Shown one piece after another: positions 1-64,000 of a stretch of DNA of 64,000 nucleotides. The notes under the pieces were generated by a model. The model saw only the letters and a program-made list of their open reading frames with translations. It was not told where the DNA came from and did no database searches. Location of the stretch: contig CP136063.1 in NCBI GenBank assembly GCA_032622095.1, positions 83,739,980 to 83,803,979 on the forward strand. The letters are read 5' to 3'. Position 1 is the first letter of the stretch. Every line of letters starts with the position of its first letter. The stretch comes from Siphonodentalium dalli (taxonomy: Eukaryota > Mollusca > Scaphopoda > Gadilida > Siphonodentaliidae). The translations under genes and the position numbers were made by a program.

Positions 1-1262
1 TTACCTTTATCTATCACCGAAAATGACATATCATTTTGAAGATTAATCGCGGACATGTCCGATTATTATTGACATTCAGCGGTTCACGCGAATGCCCGGG
101 CTAACAAAACAATTTTATTTATTTGGAGGGATGGGCCTAACTAAAGGACTAGTTGTTAAATTAACACTCAAATAAGTAAGTTGCGTCCATCAAGCATGTT
201 AGACATAACACACTGGCTAGTTGTGAAACCAACCCAAGTGGGTTAAAATTACAGGATACAACACTGTAATATGTTGAGAAATCCACTACGTAAATTGAGA
301 AGATTGCCTTCCCAACACGGTTAAACATCCAGCCACAATCGAAGGGGCAAAAAAAAGAAGCCTTTCCGAAATGGGCATTTAAAAAATGTGACAAAATTGT
401 GTGAGAATTCAAACCAGCGTCCGATATAACATTCGATTGAAGCTCCAATATAGTAGAAATGAGTGAGAAAGTGTGTCTAAAGAATGGGATTATGACAAGT
501 CATTGACGCGATATGCGGCTCATGGAATATTGGGTAGCTCTCACATGTACATGCATATGTAATAATTACCCTTTGAAGAACATTATAATTTATATAAATT
601 TTAGTATTGCATTTTTGCCTGTTTGAGTTGTTCATTTGTGAGATATGAAGGATCTGACAACAAGCAGGACGCTTTTCTAAAGTCACCTCCCCGGTGTGTT
701 ACTTCTGAATCAGAAATTATTTCATTATAGTTTAATATCTATTAGTAAGTTCCAGATTTCTCTTGTTCTGCTCCAGGTGAGTATTGATACTTGATCATCT
801 ATGAACGACCATGAATGGGTAACACATTTCGAAAACATAGAGTAAATGATATTTCCTATGAACTGTATATATACGATACTCTTACCTCTCACTAGTGTGT
901 CTGACTAGGGTATCATAAAGAGAACCTAGAATAATTTAATATTGATGCACAACTGAAAATCCTACATATGGTGTATATAATTAAATGTGTCAACAGTACT
1001 GTTGCCAAGCTAATATACATATGGCCTCTATGGCTAACCTGGTTGGTGTTTAGTCAATGGCAGTATCTATGGTATCTGCCAGTTCGGTCAATGTTCAGTT
1101 GAACTGCTCAAAAAATATTAACATTTTCTTCCACTGATAAGTTATCAGATTCTTTCAGTTATATATCACATGATAGAGTATATGGTAAATTCACAAGGAA
1201 TTTTATCATTTGCTCCCTAAATAGCGGGCAATTTAAAAATTAGTGCGCTGCAGTTTCAATGC
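1..1262. other. AT-rich stretch without recognisable gene
   Basis: I see no coding exon, RNA gene or repeat array here. The longest open frames are short, AT-driven and contain no recognisable motif. It ends at the target duplication of the hAT-like element. Confidence 0.6.
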
Positions 1263-1270
1263 TTCCACAT

Positions 1271-2420
1271 CATGCTTCTCAAAGGTACCAGTACTGGTAC
1301 TGGAACCGTCGGTACTTGAACAATTTTCACCGTACCGGTACTGAGTGTTGAGTACTAGGCGATTACAAATGACCAATCCCTGTCTGAGCCACAAGTCACG
1401 ATGCACGTGGCTCCGACTGACGTCAGGTGCAGTAACTGCAGTTGATACAATGTTGAGGGGGGTATACCATGTATATATCTATACTTCAAAGACACCAAAC
1501 CGACATGCACTTGTCCTCGAAGCTCAAATGGAATGATTGTTTTGTGGGTTTGTTGTCTTTTAAGTTGAAATAAGATATAATGATTGGTCAATGCAGACAG
1601 ATTCAGCATTATATCATTGTATTTAAATTTTATTTTATTTAAATCGGATTCAACAGTCTCAGTTTTAATAGTCATTGAAGTTGAGTGACCCTGTGTTAGT
1701 GTATGTTAACTGTTCATCATTAATTATATTCGATCGCTGAGGAAGCTTATTCAACCGCTTTGTAAAAATACCAAAGCAGAAAAGCTTACCGACCCACCAA
1801 CCATCTTGAATCTTCGCTTAATATCATATTCATACATAGGAATGACGTTGCCTGTTACCAATTTGGATATCAAATCAGTTACATTTATGGCGACTACGTT
1901 ATCTACACCCATTCGATCACAATGTTTTACAGTCACCTTAATTCAAGTCACGCAGATTGTACGCATGTATCATCGACTTTACAGTTTACCTATCCAAAAC
2001 AAAGCAATCAGTTAGCGATGCTTCTTTGTAAGATGGAACCTTACAGGCTTACACTCATTGTTCAAATACACGTTCAAACGGCTAATTGTCAACTGCAATT
2101 TGCGTGGTCTTATAAGAATCTTTGCTAAAAAAATGCCTGTTTTGAAGTGTTTTGTTGTATTGAAAACAAATGATTGATCAATCGATTGGCGAAATTCATT
2201 ATGTAAATTCTTCTAAATCCACATTGTTATCTACTTCCAGCCGTAAGGTCAACCTGCATTTCGTACCTGCCACACTGTACATACTACTCGTATACATCCA
2301 AGCAGCCACATACAATATTATCAATTGAGACTGTCAGTACCGATACCGGTACCGCGGTACCAGACGCGGAACCGTCCCGTTACATGTAGGTCTGGTACCG
2401 ACGGTACTTTGAGAAGCATG
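1271..2420. mobile_element. Non-autonomous hAT-like DNA transposon
   Basis: The ends are inverted copies: the left end begins CATGCTTCTCAAAG and the right end is its exact reverse complement. Subterminal GTACC/GGTAC-rich sequence follows on both sides. The element is bracketed by an 8-bp direct repeat, ttccacat, at 1263-1270 and 2421-2428. An 8-bp duplication is the hAT signature. The ~1150-bp interior has no ORF above ~106 codons and no transposase motif, so it would have to be mobilised in trans. Superfamily assignment rests on duplication length, not on protein homology. Confidence 0.82.
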
Positions 2421-2428
2421 TTCCACAT

Positions 2429-2843
2429 TCACATCCAGGGTCATCTTTGAGAAAACTTTTTCTTCAAATCTGATTTCAAGTTGATACACCTTGTTCGTAT
2501 TCTATAGTAAGAAAACATTGGCTTTCTCTACTATATGCCTTCAGCCAAGCAGCAAAACAGTGTTCATTTCCCTCGGTACGCTATGTCTGACCGCTGCCGA
2601 CATGTGTATTTTCTTAATTAAATCTAACGTTTTTTATTCAAGTATTTTGTCCGTTACAATTCATTCTAGCTCGATGTAGACAATTTTAAAATGAATATGG
2701 ACAGTTCAGTTTCTCAGAATAATGCACAATGAATTGTAACCTATAGAAGTCTCAAATAAATAAATGAGTGATTTATTCACTTGTATATAGGTGCTGCAGT
2801 GGCAGCGGTAAGTACTGCAGACAGCTTGTCCTTCAGTCACAAA
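2429..2843. other. No gene seen
   Basis: Between the hAT-like element and the 32-bp satellite I find no motif-bearing ORF. A 62-codon open frame at 2491-2679 has no recognisable feature. Confidence 0.5.
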
Positions 2844-3352
2844 ATAACTCACCGAATGAGTAAACGATGCACTTATAACTCACCCGAATGAGAAAATGAT
2901 GCACTTATAACTCACCGGAATGAGTAAACGATGCACTTATAACTCACCCGAATGAGTAAATGATGCACTTATAACTCACCCGAATGAGTAAACGATGCAC
3001 TTATAACTCACCCGAATGAGTAAATGATGCACTTATAACTCACCCGAATGAGTAAACGATGCACTTATAACTCACCCGAATGAGTAAACGATGCACTTAT
3101 AACTCACCGGAATGAGTAAACGATGCACTTATAACTCACCCGAATGAGTAAATGATGCACTTATAACTCACCCGAATGAGTAAACGATGCATTTATAACT
3201 CACCCGAATGAGTAAACGATGCGCTTATAACTCACCCGAATGAGTAAACGATGCATTTATAACTCACCTGAATGATCAAACGATGCACACATAAATCAAC
3301 CGAATGAATAAACGATGCACTTGTAACTCACCCGAATGAGTAAACGATGCAC
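2844..3352. repeat. 32-bp satellite, about 16 copies
   Basis: Tandem units of 32 bp run head to tail. Each contains the dyad ACTCA-CCCGAA-TGAGT followed by aaacgatgcacttata. Most units differ by one or two bases (cccg/ccgg, aaac/aaat); the copies at the right edge (3250-3350) are more diverged. The unit length is not a multiple of three and there is no sustained ORF. Confidence 0.95.
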
Positions 3353-6300
3353 GTATTCTTCTCGATTGAATACTTGTCCTCTGCACAAACCTCCCAGCCT
3401 CCATCGGCAAGATGGCCGAACCGGTACTTCCGCCAGCACGGGATCTCTATTGCGTCAACGAAACTGAAATAAGGGTTCAGCAACTCTATGTAATACCACA
3501 TGTATTTGGTTATTGTGATATTCAGTCCTTCCTTTAATCAATTAAATCTTTAATATAATGGAATATGTTTATTTGCACAATAATAAATGAAACATTGTAA
3601 AAACATCAAATAAAATTATCTTACTGTGCAGTAGCGGTATGACTTAGGTGGTCGTCTTCCTGCTGCCCTATATTAACAGTGCAATATGAAATGAGATGGC
3701 ATAATTGTGTACAATAATTATACAGACTACGGGATATTTGGTAGGCCGGTTGGTGCACAATTTAACAGTTCTATATAGATAAGAGCATTGCGGACGTCAA
3801 GGTACTATTTTATCTTTTAAATGGCAATAAAACACAAGCCATCTCACCCTAAATAACAATATATCAAAGAACATTTTTACTGTTGAATACTAATACTATT
3901 GATATCTTTTTTTTACAATAGGGTCTAAATTTCAGGCATCAAATAGGACCATCATGGAAATAAGAAAGTTCCTGCTTGGAACTTTCTTTCTGAAGTGGTC
4001 CTAGGCAATGAATAAACTTCACAGGACAGAAATATTAAAACAAAAATTACATAGTACATTTATCATCATATATTTCAACATTTTTTCTCTGATGCATGTA
4101 TGCAGACCGAACTGCGACGATCTAAGTATAAGGTATTTAAGAACATTCTGAAAATATCCGCTATCAGATATATAAAATAAGGGAACCAAATATATGTGTT
4201 AAGCCATTTGCTCATTTCTCATTTAAACCTTCCAACTAAATTACCCCCGTCAAAAGAAGATAAGTTTAATTTGTGTAAAGCCTGTTTTGCGATCAACAGG
4301 ATTTCTACATATAAAGAAACACCTTGTTTTTTGTCTAGAATAGTATGCTGTGCTAGTACACTGTACTCTTTCACCTTTGAGCTGTCTATCTTATCACTAG
4401 AATTACATGCCATCATAGTATATAGTATACAGTCTGATGTGCTGGAAATGGTAAATCCAACTGTGGCTACTGGTGATTCCATCCCCGTCGCCATTTCACA
4501 AAAGTATATGCTTCAGTTTTATCTCACAAAAGTATAATATTTAAGGTTTATTCATCTATGAATACCACACAAGTCGGTACAAGCGACATGGATAGGTTCC
4601 ACTTCTAGCGGCATGATTGTTGTCTAGTCCATTAGTAATAGGGAAGGTTCGAATCACGACAGACCGGACAAAAGTGCCAATTTTGGAAATATCATATAGA
4701 AAATATCTACTATTCAATAATTTTCTCAATAAGGAATTAATTGTTTTATGTGTCAAAAACGCCAGAAAATCGCAAAAGTTATCAAATTATGAATCTCCTC
4801 ATGAATACGCTAATAGTATAGTTTATCATATGACTTGTGTCTTTTATTGGGCTTCAGATATTTCACAATTACAGATGTTATTAGTTGGTCAATTTTTCAA
4901 ACCGACTTTTTGATTGGTTAATGTCTAACAGTTCTAGGTCAAATGCATGCACATGTAAATACATGTAGAACTATTTCAAAATACGCCAACGCAAGATAAT
5001 ATCGTTGACGAATCGACCATGAACAAATATCTCGTCTGACCAATTATACACTGTTTCCAAAATTCATAATATGACAAACTAACAAAAACATAACCAATAT
5101 GTGAGAAACGAAAAGAAAAAATCAATCGCTTGCCTGATTGTTTAATAATTTGTATTTTATTCAATGAAACGTTCGAGCAAAGCGTTCACATTCATTCATG
5201 CATTGGCAAAGAACCAGGTAATAAAAGCCTTCTAAAATCGACGTTCAAACGCCGAATAATACTTCGCAACCTGATTCTGAAAGAAAATATAAACCACATT
5301 GTGCCACAAGTAGTATCAAATTACAATATTTTCGACGAAAACGCTCCTGGCAAGCAGGGGGGGGGGGTCGAAACATAATTCCAGACAGGTACAAGTATCT
5401 GCATTTTTTGCTTTTGACCATTTTGGGTACCCAAACACCCAATTTGTTCCGTTTTTCAAACATTTTTTCTGTCCAATTTCGGACATCCACCCACTATTTT
5501 AACAAAATCAGTAATTTCCAGTTTAATATCATATGATATAGGGTTCAATACTGCTTAATTTAATAGCAGCATAGGTGGTCACTAAAAATATAGTTTTGTC
5601 TCCATCAGTTTCGTCCCCAAACAAAAGCAGAAAGTAAAAGTCTAGAAATTATGGTAAGTTTATCAACATTTCTTTGATTTTTTGTATGTCACATGTAAAT
5701 GGCATTGAAAATATGTTAGTTTTTCACGGGTGGACTTGAAACACATATCTTGTCACAGTGTTGTGTATAAAAATAACATAAAAAACAAAGAACTATATGT
5801 TCTGATATGTATACTAGAATACAAAGTACAAAACAAAGGTTGGCGAATTACTTTGAAAGAAAATGTATGTACAGTTTCAAACATACATAATAAAAAAAAC
5901 ATAATTATCCAATATGTTGTGGCAATGTCATCGTGCATGGTATGCATCTACTTACTTTTAAACATCACACATTGTCTTATACATGTATTACATGTATGCA
6001 GTTTGGTATACTTGATTTGAAATGATCATTGTATCGAACTTGATCAGCCTAATATATTGATGGTTCATATATATCACAAATGTGATATGAAGATCTACAT
6101 GTATATTAATCTAATATAAACAATTTAAATAATTTAATTTCTCCAGGATTCACCTTCTATTGTCATCTGATGCAAATTACCAATATTTTAAATATGAATT
6201 GATAAGCTAACTGACAGGAAAACCTTTACGTCTAAACCATTTATTCACGAGAATAAGGCTACTGACTAATCAGGATGAGCCTTGTGTTCAGGTTTTGGCA

Positions 6301-7150
6301 AGGTCGTATTACAATTCTATGTATATACCACATACGCTGAAATAGGTGTTATTGTATTATATGTTTCACTTTACATAACAATCTGATATGTAATGGAATT
6401 TTGATGCACAACTTTCAGAAATAATATTTGTCGTAAATTTAAACTTGATTGATCTGCACTGATCAGCTGAGTGTCTGTCTTACTAAACTGTGTTCTTATG
6501 TTACCTAATTTTAAAGCATATAGTTACCAGTACTAACAAAGCATATTGTTAGATACCTTGATATTTTAGTAGATATTTGTATTATCGAATCCGTCACTAC
6601 ATGGGATGCTATGTGAACATATACCATGTCGTCACTCATGATATACTTCTAATATCCACTAAAATCTGCAGGTATTTCAGTGTACCCCCTATTTCTTGTA
6701 TTGTTATCTGACCAGCATATGTGATTACTTTATTGAAAATAAATGTTTATTTGGAAAGTTATTTTATCTTATTTATAGTACATTGTATATGTAGCTAGGG
6801 TTAAGTCAGGTTATACACGAGACAGTTGAAATGAGATTGTGATGCAGGCAATAAATTGTGCACAAGTCCCACAGATACCATACTTTAGTAGTACATGTAC
6901 ATCCCAGTCCGAGATTTTGTAAAGTGGGGTACTCAATCACACTGATTCGTTAAGCGAGATACTCGACCGCATAAAATTTTAAGCAGGGTACCTAACCGCA
7001 CATCGGCGTCGCGTAATGATAGTGACCCCTCCAGCGTCAGTAGGTATGTGCATGGTCAATTGATAATTCAATCATGTATCACAATTACTTGTGTTTTCAT
7101 TTAACTTTTATAGATATTCTATACATTAAACTGATCTCTTAATAGTTTTT
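3353..7150. other. Long AT-rich stretch without recognisable gene
   Basis: No coding exon or RNA gene was recognised. Small features: a hairpin at 3945-4002 (listed separately), a run of Gs near 5358-5367, and scattered short AT-rich open frames (for example 5730-6020) that look like chance. Confidence 0.55.
3945..4002. repeat. Two-tier hairpin
   Basis: An 11-bp perfect stem (aagaaagttcc / ggaactttctt) surrounds a 5-nt loop at 3962-3988. An outer stem, aggacca/tggtcct, lies at 3945-3951 and 3996-4002. It could be a remnant of a small foldback element. No function can be assigned. Confidence 0.6.
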
Positions 7151-7156
7151 GGATAA

Positions 7157-7505
7157 TGACTAATTTATACTATGATCATTATGATCACTATGACTAAGAT
7201 ACTGTGGTAGTCAAAAAATTACTAACACAGTACCTCAGTCATAGTGACTAATTGGTACCAAGCTTGGTCAAGATGACTAAGATATTATCCTAGTCAAAGT
7301 GACTAAGTAGTGACATATTTAGTCAAAATGACTAACATAGCAACTTGGTTATGATGACTAATTTATTTGCTTTCGCTTAGTTAGAGTGACTATGTTTCAA
7401 CCCTTAGTCGTCATGACTAACATTCGGTCATTAGCCAAAATGGCTACCAAATCTTAGTTGAATCTGAGACAATGGTAGTGATTAAGCAAACTTAGTCACT
7501 TTGAC
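7157..7505. repeat. Cluster of TAGTCA...TGACTA dyads
   Basis: About a dozen imperfect palindromes of the form TAGTCAnnnTGACTAA recur every 25-35 bp (for example near 7236, 7267, 7291, 7320, 7405 and 7430). The spacer between dyads is not conserved, so this is a degenerate array in which the dyad is the best-kept part. Confidence 0.75.
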
Positions 7506-7632
7506 TGACTTTTTTGCAGTGCGATATGCTTGAGTAAATTAAAATTATGACCCATCTTCGAGGCGATCGTTGTTGGTGATACGCCACGTTGCGCATAGCC
7601 CTTTCTTGAAATATAATACATAGAGGATATCT

Positions 7633-7729
7633 AGTGTTTTTGAGTGGATACCGAAAATATGTCATGAGTGAGCGAGGCATTTGTCTCGGTCTCGAATGAC
7701 ATATTTTTTGGTATCCACTCAAAAACACT
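7633..7729. repeat. 97-bp foldback palindrome
   Basis: Arms of ~33 bp (agtgtttttgagtggata... and its complement at 7696-7729) flank a ~30-nt GC-richer loop containing GCGAGGC and CTCGG. The arms are almost perfectly complementary. It belongs to a group of hairpin insertions in this window (see 20324-20388 and 22565-22694). Confidence 0.85.
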
Positions 7730-8163
7730 GGGCATTCTTTTTGTTAGATGCATTTCTTAAGAAATTCACCATTTACGACGATAAATGATCTGACAATCGT
7801 CTTCAGTCGATGTATCATTTGTGAAGACAACAGCTGATCGCTACCTGTTCTCGCAATGCTACTTTTCTTCCCTTTATTTCCCCCCATAAATATGTCGAAT
7901 TTCAACATAAAATAGATTTTAGTTATAACTGTAATAATATAAGTGAATATAATATAAATTAGAATATCACAATTGGTTCTTTCACTTTGTTCTTCTTCAA
8001 TACAAACTTAGAATGAGAAATTAAACCGGAAACAGTACATCAGGAAACACCGGCTCGAAATTGTAAACTCAATTCAGTAAATTCAGTCGCTGTCAATGAC
8101 CCGAATACGTTTGAAACGCTTTGGATTTGCAATGAGGTTCATTTCATTTGTAACGGTATGATT

Positions 8164-9556
8164 CTAAGAAGCCTGGAAATAAACATTAACGGCTCCGTGA
8201 AATGTATTACCACTGAATACCGACTTCGGCAACTGTCCGGAATTGTCACAAATTTCACCATGACTTGGAAATGAGATTTCAGCAGGTATCTTTACACAGC
8301 GACTGGGGGTCGGTACAGCTGCACAGGTACTCGCACTTTCACTGCTTTCAGGATGAATTCTTGGAGAAACCGATGTTTGTATTTCTGTCATTGTCTGATA
8401 GAATATCTGATATTTGCCCACTTTGTTCTTGATTTATTTTACTGTGATTCAGTAGGCTGTTCACATTCTTATGTCCTGACACCTGAATTATTTCGTGGGC
8501 AGGTACACATTCATCACACAGTGACTGCACAAAGTGTTTCCTCGCACTGTAAGCTGTTATTAGCTTTTCGGTTTCTAGTCCAGCATCAATGAACATATTC
8601 TTCATTATCGCATAGATGTTATTTAATCCAAATGCATTTTTAACCACGATTTTCCCTAGTTCCATCCACCCTTGATGGTTGATCGCCAAGAAAAATGGTG
8701 AGTCAGGCGCGCAAATTTCAGCTGGTCTCTTTTCTGCAAATAGCTGATATAAGGTGACAGGATCTTTCAATTTGTCTTATACCGAATACGCTCTGAGTTT
8801 GACTTACCTGACATCCCTTGGGTTTTTTCCAGTTCTCGTTTTCGTTTGTCGCTCTTGGGTATATAACATATTACATGCCCGCCTCATCTTCTCTTACTTC
8901 AACGTCATCCCATCTCAGTGAGTAAGTTTCTTGGCCAGTTCGCATTCCGAAATGTAGCGTACACATCAGCCACATTGAATTCAGCAGTGATTTTGGATTA
9001 GGAGGTCCAAGTAATTTTGCGGCAAAATGTTTATCTATGTCAGTTTGAGACAGTAGATCTGCAGCATGTGGCTTGTTTCCTCGACCCATAGATTTTAACG
9101 GCTTTTGTTTGTTTTTTAGTGTTTGTCGGCATTTGGCAAATATGTGGTCAGTTATGAGTGACGCTTCATAGTTCTTACTCCTTAGATATCGTTCAAAAGA
9201 TGATATGTAAGCGCGCAGTGTTGTTGGCTCAAATTCAATCAGGAATTCAGAAATGAGTTTAGAAAGTTTATTCCGTGGAATTTCCTCTATCATTGTTATT
9301 TCAGCACTTTCCAAAGCATACAGGCTAAAAAAAAGTCATACTCAGGCTTTCTTTTGTTGTTCACATTCTGCTGCTCTTGGCTGAAATTATCAACATCATC
9401 TCCAGATATTTTGATAAACCTCAGATTGTCCATTCTTCTCTGGTTTCCAACACTTTTGACAGAATGAGCCGAAGATGTACTTGAAGGTGTAGTGATGACA
9501 GGGTTAATTCCGTCGATTTTATCAAACAAAATGCTACTGCTAGGTACTGTGTCCAA
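8164..9556 (-). pseudogene. Crypton-type (DUF3504) tyrosine recombinase, degraded
   Basis: Minus-strand pieces form one tyrosine-recombinase-like protein. The N-terminal linker lies at 9556-9335 (RFIKISGDDVDNF). The core-binding segment lies at 9314-8871 (EEIPRNKLSKLISEF, EPTTLRAYISSFERYLR) and includes the first catalytic arginine (FGMRTGQE). After a short frameshifted stretch (QTKTRTGKNPRDVR) the catalytic C-terminus lies at 8770-8350 (LYQLFAEKRPAEI, YSARKHF, SGHKN). The tail, ending FSGNTFHGAVNVYF, lies at 8421-8164. Breaks: a frameshift at the A8 run 9327-9334, another near 8876, stops at 8804-8806 and 8777-8779, and a frameshift near 8390. The expected nucleophilic tyrosine after SLLN is His (codon at 8444-8446) and the HxxR histidine is Tyr. 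In life the family cuts and rejoins DNA in the nucleus. Family assignment is from motif memory; a KIAA1958/ZMYM-like domesticated relative is the alternative. Confidence 0.8.
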
Positions 9557-9644
9557 CCCAGTTCCACTTCCAGCATCACCACCACAAGAAACTGTTCCCT
9601 TGACGAATCCTCATCAATCTCCTTAAATAACTGCTTGAATTTCC

Positions 9645-9660
9645 GGGGGGGGGGGGGGGG
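9645..9660 (+). repeat. G16 homopolymer
   Basis: Sixteen consecutive Gs lie just upstream (in transcript sense) of the recombinase pseudogene. The run is prone to slippage and G-quadruplex formation, and its length may be unreliable in an assembly. Confidence 0.9.
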
Positions 9661-9965
9661 TTATTTCCCCAAAGATAATCTCCGACGAGAGTTGAACGGC
9701 CTTCCATATTTTCCGCACAACCTAAACAAAGCAGACATGTTCAGTATAGAAGAAGAGGAAAGATAACTCTACTGATGCGCGTGGATTTTGAAATATTCCG
9801 GTAACGCATTGGTACACGCAAGTTAATCAGTCGCACGCGCGAGCTAGTGTGAAATTATATTCTTCCATATCCCCTTCTGTGTGATATCCATGTTTATCTA
9901 AACGCGTTTTTTTCTATAATTCACTGTTAATCGTATAATAAACATAAGTATGTAAGATGTATTTA

Positions 9966-10532
9966 CCTTACTCGTATTTAAATCCGCGCAGTACTATTTT
10001 TCGCTTAATTTTGAATTCGTGCACATTATATTCGCACACCACTGTTTTTTTTTCGTAAAAGGTATGATCTGATGACAGTTTCAGTGTATATGTGTATATT
10101 AGAGACCATCACGACAAAATGGACATTAAACAGAACACCGTTACTTTGTTCTTTATATATTGATATAGTTAAATCGTTATATATGTGGACATTATTGATA
10201 CGAAGTGGGAAGTATTAAACCAAAAATATCGTATTGGCGGCTGAAAAAGTTAACACTTCGCTGCATGTACATTTAAAACTTGATGTGATATTATAAGTAA
10301 CTCAGATTACATGTGTATGAGCATGGCTTCACTCGTGGTTTGTGGATTTGGTGACCTGTTTTTCTGCTTTCATTCTGGTATACGTGTGATTCTTACAAGC
10401 AATTGCCATATCTTATTTTACCCGTGGATATACGGTAAACTTTGAAGTCGTAATAATGTTCGCTCATTTTTAAATTCGCGCACCAATGGGTGTGCGAAAA
10501 ATAGTACTGCGCGAATTTAAATACTAGTAAGG
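9966..10532. mobile_element. Tc1/mariner-like miniature element
   Basis: Inverted ends of ~41 bp begin CCTTACTCGTATTTAAAT at the left and CCTTACTAGTATTTAAAT (reverse complement) at the right, continuing through CGCGCAGTACTATTTTTCGC. They are flanked by TA dinucleotides at 9964-9965 and 10533-10534. TA duplication is the Tc1/mariner hallmark. The 567-bp body has no transposase ORF. Confidence 0.82.
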
Positions 10533-10559
10533 TAGCTAAAATTTAATACACCATTCTAA

Positions 10560-10683
10560 ATCAAACTGGTATAACATAACTAGTAATTGAAGCGCGTGTG
10601 TGCGTTTATATGGCCAGTATGGCCGTGATATATGGCCTATATAGCGGCTAAAACGACGTTAAACTCTCAATCAATCAATCAAT
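10560..10683 (+). mobile_element. Probable SINE/LINE 3' tail ending in (TCAA)n
   Basis: The segment ends ctaaaacgacgttaaactc followed by four TCAA repeats, resembling 3' ends of invertebrate short retroposons. No clear RNA polymerase III boxes or target duplication were identified, so the 5' limit is arbitrary. Confidence 0.4.
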
Positions 10684-11397
10684 ACGTGTCTAGTCTATAG
10701 TGAGGTGAAATCAGTTGTCCGCGAAGACGGCATGACACGTTCAGTCATGTCTGGATTATGGGACTAATGACGTTTTGACGTCATGACGCCGTAACTGCCT
10801 TCATTTAGCTAACAAATGAAACTGATCTAATATGAACTTATGCAGGACATATTTATAACAACTTACTGTTTATAAATAAATAAATACTTCAGTTGTCTAT
10901 TGCCTCAATGTCATATCGAAAGTTGTGAAGTAGCAAATTTGTTTCATTGCCTAATCCGCGATTTTGTGAAACCACTGCCGGAAGTCACGTGATTTTTTCA
11001 CGAAAAAGTTGTCGCACGCTATATCTACATATAAGAATGGAGTAAAGTTGAAACAAACATGTCTTTGTTAATTTTGGTGCTTGGACCCACCAGATCTGAC
11101 GGTGCTTTGGAAACATTGCACAAACTAATTACTCTCATAGCACTGAGATGTCGGTCTACATGTACATGCATATACATATACAACTGTGGACAACCTAATT
11201 ATGGTCATCATATCAAGGAGTTGCCCGTATATATTCAAAAATATTTTCATAAAAAATATTCCCCTGCTGAGTCCATACTGATCTATATGTGCCCTTGATT
11301 TCTTCCAACGGAATTAAAGTGACAACATTAATTTACGCTAAAGATGAATTATCTCTTCTGCAACATGATTTATATAGTTTCCTGGGTATCTATATAT
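10684..11397. other. No gene seen
   Basis: A 79-codon open frame at 11059-11298 shows no domain or signal and is probably chance. No repeats were noted. Confidence 0.5.
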
Positions 11398-11530
11398 GCC
11401 ATCAACGTCGTTTTTCGGTTGATCTATGAGCGTATAGACCGATCAGTAGACGAATAACATACGAAGTATGTTATTCGTCTACTGATGGGTCTATACGCTC
11501 ATAGATCAACCGAAAAACGACGTTGATGGC
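11398..11530. repeat. 133-bp near-perfect palindrome
   Basis: Arms of 65 bp are complementary with a single mismatch (gaccgat versus gacccat) around a 3-nt centre (gaa, 11463-11465). The outer end is gccatcaacgtcg. Complementarity stops abruptly outside this range. The arms are more GC-rich than the surroundings. No terminal duplication was found. Confidence 0.95.
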
Positions 11531-12640
11531 TTATAATTACAACTATAACACTTTATTTTCAACTATCTATTATTAATCCATCTCAGAAAATTAATTGCCA
11601 AAACATGATTTTCCGTTGGACGATCTCGGAATTTGGTTGATGGGCCGAAAATAAATTGGCCGAAATTGTCACTGGCAACGAGCAACTTCGTCAAGCAAAC
11701 TTTCAGAAAATAAATATTTACACTTCAACTTCAATTTTCAGCAATGAACTATACATGATAAAAAAGAATTACTTGTTTGGCTACGATTTACGTTTAAAAT
11801 GACTCAATAACAACCCAATAATTATCAACACACACAGTCGAATCCGCGATCTCCGGTAAAATTATTAGCTCCAGACCAGTCCGATGACCGATGTAATTTG
11901 TAAACAAATGCCCTGATCATATATAATGTGCTCGTGACAAATGTCATGTCATTAGCATTGTTATGAAGCTGAAAAATGTTAAAAGGGTTGTAATCGGGTA
12001 ACACATTTTATTTATTTCCAATAAAATTTGCCCATGTTGATCAGCCTGATTCATGATAAGTTGTGTTCACAGCAGTAACTATACACGTTGTCATAGACGC
12101 TTTTTCGAAAATTGGACAAATAAAAAACGCGGCACGAACTTTGAGTGTTCAATCGAGCGTTACAAAAACATGAATAATGCTGAAATGAACAGACATAAGT
12201 ATAGTATAGTATAGATAAGAAGCAGAGACATGGAATATAGACATAAACTACTTGTTCAAATGTTTGTAGCATTGAGTTTTCGAGTTGTTTTTTCACTGAA
12301 ATTCTAATGGAATTCTCGTTCCGCGCTTTCGAATCATCCGGGGACGTCGTGTGGGGCGATGGTTATAGACTCGCCCATTTTTCTTAAAGTGTCACTACGC
12401 GATGTGACTCGTCTACTGCAACGTCTATGTACTGATAGATCAGGTCACGCGGTAGCCTCTCGACCAATCAAATGCCCGCATTTCGACGAAAACGAAAGTA
12501 GTTGTAATTAATTATATATAAACTAGATGAAACAGGATCGCGAAGGGATCCTTTATTCTGCGTCGGGGAAGGGGGGCTCTGCCTCCTACACAAAGGGGCC
12601 TGTAACATGTGTGCGCTTGGCGCACATGACAGACAGATCC
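11531..12640. other. No gene seen
   Basis: AT-rich DNA with no recognisable exon, apart from a short inner palindrome (ggatcgcgaagggatcc) near 12536-12552. Confidence 0.5.
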
Positions 12641-12649
12641 TACTCTTAT

Positions 12650-13262
12650 ATAATTATATGGACTTATTTGATTCTGGAATAAACCCATAGTGGACTTATA
12701 CCCGTCATTCCGTTGGATGGCGCGGGCCACAGTGAAAACACATATATAAAGAGCGTACATATCTGCTGCATCATATCCTCGTGCAAATAGGTTCATATTG
12801 CACTTATTTGATTCTGAAATAGGCCCATATTGAGCTTATATTAATATATATATTTTTAATTTAAATCAAATATTTGAAAAACTAACGCCATTATAACCCC
12901 CACCAGGGTACCCCGAGTCAACACACTAAATTTGGATGAAATCGGAAAGCAGTCGGAGAAAAATGCGGACAGACAGGCGGACGGATAGACATATCCTACT
13001 AGTAATATTATATATATATATAGATTAAAGAGTTAGTATCTGTCTGTCTGTACGGTTTTTTCTCCCAGATACCTGGACCGATTTCAACCAAATTTGGTGC
13101 GGTGACTCGGGGTAACCTGGCGGAGGTTACAACAGCGATAGTTTTTCTAAATATTGATTTAAACAAATTTAATTGAATATAAAATAATAATAATCTCACT
13201 ACGGGCTTTTTTTCAGAATTAAATAAGTCCAATATGAACCTATTACGAGAATATGTTGCAGA
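12650..13262. repeat. Head-to-head pair of diverged ~250-300-bp repeats
   Basis: The minus strand of 12740-13000 and the plus strand of 13020-13262 share an ordered set of motifs. These are a GTCTGTC-type tract, TTTTTCTCC, CCGATTTC..CCAAATTT, GACTCGGGGTA, a gttat/gttac segment, then TTTGATTTAAA and TTCAGAATnAAATAAGT. The copies meet across an AT dinucleotide stretch at 13004-13022. A third partial copy of the gacttatttgattctg segment is at 12661-12700. This looks like an inverted duplication of a mobile-element end; the family is not identified. Confidence 0.7.
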
Positions 13263-15639
13263 ACCAGATGTAGGGGAAGGTGTGACACAGTTAGACATGG
13301 GCAGAGTGAGACATTGCCTATAACTATTATCTAATTCCAGACAATTATTCACTTATTCACGGCTCCACGGTTACACATGTTTACTACATCTGGTCAAAAT
13401 GGCTGTCATCTGATGAAGGTTTAATCTTAATTTAATTTTTGCAATTTATTTGAAAAAGATATCATATTGCATAAATTTACATATATGCATACATTTTGGT
13501 GAAGTGGACGACTGCGATTCGTTGCATATTTCATAGCCACATCTGATTTATTATAGAAATGTATGTATTCTTTGACTTTCAGCGAGTTACAGTGTGGTGG
13601 GGCACAATAACTCAATGAGACACAATTTCGGACCTGTGGTAGGATCCACCTTCATTAGATGGCACTTCGAAAAGGAATGATAAAATGTGCCAAATGACTA
13701 TTGTTTTTGGACTGGAGTAAATCAATAATTAAGATCAAACTAACTGATGTCATTGTGCAATAGTTGTAGGTTTGGGGCTTTCCTATACGGTTAGGACAAA
13801 AAGAAAACATCTGTGTTTCCGCTTAACCGACCGACCTGCCGAAATTGGGCCGACCTGAATTTTTTATTTTTGTTAAACTATTGTTTTTTATTTGTTAAAT
13901 TCTTGCAATTGGCATGTAAACGCTAAATATATACTGTGTACTATGTTTATATTAAGCAGCAATAATTTTAGATGGAATTTTCAAAAACAATTTACTTCTT
14001 TTAAACTACATGTCCATTTGTGGTTGCAGATGAATCCAAATCTCAGCAGTAAGTCTGCATTCTTTAAAACCAGCCTGTGGTAATCTTATTTGTTCAACTC
14101 CCATGCCTTGTGGGAAGAAGTCTTATCTGTTAGATAGCAATATACACATAGAATACTTCCTATTTCAGAATTTTAAGTTTTTCTCCGCAGTCATTCAAGG
14201 TTTCATAGTGTTTATGCATAGTTACAGTATAATGTTGACTTCATGTCTACCATATCAAACACCCTTCTTGGTTGGGCACTAACACTCACATGCAATTATC
14301 TACTGGTTTGTTCGGGTATATAAAACTTACTTACTTCGAAGTAGGGGCAATTTGAATGCTGAGGTGTGGTACCTCAGTCAAGGTGTGTGGCTGTGGTCCC
14401 ATTTTCAGTGGGCCCGAGGTGTGAGACCAAATATTTCAATGCAATCGAGATGTGTCTGAGGAACATTTACACCATGTGCAGTGTGTATGAGGAGCATGTG
14501 AGATATCCTGTCAGTGGAGGTGTGTCTTAGGTCGATAGGTGTATGACCAAATATATCAGTGAGGTTTGAGTTAATATCTTGCAAGCTATGTTATTATAAA
14601 GTCATACAAAATCCCTATTATGGTGTTCGTCTTGTGATTGTGATTATGAGTGATTGTTTTACAAGTGTATGACAATGCTGATAATAAACAAAATAAAATG
14701 ATGTTATACAGAGTCGACGTCTTCGTGTCGCCCCCAACGTATACAAACATGAAGTGGCAACTAATGAAGTGAAATGATAATGCAAAGGATAGAATATAGT
14801 TCATAATAAACAAAGTGTCCAAATCACTCATGGGATGCACCTATATGTGTTGATACATGTCGTGGGATTATTACAAATCTGTCACCAATGGTGGGGGTAT
14901 GGTCGGGGCTTTCGTTTTTGTTTCAGGCTATCGAGTAATTCATATATCGTCATGTTGGAAGCAATTTCTCGTTTCGTCCCGCCAAAATGTTAAGATGAAC
15001 ATTTCAGGCTGTATTACAATGATTATTATGCTGGGAAGATTAGGGTCTATGCTATTATTTGGCCACTTTACAGTCTTGACAAATTGAGTTGTTGCATTTA
15101 ACTTTTGTCGCATATTGCCGTAAATATTTATTTTTCAATTCTTTTTAAATCTATTTCGAAATCTGATATTTTAAAAATTGTTATCCAATGAGTTCCATAT
15201 CCACGGGAACGCGCGTTTGTGTAATATAGAAGTGAAAGCCGTTCTCGAGATTAATGCTTTCAAGTTGCCAGCCTGTCGAGTATTAGGAGTTGTATATTCA
15301 AACGAATTATCAAACGATTTCTTGGGCCTGTTGATATATCCATATTGTGCTCTGGGGAAGATGTGCCACCACAATCTAAACTGAGAGAATAATTGCAAGA
15401 GAGCTGCATATTTGAGAGCGAGCCCGGGAGGCAATTCCTTGTACAGTGACAATACTTATATTATTGTGCTACATTAACTGTTTACTTGCAATATACATGG
15501 ACAGCCTTCACACACGTGTAAAGAGTAAGCATTAATGTCCCTCTTAACTGTTTGGGCAAAACCGTTTTTTTTTTACAAAAAACGAAAGATCCCTACCTAC
15601 TTACCTGGAATTTTTTGAAACCATAATAGGAAACAAATA
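13263..15639. other. No confident gene
   Basis: Non-coding AT-rich DNA. A 93-codon minus-strand frame at 15171-15452 has a mixed, protein-like composition but no recognisable domain and no flanking splice sites that I could defend. The other open frames are shorter and look accidental. Confidence 0.45.
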
Positions 15640-15721
15640 ATATTTTTTTTGTTTTTTGCCATACTACTCATTAATCATTAGGATTTTTTGTTTTTTGCCC
15701 TACTACTCATTAATCATTAGG
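15640..15721. repeat. Two-copy 40-bp direct repeat
   Basis: The unit ttttttgttttttgcc(a/c)tactactcattaatcatta occurs twice in tandem with one or two differences. It looks like a local slippage-type duplication. Confidence 0.85.
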
Positions 15722-15889
15722 ATTTCTCCTAGAAACGAAGGTTATGACTTATTAAAGATAATACCATGTGCAACGATTCTATATTTCGATAAATACTAGA
15801 TCACGCCACGAATCTCCACACTAGCTATGCCCGTAGAGATCATATTACACCAATGCAGACAAAACCTGGGGGAGGGACTATGTTCTGAC

Positions 15890-17258
15890 TAGTCCAAGTC
15901 TTCTCGTACTAAAACCAGCTAAGATATTGGGATGGCGAGATGCTGGATTTAGTCCGAGCCCGCTTGCATAGGCTTCTTATAACATGACTTACGCCCAGGA
16001 TCTGTGGCGGGAATTTGTGGTGTATTTTACTCGATTTAACTAACAAATCAATACATGTTGCTATATACATCGGAAAGAGAGACATCTTATGGTCATAATG
16101 GTGTATAATAATCTAAATTTAATGTTAGATTACACATAGAATATTCCGGTTGATTGCCACAAACATCGCTTTGTTTCTCTGTTTGTTTACGTTTTAACTG
16201 AAAGCCGAAGTGGTCCGAATAACTTCGGCATAATCCGCTGTTTGTTCTGGGTATTTCTAGTTTCCGTTTCTATATATAGCGCGGGATTTTCCGAACAAAA
16301 TGGCGAAAACCGATCGCCCCAAAGTCCAGTTTCCTATGTGCTTTGAGAACAATTCCCGCACTAAAAACTTAATGACATAATGGAGGATCAGAACGGTAGT
16401 TTTGTTGACAATTTTCGCAAGCAACTTGTCAAAATTGGAGCAAATTAGAACTTTTGTGTCTGACTTGCCATGCGTGTGATGTGCATTTTGACAGTTGTGT
16501 TGATAAAATAATCGGAGAACCGAATCACACAGTTTCGAAATATAGTTCTTCCGTTTTAGTGGGACTTTTCAAACTTAAGGTTCAAATTTTATACACATTT
16601 TGTTTGATTTTTTGTGTGCTTAACAAGAGTAGTATATTGCCATGTTCGCTTAGTATATATTTTAATTTCGCGGAAGTCCACCAAATGTGGGTGAAATGTA
16701 GCACCATATAAGGCATATTATTTATTCTAATGCTCGTTGTGTTTACACTGTTTTAAACTTTGAGAGGGTTGTAATTCCCATAATTTATTTAATGTATTAC
16801 ATTTATATCTCCAATGTTTAATTAATCTATTTATTTTTTTATTTATTGACACACATAATTACGATTACAATGGAGAATTCATCGTAATTTGCGTTGTTAG
16901 TCCAAAATCTACGGAATATTTTCAACGGAAAATGCCGAACACAGTTCGCGAGGTCAACTGAGTTCGCATACTTTTAAAAAATTGTAAACATTGCGGTAAA
17001 TGTCTCGTTTCGCATTAAATTACCGCTTTCAATTCGCAACTGATGTGGGTTTCAGATGAAATAGCATGTCTTCTGCGGAATATATCCGTTTATTGTCGCA
17101 ATTGTGATATTTTATTTCATATAATTGTGGTTTTATTTGAACGGGTCACTAACGCTTAAGTCATGTTATAAGAAGCCTATGCAAGCGGGCTCGGACTAAA
17201 TCCAGCATCTCGCCATCCCAATATCTTAGCTGGTTTTAGTACGAGAAGACTTGGACTA
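15890..17258. mobile_element. Mutator-like (MULE) non-autonomous element
   Basis: Perfect 102-bp terminal inverted repeats lie at 15890-15991 and 17157-17258 and start TAGTCCAAGTCTTCTCG. They are bracketed by a 9-bp direct repeat, tgttctgac, at 15881-15889 and 17259-17267. Long inverted ends with a 9-bp duplication are the classic Mutator signature. The 1.17-kb interior has no transposase. It holds a TATATATA-type box near 16271, an ATG at 16300 opening a 26-codon frame, and a Cys/His-containing frame at 16454-16711 that could be a captured gene piece. Identity of the ends suggests recent activity. Confidence 0.93.
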
Positions 17259-17267
17259 TGTTCTGAC

Positions 17268-19996
17268 ATGTTCTGACAGCGAACTTTATAACTTTGATCA
17301 AACAAGGCAGGGCATATATTTCTTTTAATTGTTAGTATTTGTTCCGCAATAATCTACTTCACAGTAGGGCTGGTCCTAATTCGAGATTGCATGCTTGTTT
17401 GTGACTTTTGTGAGCTGATATCGTACTCACAGGTGCCTAATTATTGTGATGGTCAAATAATAGGGATTGAGGGGATTTAGGCTGAAATGAATAATAATGA
17501 TGGCAATTTAACAATTTATCCAAAATTAATAATCATGCTGACACTATTGTTTGGCATCTGAGAGTATATAAACATTTAATGAATTGCCCGGTAAAATTAC
17601 ATGAGTGTAAGGGACGCAAAGAAAAATGAATCACAAAGTCACGTAAACCATGCATTTTCAAGTTTGGACCATCACGTACAGTGAAACACATTTTTAAGGA
17701 ACAGGTATTTTATAATTTATTACCTGTATTGTTTTTTCGTTGATACACACTTCCCTTTCGCAACAGCAAACATTTCCCAGGTTTCGTACTGGTGGAATAA
17801 TTATATAATCTCGACGGGGGTACCAATAGGTACTACTAGTAGCTAAAATAGAGACTCATGGCATGATCTAAGAAAATGCTACCAGATTAAACATTTATAA
17901 AACCATCTGGGATTGCCACATGAGTTACGTAGGAGGTTGTGACAGTTCGATCAGCTTGGCCTCGGAATTATCATGTATAGCATACAGATGATCCCAACGT
18001 GTTTATTCAACCAAAAATACTACACATGGCTATATTTAGTAATTTTTCCACAAATAGCCACTATAGATGCAAACCATGCTGAGGCATAAACAAAATTACC
18101 CGACCGAGTGACCTACCCATGTCATAAACTGCTGACTGTCATAATTATTTGCTGATTTTATAAAAAAAATACGTTTAAAATAAATAAATAATGTCTATAA
18201 AGAAGCATAATAAGCCTATGTGAAGATGTGTCGATGATTTGTAATATCTCTTGGTCTGGATTTCAGTTGAAAAAACTGTTCACCCAGAATAAGTGAATAA
18301 GTTGTGAACAGTTCAAATAGCATAGATTTCTCACATTCTCGGGGCAAGAATGTTATTGAAAACTAGCCAAATTATCCACTTGGCTAATATAATTCTGTTT
18401 TTCAATAATGTATACATGTATCTTATTAATATACACACCAAAAAGATCATAAGCCTCGGACCACAGGTACGCCATACATGTTGTCTAAATTATTATTTTA
18501 AATCATTAAAGTGTCAATGCTGGGAATTAAAATATCAATGAAATCAGGAATACAATCTGTTAGGAGTCCCGTTACAAACTCAAGGCACAGTTATCTCCCA
18601 TCGCTCCGCTGAGATACAACTGCCACAAGGACACGTTGCAACGTTTTCTTACTTCTTCTTAGTTCTAATGTTTTAGGATTACAATTGTCTATGTCTGGCG
18701 CAGTTCATAGTGTTCTTGTCAATGCCGAAATAAAGACAATTACTGCAAACTTTGGTGGGCAAAATAAGATTATAGATGACTAAATATAGTTCCGACGATA
18801 CGACGATACATATTCATATAAATAACCCCGGAGGAGTCCCGTTAGCAGAAACACTGATAATGCTTTATAAAGTTTAACTGAGAACAGTGTTAGGATTATG
18901 AAATATTTAATATAGGTGAGAATGGTAAAAAACTTGCGATGTTATAAGAGCATGTTAATTTTTATCCGGCGAGTCCCACCATTTGTTACAAAGGCGTTGT
19001 GGTTGGAGGTTGATAAAAATAGGAGGGAGGTTGAAGGAACAGCGGAAAACACATCGCAGTATGTAGGTCAGTACACAGAATGTAGGTCAGTTAGCATCAG
19101 TCAAAATTGAGATTTGTAAAAGTAAACAAGGAAAGTTCTGAATACCACCTCCCTCCCATCCGCCTGGTTTTGGGATTTCGTTTGGTTAGTGCAATTTTAA
19201 TTGGTTTCGCATTTAATTTTGGTTTTGAGGATATATATGGGTGAATGGAGGGTTGTTTGTATTGTGAGAATGGGGTTTTAATGATGTTTGTCAGATCCGC
19301 ACCGTAATTTGCAATTGTTGGCGATTTGTTATTGTTCTTGTCATTATTGGTTGTGATTGTTTTGGGCGATTTGGGCCCACTGTTGGTTATGTATGTACAG
19401 TTTTATACATGTATTTTTTATTAGATTATGATTACTTGTTTCAATAAGTACTGGTATTTGCAAATTAAAGTTGCACCATTCAATCAAAATAAATCCTTGT
19501 TATTGTTATAATATCTATGGGGGATTCGCTGGATAAAAATCACCGGTAATGGCGTTAACGGTTAATTCATCATTATTATTATGGTTAAATTGATCTGTCC
19601 ATCGCAGGAAACAAAATTCATAGATGGAAAGTTGGAAACACATCCTCTCACTACACTCTGCAGTGTGCCGAGATCGAATGGGAAATGTTCTTCTTTTCCT
19701 TCACTAACCAAGATAATGGACTCACCAGTTCACTAGGCTTCACACGTTTGTCACTTTTGTATGTAGTTGGTAGATGGCTAAAATTGTATCCTAACCTGAG
19801 TCACAGTGGCTGAGAGCGTGAGTCTGAGCATGTCGTCAGTGAAAACTAATAACTAAATCAGTCATCTTTAAGATGTCCATTTTCTGATTTCCTTGACTTG
19901 ACCGTGTCAGCTATTAAATTTGGAGAAGTACCGCCATAGAAGGCACAATTTGCCGTTTACAACACCAACCAGTCCAGGTGAAAACATACTTAAAAT
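17268..19996. other. No gene seen; one hairpin
   Basis: No coding exon was recognised. A hairpin with perfect 10-bp arms (AACTGTTCAC / GTGAACAGTT) and a 20-nt loop lies at 18274-18313. The phrase gagtcccgtta occurs twice, near 18563 and 18834. Confidence 0.5.
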
Positions 19997-20299
19997 TTAA
20001 CAGAACAAGTCAGTCACCGTGACCACAGAACAGTGACCTTCGTTTTCATATTTATTTTTTATTTGTTCAGTCACAGACTCATCATTCACTTTCTTTCCGA
20101 CCGACTGAGTTTCACTGTTCAACTGCAGAAGACTGGAAGCTTCACAAACAATCTGTGCCCAATCGAGTGGCTTATACCAATCAAATTCAGCACGAGAACC
20201 ATAACGGAGAAGTTCGAATTGCATTCGCCAATAACTAACTGGGCGCCTCCATTTTGTTACGAAAATTACGTCACCAATTGTAACAGTGCTATGGGCCTA
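19997..20299 (-). CDS. Hypothetical open frame, possible exon
   Basis: The minus strand is open from about 20299 to the stop at 19997-19999 (about 100 codons). Its first ATG is at 20222-20224, giving 75 residues. The composition is protein-like (Trp/Tyr-rich start such as SYWRMQF and DWYKPLDW, then a polar, acidic tail), with no recognised domain, signal peptide or membrane segment. It sits downstream of the two candidate exons at 21.6 and 27.5 kb on the same strand, but I found no acceptor in the required phase. It could be chance or part of a repeat, because the foldback at 20324-20388 lies just upstream. Confidence 0.25.
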
Positions 20300-20323
20300 T
20301 TTCAACTAATTCCACATGTCATC

Positions 20324-20388
20324 GTGAGATGCTAGGATTATTTTTTACTCGGCTAGCGCCTCGTGAAAAATAATCCTCCGCATCTCAC
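20324..20388. repeat. 65-bp foldback with GC core
   Basis: Arms gtgagatgc..aggattattttt and their complement surround the 16-bp core CTCGGCTAGCGCCTCG (20348-20363). The core matches, at 15 of 16 positions, the reverse complement of the core of the unrelated palindrome at 22565-22694. Confidence 0.85.
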
Positions 20389-21094
20389 TCGAGGAGAAAC
20401 ATCGTTCGTCGCTGATGACAGTTAACTATTGTCTATATATCCTAGATTGCGATGATTACAATGAATTATGAATATATCGCCTGTATTCTTACCAATAATA
20501 CAAAATGTGTTGCGTTTCGCTCTACGTATGAACATTGTCAACACGTTATTGACCTCCGATCTCGCAAATTAAATATAATCTATAATTTAGCTGTGTTTGT
20601 AATTGTTATCGGATTTTCATAGATACTGGATTCTGCCTTGCGATGAGCTGTAGCGTGCACAACTAATGGAATAGCGCCCAGTCTGAGACATACATGTAAC
20701 CAATGAAATGAAGGGAATCACATCAATACAGAAATACAATCCGAATCAAAGTTCCACATGCACTCTACAGACGTATTAATGATAATATTACCGTCGGCTT
20801 TATACAGAGACTCTCTAGAACAAGCACGACGTCACGAATATATATGTTCATTTCATCTTAGGAAGCAATCAATTACAAACTATTGTACTACAAAAACATC
20901 GGGGATCCTTTCTCTATTTGTAGTTTGATGACGACAAGTTAAAATTGGGCATCTTCGAAAAATGACATAAAATGCGGGGTAAATTTCTTCAGATAATCAG
21001 CTATATAAAAAACGCGTCATATTACGTATAATTTATTATGCGATAACTGGATCGAGAAATTTCATTTATCTCATAATTCTCTCTCCGGGTGACA
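20389..21094. other. No gene seen
   Basis: No exon with credible splice signals was recognised on either strand between the foldback and the 43-bp minisatellite. Confidence 0.5.
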
Positions 21095-21641
21095 CCTTAC
21101 CTCAGCTGACGCCTGGACTACTATGGAAATTTACCTGTCTTACCTCAGCTGACACCTGGACTACTATGGAAATTTACCTGTCTTACCTCAGCTGACGCCT
21201 GGACTACTATGGAAATTTACCTGTCTTACCTCAGTTGGCGCTTGGACTACTATGGAAGTTTACCTGTCTTACCTCAGCTGACGCCTGGACTACTATGGAC
21301 GTTTACCTGTCTTGCCTCAGCTGACCCCTGGATTACTTTCCTGTCTTACCTCAGCTGACGCCTGGACTACTATGGAAATTTACCTGTCTTACCTCAGTTG
21401 GCGCTTGGACTACTATGGAAGTTTACCTGTCTTACCTCAGCTGACGCCTGGACTACTATGGAAGTTTACCTGTCTTGCCTCAGCTGACCCCTGGATTACT
21501 TTCCTGTCTTACCTCAGCTGACGCCTGGACTACTATGGAAATTTACCTGTCTTACATCAGCTAACGCCTGGACTACTATGTAAATTTACCTGTCTTACCT
21601 CAGCTGACGCCTGGACTACTATGGGAATTTACATGTCTTAC
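21095..21641 (-). repeat. 43-bp minisatellite containing splice-donor sequence
   Basis: About 12-13 tandem units of 43 bp, some truncated (near 21330 and 21490). Read on the minus strand, most units contain GAGGTAAGACAGGTAAAT, two consensus 5' splice sites in a row. The first unit begins at the donor of the exon at 21642-21799, so the array appears to have grown from that exon-intron border. Confidence 0.93.
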
Positions 21642-21799
21642 CTGAGGTAGACGTCTTTGATATTCCTTTTTGGAATCATGGAAACGTCCATCTGCCCATT
21701 TCGAACATATCTTTTGTATGGGAAATATGTGAGATAATCTCTAGAATCTCTGACAGCGCCGTTTCTGACCGGCGTTTCCACATTGGTAAAATCGCGAAA
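21642..21799 (-). CDS. Candidate internal coding exon of unknown gene
   Basis: On the minus strand, a pyrimidine-rich acceptor (ttgtatttcttatattgcag) precedes a 158-nt open exon that ends AG|GTAAGA, a consensus donor. It encodes 52 residues plus two bases (starts FRDFTNVETP, ends NIKDVYL), a charged, soluble-looking segment with no recognised domain. Its start phase (0) matches the end phase of the candidate first coding exon at 27452-27584, so the two can be spliced in frame across a 5.65-kb intron filled with satellites. I do not recognise the gene; a lumenal stem region of a type II membrane protein would fit. The next exon was not found. Confidence 0.55.
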
Positions 21800-21998
21800 C
21801 TGCAATATAAGAAATACAAACAGGTCAGTGAACTGTATTAAAGAGTGACAGTACACTAAATCCAGTCATTTATGGCACCAACTCCTTTTATACTCAACAA
21901 AATGTATGCAACAAATGAATGCATATGAGCCACGGATTAGTGCAAAATACGCTCATGTGTGCTATTGACGATGCAAACAACATGGTAAATATTACGAA

Positions 21999-22030
21999 AA
22001 TGAGTTTATGACTCGAGTTATAAACTCATT
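21999..22030. repeat. 32-bp palindrome
   Basis: AATGAGTTTAT...ATAAACTCATT around CTCGAG, with one mismatched base pair. Isolated, no known function. Confidence 0.8.
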
Positions 22031-22267
22031 ACATGTCCCCATATTGTTTGGTGAAACAATGATTGTGTATGCCATGCCATAATAGCCTAATGGGAGATGG
22101 GTACAGCACTTGTCCTCTAATCACATTGTCTGTATAACAGTTATGCGTTATATACCATGTGTTATAAAATTAATGCGAAAGGCGTTAAGTTCGTAGGTTT
22201 TTCGTTCGTGAGTTGTCGTTCGTGGAATCGAGATTACTTCAAAATACACATTTCAATGAAAGAGTGA

Positions 22268-22560
22268 TGTCCATAGAAGGGGATAATATATATCTGTATG
22301 TTATGTTAGAAGGAGATAATATATATCTGTATGTTATGTTAGAAGGAGATAATATATATCTGTATGTTATGTTAGAAGGAGATAATACATATCTGTATGT
22401 TATGTTAGAAGGATATAATATATATCTGTATGTTACGTTAGAAGGAGATAATATATATATCTGTATGTTATGTTAGAAGGAGATAATATATATCTGTATG
22501 TTATGTTAGAAGGAGATAATATATATCTGTATGTTATGTTAGAAGGAGATAATATTATAA
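22268..22560. repeat. 33-bp tandem array (left block)
   Basis: About nine units, each ggagataatatatatctgta followed by tgttatgttagaa. It is the same family and orientation as the long array at 25148-26890. The open frame across it (22213-22476) is a repeat artefact. Confidence 0.95.
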
Positions 22561-22564
22561 GTTA

Positions 22565-22694
22565 CACGGCTTGTTGAGGAGGGATACGGTGTGGTATGCC
22601 CCGGTTGAGTCCCGTATCCCCCGAGGCGATAGCCGAGGGGGATACGGGACTCAACCGGGGCATACCACACCGTATCCCCCCTCAACAAGCCGTG
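22565..22694. repeat. 130-bp GC-rich foldback palindrome
   Basis: Arms of ~57 bp (cacggcttgttgagg...cccgtatccccc) are near-perfect complements around the loop CGAGGCGATAGCCGAG. It sits between the 33-bp array and the 88-bp satellite. Part of its arm (gggatacgg-gtggtatg) recurs diverged at 25090-25111, right of the satellite. Confidence 0.95.
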
Positions 22695-22734
22695 CAACGT
22701 ATTTATCCCCGGTCTATATTAACAAGATGTTCCG

Positions 22735-25045
22735 ATTTCAGTTTTACACGGGGCATACGAGATTGTTATGACCCGTGTAAAATCTGTCTTCTCTATATAG
22801 CGACGACAATTTTGGCGGGGTAATATCAGTTTTACACGGGGCATACGAGATTGTTATGACCCGTGTAAAATCTGTCTTCTCTATATAGCGACGACAATTT
22901 TGCGGGATAATATAATTTTTACACGGGGCATACGAGATTGTTATGACCCGTGTAAAATATGTCTTCTCTATATAGCGACGACAATTTTGCGGGATAATAT
23001 CAGTTTTACACGGGGCATACGAGATTGTTATGACCCGTGTAACATCTGTCTTCTCTATATAGCGACGACAATTTTTGCGGGATAATATAATTTTTACACG
23101 CACGGGGCATACGAGATTGTTATGACCCGTGTAAAATATGTCTTCTCTATATAGCGACGACAATTTTTGCGGGATAATATCAGTTTTACAAGGGGGAATA
23201 CGAGATTGTTATGACCCGTGTAAAATCTGTCTTCTCTATATAGCGACGACAATTTTTGCCGGGTAATATCAGTTTTACACGGGGCATACGAGATTGTTAT
23301 GACCCATGTAAAATCTGTCTTCTCTATATAGCGACGACATTTTTTGCGGGATAATATCAGTTTTACACGGGGCATATATATACGAGATTGTTATGACCCG
23401 TGTAAAATCTGTCTTCTCTATATAGCGACCACATTTTTTGCGGGATAATATCAGTTTTACACGGGGCATACGAGATTGTTATGACCCATGTAAAATCTGT
23501 CTTCTCTATATAGCGACGACAATTTTTGCGGGATAATATCAGTTTTACACTGGGCATACGAGATTGTTATGACCCGTGTAAAATCTGTCTTCTCTATATA
23601 GCGACGACATTTTTTGCGGGATAATATAATTTTTACACGGGGCATACGAGATTGTTATGACCCGTGTAAAATATGTCTTCTCTATATAGCGACGACAATT
23701 TTTGCGAGATAATATCAGTTTTACACGGGGCATACGAGATTGTTATGACCCGTGTAAAATCTGTCTTCTCTATATAGCGACGACAATTTTTGCGGGATAA
23801 TATAATTTTTACACGGGGCATACGAGATTGTTATGACCCGTGTAAAATATGTCTTCTCTATATAGCGACGACATTTTTTGCGGGATAATATAATTTTTAC
23901 ACGGGGCATACGAGATTGTTATGACCCGTGTAAAATATGTCTTCTCTATATAGCGACGACAATTTTTGCGGGATAATATCAGTTTTACAAGGGGGAATAC
24001 GAGATTGTTATGACCCGTGTAAAATCTGTCTTCTCTATATATATAGCGACGACAATTTTTGCGGGATAATATCAGTTTTACAAGGGGGAATACGAGATTG
24101 TTATGACCCGTGTAAAATCTGTCTTCTCTATATAGCGACGACAATTTTTGCGGGATAATATCAGTTTTACACGGGGCATACGAGATTGTTATGACCCGTG
24201 TAAAATCTGTCTTCTCTATATAGCGACGACATTTTTTGCGGGATAATATAATTTTTACACGGGGCATACGAGATTGTTATGACCCGTGTAAAATATGTCT
24301 TCTCTATATAGCGACGACATTTTTTGTGGGATAATATCAGTTTTACAAGGGGGAATACGAGATTGTTATGACCCGTGTAAAATATGTCTTCTCTATATAG
24401 CGACGACAATTTTTGCGGGATAATATCAGTTTTACACGGGGCATACGAGATTGTTATGACCCGTGTAAAATCTGTCTTCTCTATATAGCGACGACAATTT
24501 TTGCGGGATAATATAATTTTTACACGGGGCATACGAGATTGTTATGACCCGTGTAAAATATGTCTTCTCTATATAGCGACGACATTTTTTGCGGGATAAT
24601 ATAATTTTTACACGGGGCATACGAGATTGTTATGACCCGTGTAAAATATGTCTTCTCTATATAGCGACGACAATTTTTGCGGGATAATATCAGTTTTACA
24701 CGGGCCATACGAGATTGTTATGACCCGTGTAAAATATGTCTTCTCTATATAGCGACGACAATTTTTGCGGGATAATATCAGTTTTACAAGGGGGAATACG
24801 AGATTGTTATGACCCGTGTAAAATATGTCTTCTCTATATAGCGACGACAATTTTTGCGGGATAATATCAGTTTTACAAGGGGGAATACGAGATTGTTATG
24901 ACCCGTGTAAAATCTGTCTTCTCTATATAGCGACGACAATTTTTGCCGGGTAATATCAGTTTTACACGGGGCATACGAGATTGTTATGACCCGTGTAAAA
25001 TCTGTCTTCTCTATATAGCGACGACAATTTTTGCGGGGTAATACG
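22735..25045. repeat. 88-bp hairpin satellite, 26 copies
   Basis: Each unit holds an inverted repeat TTTTACACGGG...CCCGTGTAAAA with a ~19-nt loop (gcatacgagattgttatga), then gtcttctctatatagcgacgacaatttttgcgggataatat. I counted 26 hairpins in three left-arm forms (CAG-TTTTACACGGG, AAT-TTTTACACGGG, and one with TTTTACAAGGGGGAA). Because 88 is 3n+1, open frames up to ~150 codons arise by frame rotation; they are not genes. Confidence 0.97.
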
Positions 25046-25147
25046 AAATAAGTGTTTCCTGTTTAGTTAACATATATCGAACAAGAACACCGGGATACGG
25101 CGTGGTATGGCCCTAGAAGAACAATGGTGCCTAAGAAGGCTTACAAT
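25046..25147. other. Spacer between satellites
   Basis: About 100 bp that includes a diverged piece of the 22565-22694 palindrome arm (gggatacggcgtggtatggcc). Confidence 0.6.
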
Positions 25148-26890
25148 TATACAGAGGGGATAAATATCTGTATGTTATGTTAGAAGGAGATAATATATAT
25201 CTGTATGTTATGTTAGAAGGAGATAATATATATCTGTATGTTAGAAGGAGATAATATATATATGTATGTTAGAAGGAGATAATATATATATCTGTATGTT
25301 AGAAGGAGAAAATATATATCTGTATGTTAGAAGGAGATAATATATATCTGTATGTTATGTTAGAAGGAGATAATATATATCTGTATGTTAGAAGGAGATA
25401 ATATATATCTGTATGTTAGAAGGAGATAATATATATCTGTATGTTAGAAGGAGATAATATATATCTGTATGTTAGAAGGAGATAATATATATCTGTATGT
25501 TAGAAGGAGATAATATATATCTGTATGTTAGAAGGAGATAATATATATCTGTATGTTATGTTAGAAGGAGATAATATATATCTGTATGTTAGAAGGAGAT
25601 AATATATATGTGTATGTTAGAAGGAGATAATATATATCTGAATGTTAGAAGGAGATAATATATATCTGTATGTTAGAAGGAGAAAATATATATATGTATG
25701 TTAGAAGGAGAAAATATATATATGTATGTTCGAATGAGATAATATATATCTGAATGTTAGAATGAGATAATATATATATGTATGTTAGAAGGAGATAATA
25801 TATATATGTATGTTAGAAGGAGATAATATATATCTGTATGTTAGAAGGAGATAATATATATCTGTATGTTAGAAGGAGATAATATATATCTGTATGTTAG
25901 AAGGAGATAATATATATCTGTATGTTATGTTAGAAGGAGATAATATATATCTGTATGTTAGAAGGAGATAATATATATGTGTATGTTAGAAGGAGATAAT
26001 ATATATCTGTATGTTAGAAGGAGATAATATATATCTGTATGTTAGAAGGATATAATATATATCTGTATGTTAGAAGGAGATAATATATATCTGTATGTTA
26101 GAAGGAGATAATATATATCTGTATGTTAGAAGGAGATAATATATATATGTATGTTAGAAGGAGATAATATATATCTGAATGTTAGAAGGAGATAATATAT
26201 ATTTGTATGTTAGAAGGAGATAATATATATATGTATGTTAGAAGGAGATAATATATATATGTATGTTATGTTAGAAGGAGATAATATATATCTGTATGTT
26301 AGAAGGAGATAATATATATATGTATGTTAGAAGGAGATAATATATATCTGAATGTTAGAAGGAGATAATATATATCTGTATGTTAGAAGGAGAAAATATA
26401 TATCTGTATGTTAGAAGGAGATAATATATATCTGTATGTTAGAAGGAGATAATATATATATGTATGTTAGAAGGAGATAATATATATCTGTATGTTAGAA
26501 GGAGAAAATATATATCTGTATGTTATGTTAGAAGGAGATAATATATATCTGTATGTTATGTTAGAAGGAGATAATATATATCTGTATGTTAGAAGGAGAT
26601 AATATATATATGTATGTTAGAAGGAGATAATATATATCTGAATGTTAGAAGGAGATAATATATATCTGTATGTTAGAAGGAGAAAATATATATATGTATG
26701 TTAGAAGGAGATAATATATATCTGTATGTTAGAAGGAGATAATATATATCTGTATGTTAGAAGGAGATAATATATATCTGTATGTTAGAAGGAGAAAATA
26801 TATATCTGTATGTTATGTTAGAACTTAGAAGGAGATAATATATATCTGTATGTTATGTTAGAAGGAGATAATATATATATGTATGTTATT
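25148..26890. repeat. 28/33-bp AT-rich tandem array (right block)
   Basis: About 60 units of gttagaaggagataatatat plus atctgtat. Most are 28 bp; a minority carry an extra gttat giving the 33-bp form. Variants include atatgtat, ctgaatg and gagaaaatat. Same family as 22268-22560. Confidence 0.97.
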
Positions 26891-27451
26891 AAATATAAAA
26901 TTAAGCATATATAGTACCAATATTTTGTAAGTGCGGGCAGATAAAAATATGTTTTAAAAGACATAAGAACGACAACTCATGAAAACCCTACGAACTCTAT
27001 ACCTTCCGCAATATTAATAGACATACATAAACAGAAATAGTTATATGGAGGGCCAATTTCCAACATGACAGAACTATACATGTGCCCTGAAGTACCAGTA
27101 ATGATTACAGAGGCCATTTGAAGTTTATGACCCGTAATACTCCTACATATTGATAACATAGCTTGCTAACTCATTTCGACTCATACATCCCTTTGATACA
27201 AATCCTGTTAACTATATGTGTGAATCGTTATACTTATGGCAGTATTCTCTTTGTATGTTAAGTTACTTACATGACTGTGGGTATAACGTTCCTAATGGCC
27301 CCAAGTAGGAATGACCGCTCTGGTTGGACCACATTACATGATATAAACTTATATGATGTCTTGCTCCGGTTTGAGCACTTATGACGTCACCAAAGTATAC
27401 CGGATATAACATGGCTACATGACAAGAGAACTATATAATATAGCAGCCTAC

Positions 27452-27584
27452 CTTATCTGAAAAAGTTTGGGATCTGAAACACACGACGAATAATGTGACT
27501 ATTGTCGCTGCCACAATACCGAGCACGATTTTGATTGCATATACATAATTCATTGTCCGATTGGATATCTCTGATCAAACAGAT
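27452..27584 (-). CDS. Candidate first coding exon of unknown gene
   Basis: On the minus strand a good acceptor (cttgttataatttcag) is followed by 31 nt of untranslated sequence, then an ATG at 27551-27553. From there 34 codons run to AAG|GTAGGC, a plausible donor, ending in phase 0. The peptide is short and polar at the start (MNYVYAIK) with a ~17-residue hydrophobic stretch (IVLGIVAATIVTLFVVC) followed by FRSQ. This is the layout of a type II membrane anchor or uncleaved signal. It joins in phase with the exon at 21642-21799. I do not recognise the gene; a Golgi-type transferase with an N-terminal anchor is one possibility, offered as inference only. Confidence 0.45.
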
Positions 27585-27663
27585 CTGAAATTATAACAAG
27601 AATAGCAATGTTCAAGAACATTTTATACCAAGTATTATTGCTGAAGAATGTAATTAACATTAC

Positions 27664-28276
27664 ACGCCAGACTATTGTAGAGATCTTCAGTCTGACAAAT
27701 TCCAAAACTATATCTCAGGAAGTCCACGTTGTACGTGCGCAACCAGTGTGAAGATGCCTATCATTACTTCTTTGTGTGTCCCCACTACCAGTCAGAACGA
27801 ACGGAGATGTTTCACCTGCTACACAGAGAAGGAATTAAATTAACACATATGAACAAACTACTTGTTGGCATCCCGAATACTCCTAACAAACAAAATGTGA
27901 AACTGTTCAAAATAGTCCAACATTTTATCGCGGAGACTAAAAGTTTCCAGTAAAATTTTACGATAATAAATTAGTTTATCAATCAACACATATGATTTTT
28001 TTTCGCCTCAGCATAGCATGCACACTCGGCGTTGGCACCCCCCACCAATCATTCTCATTCTCACCCTTCCTCAATAACTGTTACAATCTACCATCATCAT
28101 CTTTTCCATTCACCACATGCAGCTGTAAATAAGTTACTTATTGTGCCACTTTGTAAAACAAATTGTTTGTACCAATGTATACCGGAGAGGGGCTCATTAA
28201 GTTTTGTAACTTGTGCCCCAATCCATTTTGTATTATACTACAAATAAAATATGTTTAAAAAAAAATAAAAAATAAA
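27664..28276 (+). mobile_element. 5'-truncated LINE 3' end
   Basis: The insertion is flanked by an 8-bp direct repeat, aacattac (27656-27663 and 28277-28284). It starts inside the LINE ORF2 C-terminus: DLQSDKFQNYIS...SPRCTC, then after one frameshift near 27738 QCEDAYHYFFVCPHYQSER, a Cys/His cluster typical of the end of CR1/Jockey-group LINE ORF2 proteins. The frame ends at 27951-27953. A 3' untranslated region with AATAAA (28243-28248) and an A-rich tail follow. Non-functional. Confidence 0.85.
28243..28248 (+). terminator. LINE polyadenylation signal
   Basis: AATAAA in the 3' untranslated region of the 27664-28276 LINE fragment, 14 bp before the A-rich tail. Confidence 0.6.
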
Positions 28277-28375
28277 AACATTACGTGAATTTACCATCGG
28301 TCAAAATATCAGAAGGAAATAAGGATTAACAATAATCCGTACTAAAGAAATAGTAAATGAGTATATCAGGCGAGT

Positions 28376-28833
28376 ATGACAATGCTAAGATCAGACATGA
28401 ATGTAAAAAATAAGATAACTGCAATCAACACTCTTGCAGTCCCCGTTGTCTATAAATTTGGAATAATATACATGTTTTGGTTTACATCTGAATTGAACAA
28501 GACCGATCTACATTGTCTGCCGATCGTGGACAGAATGTCGTTCAAAATCGCTACATTTGCTTTCCGCCGTATGCATGATCCAAACTCACTTCCAGACCAC
28601 TTCATGGAACTTTTCTATATATCCTCATGTTCCGGGTCGAAACCTTCGTTCTTCGGATGCAGTTTTGCTCACATGACAGGGCGCAAATATTGCCACGGTT
28701 GGTGATGGATGTTTTTGCGTCGCCTGTCCCGATCAATGGAAATGCCTCCCGGAGACTTTATGCGGCACAGGAACACTATATGACTTCAAGGCCTCAAATA
28801 AAGACTCAAATGTTTAAACTACGATATCATTAG
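28376..28833 (+). pseudogene. Degraded LINE ORF2 C-terminal fragment(s)
   Basis: The frame 28376-28705 starts with a stretch (NVKNKITAINTLAVPVV) like the post-polymerase region of LINEs. It then continues with SFKIATFAFRRMHDP...DHFMELF, like the extreme C-terminus of CR1/L2-type ORF2. After a frameshift near 28640 it continues in 28627-28833 (ASPVPINGNA...TQMFKL). Stops and shifts make it dead. Two fragments from different elements may be joined. Family assignment is by motif memory. Confidence 0.5.
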
Positions 28834-28954
28834 AACACACACACACTCTTTTTCGGTCGATATCCATCATGTCCGACATTATAATGTCCATTTCCGTGTT
28901 CTCTGGACTCCACTAATGTCCATTTCCTTGTTCTCCCCCATCATACAGTTTACT

Positions 28955-29035
28955 TTATAATAATAATAATAAATATTTCTTATTCATTCCTTATCCCCAA
29001 GATGGACCCAAAGGCGCTTAACAGAAAAATATACA
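28955..29035 (-). mobile_element. Probable LINE/SINE 3' tail with (ATT)n
   Basis: On the minus strand, aagcgcctttgggtccatct is followed by aataagaaatatttattatt, resembling LINE-type 3' ends that finish in ATT repeats. Short and unsupported by a target duplication. Confidence 0.35.
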
Positions 29036-29084
29036 TAAACACATGAAATACACAACAAATATGGTGAGCGCTCTTAAAACAATA

Positions 29085-29400
29085 GGTACTCCAGTGTACC
29101 TACGTTAGTTCTGAACTTATCCCGTGGGGAGTACCTAATTGTTGGTACTCTGGAGTACCTAATTGTTGGTACTCTGGGGTACCAAATTTGTTGGTACTCG
29201 GAAGTACCAAATATTGTTGGTACCTTGAAGTACCAAATTGTTGGTACTCTTGAGTAACTAATATCAAGACATGTACTCTGGAATACCTGCTTGGGTACTC
29301 TGGAGTACCAAACATTTAGGTACTATGCATAGTACCTAGATATTTGGTACTCCATAGAACCAAATATATAGGTACTATGTGGAGAACATGCCCAGGTACC
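29085..29400. repeat. Palindromic GGTACTC/GAGTACC array
   Basis: Roughly a dozen imperfect units of GGTACTCTGGAGTACC-aattgtt, spaced ~25 bp. The dyad GGTACTC..GAGTACC is the conserved part. Degeneration is stronger at the right end (29330-29400). Confidence 0.85.
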
Positions 29401-29739
29401 AAGCACTCGAATTTACGAAAAATGTCCGACGGCAAATTTAACAATGTGGTATGTTAGATTTCAAATGATGCCACGGCGTTTAGACATCGAATTAAGTACA
29501 AAACCCCTATCAAGGTTCTTCCAGATCATGTCGAAAATGAAATTAACCAAATTATATTACTTTTAGTAGTATAAAACCTTGATCGTGTTTTTGTACTTAT
29601 TTCGTACTTATCCCGATTTGAGGATATCCCCGGCCTGTTCCCTGCATGTGGAGTAAAATCGGTCTGAATGTCTAAAATAATGGGCCATATTTCTTAATTT
29701 GTGCGTAATAATATTAAAGTAAACATTCTAAATAAAACA
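29401..29739. other. No gene seen
   Basis: AT-rich DNA between two repeat fields; no motif-bearing ORF. Confidence 0.5.
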
Positions 29740-31260
29740 TCTTAAACAGGCCAGGGTAAAACACCAATCGATCTATAATAGCCCAATAATAACTTTGAAT
29801 ATCGCAAACTTCTCTACAATAAATATATGCGATTTAGTGCAAAGGTTTTTGATTTATCACAAAGGTTTGCGATTAAACGCAATGGTTTGGATTTATCGCA
29901 GATATATATTTATGCATTGACACTAACGGGCTTTAACCGTATAAACATAAATCAGACATCTTCAACAGGTCTGGGTGAACTCCACTCGATCTATAATAGT
30001 ACAGTCAGGCTAAAATAGACCGATCGGTCATTCACAGCCAGCATGCATGTGTGATGAGGGGAGCAAATCTTTGCGATAAATCACAAAACGACTTTGCGAA
30101 AAATCACAAACACCTTTGCGATAACTCGCAGACCTTTGCGATAACTTGCAACCCTTTGCGATAAATCTCAAGCATCTTACGATAACTCTAAAACTACTTG
30201 GTGATTATACTTTACAATTTATCGCAAACATGTTTGAGATTTATCACAAAGGTTTGTGGTTTATTGCAGATATATTGTTATGCGTTGGCACTAATGGCAC
30301 TTGAACCGTATAAACATAATAAATCAGACATCTTAAAGAGGTCTGGATGAACCAAAAATCGATCTATAATAGCACGGTCGGGCTAAAATAGACTGATCGG
30401 TCTTTCACAGCCAACATGGTTGTGGGACACGGGTAGCAAACCAATACTTAAAACAAAATTAATTCTGATTTCTTTTGCAGGACACCATATAATTATTTAC
30501 TGAGAATATTCAAAATTAAAACAACTTTGCGATAAATCACAAACACCTTTACGATAACTCGCAAACCTTTGCGATAAATCTCAAACATCTTTACGATAAC
30601 TCTCAATTAACTACGTGGTGATTATGCTTTGCGATTTATCGCTAAGATGTTTGAGATTTATCACAATAGCCAGATCAGGTTAAAATAGACTGATCGTTCT
30701 TTCACAGCCAGCATGTATCTGGGATAAGGGGAGTCACTCCAAACGGTTCTATTGTTATCTATCAACCAATACTTAAAACAAAATAAATTCTGATTTCTTT
30801 ATCAAGAACCATATAATTATTTACTGATTAATTGCAATGATTTGTGATTGATCGCAGAAATATTGTTATACGTGGGCACCAATGGGTTTGAACCGTGTAA
30901 ACATTACCAATAAGATATCTTAAACAGGTCTGGTTGAACCACTTATTGATCTATAATAGACTAAAATAGACCGATCGGTCTTTCACAGCCAGTATGCATC
31001 TGGGATGAAGGGAGTCACTCTAAACTGTTCTATTGTTATCTTTCAACCAACACTTGAACACAATGAATTCTGATTTCCTTTGCAAGACACCAAATAATTA
31101 TTTACTGAGAATATTCAAAATAAATATACATGTATACATATATTCAAACAAACAGATTTAATTTGTCAAGAAATTTAGAGTTGCCTCTCTTACAACAGTG
31201 AGCACTGTGCCAGGGAGACCGATCGGTCTACATGTATTTTAGCCCGATCACGCTATTATA
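29740..31260. repeat. Degenerate large tandem repeats with GCGATAAATC and GACCGATCGGTC motifs
   Basis: A ~300-430-bp module recurs about four times. It consists of short TTTGCGATAAATCACAAA-type subrepeats, a segment gaaccgtataaacat..atcagacatctt..aggtctgg..gaac, then atcgatctataatag, taaaatagaccgatcggtct and ttcacagccagcatg. The 12-bp palindrome GACCGATCGGTC or a one-base variant appears near 30019, 30391, 30690, 30969 and 31220. Copies are diverged and partly rearranged. Confidence 0.75.
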
Positions 31261-33789
31261 GTTAATATGTGGTTCACTCAGACCTTTCTTTATACCCATA
31301 ATTAATATCGCGAAAATAGTATGTAATTGTCGTAGTTCCTACGCTGAATTATGTGAACAAAGTCAAATTATGTTCCAGAACCTGTTGTACAGTATGTAAA
31401 ATAGCGTGCAATAAGCAAAATACTCAACAATGGGGAGACCACACTAATGAACTTTGGTTGATTAAAACTGACACCATGTTGTTTGCAAAATACCGTTATA
31501 GCGCACACTAGTCCTCGCCACAAGATTTTGGTGTTGAACGAGTCACCGGAATCACTCTCCCAAAAGAATGTCCACGGTGTTGAGTGTTTTGCTTGTCGTA
31601 CACTTCTGATGTGCTATATCGGTATATGAACAAACGCTAAGATAACACGAAGAGAGTTTAATGTGTTTAATATATGATCAAGTATTGTACAGCCATAGTG
31701 AATAAATTATTCTCCATTCGCATCTATGCCTCAATGAGTCAATGTCATTGCCTGATCACCAGAGCCATATCATGTAGAATTTTGCGAATATGGTTTCCAG
31801 TTATGGAAGAGATTCTTTCGTAGCAAAGCGGAAATGGCCGAATCGTTCAGAATGATAGCCACACATGTTTTTATAAGAACATGATGCATCTGGATATTGT
31901 AATGGTCTACATGTACGTTGACCACCGATATTACCGCGTTACTCGACCGCGTTGATGCTATTAACCATGATCAATCCTACCATGGCCGACCTTGGTACCT
32001 TTTTAAAGTCATCATTATTACCACCACAGATTGTATATTTCTGGCATGGCTTGACGCTGCATTGGTGACCAACTTCGAATGTTGATTAAACCGTATACAA
32101 ATTGTTAATTGAAATATTGTTTTGTGTATAGTTAACACGATGCATGGCGCTCACAAAAACCTGGACTTGGTGTAAGGTGGCCATGTGAACAATTAATACA
32201 GTGGTCGCAAATTTGTTTTTACTAGTACCGTAGCAAGATAACCCGCGGTTGTTACATGTCAACCACTTGACCGTGGTTAAACGGCGGTATGGTACAACCG
32301 GTGTCATTAACACCCTACAACCTTCTTAAAGGGGACGACTAATTAGAGCATAGCTGTAGTACGTTACAGTGAACAAAGTCAACTTCTTATACTAGTAAAA
32401 GCTTGTGACGGATTCAGTGATAATGTGTGTCCCAGAACTGGATCCGTATCTCCGAGTATCCGGCATTCCATATATACATATATCACAACAATATCACAAC
32501 CGTTTCGATCAAAAGAATAGCAGACTCCATAACTGGGCGATATGTTATGCCGTATAAGAAAAATATCAATCGCGGTGATACCACTTGACTGTGGTTGAAT
32601 GGCGGTACAACCGCGGACATTAACGGCCTACAACATTACAACCAGTCCATGCATGCATCACAACACTATAAATCAGTAGGCCTATCAGTTCGCAGACTCC
32701 GTAGAAACATTCAGAACAATGTTCGGCAGACTCCGAAACTGGACAATGATTTTGCGATACGGTTCTAAACTCGCAGACATGGCCACACATGTTTTTCGCT
32801 GATATATGATGTATCATGAGACGAATGCTGATCTGTGTCCACACGTCAGTTTGCCATAATTAATTCCGAAGAAGAAAATATCGACACACCAATTCTGACT
32901 AAACTTTCTCATTTTCTACGTTGTTGTTGTTGTTGATATTGCCACGTACTAATCACAAGTGGTTGACATCAAAGCTTTGGGGAATTATTTTCATGTCAGT
33001 ACCAAGTGTAAAACCAACAGCATTGGCTTGGAATGTTGTGAACAGTGACAGTCGAATTAACAACTCGAAAATATAAACATCGACCGTTTTCTGTAGTTTA
33101 ACAGCTTCTCCATTTCACATTCAGACCCATATCAAACAGTGTTGACATTATTCCAGAACATCTACAGTACGTTAAGTAACCTATTTGATCCAATTTCGCC
33201 AAATTTGGCCAAAATAAAAACTATTTATCATTTCAATTTTCACGCCTTCGTTGTAACTTAGCAACCGGAAAATTGTTTCATTTTAGGCCACACTAAAACT
33301 ACAAAAGTGTACATGTAAGTCGAGGTCGAATTCGCCTTTAAATAAAAAATGCAAGTGGATGGTGTGTCGTGTTTCTCCGTTGTTATGAGGTACTTTTAAA
33401 CCTGACACAATTCCATCATTTCTAAATATTTCCTGATTAGCCATTGAAAGCCACATTAATGCTTGGGACATTTGCTCGCTCTTGTTATATGCACACAATG
33501 CTCTAGGCTTAAAGGGACCATAAGTTCATAACTCAGGTATTTCTCAAAGGATTTTCAAAATTCGTTCACCTACACGAACGTCTTGATCCAGGGAATCGAC
33601 GTATCGAGTTTGGTCGGAATCAACAGCAATATTTTTTTGGACAACTTCGCCCCCACCCTAATTAAGAACTGTAAGTCCAACCCTGTACAAACTAGTTTTG
33701 TGTAGTATATTGGCAACGGCCAACACAACCATATAAACTAATTCCAGCTGCCTTTCTTGTTGTGTGAAGTCGGGCGATCAGAAGGAATT
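31261..33789. other. No gene seen
   Basis: No exon or RNA gene recognised. A short segment (accacttgaccgtggttaaa / cggcggta..acaaccg) at ~32260-32305 recurs diverged at ~32580-32618. Other open frames look accidental. Confidence 0.5.
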
Positions 33790-34330
33790 CGAGATTGGCC
33801 TATCGATGGGAGATAACTCTGGAGATGATGGCGGATATCGTTCTTGATGTGCTCATGCCTCAGTGATTATCAAGATGTATCTATCTACCAAATGCCAGTG
33901 ATGTACTCCTCATATTTTCGGAGTTCTGAAAATAACTATTTTTCACATAAAGGGAGATAACTCTGCAATTCAAGGAAGTCAAAATTGGCATACATATAGA
34001 GTAGATCATGGGGATTAATTTCGAAGCGAGATCCAAATTGACAGGCCCCCTGCATGACATTGAGGTCAAGGTCATGAGCATGAAATTTCAGGCTGCCAGG
34101 GGTGCCCACATAGGAGTTAGAATTGATTCAATTTTACATCATATTCATTTTGAGCTATCTAGGAGTAATCTCTGGATTAACACAGCAACACATTCTTGTT
34201 TTATTCAGATCGTAATTGCTTTTAATGACCTTGAACTTAAAAGTTTACTAAATTTGTCATTTTTTCTTCTCATTTCAACCAAGAAAACAGATTTTTCGAA
34301 TTGGGCGCTGTCTTTAAACTCTATGTGATT
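33790..34330 (+). repeat. Dispersed repeat with GGGAGATAACTCT boxes
   Basis: Two copies of GGGAGATAACTCT (33810-33822 and 33953-33965) are followed by a tgacattgaggtcaaggtca-type segment. From memory these phrases are very common in molluscan genomic DNA. The 106-codon frame at 34008-34328 overlaps this repeat and is not supported as a gene. Confidence 0.45.
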
Positions 34331-34384
34331 ATATCCAATATGAAGCTCCTGAAATATGAACCTGTGTGTTCAATATAAACAGAT

Positions 34385-35530
34385 AAAGGCATACATGGTG
34401 TTCAGATCATTACACTTTACATAACCCGTACACCCACACATGACCATTCAGCCATGAGTAACCATGTGGGCACATCATGTATACTCCAACACCTCACCAT
34501 GACCATGTAGTCACTCCATGTATACCTATTCACACAATCATAGAGTCACTTCTTATACACATATTCGCCTCACCATTGGCCATCCAGTCACTCCATGTAT
34601 ATCTAGTTGCCACATTCATGGCCACATAGCCACTCAAAACATACAAATACACCCACCCATGACTATATAGTCACTCCTTGTATATATGTACCTATTCGCC
34701 ACACTCATATGACCATACAGTCACTTCGTGTATACCTATTCGCCTCATAATTGTTCATACAGTCACTCCCTGTATATATATTTGCTACACGCATGGGCCT
34801 AGCTTTAATTTCAAAGTATTCCATTTTTTGTCATTGTTTTGTGGGTGTAAAAGCATATAATTGCTTTTATTAATATTAATTGAAAGTTTATTGCAGCAGC
34901 ACCAATCGGATACATTGGCTAATTCATTGTTGACGTAACTTTGTACTAGTTCGCCATCGTTACCGCTTGTGAACAGTGTGGTGTCATCGGCATACGATAA
35001 AATATATGGATACAAGCATCTATTCTATTATTTATACTGATACCTGTTTTAGGGGGTAGCAGGAAGACAGCCCGATAGGGCTAGGCTACCCCCGACAATA
35101 TACTGCTTTACCTTATTATGTATTTCTGCCATTGTATACTCCATATATATTGTAAATAAATTATCCTATCCTATCCTATCCTCAAGATATACATATACAT
35201 CCAACCCATAACCATAGTCACTCCAGGTATATAGATAATACACATATAGACATCACCAATGACTTTACAGGCCTTCTAGATATACCAGTACACACGCACC
35301 GCGCACACCGTCATTGATACACTCCAGCTAGACTTACATATAACCCTCATCACGACAATTCATCCACTCGCTGAACACTCATAAGCCACATTCGTGAGCA
35401 TAGTCACTCCTTGGATACCAATTCACCTTAACATTGGCCATACTGTCACTCTCTGTATATATTGGCCACACCCATGGTCACATATAGCCACTCATGATAT
35501 ACATATACACCTCACCCATGCAAATCACCG
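34385..35530. repeat. Degenerate ~40-bp tandem repeats (block A)
   Basis: Units of the form catgaccatatagtcactcc followed by atgtatacctattcgcctca, heavily diverged. The same family, in both orientations, forms the arms of the foldback at 37.8-57.4 kb. Interrupted at about 34797-35180 by a LINE insertion. Confidence 0.85.
34797..35182. mobile_element. 5'-inverted (twin-primed) LINE insertion
   Basis: The minus strand of 34797-35015 encodes a reverse-transcriptase fragment with the catalytic SYADDTTLF motif followed by NKLSININKS. Directly beyond it, the plus strand carries a LINE-like 3' untranslated tail (35040-35182) ending in a TATCC tandem tail. Opposite orientation of an internal coding piece and a 3' end inside one insertion is the signature of twin priming. 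That both pieces belong to one element is inferred; no clear target duplication was seen. Confidence 0.6.
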
Positions 35531-36558
35531 GTTTTACACGTGGTGGATTTTTATTCCGATAAAATCACTGTAATCAGGCGTGATATTGACGTGGACCGAA
35601 CTAAAAGAGACGATATATTACATAAATAACAACCATGACGTATTGGGAGAGCGGATAAAATCAGGAGTAGAAGAGAAGATATGAAAATAATCCGCGAAAG
35701 CATTCATGACGTATTGTTGAACTAATTCTTCAGCTGCTTTCAGCAAGTGGACAATTTGTCAATAATAGCTTGAACCTTTATTCTACATGTGAAAGAACAG
35801 CGGCTGAAATATTTGCTGCCAAAATTAGATTTGTGCCTAATGACTCCTATACAAGGCTACACGTACATACAGTGTGGTGAACGTTTTTCGCAGTGGCATT
35901 GTGGACGAGTACCGTACCCCAAGTTCATTCCGGGCTTGGTTTGGTGATCGAGACTGTTACCTGTACGATTGTGGACCGTTGTTAAGACGGTCTGATTTCG
36001 GTTCCTTTGATAACCGGACAAGTTAGAATTATGCGAAAACGCGCTTAATCATTGACAATTTCCACTAATTCGAGAGAAGAGATTCATGGCATGATCCAGG
36101 GTCTGAGTTCATTCGACTCCGGGCTGCTGTTGAAATTGACAGTGTTGTGACTTAGTATCAAGACACTGGCACATATACTGACACAAGAGGATACAGGTAC
36201 AATTAACACGAGCTTCGATGTCAACCAATAGTGACAATAATAACAACAACGAGCAGCTATTACTATTAGAATGTTGACAATCCAGTTGACAGTGTTCTGA
36301 ATCTGATTGTTTCAAAGCACATGCATGTACATTTACAAGAGAGGATATACATGTACATGTACTGTGCGCACCAGTGTAATTCACAAGAGCTTCAATTACA
36401 ACAACAACACCGTAAACAATGAACTGACGCCGCGCAGTGACGGATGATCACATATCTACAATTCCACAATTCCACTTTACAATTACACAGACCAATTCAT
36501 CCCGTGTTGATAAATTTTCATTGAAACGTGTGGATATGAGACATTGTCATCATTCGCC
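35531..36558. other. No confident gene; diverged duplicate
   Basis: Two diverged copies of a ~140-bp segment (gttgacagtgtt...cacaagagcttc-type) lie at ~36121-36270 and ~36275-36420. No exon recognised. Confidence 0.4.
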
Positions 36559-36807
36559 ATGTTATCGTCAAGTTATTACGACAATTTACCGGGAGTACAC
36601 TATTGGTTGGATGTTCTTATCAAACTATCTTTGGCTGACTCACTGATATTCATACTAAGTGTCGTGATACCAGCAGTATACAGTTTAATGCATCATGCTT
36701 TAAAATTTCATGGAAAATGTGCGACTACAGGAGAACATTATCGCCAAGTCATTGCGCACAATTATTATGGGATCTGTTGTTGTCTTGAAGGTTCCAATCC
36801 CAACTAG
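36559..36807 (+). CDS. Hypothetical small membrane-like ORF
   Basis: From ATG 36559 the frame gives 82 residues with one clear hydrophobic segment (ADSLIFILSVVIPAVYSLM) after KLSL. This loosely resembles the second membrane helix of a rhodopsin-family receptor (LSLAD). It then runs into a Cys-containing tail and a stop (36805-36807). There are no neighbouring exons, no donor before the stop and no flanking gene context. A chance frame or a receptor fossil are both possible. Confidence 0.22.
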   Translation: MLSSSYYDNLPGVHYWLDVLIKLSLADSLIFILSVVIPAVYSLMHHALKFHGKCATTGEHYRQVIAHNYYGICCCLEGSNPN

Positions 36808-36821
36808 CTGTTATTGATATA

Positions 36822-37328
36822 CAGTACCAATCAAAAGAAGTGGTATATTAAGCACGCTATTTTCGCACCCGAATATCGCAATAATATTGCAAGTGGAAAC
36901 GCTTATAAGCATGTCCCTTGTGATATTATTGCAATATTTTGCGCTTAATATCTCAATATTTTGCGCTTAATATTGCGCCATCTTGCACTCAAAATTGTGA
37001 CATTTAAATCAAATTATTGCTTCTTCTATATTGTTTATTGTATAAATAGAGACAATGTTTTAGATATGTATATAATTATAGTTGTAAATGCTATATGTAC
37101 ACTATATGTACACTATATGCACAGTATTTATCTAATATAAATATAACACTATCGGGTCTGTATGAAATTTAGCGCGCTTAGTATCGCAATATTTTGCGTT
37201 CAATGTTGCAATAATAAACGCGACATATTTTTTGTATTGTGGTATAATCACGCCTTTTTCTAAATTAAGCACGCTCAATATCGCAATAAAGGTGCGCCTA
37301 AAAATACCACTTCTTCTGACTGGTACTG
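36822..37328. mobile_element. Tc1/mariner-like miniature element
   Basis: Inverted ends CAGTACCAATCAAAAGAAGT (left) and CAGTACCAGTCAGAAGAAGT (reverse complement of the right end) continue into gGTAT. They are flanked by TA at 36820-36821 and 37329-37330. The interior repeats GCGCTTAATATYGCAATATT-like phrases on both strands and has no transposase. 507 bp. Confidence 0.85.
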
Positions 37329-37790
37329 TATTGTCATGATGTACGGATTCAACTGTTAAAACAAAAACTGTGTTTACAAGTGACTGGACAATTTCACGCC
37401 TTACATGTTACCAAAAAGTATACCATTAAGATATTTAACTTTTACATGTACATAAATTTGAGTTTTAACTGTGAAACATGTAGCTTTGTTCTTCTTATGG
37501 CTTAAAAGGGCATGCCGGTTCATGTTTTAGAATGGTCGAAATTAGTATTACTCATAACTGAATAGTGATGGGTTGGCTTATCAGCTATTCGTTTTTTATT
37601 TACAGCCATTTTTATACAGTATAGTTGCGGACACGTTACGCGTGCGCAGCCTTTTTCCGAATTAAATTCTACGAGGCAGATAACAAGCTTGATCCTCTGC
37701 AAACTGCAAAGTTTCATAAGTATTGTCTATCACTTTATGCATTGAGGATTTACATTTCATCAAAACTATGATCGTAAGATAAGAACTGAG
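37329..37790. other. No gene seen
   Basis: A 65-codon minus-strand frame (37520-37717) has no recognisable feature. Confidence 0.5.
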
Positions 37791-38390
37791 ATGCACCATG
37801 GTTAAATGTTACTATTGTCATGCTGACATCACCAAAAATATTGGACTTTTCTCTCAAATACTTGACATAAATATCGCAAAAATTAACTTTTCAGGGTTGG
37901 ACCATTTTTTCAAGTAAAATGCAACTATCTTTGGTATCAAAGGTGTTTATTGTTTTTGTCTAACTTAAATGTGTCACACTACGGTGTTTATAGACCAAAT
38001 TGCTCAAGATGACTTCCAAAATGGCAACCAAATTTGTAAATAAGTTATTTTTTTACATATATCCCGAACATTATTCTCTGCGTTATCCGAAAAGGAAGCA
38101 AATTTGACTCACTTGGTTATTATACGTGTTAGTTAATTAACTAACAATTTCGTTCTATTCTGTTTGTCCCAGTTCCGTATGGGGCATGCCAAATTCATTT
38201 TAAAGTTGCAGTATGGAATTTTGCGGAGAACCTCTTTTGTGATTCTGGCCGTATTATTGAAAGGATATGGCCTGAACTTTGAGATGAACCATGATATGTG
38301 GCTATTCTGGCCCATTGTGGTAAAAATTGATCAACTGGATACAGACTGGATGCCAAGATGGCAGCCAGTGGGTTACTGTATGCCGTGAAT
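37791..38390 (+). repeat. Left unique arm of outer foldback element
   Basis: This ~600-bp segment is the diverged reverse complement of 56790-57391 (shared gatgcaccatggtta, tgacatcaccaaaaatatt, ttatccgaaaagg, gttagttaattaactaac, ccatgatatgtggctattct). It carries a CAAGATGACTTCCAAAATGG motif near 38008. The outer limit is not sharp and no target duplication was resolved. Confidence 0.8.
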
Positions 38391-38947
38391 ATGTATACGG
38401 GGAGTTATTGTATGGTCATGAATGATGTGAATAGGTATATAAGGATTGACTATATGGTCATGAGTGGGGTGTCCACGATGAGATGTATAGGAATATAAGG
38501 AGTGGCTGTATGGTCATGTGTGAGGTGAATCGGTATACATGGGTAATGTGTATAGGTGAACATGGGATGACTATACGGTCATGATTGAAGTGTATATGCA
38601 TACCTGGAGTAAGCTGGATGGTCATTGTGGGTATATAGGGAGTGCCCTTTTGGTAACGGGTGGGACATATATTTATATATGTTGTGGATGTATTATCATC
38701 AATTGGTGGTGTATAGGGAGTAGATGTATGACCATGAATGGCGTGTATGAGTATACAGTGAGTTCCTGAATTGTCATGTGTGAGATGTATATGCAAGTAT
38801 GGAACTTATGGGTAGTCGTGTGTGCGGATATTGGTATATCCGGAAGGGCTCACCATTGGTGAGGTGTATATGTATACATGGATTGACTCTATGGTCATGG
38901 GTATGGCGAATAGGTATACGTGTAGTGGTTGTATGGTCCATGGTGAG
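38391..38947 (+). repeat. ~40-bp tandem repeats (left arm, block B)
   Basis: Degenerate units gtgaataggtatacatggag plus tgactatatggtcatga, opposite in orientation to block A (34385-35530). The block is cut by the LINE insertion after 38947 and resumes at 55096. The last seven bases, tggtgag, are the LINE target duplication. Confidence 0.88.
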
Positions 38948-40741
38948 ATTTAAAAAAGGCCCAACGTGACTTCCACAAAGACAGTTCTCAATATTTTAAA
39001 GTCGAACTCGCTAAGAAAAGTTAATTTTATAGAAAAACTTTGAGAAAAAATGTCGCTCTTTATAAAAACAATATTGCAAACCGACTTCGACAGGTTCAAA
39101 CTGATGATATTTCTGAATACTGGAAAATCTTAAACTCAAATGTAGAACGTACGCCAACACAAGTACCACTCGAGGAAATGTATGATTATCTCAAGAAAAC
39201 TCGTCTGAAAATAATCTACAAGATTGCGCAGACATTGAATTACCCATGATAGATTTGTATAACGATACATTAGATAAACCCATAACTGAGCATGAAATAA
39301 TTATTGCCGTCCGTGGCCTTAAAGGGAATAAAAGTAGTGGAATTGACAAAATAAAATACGAACATATCAAATCGACTATCGACGATATGTTACCAGTATA
39401 TGTACTTTTATTCAATATTATACTTGACAGTGGTATTATGCCAGAACAGTGGTTAACCGGCATCGTAGTACCTGTCTATAAAAAGAAAGGCGACTTATTA
39501 TGTCCAGAAAATTATCGTCCTATAACTATAATGAGTTGCCTTGGCAAGGTCTTCACCAAAATTATTAACTCTAGATTAACTGCGTACGCGGATGAAATAT
39601 GCTTACTCTACAGTAATCAAGCTGGATTTAGAAAAGGCTTTTCTACATCTGATAACATTGTTGCATTACATTTTTTGTGTTCAATAATGGAGCAATGCGA
39701 AATTAAATTCTTTTGTGCCTTCATTGATTTTAAACAGGCATTTGACACTGTATGGCATACTGGCCTATGGCAAAAATTGTTGACGTCTGGTATCAACGGA
39801 AGATGTTTCAGACTTATTAAAAACATGTACAGCAGTGTCAAATCCCTGGTTAGAATCAACGGCGACACATCAGATACTTACAGAACGTACTCTGGAGTGC
39901 TCCAGGGTGAAAATTTATCATCTTTTTATTTTCGATCTACCTCAATGATTTACAGAGTTTCTTTGAAACTAATAATGTCCCAGGCCTACACCGATTGCAA
40001 ACGATAATTACTGATGAACTTAAAACTTATGTAAAACTTTATTTAATGCTTTATGCTGATGATACTGTAATATTTGCAGAAAGTACAAATGATATGAAAA
40101 AATATTTGAGCATTTTTGACGACTATTGTTCATTTTGGAAATTAAATGTCAATACGTCGAAAACAAAGATTATGGTATTCGGAAAAGGGCGTACCCCAAG
40201 ACGTAAGTTATGCATTAATGGAACACATATTGAATATGTCACTCATTACAAATATCTTGGAATTATTTTTACTAAATTAAACACGTTTTCCAAAGCAAAA
40301 AATGACCTGATTACAAGAGCTACCCGATCTATATATGTATGGTCTTATCCATAAAATACGCCAATTGTCCTTGCCATTCGAATGTCAGTTAGACATGTTC
40401 AATAAAACTGTCAAACCTATCCTACTATATGGGACAGAAACATGGGGTTATGGATGTCTAGAATCCCTAGAAAAATTACAATTAAATGTTTTAAAATTTA
40501 TCCTAAATGTAAAAACAAGTCCAACATCGCTAATGGTATATGGCGAGACAGGAATGTTCCCATTAGATCTGGATGTAAAATGTCGAATGGTATCATACTG
40601 TGCACAATTAGTTAATTGTAATGATAGCAGAATGAGTAGGATGATGTACTCCCTTCTGTTAAAATGGTATAGAAATGGTGAATATAAGCATCCATGGCTA
40701 TCATATATCCATAAAATTATAATTGAATCGGGGCTACCGTC
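38948..40741 (+). pseudogene. LINE reverse transcriptase, 5' part (interrupted)
   Basis: A 5'-truncated non-LTR retrotransposon enters its ORF2 upstream of the polymerase domain. Frames 39040-39249, 39246-40007, 39995-40354 and 40335-40741 together encode it: KPITEHEIIIAVRGLKGNKS, YRPITIMSCLGKVF, CAFIDFKQAFDTVWH, GVLQGENLS, the catalytic LYADDTVIF (TATGCTGATGAT at 40052-40063), VTHYKYLGIIF, and a downstream ILLYGTETWGYG segment. Frameshifts lie near 39200, 39925 and 40337, so it is dead. The ORF is cut at 40741 by the giant palindrome and continues at 54345. Target duplication tggtgag: 38941-38947 and 55096-55102. The clade within the CR1/Jockey-like group is not resolved. Confidence 0.92.
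40736..40741. other. 6-bp target-site duplication, left copy
   Basis: accgtc lies immediately before the first base of the giant palindrome and is repeated at 54339-54344. Confidence 0.93.
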
Positions 40742-43739
40742 AGTAGTATTAAGAGAAGGTATTATCTCTGTAATATATAAGTGAGGGGGACAAGGAAAGT
40801 GTTCAACGTTACATTATCGACTAATTGCATTAGGGTGTGGTCATTTGGAATCCCCACCCCCACGGGATTTCATAAATACTACTTATCGAATGTTAAACGA
40901 TACAATACCGACTAATTTATATAGGTGTAGTCGTCGTCTGATAATCCCCACCCCCACGGGATTTCGTAAATAGTATTTAACGAATGTAAACGTTACAATA
41001 ACGACTAATTTATATAAGTGTATCAAAAATGAGCTGTTTTACAAGGCAGATCTTATAGTCATACTGAATAGTAACTACTTTAAAAGCACATCCAAGCTAC
41101 AATACGACCTATTTTATGTTAGGTAATGATGTATGTTTATTTCAGATGGTATAGTAAAGCAAACTATTTATAGGCAGATGATATAGTCAGGCTAACTAGT
41201 AACTATTTGAAGGATTAGTACGCACGATTGAATACATGTATTTATATGTAGGTTAGTTATGATAGGTTAGTAAAATAATAGTCCTAAATGAGATGAATTA
41301 TTCGCTAGTGAATAACCTCGTGCATGTAAAAAACCACAAGGCTAAAACACATGGAATATTTGTTAGTGTCGGAACTGTTTCTTCGTTATTGTAGATTTGT
41401 AGGTAACACTATTCGATCTCATAAAACTCGATATTACAGAGTCTCGTAGAAAACGAAATGTGGAACCCAACACTTTAGATCCTTTAATGAATATAAATGG
41501 TACATAAATCTTAGTATACAAACAGATATCAAAAAAACATAATCAAATCAATCTTTTTAAAGATATGGACACTCTGGTCTCCCCGTCGAAATATCTTCTG
41601 GCAAAAATGTATCAATATTTAAAGTCAGACTAATTATTTCTAGGTTGGTCTTAAAATACTACTTCTAGGCTATGCTCAAACAAGCTATTTCTAGGTTATT
41701 AAAAAATTTCATAACATATACTGAATAAATCTACAAATATTAATTCGAATATAAAGAACAGAGTTAGATCCCCTGTGAATTGTAACAGTATCCAAATTAA
41801 TCATCATTTAAAGTCAGACTAATTATTTCTAGGTTGGTCTTAAAATACTTCTTCTAGGTTATACTCAGGCAAACTATTTCTAGGTTAGTCAAAAATATCA
41901 GAGTTGTAAACTAAATCTACAAATATTAATTGGAATATAAAGAAAAGAGTTAACTCCCCTGTGAATTGAATAATCTGTTTTATTAAGTTCAATATAGATG
42001 TTAAGCGATTGATATATGTTAATGAATGATACAATGATATATTCGTTAGCGAATAAACCTATGCATGTAAAAACCACAAGTCTAAACACATTGAACTTTT
42101 GTAGACTAATAGGCAACACATTTCAAAAACACCATTCCATAGTGATAGAAATCGAAATGTATAACCATTATCGGTTCCTTTAAACATTATGAATGATGGA
42201 AATATATTCAAATCAATCAACTTATGTTGGAATATATAAAAATATGTGTATCAAGCATGTTAAATTGTGAATAATTAGTTATTTATATCACACCAACGTT
42301 AATTCATAATCTATAGTATTTTAGGAAAGAAAACTGGAACAAATAGTAACTATTTTCGGTTTATATCAAGACAACGTATTTCAATTCCAACACAAATTCA
42401 ATATTTCAGAAAAATAAAAAAAAATCTATCTTTTAATGAAATATGTAAAAGCACGATAAAGCAATTAAAACACAATTTAAGTTACATTTTCGTCAACAAA
42501 ATTGAAGTTATATGTTATAATGCGTCAAAAAAATATGAGAATCCTTAATCAAATATCTCAATTGAAAGCCGAAAAAAAACAAAACAATTTAAATGTTAAC
42601 TTTATCTGTTTCGCTCGCAAGCATCAAAAGTCCCTTTTTATTACCACAATAATTGTAAAAGACAATAAATGTTTTGTCTTTAATAAAAAAATGTAAAAAT
42701 ATTATAATCTTAGGAAAACACTAATGTTTTCGTCAACAAAATTCAAGCACAAACTTTATATGTCAATAAAATAATATGAAAATTTAATAAAACTTTAATC
42801 AATTTAGTGCTAAATTGTTGAAAAAATGTTGACTGTTGACGCAATCAACTGATATTCCAAATGTTTTTACTCTGCCTCAATTTTACCTATGCGAATGTAT
42901 CTGTTTATATAAGGAAAATTCATTCTGTCTTTAATCCCAACAAATGATGTCATTCGAGCCATCTTTCTTTAAGTCGAATAATCTACCAACATATAGCACT
43001 AAACATGATGAGGTCTTCGTCGAGAATTCATGTCCACCTCTGTTTTGCATAGTAAAAGCTACTTACCCATTAAACAACAGATAATCCATCGAAGTATAGT
43101 TCTATCTCTCAATTTTACCTATGCGAATCGTCTGTTTATATAAAAAAAACATTCATTCTATCTTTAGGTCATGATGTCATTATACCATAATCTACGACCA
43201 TTCGCCGAGAATTCATGTCGAGCTCTGTTTATATACAGTAACACATTAATTTACTCAAGCTATCTATACTCCCAAACAAATCAGTCGAGCTATCTTGTTA
43301 AATGTTCTCGTATGCCTATCATAATGTACCCTCCCATTTTATCCGACGACATGGATAATATAATTCATGTCGACATATATCTGTACAAGGCGACTAATTT
43401 ATTCAACTAGGCTACCTAGCTTGGCTCATATTTCAAAGAACGCATTCGTTAACGACCCATCCTTACAAACCCAGTAATATAAATTACACCTGTCAAGTCG
43501 CTTATTTGAAGATCAACTTACCTTACGATAAACATTCCAAACATTCCAATTATAATATATAAGCCAGGTAAATGGCCTATAAAGTCACGGATTTAAATCG
43601 CCAGGTGAGTTTAGTTAAATTATGTTTTCAGATAACTTTAAATTAATTCATATCTTATTCAAGCTATGTTCTGTATAATTTAAAACGATAAATTAGAATC
43701 AAGTTTGTATATTTATCGGAGCAAAACATATTGAGGAAG

Positions 43740-44440
43740 TTTGAAGCAGTTGTCTTAAAGTGACACTAAGATTTATTTTCTTATTTGCACACAGTATACT
43801 TTGTTTAAACCAGATGTCTTAAAATGGCACTAAGATTTATTTTATTATTTTATCCATCTATTTATAAACAAGATGTCTTAAAAGGGCACTAAGATTTCAT
43901 TTTATAATTTCAATACCAAAAGTGTTTGAATATCACAGAACAAAAATTTGTAATAATTTTACCCCAAAATTGTTAATAAATAGGTCTTATTCATATCATA
44001 ATTCTTAAAAGGACGCTAATAATTTAACTTAAATATGGTTGAACATTTATCGATAAAGAGCGTGTATTATCTGCTTGTATGCAACTCTTTCAATCCCTAG
44101 TAATATTCGGATACAGTATACTTTGTTCATCCCATATGTCTTAGAATGGCACTAAGATCTATTTTATTATTTTATCCATCTATTTATAAACAAGATGTCT
44201 TAAAAGGGCACTAAGATTTCATTTTATAATTTCAATACCAAAAGTGTTTCAATATCACAAAACAAAAATTGTAATAATTTTACCTCAGAATTGTTAATAA
44301 ATAGGTCTTCTTCACATCATAATTCTTAAAAGGGCGCTAATAATTTAACTTAAATATGGTTGAAAATTTATCGTTAAAGAGCGTGTATTATCTGTTTGTA
44401 TGCAACTCTTAATTATCAAAAACGGATACTGTTACACTAT
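43740..44440 (+). repeat. ~325-bp duplication inside left arm
   Basis: Two successive copies share gatgtcttaaaa(t/g)ggca, taatttcaataccaaaagtg, aataggtctt, and gagcgtgtattatctg(c/t)t. A shorter box (gtctta-a-n-ggcactaagat) repeats within each. The mirror copy is at ~50850-51550. Confidence 0.85.
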
Positions 44441-44765
44441 TACACACAAATTTTTAGATAGTATATTACAGTATCCAAATTAACATTGTTACAATTCAGA
44501 TTCTACGGAAAGTTATCTTTAAACATGCAAATAAAAACAATAATCATAGTTTTACAATTGTTTTTTTTATGTAAAATTTTATTTGTCTACACGTTGTGGC
44601 TAAGCATATCATAACAGTATATTTACATTTATCTAGCAAATGCGCTCTAATTTCTACAAATTAACATTCCAATTCATAAATTGTTTTTTTTTGGAAAAAA
44701 AAATACTGTAACAGTTTTGTTTACATACCAACTCGTATAGTTTAATAAATAAAGATAACACTTAC

Positions 44766-44866
44766 CTGATTACGGCAAATAATTCTCCCTTAATCATAAT
44801 GGCAACACGATTTGGAAAAACAAATGCTGATGAATCCGTACGCAATTTAGCATCAGATGTAAACAT
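44766..44866 (-). CDS. Exon-like ORF in left arm of palindrome
   Basis: A locally GC-richer island in the arm opens at ATG 44864-44866 (minus strand) and encodes 33 residues plus two bases (MFTSDAKLRTD...GELFAVI). It ends exactly at AG|GTAAGTG, a perfect splice donor. An exact-layout copy lies in the right arm at 50424-50524. No domain is recognised and no downstream exon was found. It may be the first coding exon of the element's own gene or a captured host exon; it may also be chance. Confidence 0.3.
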
Positions 44867-45514
44867 GCTCGGACAGAAACAATTCCCGGTCGTTCGTTTT
44901 TAAACTTACAATTGATGCAGGGTGAAGTGTCAAGCGTTAAGTTTCAACAAGCAGTGAATGGCCATTATATATCTGATTAATTTACCTTTGTATACAGCAT
45001 AACGCCCGTGTTGGCATCTGCACGCATGCTTAAAACTCATTAGTCATTGAAATTTGAAAATTTAGAATAATTATTTATCGCGCATTCATCGTACAGAATT
45101 ATACGATGAAAGCAAATATAAACTGCGTATGTGCACACGACTAATATGTACTTTCGATGCTATGCCTATAAATAGTATGCAATTATCTCGCAGAATCAAT
45201 CAAACAATAATATTAAGCTAATTCTGTTAGTTACACCATTGCATCTGAAATTGCTCGATGTCGTTAGACTATAGGTTAATGTGTGTTTTATATGCATGTT
45301 CCCGTTCATTATCTGCAAATTTTTAAATCGTCACGGAAATCTACCTACTAACATATTTGAACGCACATTATAATTTGGATAGTTAAATCATACATCTTAT
45401 CACTGGAAAAATATGAATATATGCTCTAAATCTGTTGGCAGGGCTATTTCAATATACAACATCATATGTATTCAATGTTTCTAATATATAAATTATACCC
45501 CAAATTATCATACA

Positions 45515-46640
45515 AAAAATATGTTTTCAAGATGGCTTCCAATATGGCTATTCAGAAATGTGAGCTTCAAAATATATCCTGATAAAATGTACACATTTAC
45601 TGTGATCATATATCGTACAACTGGATGTATTAACGTTTATAGCGTAATACCTATGCTATCTCCATTACAAAAGATGGATGCCGAAATGGCCATCGTTTAC
45701 TTCAAGATACAGGGCTTAAAAATGTATTGCATTTTTACAAAGGCTCATATGCATCATTTAGGTTTGTAGTTTGTATAGTATATGGTAAATTATCATACAA
45801 TTTGTCATCACAAAAAAAAAACAATATATATTTTCAAGATGGCGTCCAATATGGCTATTCAGAAATGTCAGCTTCAAAATATATCTTGATAAAATGTACA
45901 CATTTGCTGTGATCATATATCGTACAACTGGATGTATTAACGTTTATAGCGTAATACCTATGCTATCTCCATTACAAAAGATGGCTGCCGAAATGGCCAT
46001 CGTTTACTTCAAGATACAGGGCTTAAAAATGTATTGCATTTTTACAAAGGCTCATATGCATCATTTAGGTTTGTAGTTTGTATAGTATATGCTAAATTAT
46101 CATACAATTTGTCATAAAAAAAAAACAATATATATTTTCAAGATGGCGTCCAATATGGCTATTCAGAAATGTCAGCTTCAAAATATATCTTGATAAAATG
46201 TACACATTTGCTGTGATCATATATCGTACAACTGGATGTATTAGCGTTTATAGCGTAATACCTATGCTATCTCCATTACAAAAGATGGCTGCCGAAATGG
46301 CCATCGTTTACTTCAAGATACAGGGCTTAAAAATGTATTGCATTTTTACAAAGGCTCATATGCATCATTTAGGTTTGTAGTTTGTATAGTATATGCCAAA
46401 TTATCATACAATTTGTCATCACAAAAAAAAACAATATATATTTTCAAGATGGCGTCCAATATGGCTATTCAGAAATGTCAGCTTCAAAATATATCTTGAT
46501 AAAATGTACACATTTGCTGTGATCATATATCGTACAACTGGATGTATTAGCGTTTATAGCGTAATACCTATGCTATCTCCATTACAAAAGATGGCTTCCA
46601 AAATGGCCACCTTTACTCTAAAATACAGAGCTTAAAATTA
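45515..46640 (+). repeat. ~305-bp tandem repeats in left arm, four copies
   Basis: Units start near 45531, 45838, 46142 and 46448 (spacing 304-307 bp). Each has two boxes ~142 bp apart: CAAGATGGCGTCCAATATGG and AAAGATGGCTGCCGAAATGG. Open frames of 60-97 codons across them (MYTFAVIIYRTTG...) are repeated artefacts without domain features. Confidence 0.95.
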
Positions 46641-47644
46641 CATGCATAATTTAGAAAGTTGATTTTGATTAGTCATACTACTTATTTCTTCAAAAGAGTT
46701 AATATTTCCTTATTCTTATCACAGTTTTAAAAACAATCAACAAAAATCTTCATTGTGTATCATATAATGAGTTCTTGGTAGGCTATCTCATTGTACAACA
46801 TATACGTATTTATATTTGTTTGTAATATCCAATGGAGTATTTCGTAAATAAAGTTGTCAAATGCTATAATATAATATAAACTCTCAATATCAAAGTATTA
46901 AACAAACGAAAAAATAGTCACAGAGCCGTCCCATGGGGTAAAATTCCCTCTAATACATATCTCATACACAATATTACTTTGTTTTAAACCGAGTTGTGTG
47001 GAACATCGACATTTTAATATCATTTTAATCAACCGTTCTAGAACAAATTACTTACACAATCTTTTCTTAAAAGCTGTTAAAAAAAATTGTCTACCTAATT
47101 CACAATAATTTTTTTGCTAGGTTCGTAGTATTATCATATGGAGCGTAGGTTCGAAAACGAAATTAGTAAGAATGCTTTTTTTTGGTAGTGGGAATGTGTC
47201 AGGGGTAAATTCTGCTATAATTCACTTAATGCTATGTTTTCAAGATGACGTCCAATATGGCAACTGAGAACTGTGAGCTTCAAAATATATCTGATAAATT
47301 GTATGCCTTAGTTAATATGATCACATAATTATGCGCTTGGCTGTCTTCGCGTTGATAACGTATTAGCAACGCTGACGCCATTATAAAATGGCAAACATTT
47401 ACTTCAAAATATACAGCTTCAGAGAAATGTTCGGTATTTTACAAAATAAGACCGAGTGATATTTTGTCTTTCTTCTCGAAATGTATGAACAAAACAAGAG
47501 ATGATATACATTACAAACAACTGAAATGTAGTCAGTTGACGACCACTATACACAAAAATAAATTTGATTACTGCCAACACAGTGTCAGAATTGAAAAATA
47601 AATAGTAAATGTGTATCATAAACACTATAATATCGCATTGAATA

Positions 47645-47647
47645 TAA
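47645..47647. other. Centre of the giant palindrome
   Basis: The arms meet as cgcattgaata-taa-tattcaatgcg. Only three unpaired bases separate nearly 7 kb of inverted repeat on each side. Confidence 0.95.
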
Positions 47648-48649
47648 TATTCAATGCGATATTATAGTGTTTATGATACACATTTACTATTTATTTTTCA
47701 ATTCTGACACTGTGTTGGCAGTAATCAAATTTATTTTTGTGTATAGTGGTCGTCAACTGACTACATTTCAGTTGTTTGTAATGTATATCATCTCTTGTTT
47801 TGTTCATACATTTCGAGAAGAAAGACAAAATATCACTCGGTCTTATTTTGTAAAATACCGAACATTTCTCTGAAGCTGTATATTTTGAAGTAAATGTTTG
47901 CCATTTTATAATGGCGTCAGCGTTGCTAATACGTTATCAACGCGAAGACAGCCAAGCGCATAATTATGTGATCATATTAACTAAGGCATACAATTTATCA
48001 GATATATTTTGAAGCTCACAGTTCTCAGTTGCCATATTGGACGTCATCTTGAAAACATAGCATTAAGTGAATTATAGCAGAATTTACCCCTGACACATTC
48101 CCACTACCAAAAAAAAGCATTCTTACTAATTTCGTTTTCGAACCTACGCTCCATATGATAATACTACGAACCTAGCAAAAAAATTATTGTGAATTAGGTA
48201 GACAATTTTTTTTAACAGCTTTTAAGAAAAGATTGTGTAAATAATTTGTTCTAGAACGGTTGATTAAAATGATATTAAAATGTCGATGTTCCACACAACT
48301 CGGTTTAAAACAAAGTAATATTGTGTATGAGATATGTATTAGAGGGAATTTTACCCCATGGGACGGCTCTGTGACTATTTTTTCGTTTGTTTAATACTTT
48401 GATATTGAGAGTTTATATTATATTATAGCATTTGACAACTTTATTTACGAAATACTCCATTGGATATTACAAACAAATATAAATACGTATATGTTGTACA
48501 ATGAGATAGCCTACCAAGAACTCATTATATGATACACAATGAAGATTTTTGTTGATTGTTTTTAAAACTGTGATAAGAATAAGGAAATATTAACTCTTTT
48601 GAAGAAATAAGTAGTATGACTAATCAAAATCAACTTTCTAAATTATGCA

Positions 48650-49775
48650 TGTAATTTTAAGCTCTGTATTTTAGAGTAAAGGTGGCCATTTTGGAAGCCA
48701 TCTTTTGTAATGGAGATAGCATAGGTATTACGCTATAAACGCTAATACATCCAGTTGTACGATATATGATCACAGCAAATGTGTACATTTTATCAAGATA
48801 TATTTTGAAGCTGACATTTCTGAATAGCCATATTGGACGCCATCTTGAAAATATATATTGTTTTTTTTTGTGATGACAAATTGTATGATAATTTGGCATA
48901 TACTATACAAACTACAAACCTAAATGATGCATATGAGCCTTTGTAAAAATGCAATACATTTTTAAGCCCTGTATCTTGAAGTAAACGATGGCCATTTCGG
49001 CAGCCATCTTTTGTAATGGAGATAGCATAGGTATTACGCTATAAACGCTAATACATCCAGTTGTACGATATATGATCACAGCAAATGTGTACATTTTATC
49101 AAGATATATTTTGAAGCTGACATTTCTGAATAGCCATATTGGACGCCATCTTGAAAATATATATATTTTTTTTTTATGACAAATTGTATGATAATTTAGC
49201 ATATACTATACAAACTACAAACCTAAATGATGCATATGAGCCTTTGTAAAAATGCAATACATTTTTAAGCCCTGTATCTTGAAGTAAACGATGGCCATTT
49301 CGGCAGCCATCTTTTGTAATGGAGATAGCATATGTATTACGCTATAAACGTTAATACATCCAGTTGTACGATATATGATCACAGCAAATGTGTACATTTT
49401 ATCAAGATATATTTTGAAGCTGACATTTCTGAATAGCCATATTGGACGCCATCTTGAAAATATATATTGTTTTTTTTTGTGATGACAAATTGTATGATAA
49501 TTTAGCATATACTATACAAACTACAAACCTAAATGATGCATATGAGCCTTTGTAAAAATGCAATACATTTTTAAGCCCTGTATCTTGAAGTAAACGATGG
49601 CCATTTCGGCATCCATCTTTTGTAATGGAGATAGCATAGGTATTACGCTATAAACGTTAATACATCCAGTTGTACGATATATGATCACAGTAAATGTGTA
49701 CATTTTATCAGGATATATTTTGAAGCTCACATTTCTGAATAGCCATATTGGAAGCCATCTTGAAAACATATTTTT
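48650..49775 (-). repeat. ~305-bp tandem repeats in right arm, four copies
   Basis: Mirror image of 45515-46640, with only a few differences (for example one Pro/His codon change and A-run length changes). Confidence 0.95.
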
Positions 49776-50423
49776 TGTATGATAATTTGGGGTATAATTT
49801 ATATATTAGAAACATTGAATACATATGATGTTGTATATTGAAATAGCCCTGCCAACAGATTTAGAGCATATATTCATATTTTTCCAGTGATAAGATGTAT
49901 GATTTAACTATCCAAATTATAATGTGCGTTCAAATATGTTAGTAGGTAGATTTCCGTGACGATTTAAAAATTTGCAGATAATGAACGGGAACATGCATAT
50001 AAAACACACATTAACCTATAGTCTAACGACATCGAGCAATTTCAGATGCAATGGTGTAACTAACAGAATTAGCTTAATATTATTGTTTGATTGATTCTGC
50101 GAGATAATTGCATACTATTTATAGGCATAGCATCGAAAGTACATATTAGTCGTGTGCACATACGCAGTTTATATTTGCTTTCATCGTATAATTCTGTACG
50201 ATGAATGCGCGATAAATAATTATTCTAAATTTTCAAATTTCAATGACTAATGAGTTTTAAGCGTGCGTGCAGATGCCAACACGGGCGTTATGCTGTATAC
50301 AAAGGTAAATTAATCAGATATATAATGGCCATTCACTGCTTGTTGAAACTTAACGCTTGACACTTCACCCTGCATCAATTGTAAGTTTAAAAACGAACGA
50401 CCGGGAATTGTTTCTGTCCGAGC

Positions 50424-50524
50424 ATGTTTACATCTGATGCTAAATTGCGTACGGATTCATCAGCATTTGTTTTTCCAAATCGTGTTGCCATTATGATTAA
50501 GGGAGAATTATTTGCCGTAATCAG
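50424..50524 (+). CDS. Exon-like ORF in right arm of palindrome
   Basis: Plus-strand mirror copy of 44766-44866: ATG 50424-50426, 33 codons plus two bases, donor AG|GTAAGTG at 50524/50525. In both arms the frame points outward, towards the element's end. Function unknown. Confidence 0.3.
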
Positions 50525-53500
50525 GTAAGTGTTATCTTTATTTATTAAACTATACGAGTTGGTATGTAAACAAAACTGTTACAGTATTTTTTTTTCCAAA
50601 AAAAAACAATTTATGAATTGGAATGTTAATTTGTAGAAATTAGAGCGCATTTGCTAGATAAATGTAAATATACTGTTATGATATGCTTAGCCACAACGTG
50701 TAGACAAATAAAATTTTACATAAAAAAAACAATTGTAAAACTATGATTATTGTTTTTATTTGCATGTTTAAAGATAACTTTCCGTAGAATCTGAATTGTA
50801 ACAATGTTAATTTGGATACTGTAATATACTATCTAAAAATTTGTGTGTAATAGTGTAACAGTATCCGTTTTTGATAATTAAGAGTTGCATACAAACAGAT
50901 AATACACGCTCTTTAACGATAAATTTTCAACCATATTTAAGTTAAATTATTAGCGCCCTTTTAAGAATTATGATGTGAAGAAGACCTATTTATTAACAAT
51001 TCTGAGGTAAAATTATTACAATTTTTGTTTTGTGATATTGAAACACTTTTGGTATTGAAATTATAAAATGAAATCTTAGTGCCCTTTTAAGACATCTTGT
51101 TTATAAATAGATGGATAAAATAATAAAATAGATCTTAGTGCCATTCTAAGACATATGGGATGAACAAAGTATACTGTATCCGAATATTACTAGGGATTGA
51201 AAGAGTTGCATACAAGCAGATAATACACGCTCTTTATCGATAAATGTTCAACCATATTTAAGTTAAATTATTAGCGTCCTTTTAAGAATTATGATATGAA
51301 TAAGACCTATTTATTAACAATTTTGGGGTAAAATTATTACAAATTTTTGTTCTGTGATATTCAAACACTTTTGGTATTGAAATTATAAAATGAAATCTTA
51401 GTGCCCTTTTAAGACATCTTGTTTATAAATAGATGGATAAAATAATAAAATAAATCTTAGTGCCATTTTAAGACATCTGGTTTAAACAAAGTATACTGTG
51501 TGCAAATAAGAAAATAAATCTTAGTGTCACTTTAAGACAACTGCTTCAAACTTCCTCAATATGTTTTGCTCCGATAAATATACAAACTTGATTCTAATTT
51601 ATCGTTTTAAATTATACAGAACATAGCTTGAATTAGATATGAATTAATTTAAAGTTATCTGAAAACATAATTTAACTAAACTCACCTGGCGATTTAAATC
51701 CGTGACTTTATAGGCCATTTACCTGGCTTATATATTATAATTGGAATGTTTGGAATGTTTATCGTAAGGTAAGTTGATCTTCAAATAAGCGACTTGACAG
51801 GTGTAATTTATATTACTGGGTTTGTAAGGATGGGTCGTTAACGAATGCGTTCTTTGAAATATGAGCCAAGCTAGGTAGCCTAGTTGAATAAATTAGTCGC
51901 CTTGTACAGATATATGTCGACATGAATTATATTATCCATGTCGTCGGATAAAATGGGAGGGTACATTATGATAGGCATACGAGAACATTTAACAAGATAG
52001 CTCGACTGATTTGTTTGGGAGTATAGATAGCTTGAGTAAATTAATGTGTTACTGTATATAAACAGAGCTCGACATGAATTCTCGGCGAATGGTCGTAGAT
52101 TATGGTATAATGACATCATGACCTAAAGATAGAATGAATGTTTTTTTTATATAAACAGACGATTCGCATAGGTAAAATTGAGAGATAGAACTATACTTCG
52201 ATGGATTATCTGTTGTTTAATGGGTAAGTAGCTTTTACTATGCAAAACAGAGGTGGACATGAATTCTCGACGAAGACCTCATCATGTTTAGTGCTATATG
52301 TTGGTAGATTATTCGACTTAAAGAAAGATGTGCTTGAATTTTGTTGACGAAAACATTAGTGTTTTCCTAAGATTATAATATTTTTACATTTTTTTATTAA
52401 AGACAAAACATTTATTGTCTTTTACAATTATTGTGGTAATAAAAAGGGACTTTTGATGCTTGCGAGCGAAACAGATAAAGTTAACATTTAAATTGTTTTG
52501 TTTTTTTTCGGCTTTCAATTGAGATATTTGATTAAGGATTCTCATATTTTTTTGACGCATTATAACATATAACTTCAATTTTGTTGACGAAAATGTAACT
52601 TAAATTGTGTTTTAATTGCTTTATCGTGCTTTTACATATTTCATTAAAAGATAGATTTTTTTTTATTTTTCTGAAATATTGAATTTGTGTTGGAATTGAA
52701 ATACGTTGTCTTGATATAAACCGAAAATAGTTACTATTTGTTCCAGTTTTCTTTCCTAAAATACTATAGATTATGAATTAACGTTGGTGTGATATAAATA
52801 ACTAATTATTCACAATTTAACATGCTTGATACACATATTTTTATATATTCCAACATAAGTTGATTGATTTGAATATATTTCCATCATTCATAATGTTTAA
52901 AGGAACCGATAATGGTTATACATTTCGATTTCTATCACTATGGAATGGTGTTTTTGAAATGTGTTGCCTATTAGTCTACAAAAGTTCAATGTGTTTAGAC
53001 TTGTGGTTTTTACATGCATAGGTTTATTCGCTAACGAATATATCATTGTATCATTCATTAACATATATCAATCGCTTAACATCTATATTGAACTTAATAA
53101 AACAGATTATTCAATTCACAGGGGAGTTAACTCTTTTCTTTATATTCCAATTAATATTTGTAGATTTAGTTTACAACTCTGATATTTTTGACTAACCTAG
53201 AAATAGTTTGCCTGAGTATAACCTAGAAGAAGTATTTTAAGACCAACCTAGAAATAATTAGTCTGACTTTAAATAATGATTAATTTGGATACTGTTACAA
53301 TTCACAGGGGATCTAACTCTGTTCTTTATATTCGAATTAATATTTGTAGATTTATTCAGTATATGTTATGAAATTTTTTAATAACCTAGAAATAGCTTGT
53401 TTGAGCATAGCCTAGAAGTAGTATTTTAAGACCAACCTAGAAATAATTAGTCTGACTTTAAATATTGATACATTTTTGCCAGAAGATATTTCGACGGGGA

Positions 53501-54338
53501 GACCAGAGTGTCCATATCTTTAAAAAGATTGATTTGATTATGTTTTTTTGATATCTGTTTGTATACTAAGATTTATGTACCATTTATATTCATTAAAGGA
53601 TCTAAAGTGTTGGGTTCCACATTTCGTTTTCTACGAGACTCTGTAATATCGAGTTTTATGAGATCGAATAGTGTTACCTACAAATCTACAATAACGAAGA
53701 AACAGTTCCGACACTAACAAATATTCCATGTGTTTTAGCCTTGTGGTTTTTTACATGCACAAGGTTATTCACTAGCGAATAATTCATCTCATTTAGGACT
53801 ATTATTTTACTAACCTATCATAACTAACCTACATATAAATACATGTATTCAATCGTGCGTACTAATCCTTCAAATAGTTACTAGTTAGCCTGACTATATC
53901 ATCTGCCTATAAATAGTTTGCTTTACTATACCATCTGAAATAAACATACATCATTACCTAACATAAAATAGGTCGTATTGTAGCTTGGATGTGCTTTTAA
54001 AGTAGTTACTATTCAGTATGACTATAAGATCTGCCTTGTAAAACAGCTCATTTTTGATACACTTATATAAATTAGTCGTTATTGTAACGTTTACATTCGT
54101 TAAATACTATTTACGAAATCCCGTGGGGGTGGGGATTATCAGACGACGACTACACCTATATAAATTAGTCGGTATTGTATCGTTTAACATTCGATAAGTA
54201 GTATTTATGAAATCCCGTGGGGGTGGGGATTCCAAATGACCACACCCTAATGCAATTAGTCGATAATGTAACGTTGAACACTTTCCTTGTCCCCCTCACT
54301 TATATATTACAGAGATAATACCTTCTCTTAATACTACT

Positions 54339-54344
54339 ACCGTC
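54339..54344. other. 6-bp target-site duplication, right copy
   Basis: accgtc follows the last base of the giant palindrome and matches 40736-40741. Confidence 0.93.
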
Positions 54345-55095
54345 TCTATGGTGGGACCAGGATAATATTACCATTGATGTTATAAATATGAATAATATTG
54401 TCCAACAAACAACGAAGGACCAATACGTACTGCAATGGAAAATTAATATGGAACAATCAAGTAAATGTACCACATACAAAAAATTGAAAACAATATTTGG
54501 CCTTGAAGACTATCTGAAAATTTTGAATCGCAAGGATGCAATTATCCTTACTAGATTTCGAATGTCCAATCACAGACTTCCCATTGAAACTGGATCATGG
54601 AATGATACCAATCGGAAAGATAGAGTATGTACGAGATGTAATACAGGGTTACTTTGAGATGAATATCATTGTATTTTACAATGCTCTTCGCTTGATTATC
54701 TGAGAAAAAAATATATTCCCAAATTCTTTCGAAATTATCCGAATTTAGTTAATTTTACTAAATTGTTTAACTCCAAAAATAAGAATATATTGATTAAACT
54801 CTCCACATTTATACAAAACGCAAGAGTTAATTACGAATAATGCATGATATCTGCACTCAGTCACGATATCTCCAACAGTTTCGAGGAGATAGTGCGATTT
54901 AGTGATGCATGTCATCAAACAACATTGTGATGCCCTATAATATAATATAAATATTTAATAGCCCCCCCCCCCCTCACACTGAAAAACGCTTTTCCACTGT
55001 TGCACACCATGTATTGTATTGTATAATTATGTATTATCTTCTCATAATATCATGTAACATGATTTACTTGAGAAATAAACATTTGAACTTGAACT
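54345..55095 (+). pseudogene. LINE ORF2 C-terminus and 3' end (interrupted)
   Basis: This continues the ORF cut at 40741. Across the excised insertion the reading becomes CTA CCG TCT CTA TGG TGG (Leu-Pro-Ser-Leu-Trp-Trp) and continues into TIDVINMNNIVQQTTKD. The C-terminal Cys/His knuckle is HRLPIETGSW..RVCTRCNTG, then an in-frame TGA (54656-54658), then DEYHCILQCSSL. The ORF ends near 54840. The 3' untranslated region has a C-run (54963-54975), AATAAA (55074-55079) and a short TTGAAC repeat tail. The right target duplication tggtgag is at 55096-55102. Dead copy. Confidence 0.92.
55074..55079 (+). terminator. LINE polyadenylation signal
   Basis: AATAAA at the 3' end of the palindrome-interrupted LINE, followed by the TTGAACTTGAAC tail. 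Confidence 0.6.
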
Positions 55096-55400
55096 TGGTG
55101 AGGTGAATAGGTATACAATGAGTGACTGTATGATCGTGAATGTGGTGAATATGTATACATAGAGTGACTATATGGTCATGTGTCAGGTGTAGAAGTATAC
55201 CTAGTGTTCATGCATGGTGACTCGTGGCTGTATCGTCATTTGTGGTATGTACGGGTATAACCAAGTATGGCGGTATGTTCAGTTGTATGTGTATAAAGTG
55301 GGTGACTATATTGTCATTTGTGTGACGTTATGTACATATGGAGTGACTGAGGTAATGGGTGGGTTGTACATGTGTACATTGGGTGGCTATTGCTTTCCAC
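55096..55400 (+). repeat. ~40-bp tandem repeats, resumed left arm of outer foldback
   Basis: Same orientation as 38391-38947 (gtgaataggtatacaatgag, tgactatatggtcatgtgt). Its end (gggtggctattgctttccac, ~55380-55399) pairs with gtggaaatcgatagccaccc at ~55493-55512. Confidence 0.85.
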
Positions 55401-55489
55401 AATAATTCAAGGATATGTTAATCAATAGAGAGGTCATGTCAGAGATTTCTCCATCTTGATGGTGTTTATGTACATGGCGGAAACGTTAA
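55401..55489. other. Loop of outer foldback element
   Basis: About 90 bp of non-repeat sequence between the two inverted arms of the outer element. Confidence 0.6.
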
Positions 55490-56790
55490 ACGTGGAAATC
55501 GATAGCCACCCATTATCACACAGTCATTCCATATATACATAAACACCACTTACATAACAATATAGTGACCCACTGTATACACGTACACCTGACCCATGAT
55601 CACGGATGACCACACAGCCATGAGTCACAATGCAGACACACCGGGTATACCCCTAAACACGACCCATAACCTGATAACCATATAGTCACCCCATCCATGG
55701 CCATATAGCCACTCGCTATATACACACACCCCTCGCCCATGACCATATAGCAACACGTGTGTATACCCGTATAACCTACACATGACAATACCGCCACGAG
55801 TCACCAAGCATGAACACCAGGTATACGCATACACCTGATACATGACCATTTAGTCACTCCCTGTATAGATATTCATTACATTTATGATCATACAGTCACT
55901 CCTTGTATACCTACATGTACGAATCTCACCATTAACCATACAGTCACTACATGTATACCTATTCGACACACATAGTCATATAATCACTCGATATATACAC
56001 ATGCAGCCCGCCCTAGACCTTGGAGTCACTCCAGATATACATATAATACATATACACCTCACCAATGGCCATTCAGCCCTTCCAGATATTAAAAAATCCC
56101 GCACACACGATCACTCATATCTTCCATACTTGCATATACACCTCACACATGACAATTCAGCAACCTACTGTATAACCATACACGCCATCCATGTCATACA
56201 ACTAATCCATATACACCCACCTATGATAATACATCCAGGATATATATAAATATACATCCCACCCGTTACCACAAGGTCACTCCCGATATACCCACACGCT
56301 CGATAATGTCCACCAAGATTACTCCAGGTATGCATATACACTTCAATCATGACCGTACAGTCATTCCATGTATACCTATACGCATTACCCGTAACCATAA
56401 AATCACTCCCTACTTATCCACACACCCAATCCATGATCATACACACAACACAATCATGTACATCCCGCCAATGACCTTATAGTCACCCCATATATACACA
56501 ATCAACACATAGATGACCATGTAGCTATATCCACACACTACATCAATGCCCAAAGAGGCACATCGGGTGCTCCCGTACCGGATACACACAACAATAAACC
56601 ACACAGTCACTCCATGCATACCGATTCACCCCACACCTGACCATGACCTCTCCATGTATACCTATACATCTTACCATGGACAATACATTCATAACTATAT
56701 AGTCACTCCTTGTATACCTATTCAGATCATTCATGACATACAATAACTTCCTGTATACCTATTCAACTCACACATGATCATAGATTAACT
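55490..56790 (-). repeat. ~40-bp tandem repeats, right arm of outer foldback
   Basis: Inverted orientation relative to 55096-55400 (catgaccatatagtcactcc, atgtatacctattc). Longer than the left arm, so unit number differs between arms. Open frames here (for example 55884-56249) are repeat artefacts. Confidence 0.87.
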
Positions 56791-57391
56791 CCCTGGCTAC
56801 CATCTTGGCATCCACCCTGTATCCAGTTCATATATTTTTTTTATCATAATGGGCCAGAATAGCCACATATCATGGTTCATCTCAGTTCCGTCTCAAAGTT
56901 ATGCCCATTTCCTTTCAATAATATGGCCAGAATCACAAATGACGTTCTCGGCAAAATTCCACTTAAAAATGAATTTGTCATGCCCCATATGGAACTGGGA
57001 CAACCCGAATAGAACATGTAGTTATCAGTTAATTAACTAACACGTACAATAACCAAGTGAGTAAGAATTTGCTACCTTTTCGGATAACGCAGAGAATAAT
57101 GTTCGGGATATATGTAAAAAAAATAACTTTTTACAAATTTGGTTGCCATTTTGGAAGCCATCTTGAGCAATTTGGTATATAAACACCGTAGCCGTAGTGT
57201 GACACATTTAAGATAGACCAAAACAATAAACACCTTTCAATCCAAAGATAGTAACGTTTTACTTGAAAAAATGGTTCAAACCTGAAAATTGAATTTTTTA
57301 CGATATTTATGTCAAGTTGTTGAGAGAAAAGTCTAATATTTTTGGTGATGTCAGTGGTGACAATAGTAACAATTAACCATGGTGCATCAGA
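56790..57391 (-). repeat. Right unique arm of outer foldback element
   Basis: Diverged inverted copy of 37791-38390 (ccatcttggcatccaccctg, agttaattaactaacacgta, ccttttcggataacgcagag, taaccatggtgcatc). Confidence 0.8.
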
Positions 57392-57990
57392 CATGTTAGT
57401 ATTCAATGAATGGAAGGCAGAATAGCCAATTGTATACATCAACCACAACTTGTAAGCGATTGCAGGACACCCTGGGGCAATATTTACCATATTTTGGCGG
57501 CCATTTTGACAGCCATTTTTCGCCAAAGTCAGAATTTTGGTTCCAGTGAGTTGGAATATTCATAGGTAATGATATGCTTCACTTACATTACAAAGTGCTG
57601 TTCATTTCTTGTTGAAATATGACAAGAATCCCAATTGTGATTTTTTGGTGAAATTTTATACCGCGTTCTGTAAAATCGAATTTTTTACTTAACCAGTTCC
57701 AAACAGCATGAACTGATCTAGAAGATATTTGTGAACAAACGTCATATTTTCAACTTCCAGGGGCCATTTTGGTGGCCATCTTGGATGGTGAGTTCAAAAG
57801 TTTTGCTCAAAAAAGTGTCATTATCTCTTAGCTTCACGAAAATATATACATTTTACAAGATTTTCCCGCTATAATTTGCATAAAACTGACTTAGGGTCTG
57901 GTTTTAAAAACGGCGGCCATGATGGACGCCATCTTGTCTGGAGTTTACACGGCCACTTTTGTTTTCTTGTTAACATTGCTTAAAAGTTGA
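57392..57990. repeat. Sequence with recurrent GGCCATTTTGG/GGCCATCTTG boxes
   Basis: GCCATTTTGACAGCCATTTT near 57502, GGCCATTTTGGTGGCCATCT near 57763 and GGCCATGATGGACGCCATCT near 57916 continue the motif seen in the outer foldback arms and the giant palindrome. The outer element may extend through here. Confidence 0.55.
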
Positions 57991-59764
57991 ATGACATAAT
58001 AAGGAACAAAATGAGTGGGGTGAAGTTAAGTCCCAGGTGGGGGGGTGCTAGGGTACCCATATTAGCTCCCGGACTTACTCATGGTATAACTGCTTTAGAA
58101 AACGAACCAAGAGCCATATCAATTTGGTTCTCGATAATAATATGCTTAGTTGTGAATCAAAAATTGTGAATTAAGTACCTGTTATTTTTGCATAAGCGAC
58201 GTCATTAGGACCCCACACATTGTTACGATCACAAGCGACATGCATTGTGTTGTCCTATTTTCGTGTGTCCGCGTGACACTGCATTCACACGCGAATATTG
58301 AATTGCTTACTGCATGTTCCATATAGAATCTTGACTGGCAATATGTTTGAAAATTATTCTTGGCAGTATTTAGTCATACCGCGGTATTTCATTTAATACC
58401 GTAGTCGGTATTGTAAAGGATGATACCGTGAAGCCCAATGGACGGATGCATTGGGTCCCTTCAATTAACCTACCTTTTGTGAAATGAACAGACAAATGTT
58501 AAGTTGAAAGCTTTCCGATGTGTGTGTGTGTGAAATCAGTTCAACTGGACTCGCGTCTCTCACTTGTAAGCTGCAGTGTTGTTTATATCGATCCTCTAAA
58601 GCAATAATAACGAACATATATACACATCTTCCCATTCCAGTGACTGACTATAGTACAATATGCGTGTCAACTCATTCACGAATTGAATAGGGTGTATTCA
58701 CATGCCATCTTGAATTACGATGCACGGTGTTCACGCGAACAAGTCCCGCATCAATGTGTGACACTATCACTTCAATCTTATAAAGATCAAGCTACATTGT
58801 ATTCACAGGGTTTGAGTTGGTAGAATATGATATCTATAGTATAGGGCGTAGATGGATTAGCAATTTGAGGCACGATTTGCCTTGTGAACAGCCTCTCGTG
58901 AATGAAATCTTTTTCGCATATAATTTAAGTGATATTCATATCAAGAACAAGGCATTTGAAAACAAATTGAACTGATGCATGTAATACAGAAATGTAAAAT
59001 AATCTATACGTGCGTCCGCATGTATGTTGACTGCCCCAACAACCAATGTAGTCCAGGCACATTAGACGTGAAAGGGGAAATGTAAGGAAATAAATCGGGG
59101 AAAGCTGATTTTTTAAATATTATTTAGGCCATATCATTGCGGACGCGACACGAAAGGCCCCTAAAATCCTAGTTGAGCTTTCTGAGTTAAACCATTTTTT
59201 CCATATAAAAAAACAAACTTTTATATTTTTCACAATCATGGGAATAATGGGATGCTATAACAATTCTTCAGCCGAAACATATACAAAATGTACTAAAAAT
59301 ATTGTTCAATACACATTTCTCGAACCAGAGATACAAATTCAACGGGGGGATTTGAATGAATTTAGCAGATATTGATATAAAATAACATAATGACCCCAAA
59401 ATATGACGATTTTTTCAGACAAACTGTCGTATTCGATGTCAAGGCACGAGCAATTTGTTTTGAAAACTGCACAGACATCACTCCTTCAATATAATATGCG
59501 GAATTAGCGACTATACATATGATAAGTGGCCAATACTTGTAAAAACATAACGCTACCCCCTAAACTGGCTCTCGTCACATTTTGCTCTTCCGCCAGTCCA
59601 AGCGATTTTTGGAGAAAACACATCAACTATGAAAAAGGTGATAAAAGCATGAAACTTGGCACGTATGTTGCTTATACGCTACTGCTTATTTTCACATGTG
59701 GCGATATTCGCGACAGGCTCTTCTTAGCAACGATTGCTTGGCAACAACCCGGCATCGAATTAAT
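57991..59764. other. No gene seen
   Basis: No motif-bearing ORF or repeat array recognised. Small ORFs (57987-58169, 59526-59780) lack domain features. Confidence 0.5.
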
Positions 59765-60240
59765 GCATATATATGACTGATATTATGTGGGTTCTAACAA
59801 ACTAAACTACGTCGTGTAGCATTTTTATTATGAAAATAATTGTCAGTTTTGACCTGACTGACAAATTACAACAATTTTTACTTACAGGAGGGTGACGGTT
59901 TCCAGGGACGCACACAAAATCTAAAAATGCACATATGACTGATTATGGTAGCTTTAACGAACTAAACTACACCAAATATCACTTATATGTTGAAAACAAT
60001 TATAATAGTTGTTGTTAGTGTTGAGCTGGCTGAACAAAATACCATATAATTCGTACGTATATGAGTGGTAACTGTTGCCACATTCATACCCGAAATACAA
60101 AAATGCACATTTGACTGATATTATGGTAGTTTTAATTAAACTCGTTTTTATGGTGAAAATAATTATACATGTTGTTAGTGTGAGCCTAACCAGAATGTGC
60201 TACAAATTTAGTTTTCATATGGGTACAATTATCCGCTATG
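59765..60240. repeat. Three diverged ~170-bp tandem units
   Basis: Each unit begins catatgactgatattatggt or similar, continues taa-naaactaaactac and ttatg(t/g)tgaaaataatta, and ends aaatgcac. Units start near 59766, 59929 and 60104. The third is partly decayed. Confidence 0.75.
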
Positions 60241-60299
60241 CTCCATCAGTTCAGATGTCAGGAATTCAAAGTGAGAGTTAAAAAGTTGTTGCTTATATT

Positions 60300-61400
60300 T
60301 AATATGAGGCATGGCCATAATAGTTATATAAGCCATATACCCACACCGCTATATGTATAATGTAAGACACGGACCCACTCTACTATATATGAAGAACATA
60401 GGGCCAGCAACCAATATGTTAGCCATGGACCTAGCCTACAATAGTTAGGTTAGGCCCCAGGCACATATACATAGTCATAGGACTAATGTCCATACATATA
60501 GACTACGGACGTAGGATATGTATATGTATACAGACCGCTTCATATAAGCCCTTACATATTGGCCTTTGATCCAGGTATCTATAGACTAGGCATACAACAT
60601 TTAACCACGATGTTAGACGGGTTATACCTGATCACCGAGGCCGCAATGGAGCGATGCCGTGTTATAGAAATACAATAGTATACTCTATGGCGATGGACCC
60701 AGCCCATTATACATGTTATATGATATATAAGCTGCATGGTCGAGGACCATGACACTGTTACATGGTGCAAATACCCAAGTGCCCACAGGTAGACCATGTA
60801 CCCAGATGCCATAGACCAAGTCCGATGCACAATACATTAGTACACCATGGATTCAGGACCCTACATGCATATATGGTATGAACATATGGGACAGTTTTGT
60901 GACAGACCAACCTATATATAGATATTGGACCGATGCCACATATATGAAGGTTAAGGATTAAGGCCCCTATAAATAGTCCATACACACATGGCACTGTTGG
61001 TTGGCCATGGGCAGATGCCCATATGTGTAGACCATGGGCCAAGGCCGATATATGTATGCCATATAGCATTGTACCCAGGCATAAGCAGAAGTCTATATGT
61101 AGGATATGCACCCACCCCTTATACGTGATATATCTACAACAAAGACCCAGGCACGTTTATGTAATAACCATGTGACTGTTATTATGTATGCATTGGATAC
61201 ATGTGCCTATAGGTACAACATGGACACATGTCCCTAAATATAAGCTACGGAACCGGCGTTATTAGTCAGTTCATAGATTCACATATATGCTGGTAGGCAA
61301 TGGCCTGATCCACATATATAGGAGACACATGGACCCCACACCCTACGGGTAAGTCATGGACCAAAATGCCTGTGTATGGATCAATTTAATTTTTTTAAAC
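60300..61400. repeat. Degenerate short tandem repeat field
   Basis: Irregular ~35-45-bp units built on tatatgtagaccatggaccc-like phrases, strongly diverged. It immediately precedes the CR1-like LINE. Open frames (60579-60830, 60758-61111) are repeat-driven. Confidence 0.65.
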
Positions 61401-61439
61401 ATCTCTATATGCATACCATATAAGTACGCCCGTTTTCAG

Positions 61440-64000
61440 CCTTTCGACCAACGCCCTATATAGGATGGAGGATGGAGGAAAAAGAGTTCGCCTTTCACCA
61501 TCCACCTTCACAGTAGTCTGCATATCCGTAGCGGTTTTTGGAGAATTAACATCAAACTTATATTTCTTTTTACCCTCTTTCTGATATTGTTATCGGGCGA
61601 CATAGAGACCAACCCAGGCCCTCCCACTCACTCGAAAAATGTTCCTAATTCCATCTCTATCTTTCATTACAATGTAAGAAGTATCCGACACAAGTTAGAA
61701 AAGATAATTGACTTGATCAACGAATTCGACGTTCTCTGCTTTACTGAGACGCATCTTGATCCAGCATATTCCTCCGAACATTTAGAAGTCAATGGATACT
61801 GTTCCCCTATTCGAAAAGACCGAGACGCGTACGGGGGTGGAATATGTGTCATGTTTGCTGACCATGTTATTTACAAAGAAAGATTTGACCTAGAATTCGA
61901 CTCCTCGATTCTCTGGTTTGAAGTATTTGCTAAAAAATCTCACATGATTATTGGGGTATCATACAGGTCAGACCAATTTTGTAGCCATAATTATTGGGGC
62001 CTTCTGGACTCCTCAATTTCTGATGCACTTGACATCTCTGAAAATATAGTACTCACTGGAGACTATAATTCTAATTACCTCGTGAGTACCTCCAAAATAA
62101 AGCTAATTTCCGACGCATATAGCTTGGTAAATGTGATAAAAGACCCAACAAGAGTTACCAGTAGGACTAGCACACTACTCGATCCTATTATTATCAGTAA
62201 ATCACTTCATGTCTTGGATTGCGATGTTTTAAACCTCGGAGTTTCAGACCACTTGGGTGTTTATGCAACAATATCTTTCGACTGCCCCACAGTCTCCGCT
62301 TTCCAGAGAAAAGTATGGAATTACAAATAAGCTAATTTCCAGCGAGCGAACTGCTTGCTAAATGATGTACATTGGGAAGACCTAATCAACGCGGCCCCTG
62401 ATATCGATTCGGCGGTCAAAATATTCCAATCTACTTTCCTATCAATCATGGACAGAAATATACCACAACTTAACGTGACAATCCGCCCCAAAGATAAAAT
62501 TTGGTTCACCTCGGAGATTAGAATAGAGTTACGCAAGCGAGATAGACTCAGATCAAAGGCGTTAAAAATCAACAACCAAGTTTCATGGCGGGCATATAAA
62601 CAATCAAGGAATAAAGTTAATAACATGAAAAAATACGCCAAAATAAAATTTGATGATAATTTGGGAGACAGAATAAAAGACTCCCCAAACCCCCGTGATT
62701 TCTGGCAGCTTGTTAACCATCTCCTAAATAAAAAGAAAGTGAACAATATCCCTCCTCTATATAGCGCCACTTGAACCATAAATGCCAGTGGGAAATCATA
62801 TGCGTCAGATGATTCTGAAAAAGCTAAAATTCTAAATATGAGCTTCATATCAAACTCCACTATAAACGATTCTGCGCATACCCCTCCCCTCTTTCACACT
62901 CGAAGCAAAAAGCTGATGCCAGAATTGTCTTTTGTGGAATCAGATGTTGAAACAGCTATCAAATCTTTAAAATTGAATAAAGCTCATGGCCACGACGGAA
63001 TCAGTGTCAGAATGCTCCACGAAACTTCAAGTTCAATATCAAAGCCGTTAGTCCTCCTATTTAAGAAATCGATCAATAGTGCGAAATTCCCAGAAATATG
63101 GAAACTAGCTAATGTTATCCCAATTTTCAAAAAAGAAGACCCCGCTGACCCCAAAAATTACCGCCCGATCTCATTGCTACCATGCCTAGCCAAAGTCTTT
63201 GAGAAGGTTGTCTTGAAACAGATAAGTGCCTTCTTCTTAGAAAATAAACTCTTGTACTTTCACCAATCCGGATTTCTCTCTGGTCACAATACCACATACC
63301 AATTAATAGACCTATACAACAATATCTGTCAATCTATCGATAAAGGCCTCTTCACATGCGGCATATTTTGTGACATATCCAAAGCATTCGAAAGAGTATG
63401 GCACAAGGGGCTGATTTACAAACTTCAACGCTACGGTGTGGAGGGTCAGACATTACAATGGATCGAAGACTATCTATTAAACAGAAAACAAAGAGTCCTG
63501 ATAAATAATACCTTTTCCAGCTACGATGTTATCTCCGCAGGAGTCCCCCAGGGATAAATTATGGGCCCTTTTTTATTCCTCGTCTATATAAACGATTTAG
63601 CAGATAATATTGACTCCATCACGAGAATGTACGCAGATGATACTTGTATTATGAGCAGCCACTGGGATCTGGATGAACTTTCTAAAATTATGAATAACGA
63701 TTTGACGAAAATAACGACCTGGTCAAAAAACTGGCTCGTGAGCTTTAACCCAACCCAAACCGTAGGTATGTCTTTCTCGTTGACCCCACCCTCTCCAGAA
63801 ATACCAAACCTTAAATTTATAAACGACCCTATCAGCTTTGTGGAATCTCATAAACACCTTGGTCTTGAACTACAACAAAATCTAAACTGGAACATTCATA
63901 TAGAAAGTACAGTGAAGAGGATCGCCTCTCGTCTGGCCCAGTTGAGGCGATTTAAATATCAACTCGATAGAAAAACGCTCGAAAAGATATACAAAACTTA
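61440..64000 (+). pseudogene. CR1-like LINE, 5' part, running off the window
   Basis: The long frame from about 61464 carries, in order: a hydrophobic stretch (KLIFLFTLFLILLSG), a 2A-like DIETNPGP, an AP endonuclease domain (FHYNVRSIRHK, FTETHLD, GDYNSN, VSDHLGV), a linker, and a reverse transcriptase (NYRPISLLPCLAKVFEK, FCDISKAFERVWHK, AGVPQG, catalytic MYADDTCIM at ~63627-63653, SHKHLGLEL). It would copy itself by target-primed reverse transcription in the nucleus. In-frame stops at 62328-62330, 62772-62774 and 63555-63557 interrupt it, but there is no frameshift across 2.4 kb, so inactivation looks recent. No in-frame ATG precedes the 2A motif. An ATG at 61465 in another frame, open to 61581, suggests a small indel near 61540. 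The 3' end lies beyond 64000. Confidence 0.93.
61599..61622 (+). other. 2A-like ribosome-skipping motif
   Basis: Codons read D-I-E-T-N-P-G-P, matching the D-x-E-x-N-P-G-P consensus of 2A peptides; skipping would occur between the final Gly and Pro. It sits directly after a hydrophobic, signal-like segment. 2A-like N-termini are known in CR1-type LINEs of marine invertebrates. Confidence 0.9.

Follow-up and report, generated by a model that had tools for sequence, protein, structure and literature searches.

A 13.6-kb palindrome in the genome of Siphonodentalium dalli is very likely a non-autonomous satellite of the host's Polintons

Results

The 64,000-nt stretch of Siphonodentalium dalli DNA analyzed here (the window) contains a palindromic element that is very likely a non-autonomous satellite of Polintons, its palindromic genome probably having arisen by snap-back during putatively protein-primed replication. 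A sequence-only reading of the same DNA had proposed either an extreme non-autonomous Polinton derivative or an undescribed giant foldback family. The former is supported by the family ends, by 6-bp duplications, and by gene-bearing copies with the same ends; the latter is not, since the element has the ends and the duplication length of the host's Polinton family.

The palindrome was confirmed at positions 40742 to 54338 of the window (C3:83780721-83794317 in the genome assembly) and consists of two mirror-image halves, ~13.6 kb in all. Two opposed arms of ~6.9 and ~6.7 kb had been described, and we measured 6904 bp for the left arm (40742 to 47645, forward strand), which starts AGTAGTATTAAG and is without a recognizable gene, and 6692 bp for the right arm (47647 to 54338, reverse strand), which terminates in ...CTTAATACTACT. 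The spacer between them is a single A at position 47646 rather than the 3 bp previously claimed. The termini of the element read AGTAGT...ACTACT, and the innermost 594 bp on either side of 47646 pair perfectly. Between the arms there are 8 substitutions and two 1-bp indels, and the left arm has a 210-bp segment (42750 to 42959, forward strand; delimited by eye and by arm comparison) that is missing from the right arm, where we take it to have been lost. A 304-bp tandem array of 3.7 copies occupies positions 45519 to 46637 of the left arm (forward strand), and its right-arm counterpart lies at 48655 to 49771 (reverse strand). Two outer portions recur in other elements: the terminal ~760 bp (40742 to 41502, forward strand) is common to both ends of gene-bearing Polintons, and a longer part (40742 to 45351, forward strand) recurs at one end of two hybrid copies, in both of which its equivalent replaces the PolB gene.

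The longest open reading frame (ORF) of the left arm, at 95 amino acids, equals the mean (95) of 200 dinucleotide shuffles. Left-arm ORFs of at least 60 amino acids number 17, against 5 to 14 in 90% of dinucleotide shuffles, an excess that perhaps reflects the 304-bp tandem array repeating identical frames. When ten arm ORFs of those at least 60 amino acids long were searched against Pfam, none matched at the curated cut-off (best E value, 0.012), in agreement with the earlier claim that the element has no recognizable enzyme. Neither this search nor the scan of left-arm ORFs (all of 95 amino acids or fewer) found genes for a protein-primed PolB, a retroviral-type integrase, a packaging ATPase, or a capsid in the element.

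The element is bounded by an exact 6-bp target-site duplication, ACCGTC, with a central CG, at positions 40736 to 40741 on the left and 54339 to 54344 on the right, as had been noted before. It interrupts a LINE, whose upstream part, with a reverse transcriptase domain, spans 39186 to 40741 and whose downstream part spans 54345 to 54657 (both forward strand). After excision of the element and one ACCGTC, the frame of the downstream part matched that of the upstream part, and the LINE reading frame was open through the junction to 54657; the flanks are thus, as proposed, two different halves of one LINE. The upstream part is split over several frames, and the LINE was therefore already degenerate. 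Long palindromes are a known class of artifact in long-read libraries, but the sequence-only reading judged an artifact unlikely here, and we find a fold-back chimera of assembly or library origin extremely improbable: the flanks differ on the two sides and carry both a target duplication and a restorable LINE frame, the arms have private differences, and the same structure occurs at many places in the genome.

We searched the host genome for other copies, as had been suggested, and found 26 convergent pairs of ends. An 18-mer from the end of the element had 54 exact matches across the 2.2 Gb searched, against 0 for its reversed control; they comprise these pairs and two unpaired matches that were excluded from the counts. 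Probes and reads classified the pairs as 12 gene-less palindromes, 10 copies with a Polinton PolB, and 2 hybrids, with 2 unclassified pairs (C4:226841918 and C9:157600542) standing outside the class counts. The 12 palindromes include seven read in both halves (the present element and six others), one read at its two ends only (C3:239266429), two assigned from arm-probe matches at both ends (C3:217666976 and C8:105459520), and two assigned from the loop and the surrounding 1.5 kb (C4:233988453 and C7:188111105). An end 30-mer with up to 3 mismatches gave 58 places and 28 pairs, the two added pairs (C3:16759471 and C9:155263766) again lying outside the class counts; in every one of the 28 pairs, the two ends carried the same variable base and the same private variants of this 30-mer. 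With an arm-only probe, 18 convergent pairs and 4 singles were obtained among 40 full matches scored of 311 candidates. Palindromes with some evidence number at least 27, and all copy numbers are lower bounds, the probe searches having scored 40 of 156, 40 of 61, and 40 of 311 candidates.

The two classes are similar in length: the 10 PolB pairs measure 14.36 to 14.59 kb, and 8 of the 12 palindromes 13.6 to 14.6 kb. Duplication length was likewise checked and is 6 bp in all 15 copies with both ends read, across every class read. A CpG lies at the center of the duplication in 5 of 8 palindromes, 2 of 2 hybrids, and 1 of 4 PolB copies; over all classes this amounts to 8 of 14 copies tested versus a background of 3% (P = 1.7e-9), a pattern that was noticed post hoc.

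Profile searches of the gene-bearing copies with these same ends, also suggested earlier, recovered PolB, an rve integrase, and, near the cut-off, an ATPase. In the two PolB copies read, PolB (PF03175) matched at E values of 2.9e-51 and 5.8e-54, the rve integrase (PF00665) at 6e-17 each, and a packaging-type, Adeno_IVa2-like ATPase at 1.1e-4 and 3.5e-5, just above the cut-off. Capsid genes were not recognized in the gene-bearing copies, whose ORFs were searched in the PDB and PHROGs too. Both hybrids retain rve and the ATPase, and the innermost part of the palindrome arm, 2.3 kb, is missing from both. The terminal ~760 bp of the present element is 84 to 87% like the ends of gene-bearing Polintons, with gaps, and two other palindromes are 99.2 to 99.7% like the ends of the PolB- and integrase-bearing copy C3:25822763 over 600 bp. 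Another explanation would be a foldback transposon belonging to a different superfamily (MULE, hAT, or P/Galileo type) and mobilized by its own transposase, since long inverted repeats with little middle are typical of foldback elements. We give this explanation almost no credence, however, given that all 15 copies with both ends read have 6-bp duplications, versus 7 to 10 bp for the MULE, hAT, and P types, that the Maverick end motif is present, and that two palindromes match a copy bearing PolB and integrase at up to 99.7% over their terminal 600 bp. A half-length precursor was not found in the host genome, nor was an extrachromosomal form, a terminal protein, or a hairpin intermediate observed. 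Ten viral-contig matches to the end 18-mer are taken as chance, with no similarity past 18 to 26 bases at the site, and an inner motif of the element had no match in viral contigs.

We compared the outer 1750 bp of the arms in 8 palindromes. In 7 of them the two arms match each other at 99.89% or more, against 91.8 to 99.8% for arms taken from different copies; arms group by copy in 7 of 8 palindromes. Since arms are nearly identical within copies and up to 8% apart between them, they appear to be made alike around each mobilization. If the palindrome had formed once and then been propagated as normal double-stranded DNA, never passing through a hairpin stage and with the likeness of its arms incidental, differences within and between copies should be equal, which 7 of the 8 palindromes contradict. 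We regard such a history as quite improbable, although the occurrence of one loop sequence at 14 places fits a single founding event for the palindrome family. The exception, C3:80166303, has arms only 96.9% alike over the outer 1.75 kb; its left arm is 99.8% like copy C5:243148413, nearly the within-copy level, and from this comparison exchange between copies occurs.

Alternatively, a palindrome mobilized by Polintons could have had its arms kept alike after insertion by chromosomal gene conversion, as in Y-chromosome palindromes, and not by a replication cycle. Several one-sided differences have persisted in a way that makes this unlikely: the 210-bp segment of the present element; the loss of a large stretch from one side of C1:247734038, in which the surviving outer arm parts have 0 substitutions; a ~123-bp difference at the center of two copies; and a ~3.8-kb insertion in one arm of C3:80166303, where outer arms differing by 3% also adjoin an inner part that is 99.8% alike. 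Gene conversion is nonetheless favored in general by very long perfect arms, and the end repeats of PolB copies are without clear per-copy resetting over 600 bp. Because these 600-bp ends are about equally alike between and within PolB copies, per-copy homogenization is shown for the palindromes and the end variants and not for the whole end repeats of PolB copies. In the hybrid C8:85618370, the likeness of the two ends over 600 bp is only 94.3%.

The 12-nt central loop is a recurrent feature: the loop 26-mer has 14 exact matches (control, 0), and at 10 of these places the two sides, over the 1.5 kb that was read, align at 98.3 to 100%. In sister copies each arm is 29 bp longer at the center and the 12-nt loop lies between the arms; the present element has lost this loop. 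Eight of the 14 loops belong to copies that carry neither the 18-mer nor the 30-mer (up to 3 mismatches) at their ends. An independent PolB-PolB inverted dimer, known from four short stretches read, is located at C4:31352677-31363171 (10,495 bp; duplication TTTGAT). A related Polinton supplied the PolB end of which it is made, and its turn (31-bp stem, 11-nt loop) lies inside the PolB gene; over 142 aligned bases its ends are identical apart from one 1-base gap, and its center is asymmetric, with ~1.3 kb absent from one side. This dimer carries its own 6-bp duplication, and inverted dimers therefore form before integration.

Discussion

The palindromic Polinton satellite looks like an element that began as a fold-back by-product of Polinton copying and later became a mobile parasite itself. 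Judging from PolB and the end repeats, replication would be protein primed. In strand-displacement replication of this kind, the displaced strand may fold back on itself, with a short loop arising at the turn, and copy-back to the end would then yield an inverted dimer. With replication origins at both its ends, this dimer could be copied by PolB provided in trans. A single strand of the palindrome would form one long hairpin, within which copying or repair could equalize the arms, and the Polinton integrase would insert the palindromic duplex with a 6-bp duplication.

A further reading, which we offer tentatively and consider doubtful as a whole, is that these elements are self-sustaining Polinton satellites with hairpin genomes that cycle, are packaged in helper particles, and spread at the helper's expense. 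Their replicating form would be a ~7-kb snap-back half genome, with one open protein-primed end and one closed 12-nt loop, cycling with its own inverted dimer. Packaging in Polinton particles would hold the element near the length of the helper genome. Such satellites, if real, would spread as defective interfering genomes do. Transcription across both arms could give a single long hairpin and thereby feed small-RNA silencing of the helper via the shared ends.

To our knowledge, ideas on how Mavericks/Polintons replicate are based on their gene content; according to a passage of PMC8097293, Maverick particles have not been observed. Inverted dimers flanked by target duplications, equalized arms, and short turn loops are what a linear extrachromosomal cycle prone to fold-back leaves behind, and this footprint makes the Polinton extrachromosomal cycle directly testable. 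Arm-to-arm divergence provides an LTR-like clock for dating insertions, and the palindromes add a satellite tier to Polintons, a group considered close to the ancestry of many DNA viruses. A limited literature search found no earlier description of a palindromic Polinton family, and priority is not established.

Large palindromes with a short central loop also include the Tetrahymena rDNA palindrome and others formed by fold-back at short inverted repeats; the Tetrahymena palindrome is not a transposable element, however, and arises after programmed chromosome breakage. Foldback elements (Drosophila FB, Galileo, and the Mutator/foldback Tm1) are likewise gene-poor and consist mostly of long inverted repeats, but they have other transposases and other duplication lengths than Polintons. 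The element resembles Polintons/Mavericks in its (AGT)2//(ACT)2 ends, 6-bp duplication, and terminal inverted repeats, and its terminal 600 to 760 bp are common to the host's PolB- and integrase-bearing copies; unlike them, it has neither recognizable genes nor a unique middle. Passages of PMC8097293 give (AGT)2//(ACT)2 ends with a perfect 6-bp duplication as the commonest vertebrate Maverick signature and report terminal repeats of 46 to 1,447 bp for intact vertebrate Mavericks, whereas the inverted arms here are 6.7 to 6.9 kb. As what is probably an inverted dimer made from one end of a linear genome replicated by protein priming, the element is like certain derivatives of protein-primed replicons. 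These are the hairpin plasmid of yeast pGKL1 with its inverted dimer and the symmetric defective genomes of adenovirus; they are inverted dimers of one linear-genome end, defective and replicated in trans, as the element would be. The pGKL1 and adenovirus forms are episomal or laboratory derivatives, whereas the palindromes described here constitute a chromosomal insertion family with target duplications, with some evidence for at least 27 members.

Results

The palindrome spans positions 40742 to 54338; a lone A separates its left arm of 6904 bp from its right arm of 6692 bp. Between the arms there are eight substitutions and two 1-bp indels, and a 210-bp segment is confined to the left arm; because part of this segment, judged by eye, resembles the adjoining arm sequence, we read it as a loss from the right arm. 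ACCGTC stands on both sides (target duplication at 40736 to 40741), and removing the element while keeping a single ACCGTC yields an uninterrupted LINE frame. The GC content of the element is 29.8%, versus 36.8% for the remaining window. Its longest open reading frame (ORF) is no longer than in shuffled sequence; ORFs of at least 60 amino acids are commoner than in shuffles (17 versus 5 to 14), and a Pfam search of ten of them returned none at the curated cut-off. Since the genes tested as criteria were not found in it, the element is not itself an autonomous Polinton. A 304-bp array within it (45519 to 46637) has units with AAGATGGCGTCCAATATGGC-like motifs, and comparable short motifs lie in the flanks.

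Elsewhere in the window, an inverted repeat pair of 83 to 84% identity (37790 to 38875 and 56046 to 57388) surrounds the LINE and palindrome at some distance. Minisatellite arrays occupy 22274 to 26889 (an 88-bp unit repeated 26 times and a 28-bp unit repeated 57 times, the latter with strong GC skew). A fragment at 8871 to 9335 on the minus strand matches DUF3504 weakly (E = 4.2e-5, below the curated cut-off) and is presumably Crypton-like. Together with the LINEs of the window, this weak match hints at an animal genome.

We searched the 2.23-Gb assembly of nine contigs (C1 to C9; window at C3:83739980-83803979) for copies sharing the ends. The exact terminal 18-mer occurs at 54 places genome-wide (reversed control, 0), 52 of which form 26 convergent pairs spaced 9.8 to 17.3 kb apart. 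A 30-mer with up to three mismatches gave 58 places and 28 pairs, and in all 28 its variable base and private variants match between the two ends. Ten copies were retrieved as separate halves and, for more copies, the ends. A 6-bp duplication, the only length matched among the 3 to 12 tested, flanks 14/14 copies with both ends read. The 26 pairs comprise 10 with a PolB probe match inside (among the best 40 of 61 probe candidates), 12 gene-less palindromes, 2 hybrids with arm sequence in place of PolB, and 2 unclassified pairs. Three builds, namely PolB copies, palindromes, and hybrids, share the same ends and the same duplication length. Both halves were read for the window copy, C1:247734038, C2:160289273, C3:80166303, C4:264785783, C5:170507781, and C5:243148413; the remaining palindromes were assigned from both ends (C3:239266429), the loop (C4:233988453 and C7:188111105), or an arm probe matching at both ends (C3:217666976 and C8:105459520). 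The best 40 of 311 arm-only probe candidates form 18 convergent pairs and 4 singles; arm-probe matches plus nine further central loops give some evidence for at least 27 palindromes.

C3:25822763 and C7:25318922, the two PolB copies read, have repeats of 0.62 and 0.84 kb at their termini. They encode PolB (PF03175; E = 2.9e-51 and 5.8e-54), an rve integrase (E = 6e-17 each), an adenovirus IVa2-like ATPase slightly above the cut-off (E = 1.1e-4 and 3.5e-5), and additional ORFs of 166 to 435 amino acids without a named product. The hybrids (C8:85618370 and C3:253011252) carry arm sequence to about arm position 4610 at one end and lack PolB. Their join, at which arm sequence replaces PolB, is identical, and likeness to the PolB copies restarts 81 bp beyond the PolB stop in both. 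Each retains rve and the ATPase in open ORFs and may rely on PolB supplied from outside. PolB probe matches can be sorted by identity into three or more groups (97 to 100%, 89 to 95%, and about 86%, among the best 40 of 61 candidates), and there seem, from sequence, to be several related Polinton subfamilies in this genome.

At the centre of sister palindromes, GCCGACC and GGTCGGC enclose a 12-nucleotide loop, TTATGTAAAACG, and the arms reach 29 bp further inward. Exact matches to this 26-mer number 14 genome-wide (control, 0). At 10 of these places, the two sides align at 98.3 to 100% across the 1.5 kb that was read; two places have in common a difference of about 123 bp on one side, and two show one-sided losses. 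The loop is gone from the window copy and C1:247734038, at the self-complementary GAATATTC.

Arms are alike within a copy and different between copies. Over the outer 1750 bp, they are at least 99.89% alike in 7/8 palindromes (96.9% in the eighth, C3:80166303). Comparing left arms and hybrid ends across copies gives 91.8 to 99.8%, with C3:80166303 against C5:243148413 the highest. Over 2700 bp in six copies, the ranges are 99.85 to 100% within and 91.3 to 99.3% between, and both arms of one copy cluster in a tree for 7/8 palindromes. Conversion after insertion is a poor explanation of this likeness, because one-sided losses and insertions are still present. Over the terminal 600 bp, C5:243148413 and C2:160289273 are 99.2 to 99.7% like the ends of PolB copy C3:25822763; hybrid C3:253011252 has a palindrome-type end at both sides and hybrid C8:85618370 one of each. 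These ends record exchange between palindromes and their PolB-bearing helpers. Since PolB copies are about as alike between as within copies over the terminal 600 bp, per-copy resetting is seen in them for the 30-mer end variants only.

Two PolB probe matches (C4:31355916 and C4:31359941; 95% in the probe) face each other. From four short stretches, plus-strand PolB runs to near its end, turns (11-nucleotide loop, 31-bp stem, different from the turn of the palindrome family), and runs back with about 1.3 kb missing from the returning side. The ends, AGTAGT...ACTACT at C4:31352677 and C4:31363171, are identical across 142 aligned bases save one 1-base gap, and TTTGAT flanks each side, bringing 6-bp duplications to 15/15. 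The facing PolBs, own ends, and flanking TTTGAT thus identify an inverted dimer of a related Polinton's PolB end that integrated as a unit. Inverted dimers exist before integration, and this one is the strongest evidence that fold-back precedes it. By eye, the insertion lies about 10 bases past a GTAAGT resembling the splice donor of a host exon.

CG is exactly central in the duplication of 8/14 copies (background, 3.0%; P = 1.7e-9, descriptive only because the pattern was spotted in the same copies): 5/8 palindromes, 2/2 hybrids, and 1/4 PolB copies. Two further copies carry TG or CA there; among four copies read at one end, two have CG and two TG, and the dimer has TG. The pattern suits one integrase serving all builds, weakly so for PolB copies taken alone. 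Central CpG is a possible integrase target preference, which might reflect methylated CpG.

Discussion

Replication would begin by protein priming at the AGT repeats and proceed by strand displacement, with snap-back at a short loop and copying on to the end. PolB and integrase would be provided in trans, and the hairpin form could homogenise the arms. Total length is 13.6 to 14.6 kb in 8/12 palindromes and 14.36 to 14.59 kb in 10/10 PolB pairs; a packaging limit would fit this similarity but is not proved by it. The outliers are C1:247734038 (one-sided loss), C2:160289273 (shortened centre), C3:80166303 (insertion), and C8:105459520 (12.6 kb).

Related earlier work includes Kapitonov and Jurka 2006 and a paper on the yeast hairpin plasmid. 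Palindromic defective genomes occur among protein-primed replicons, and by analogy the element may work like them. Its best classification is as a non-autonomous derivative of this Polinton family, one of two options raised by the sequence-only reading. According to PMC12220804, 6-bp duplications are typical of rve integrases, and the end motif and duplication of Mavericks, as given in PMC8097293, match those of the element.
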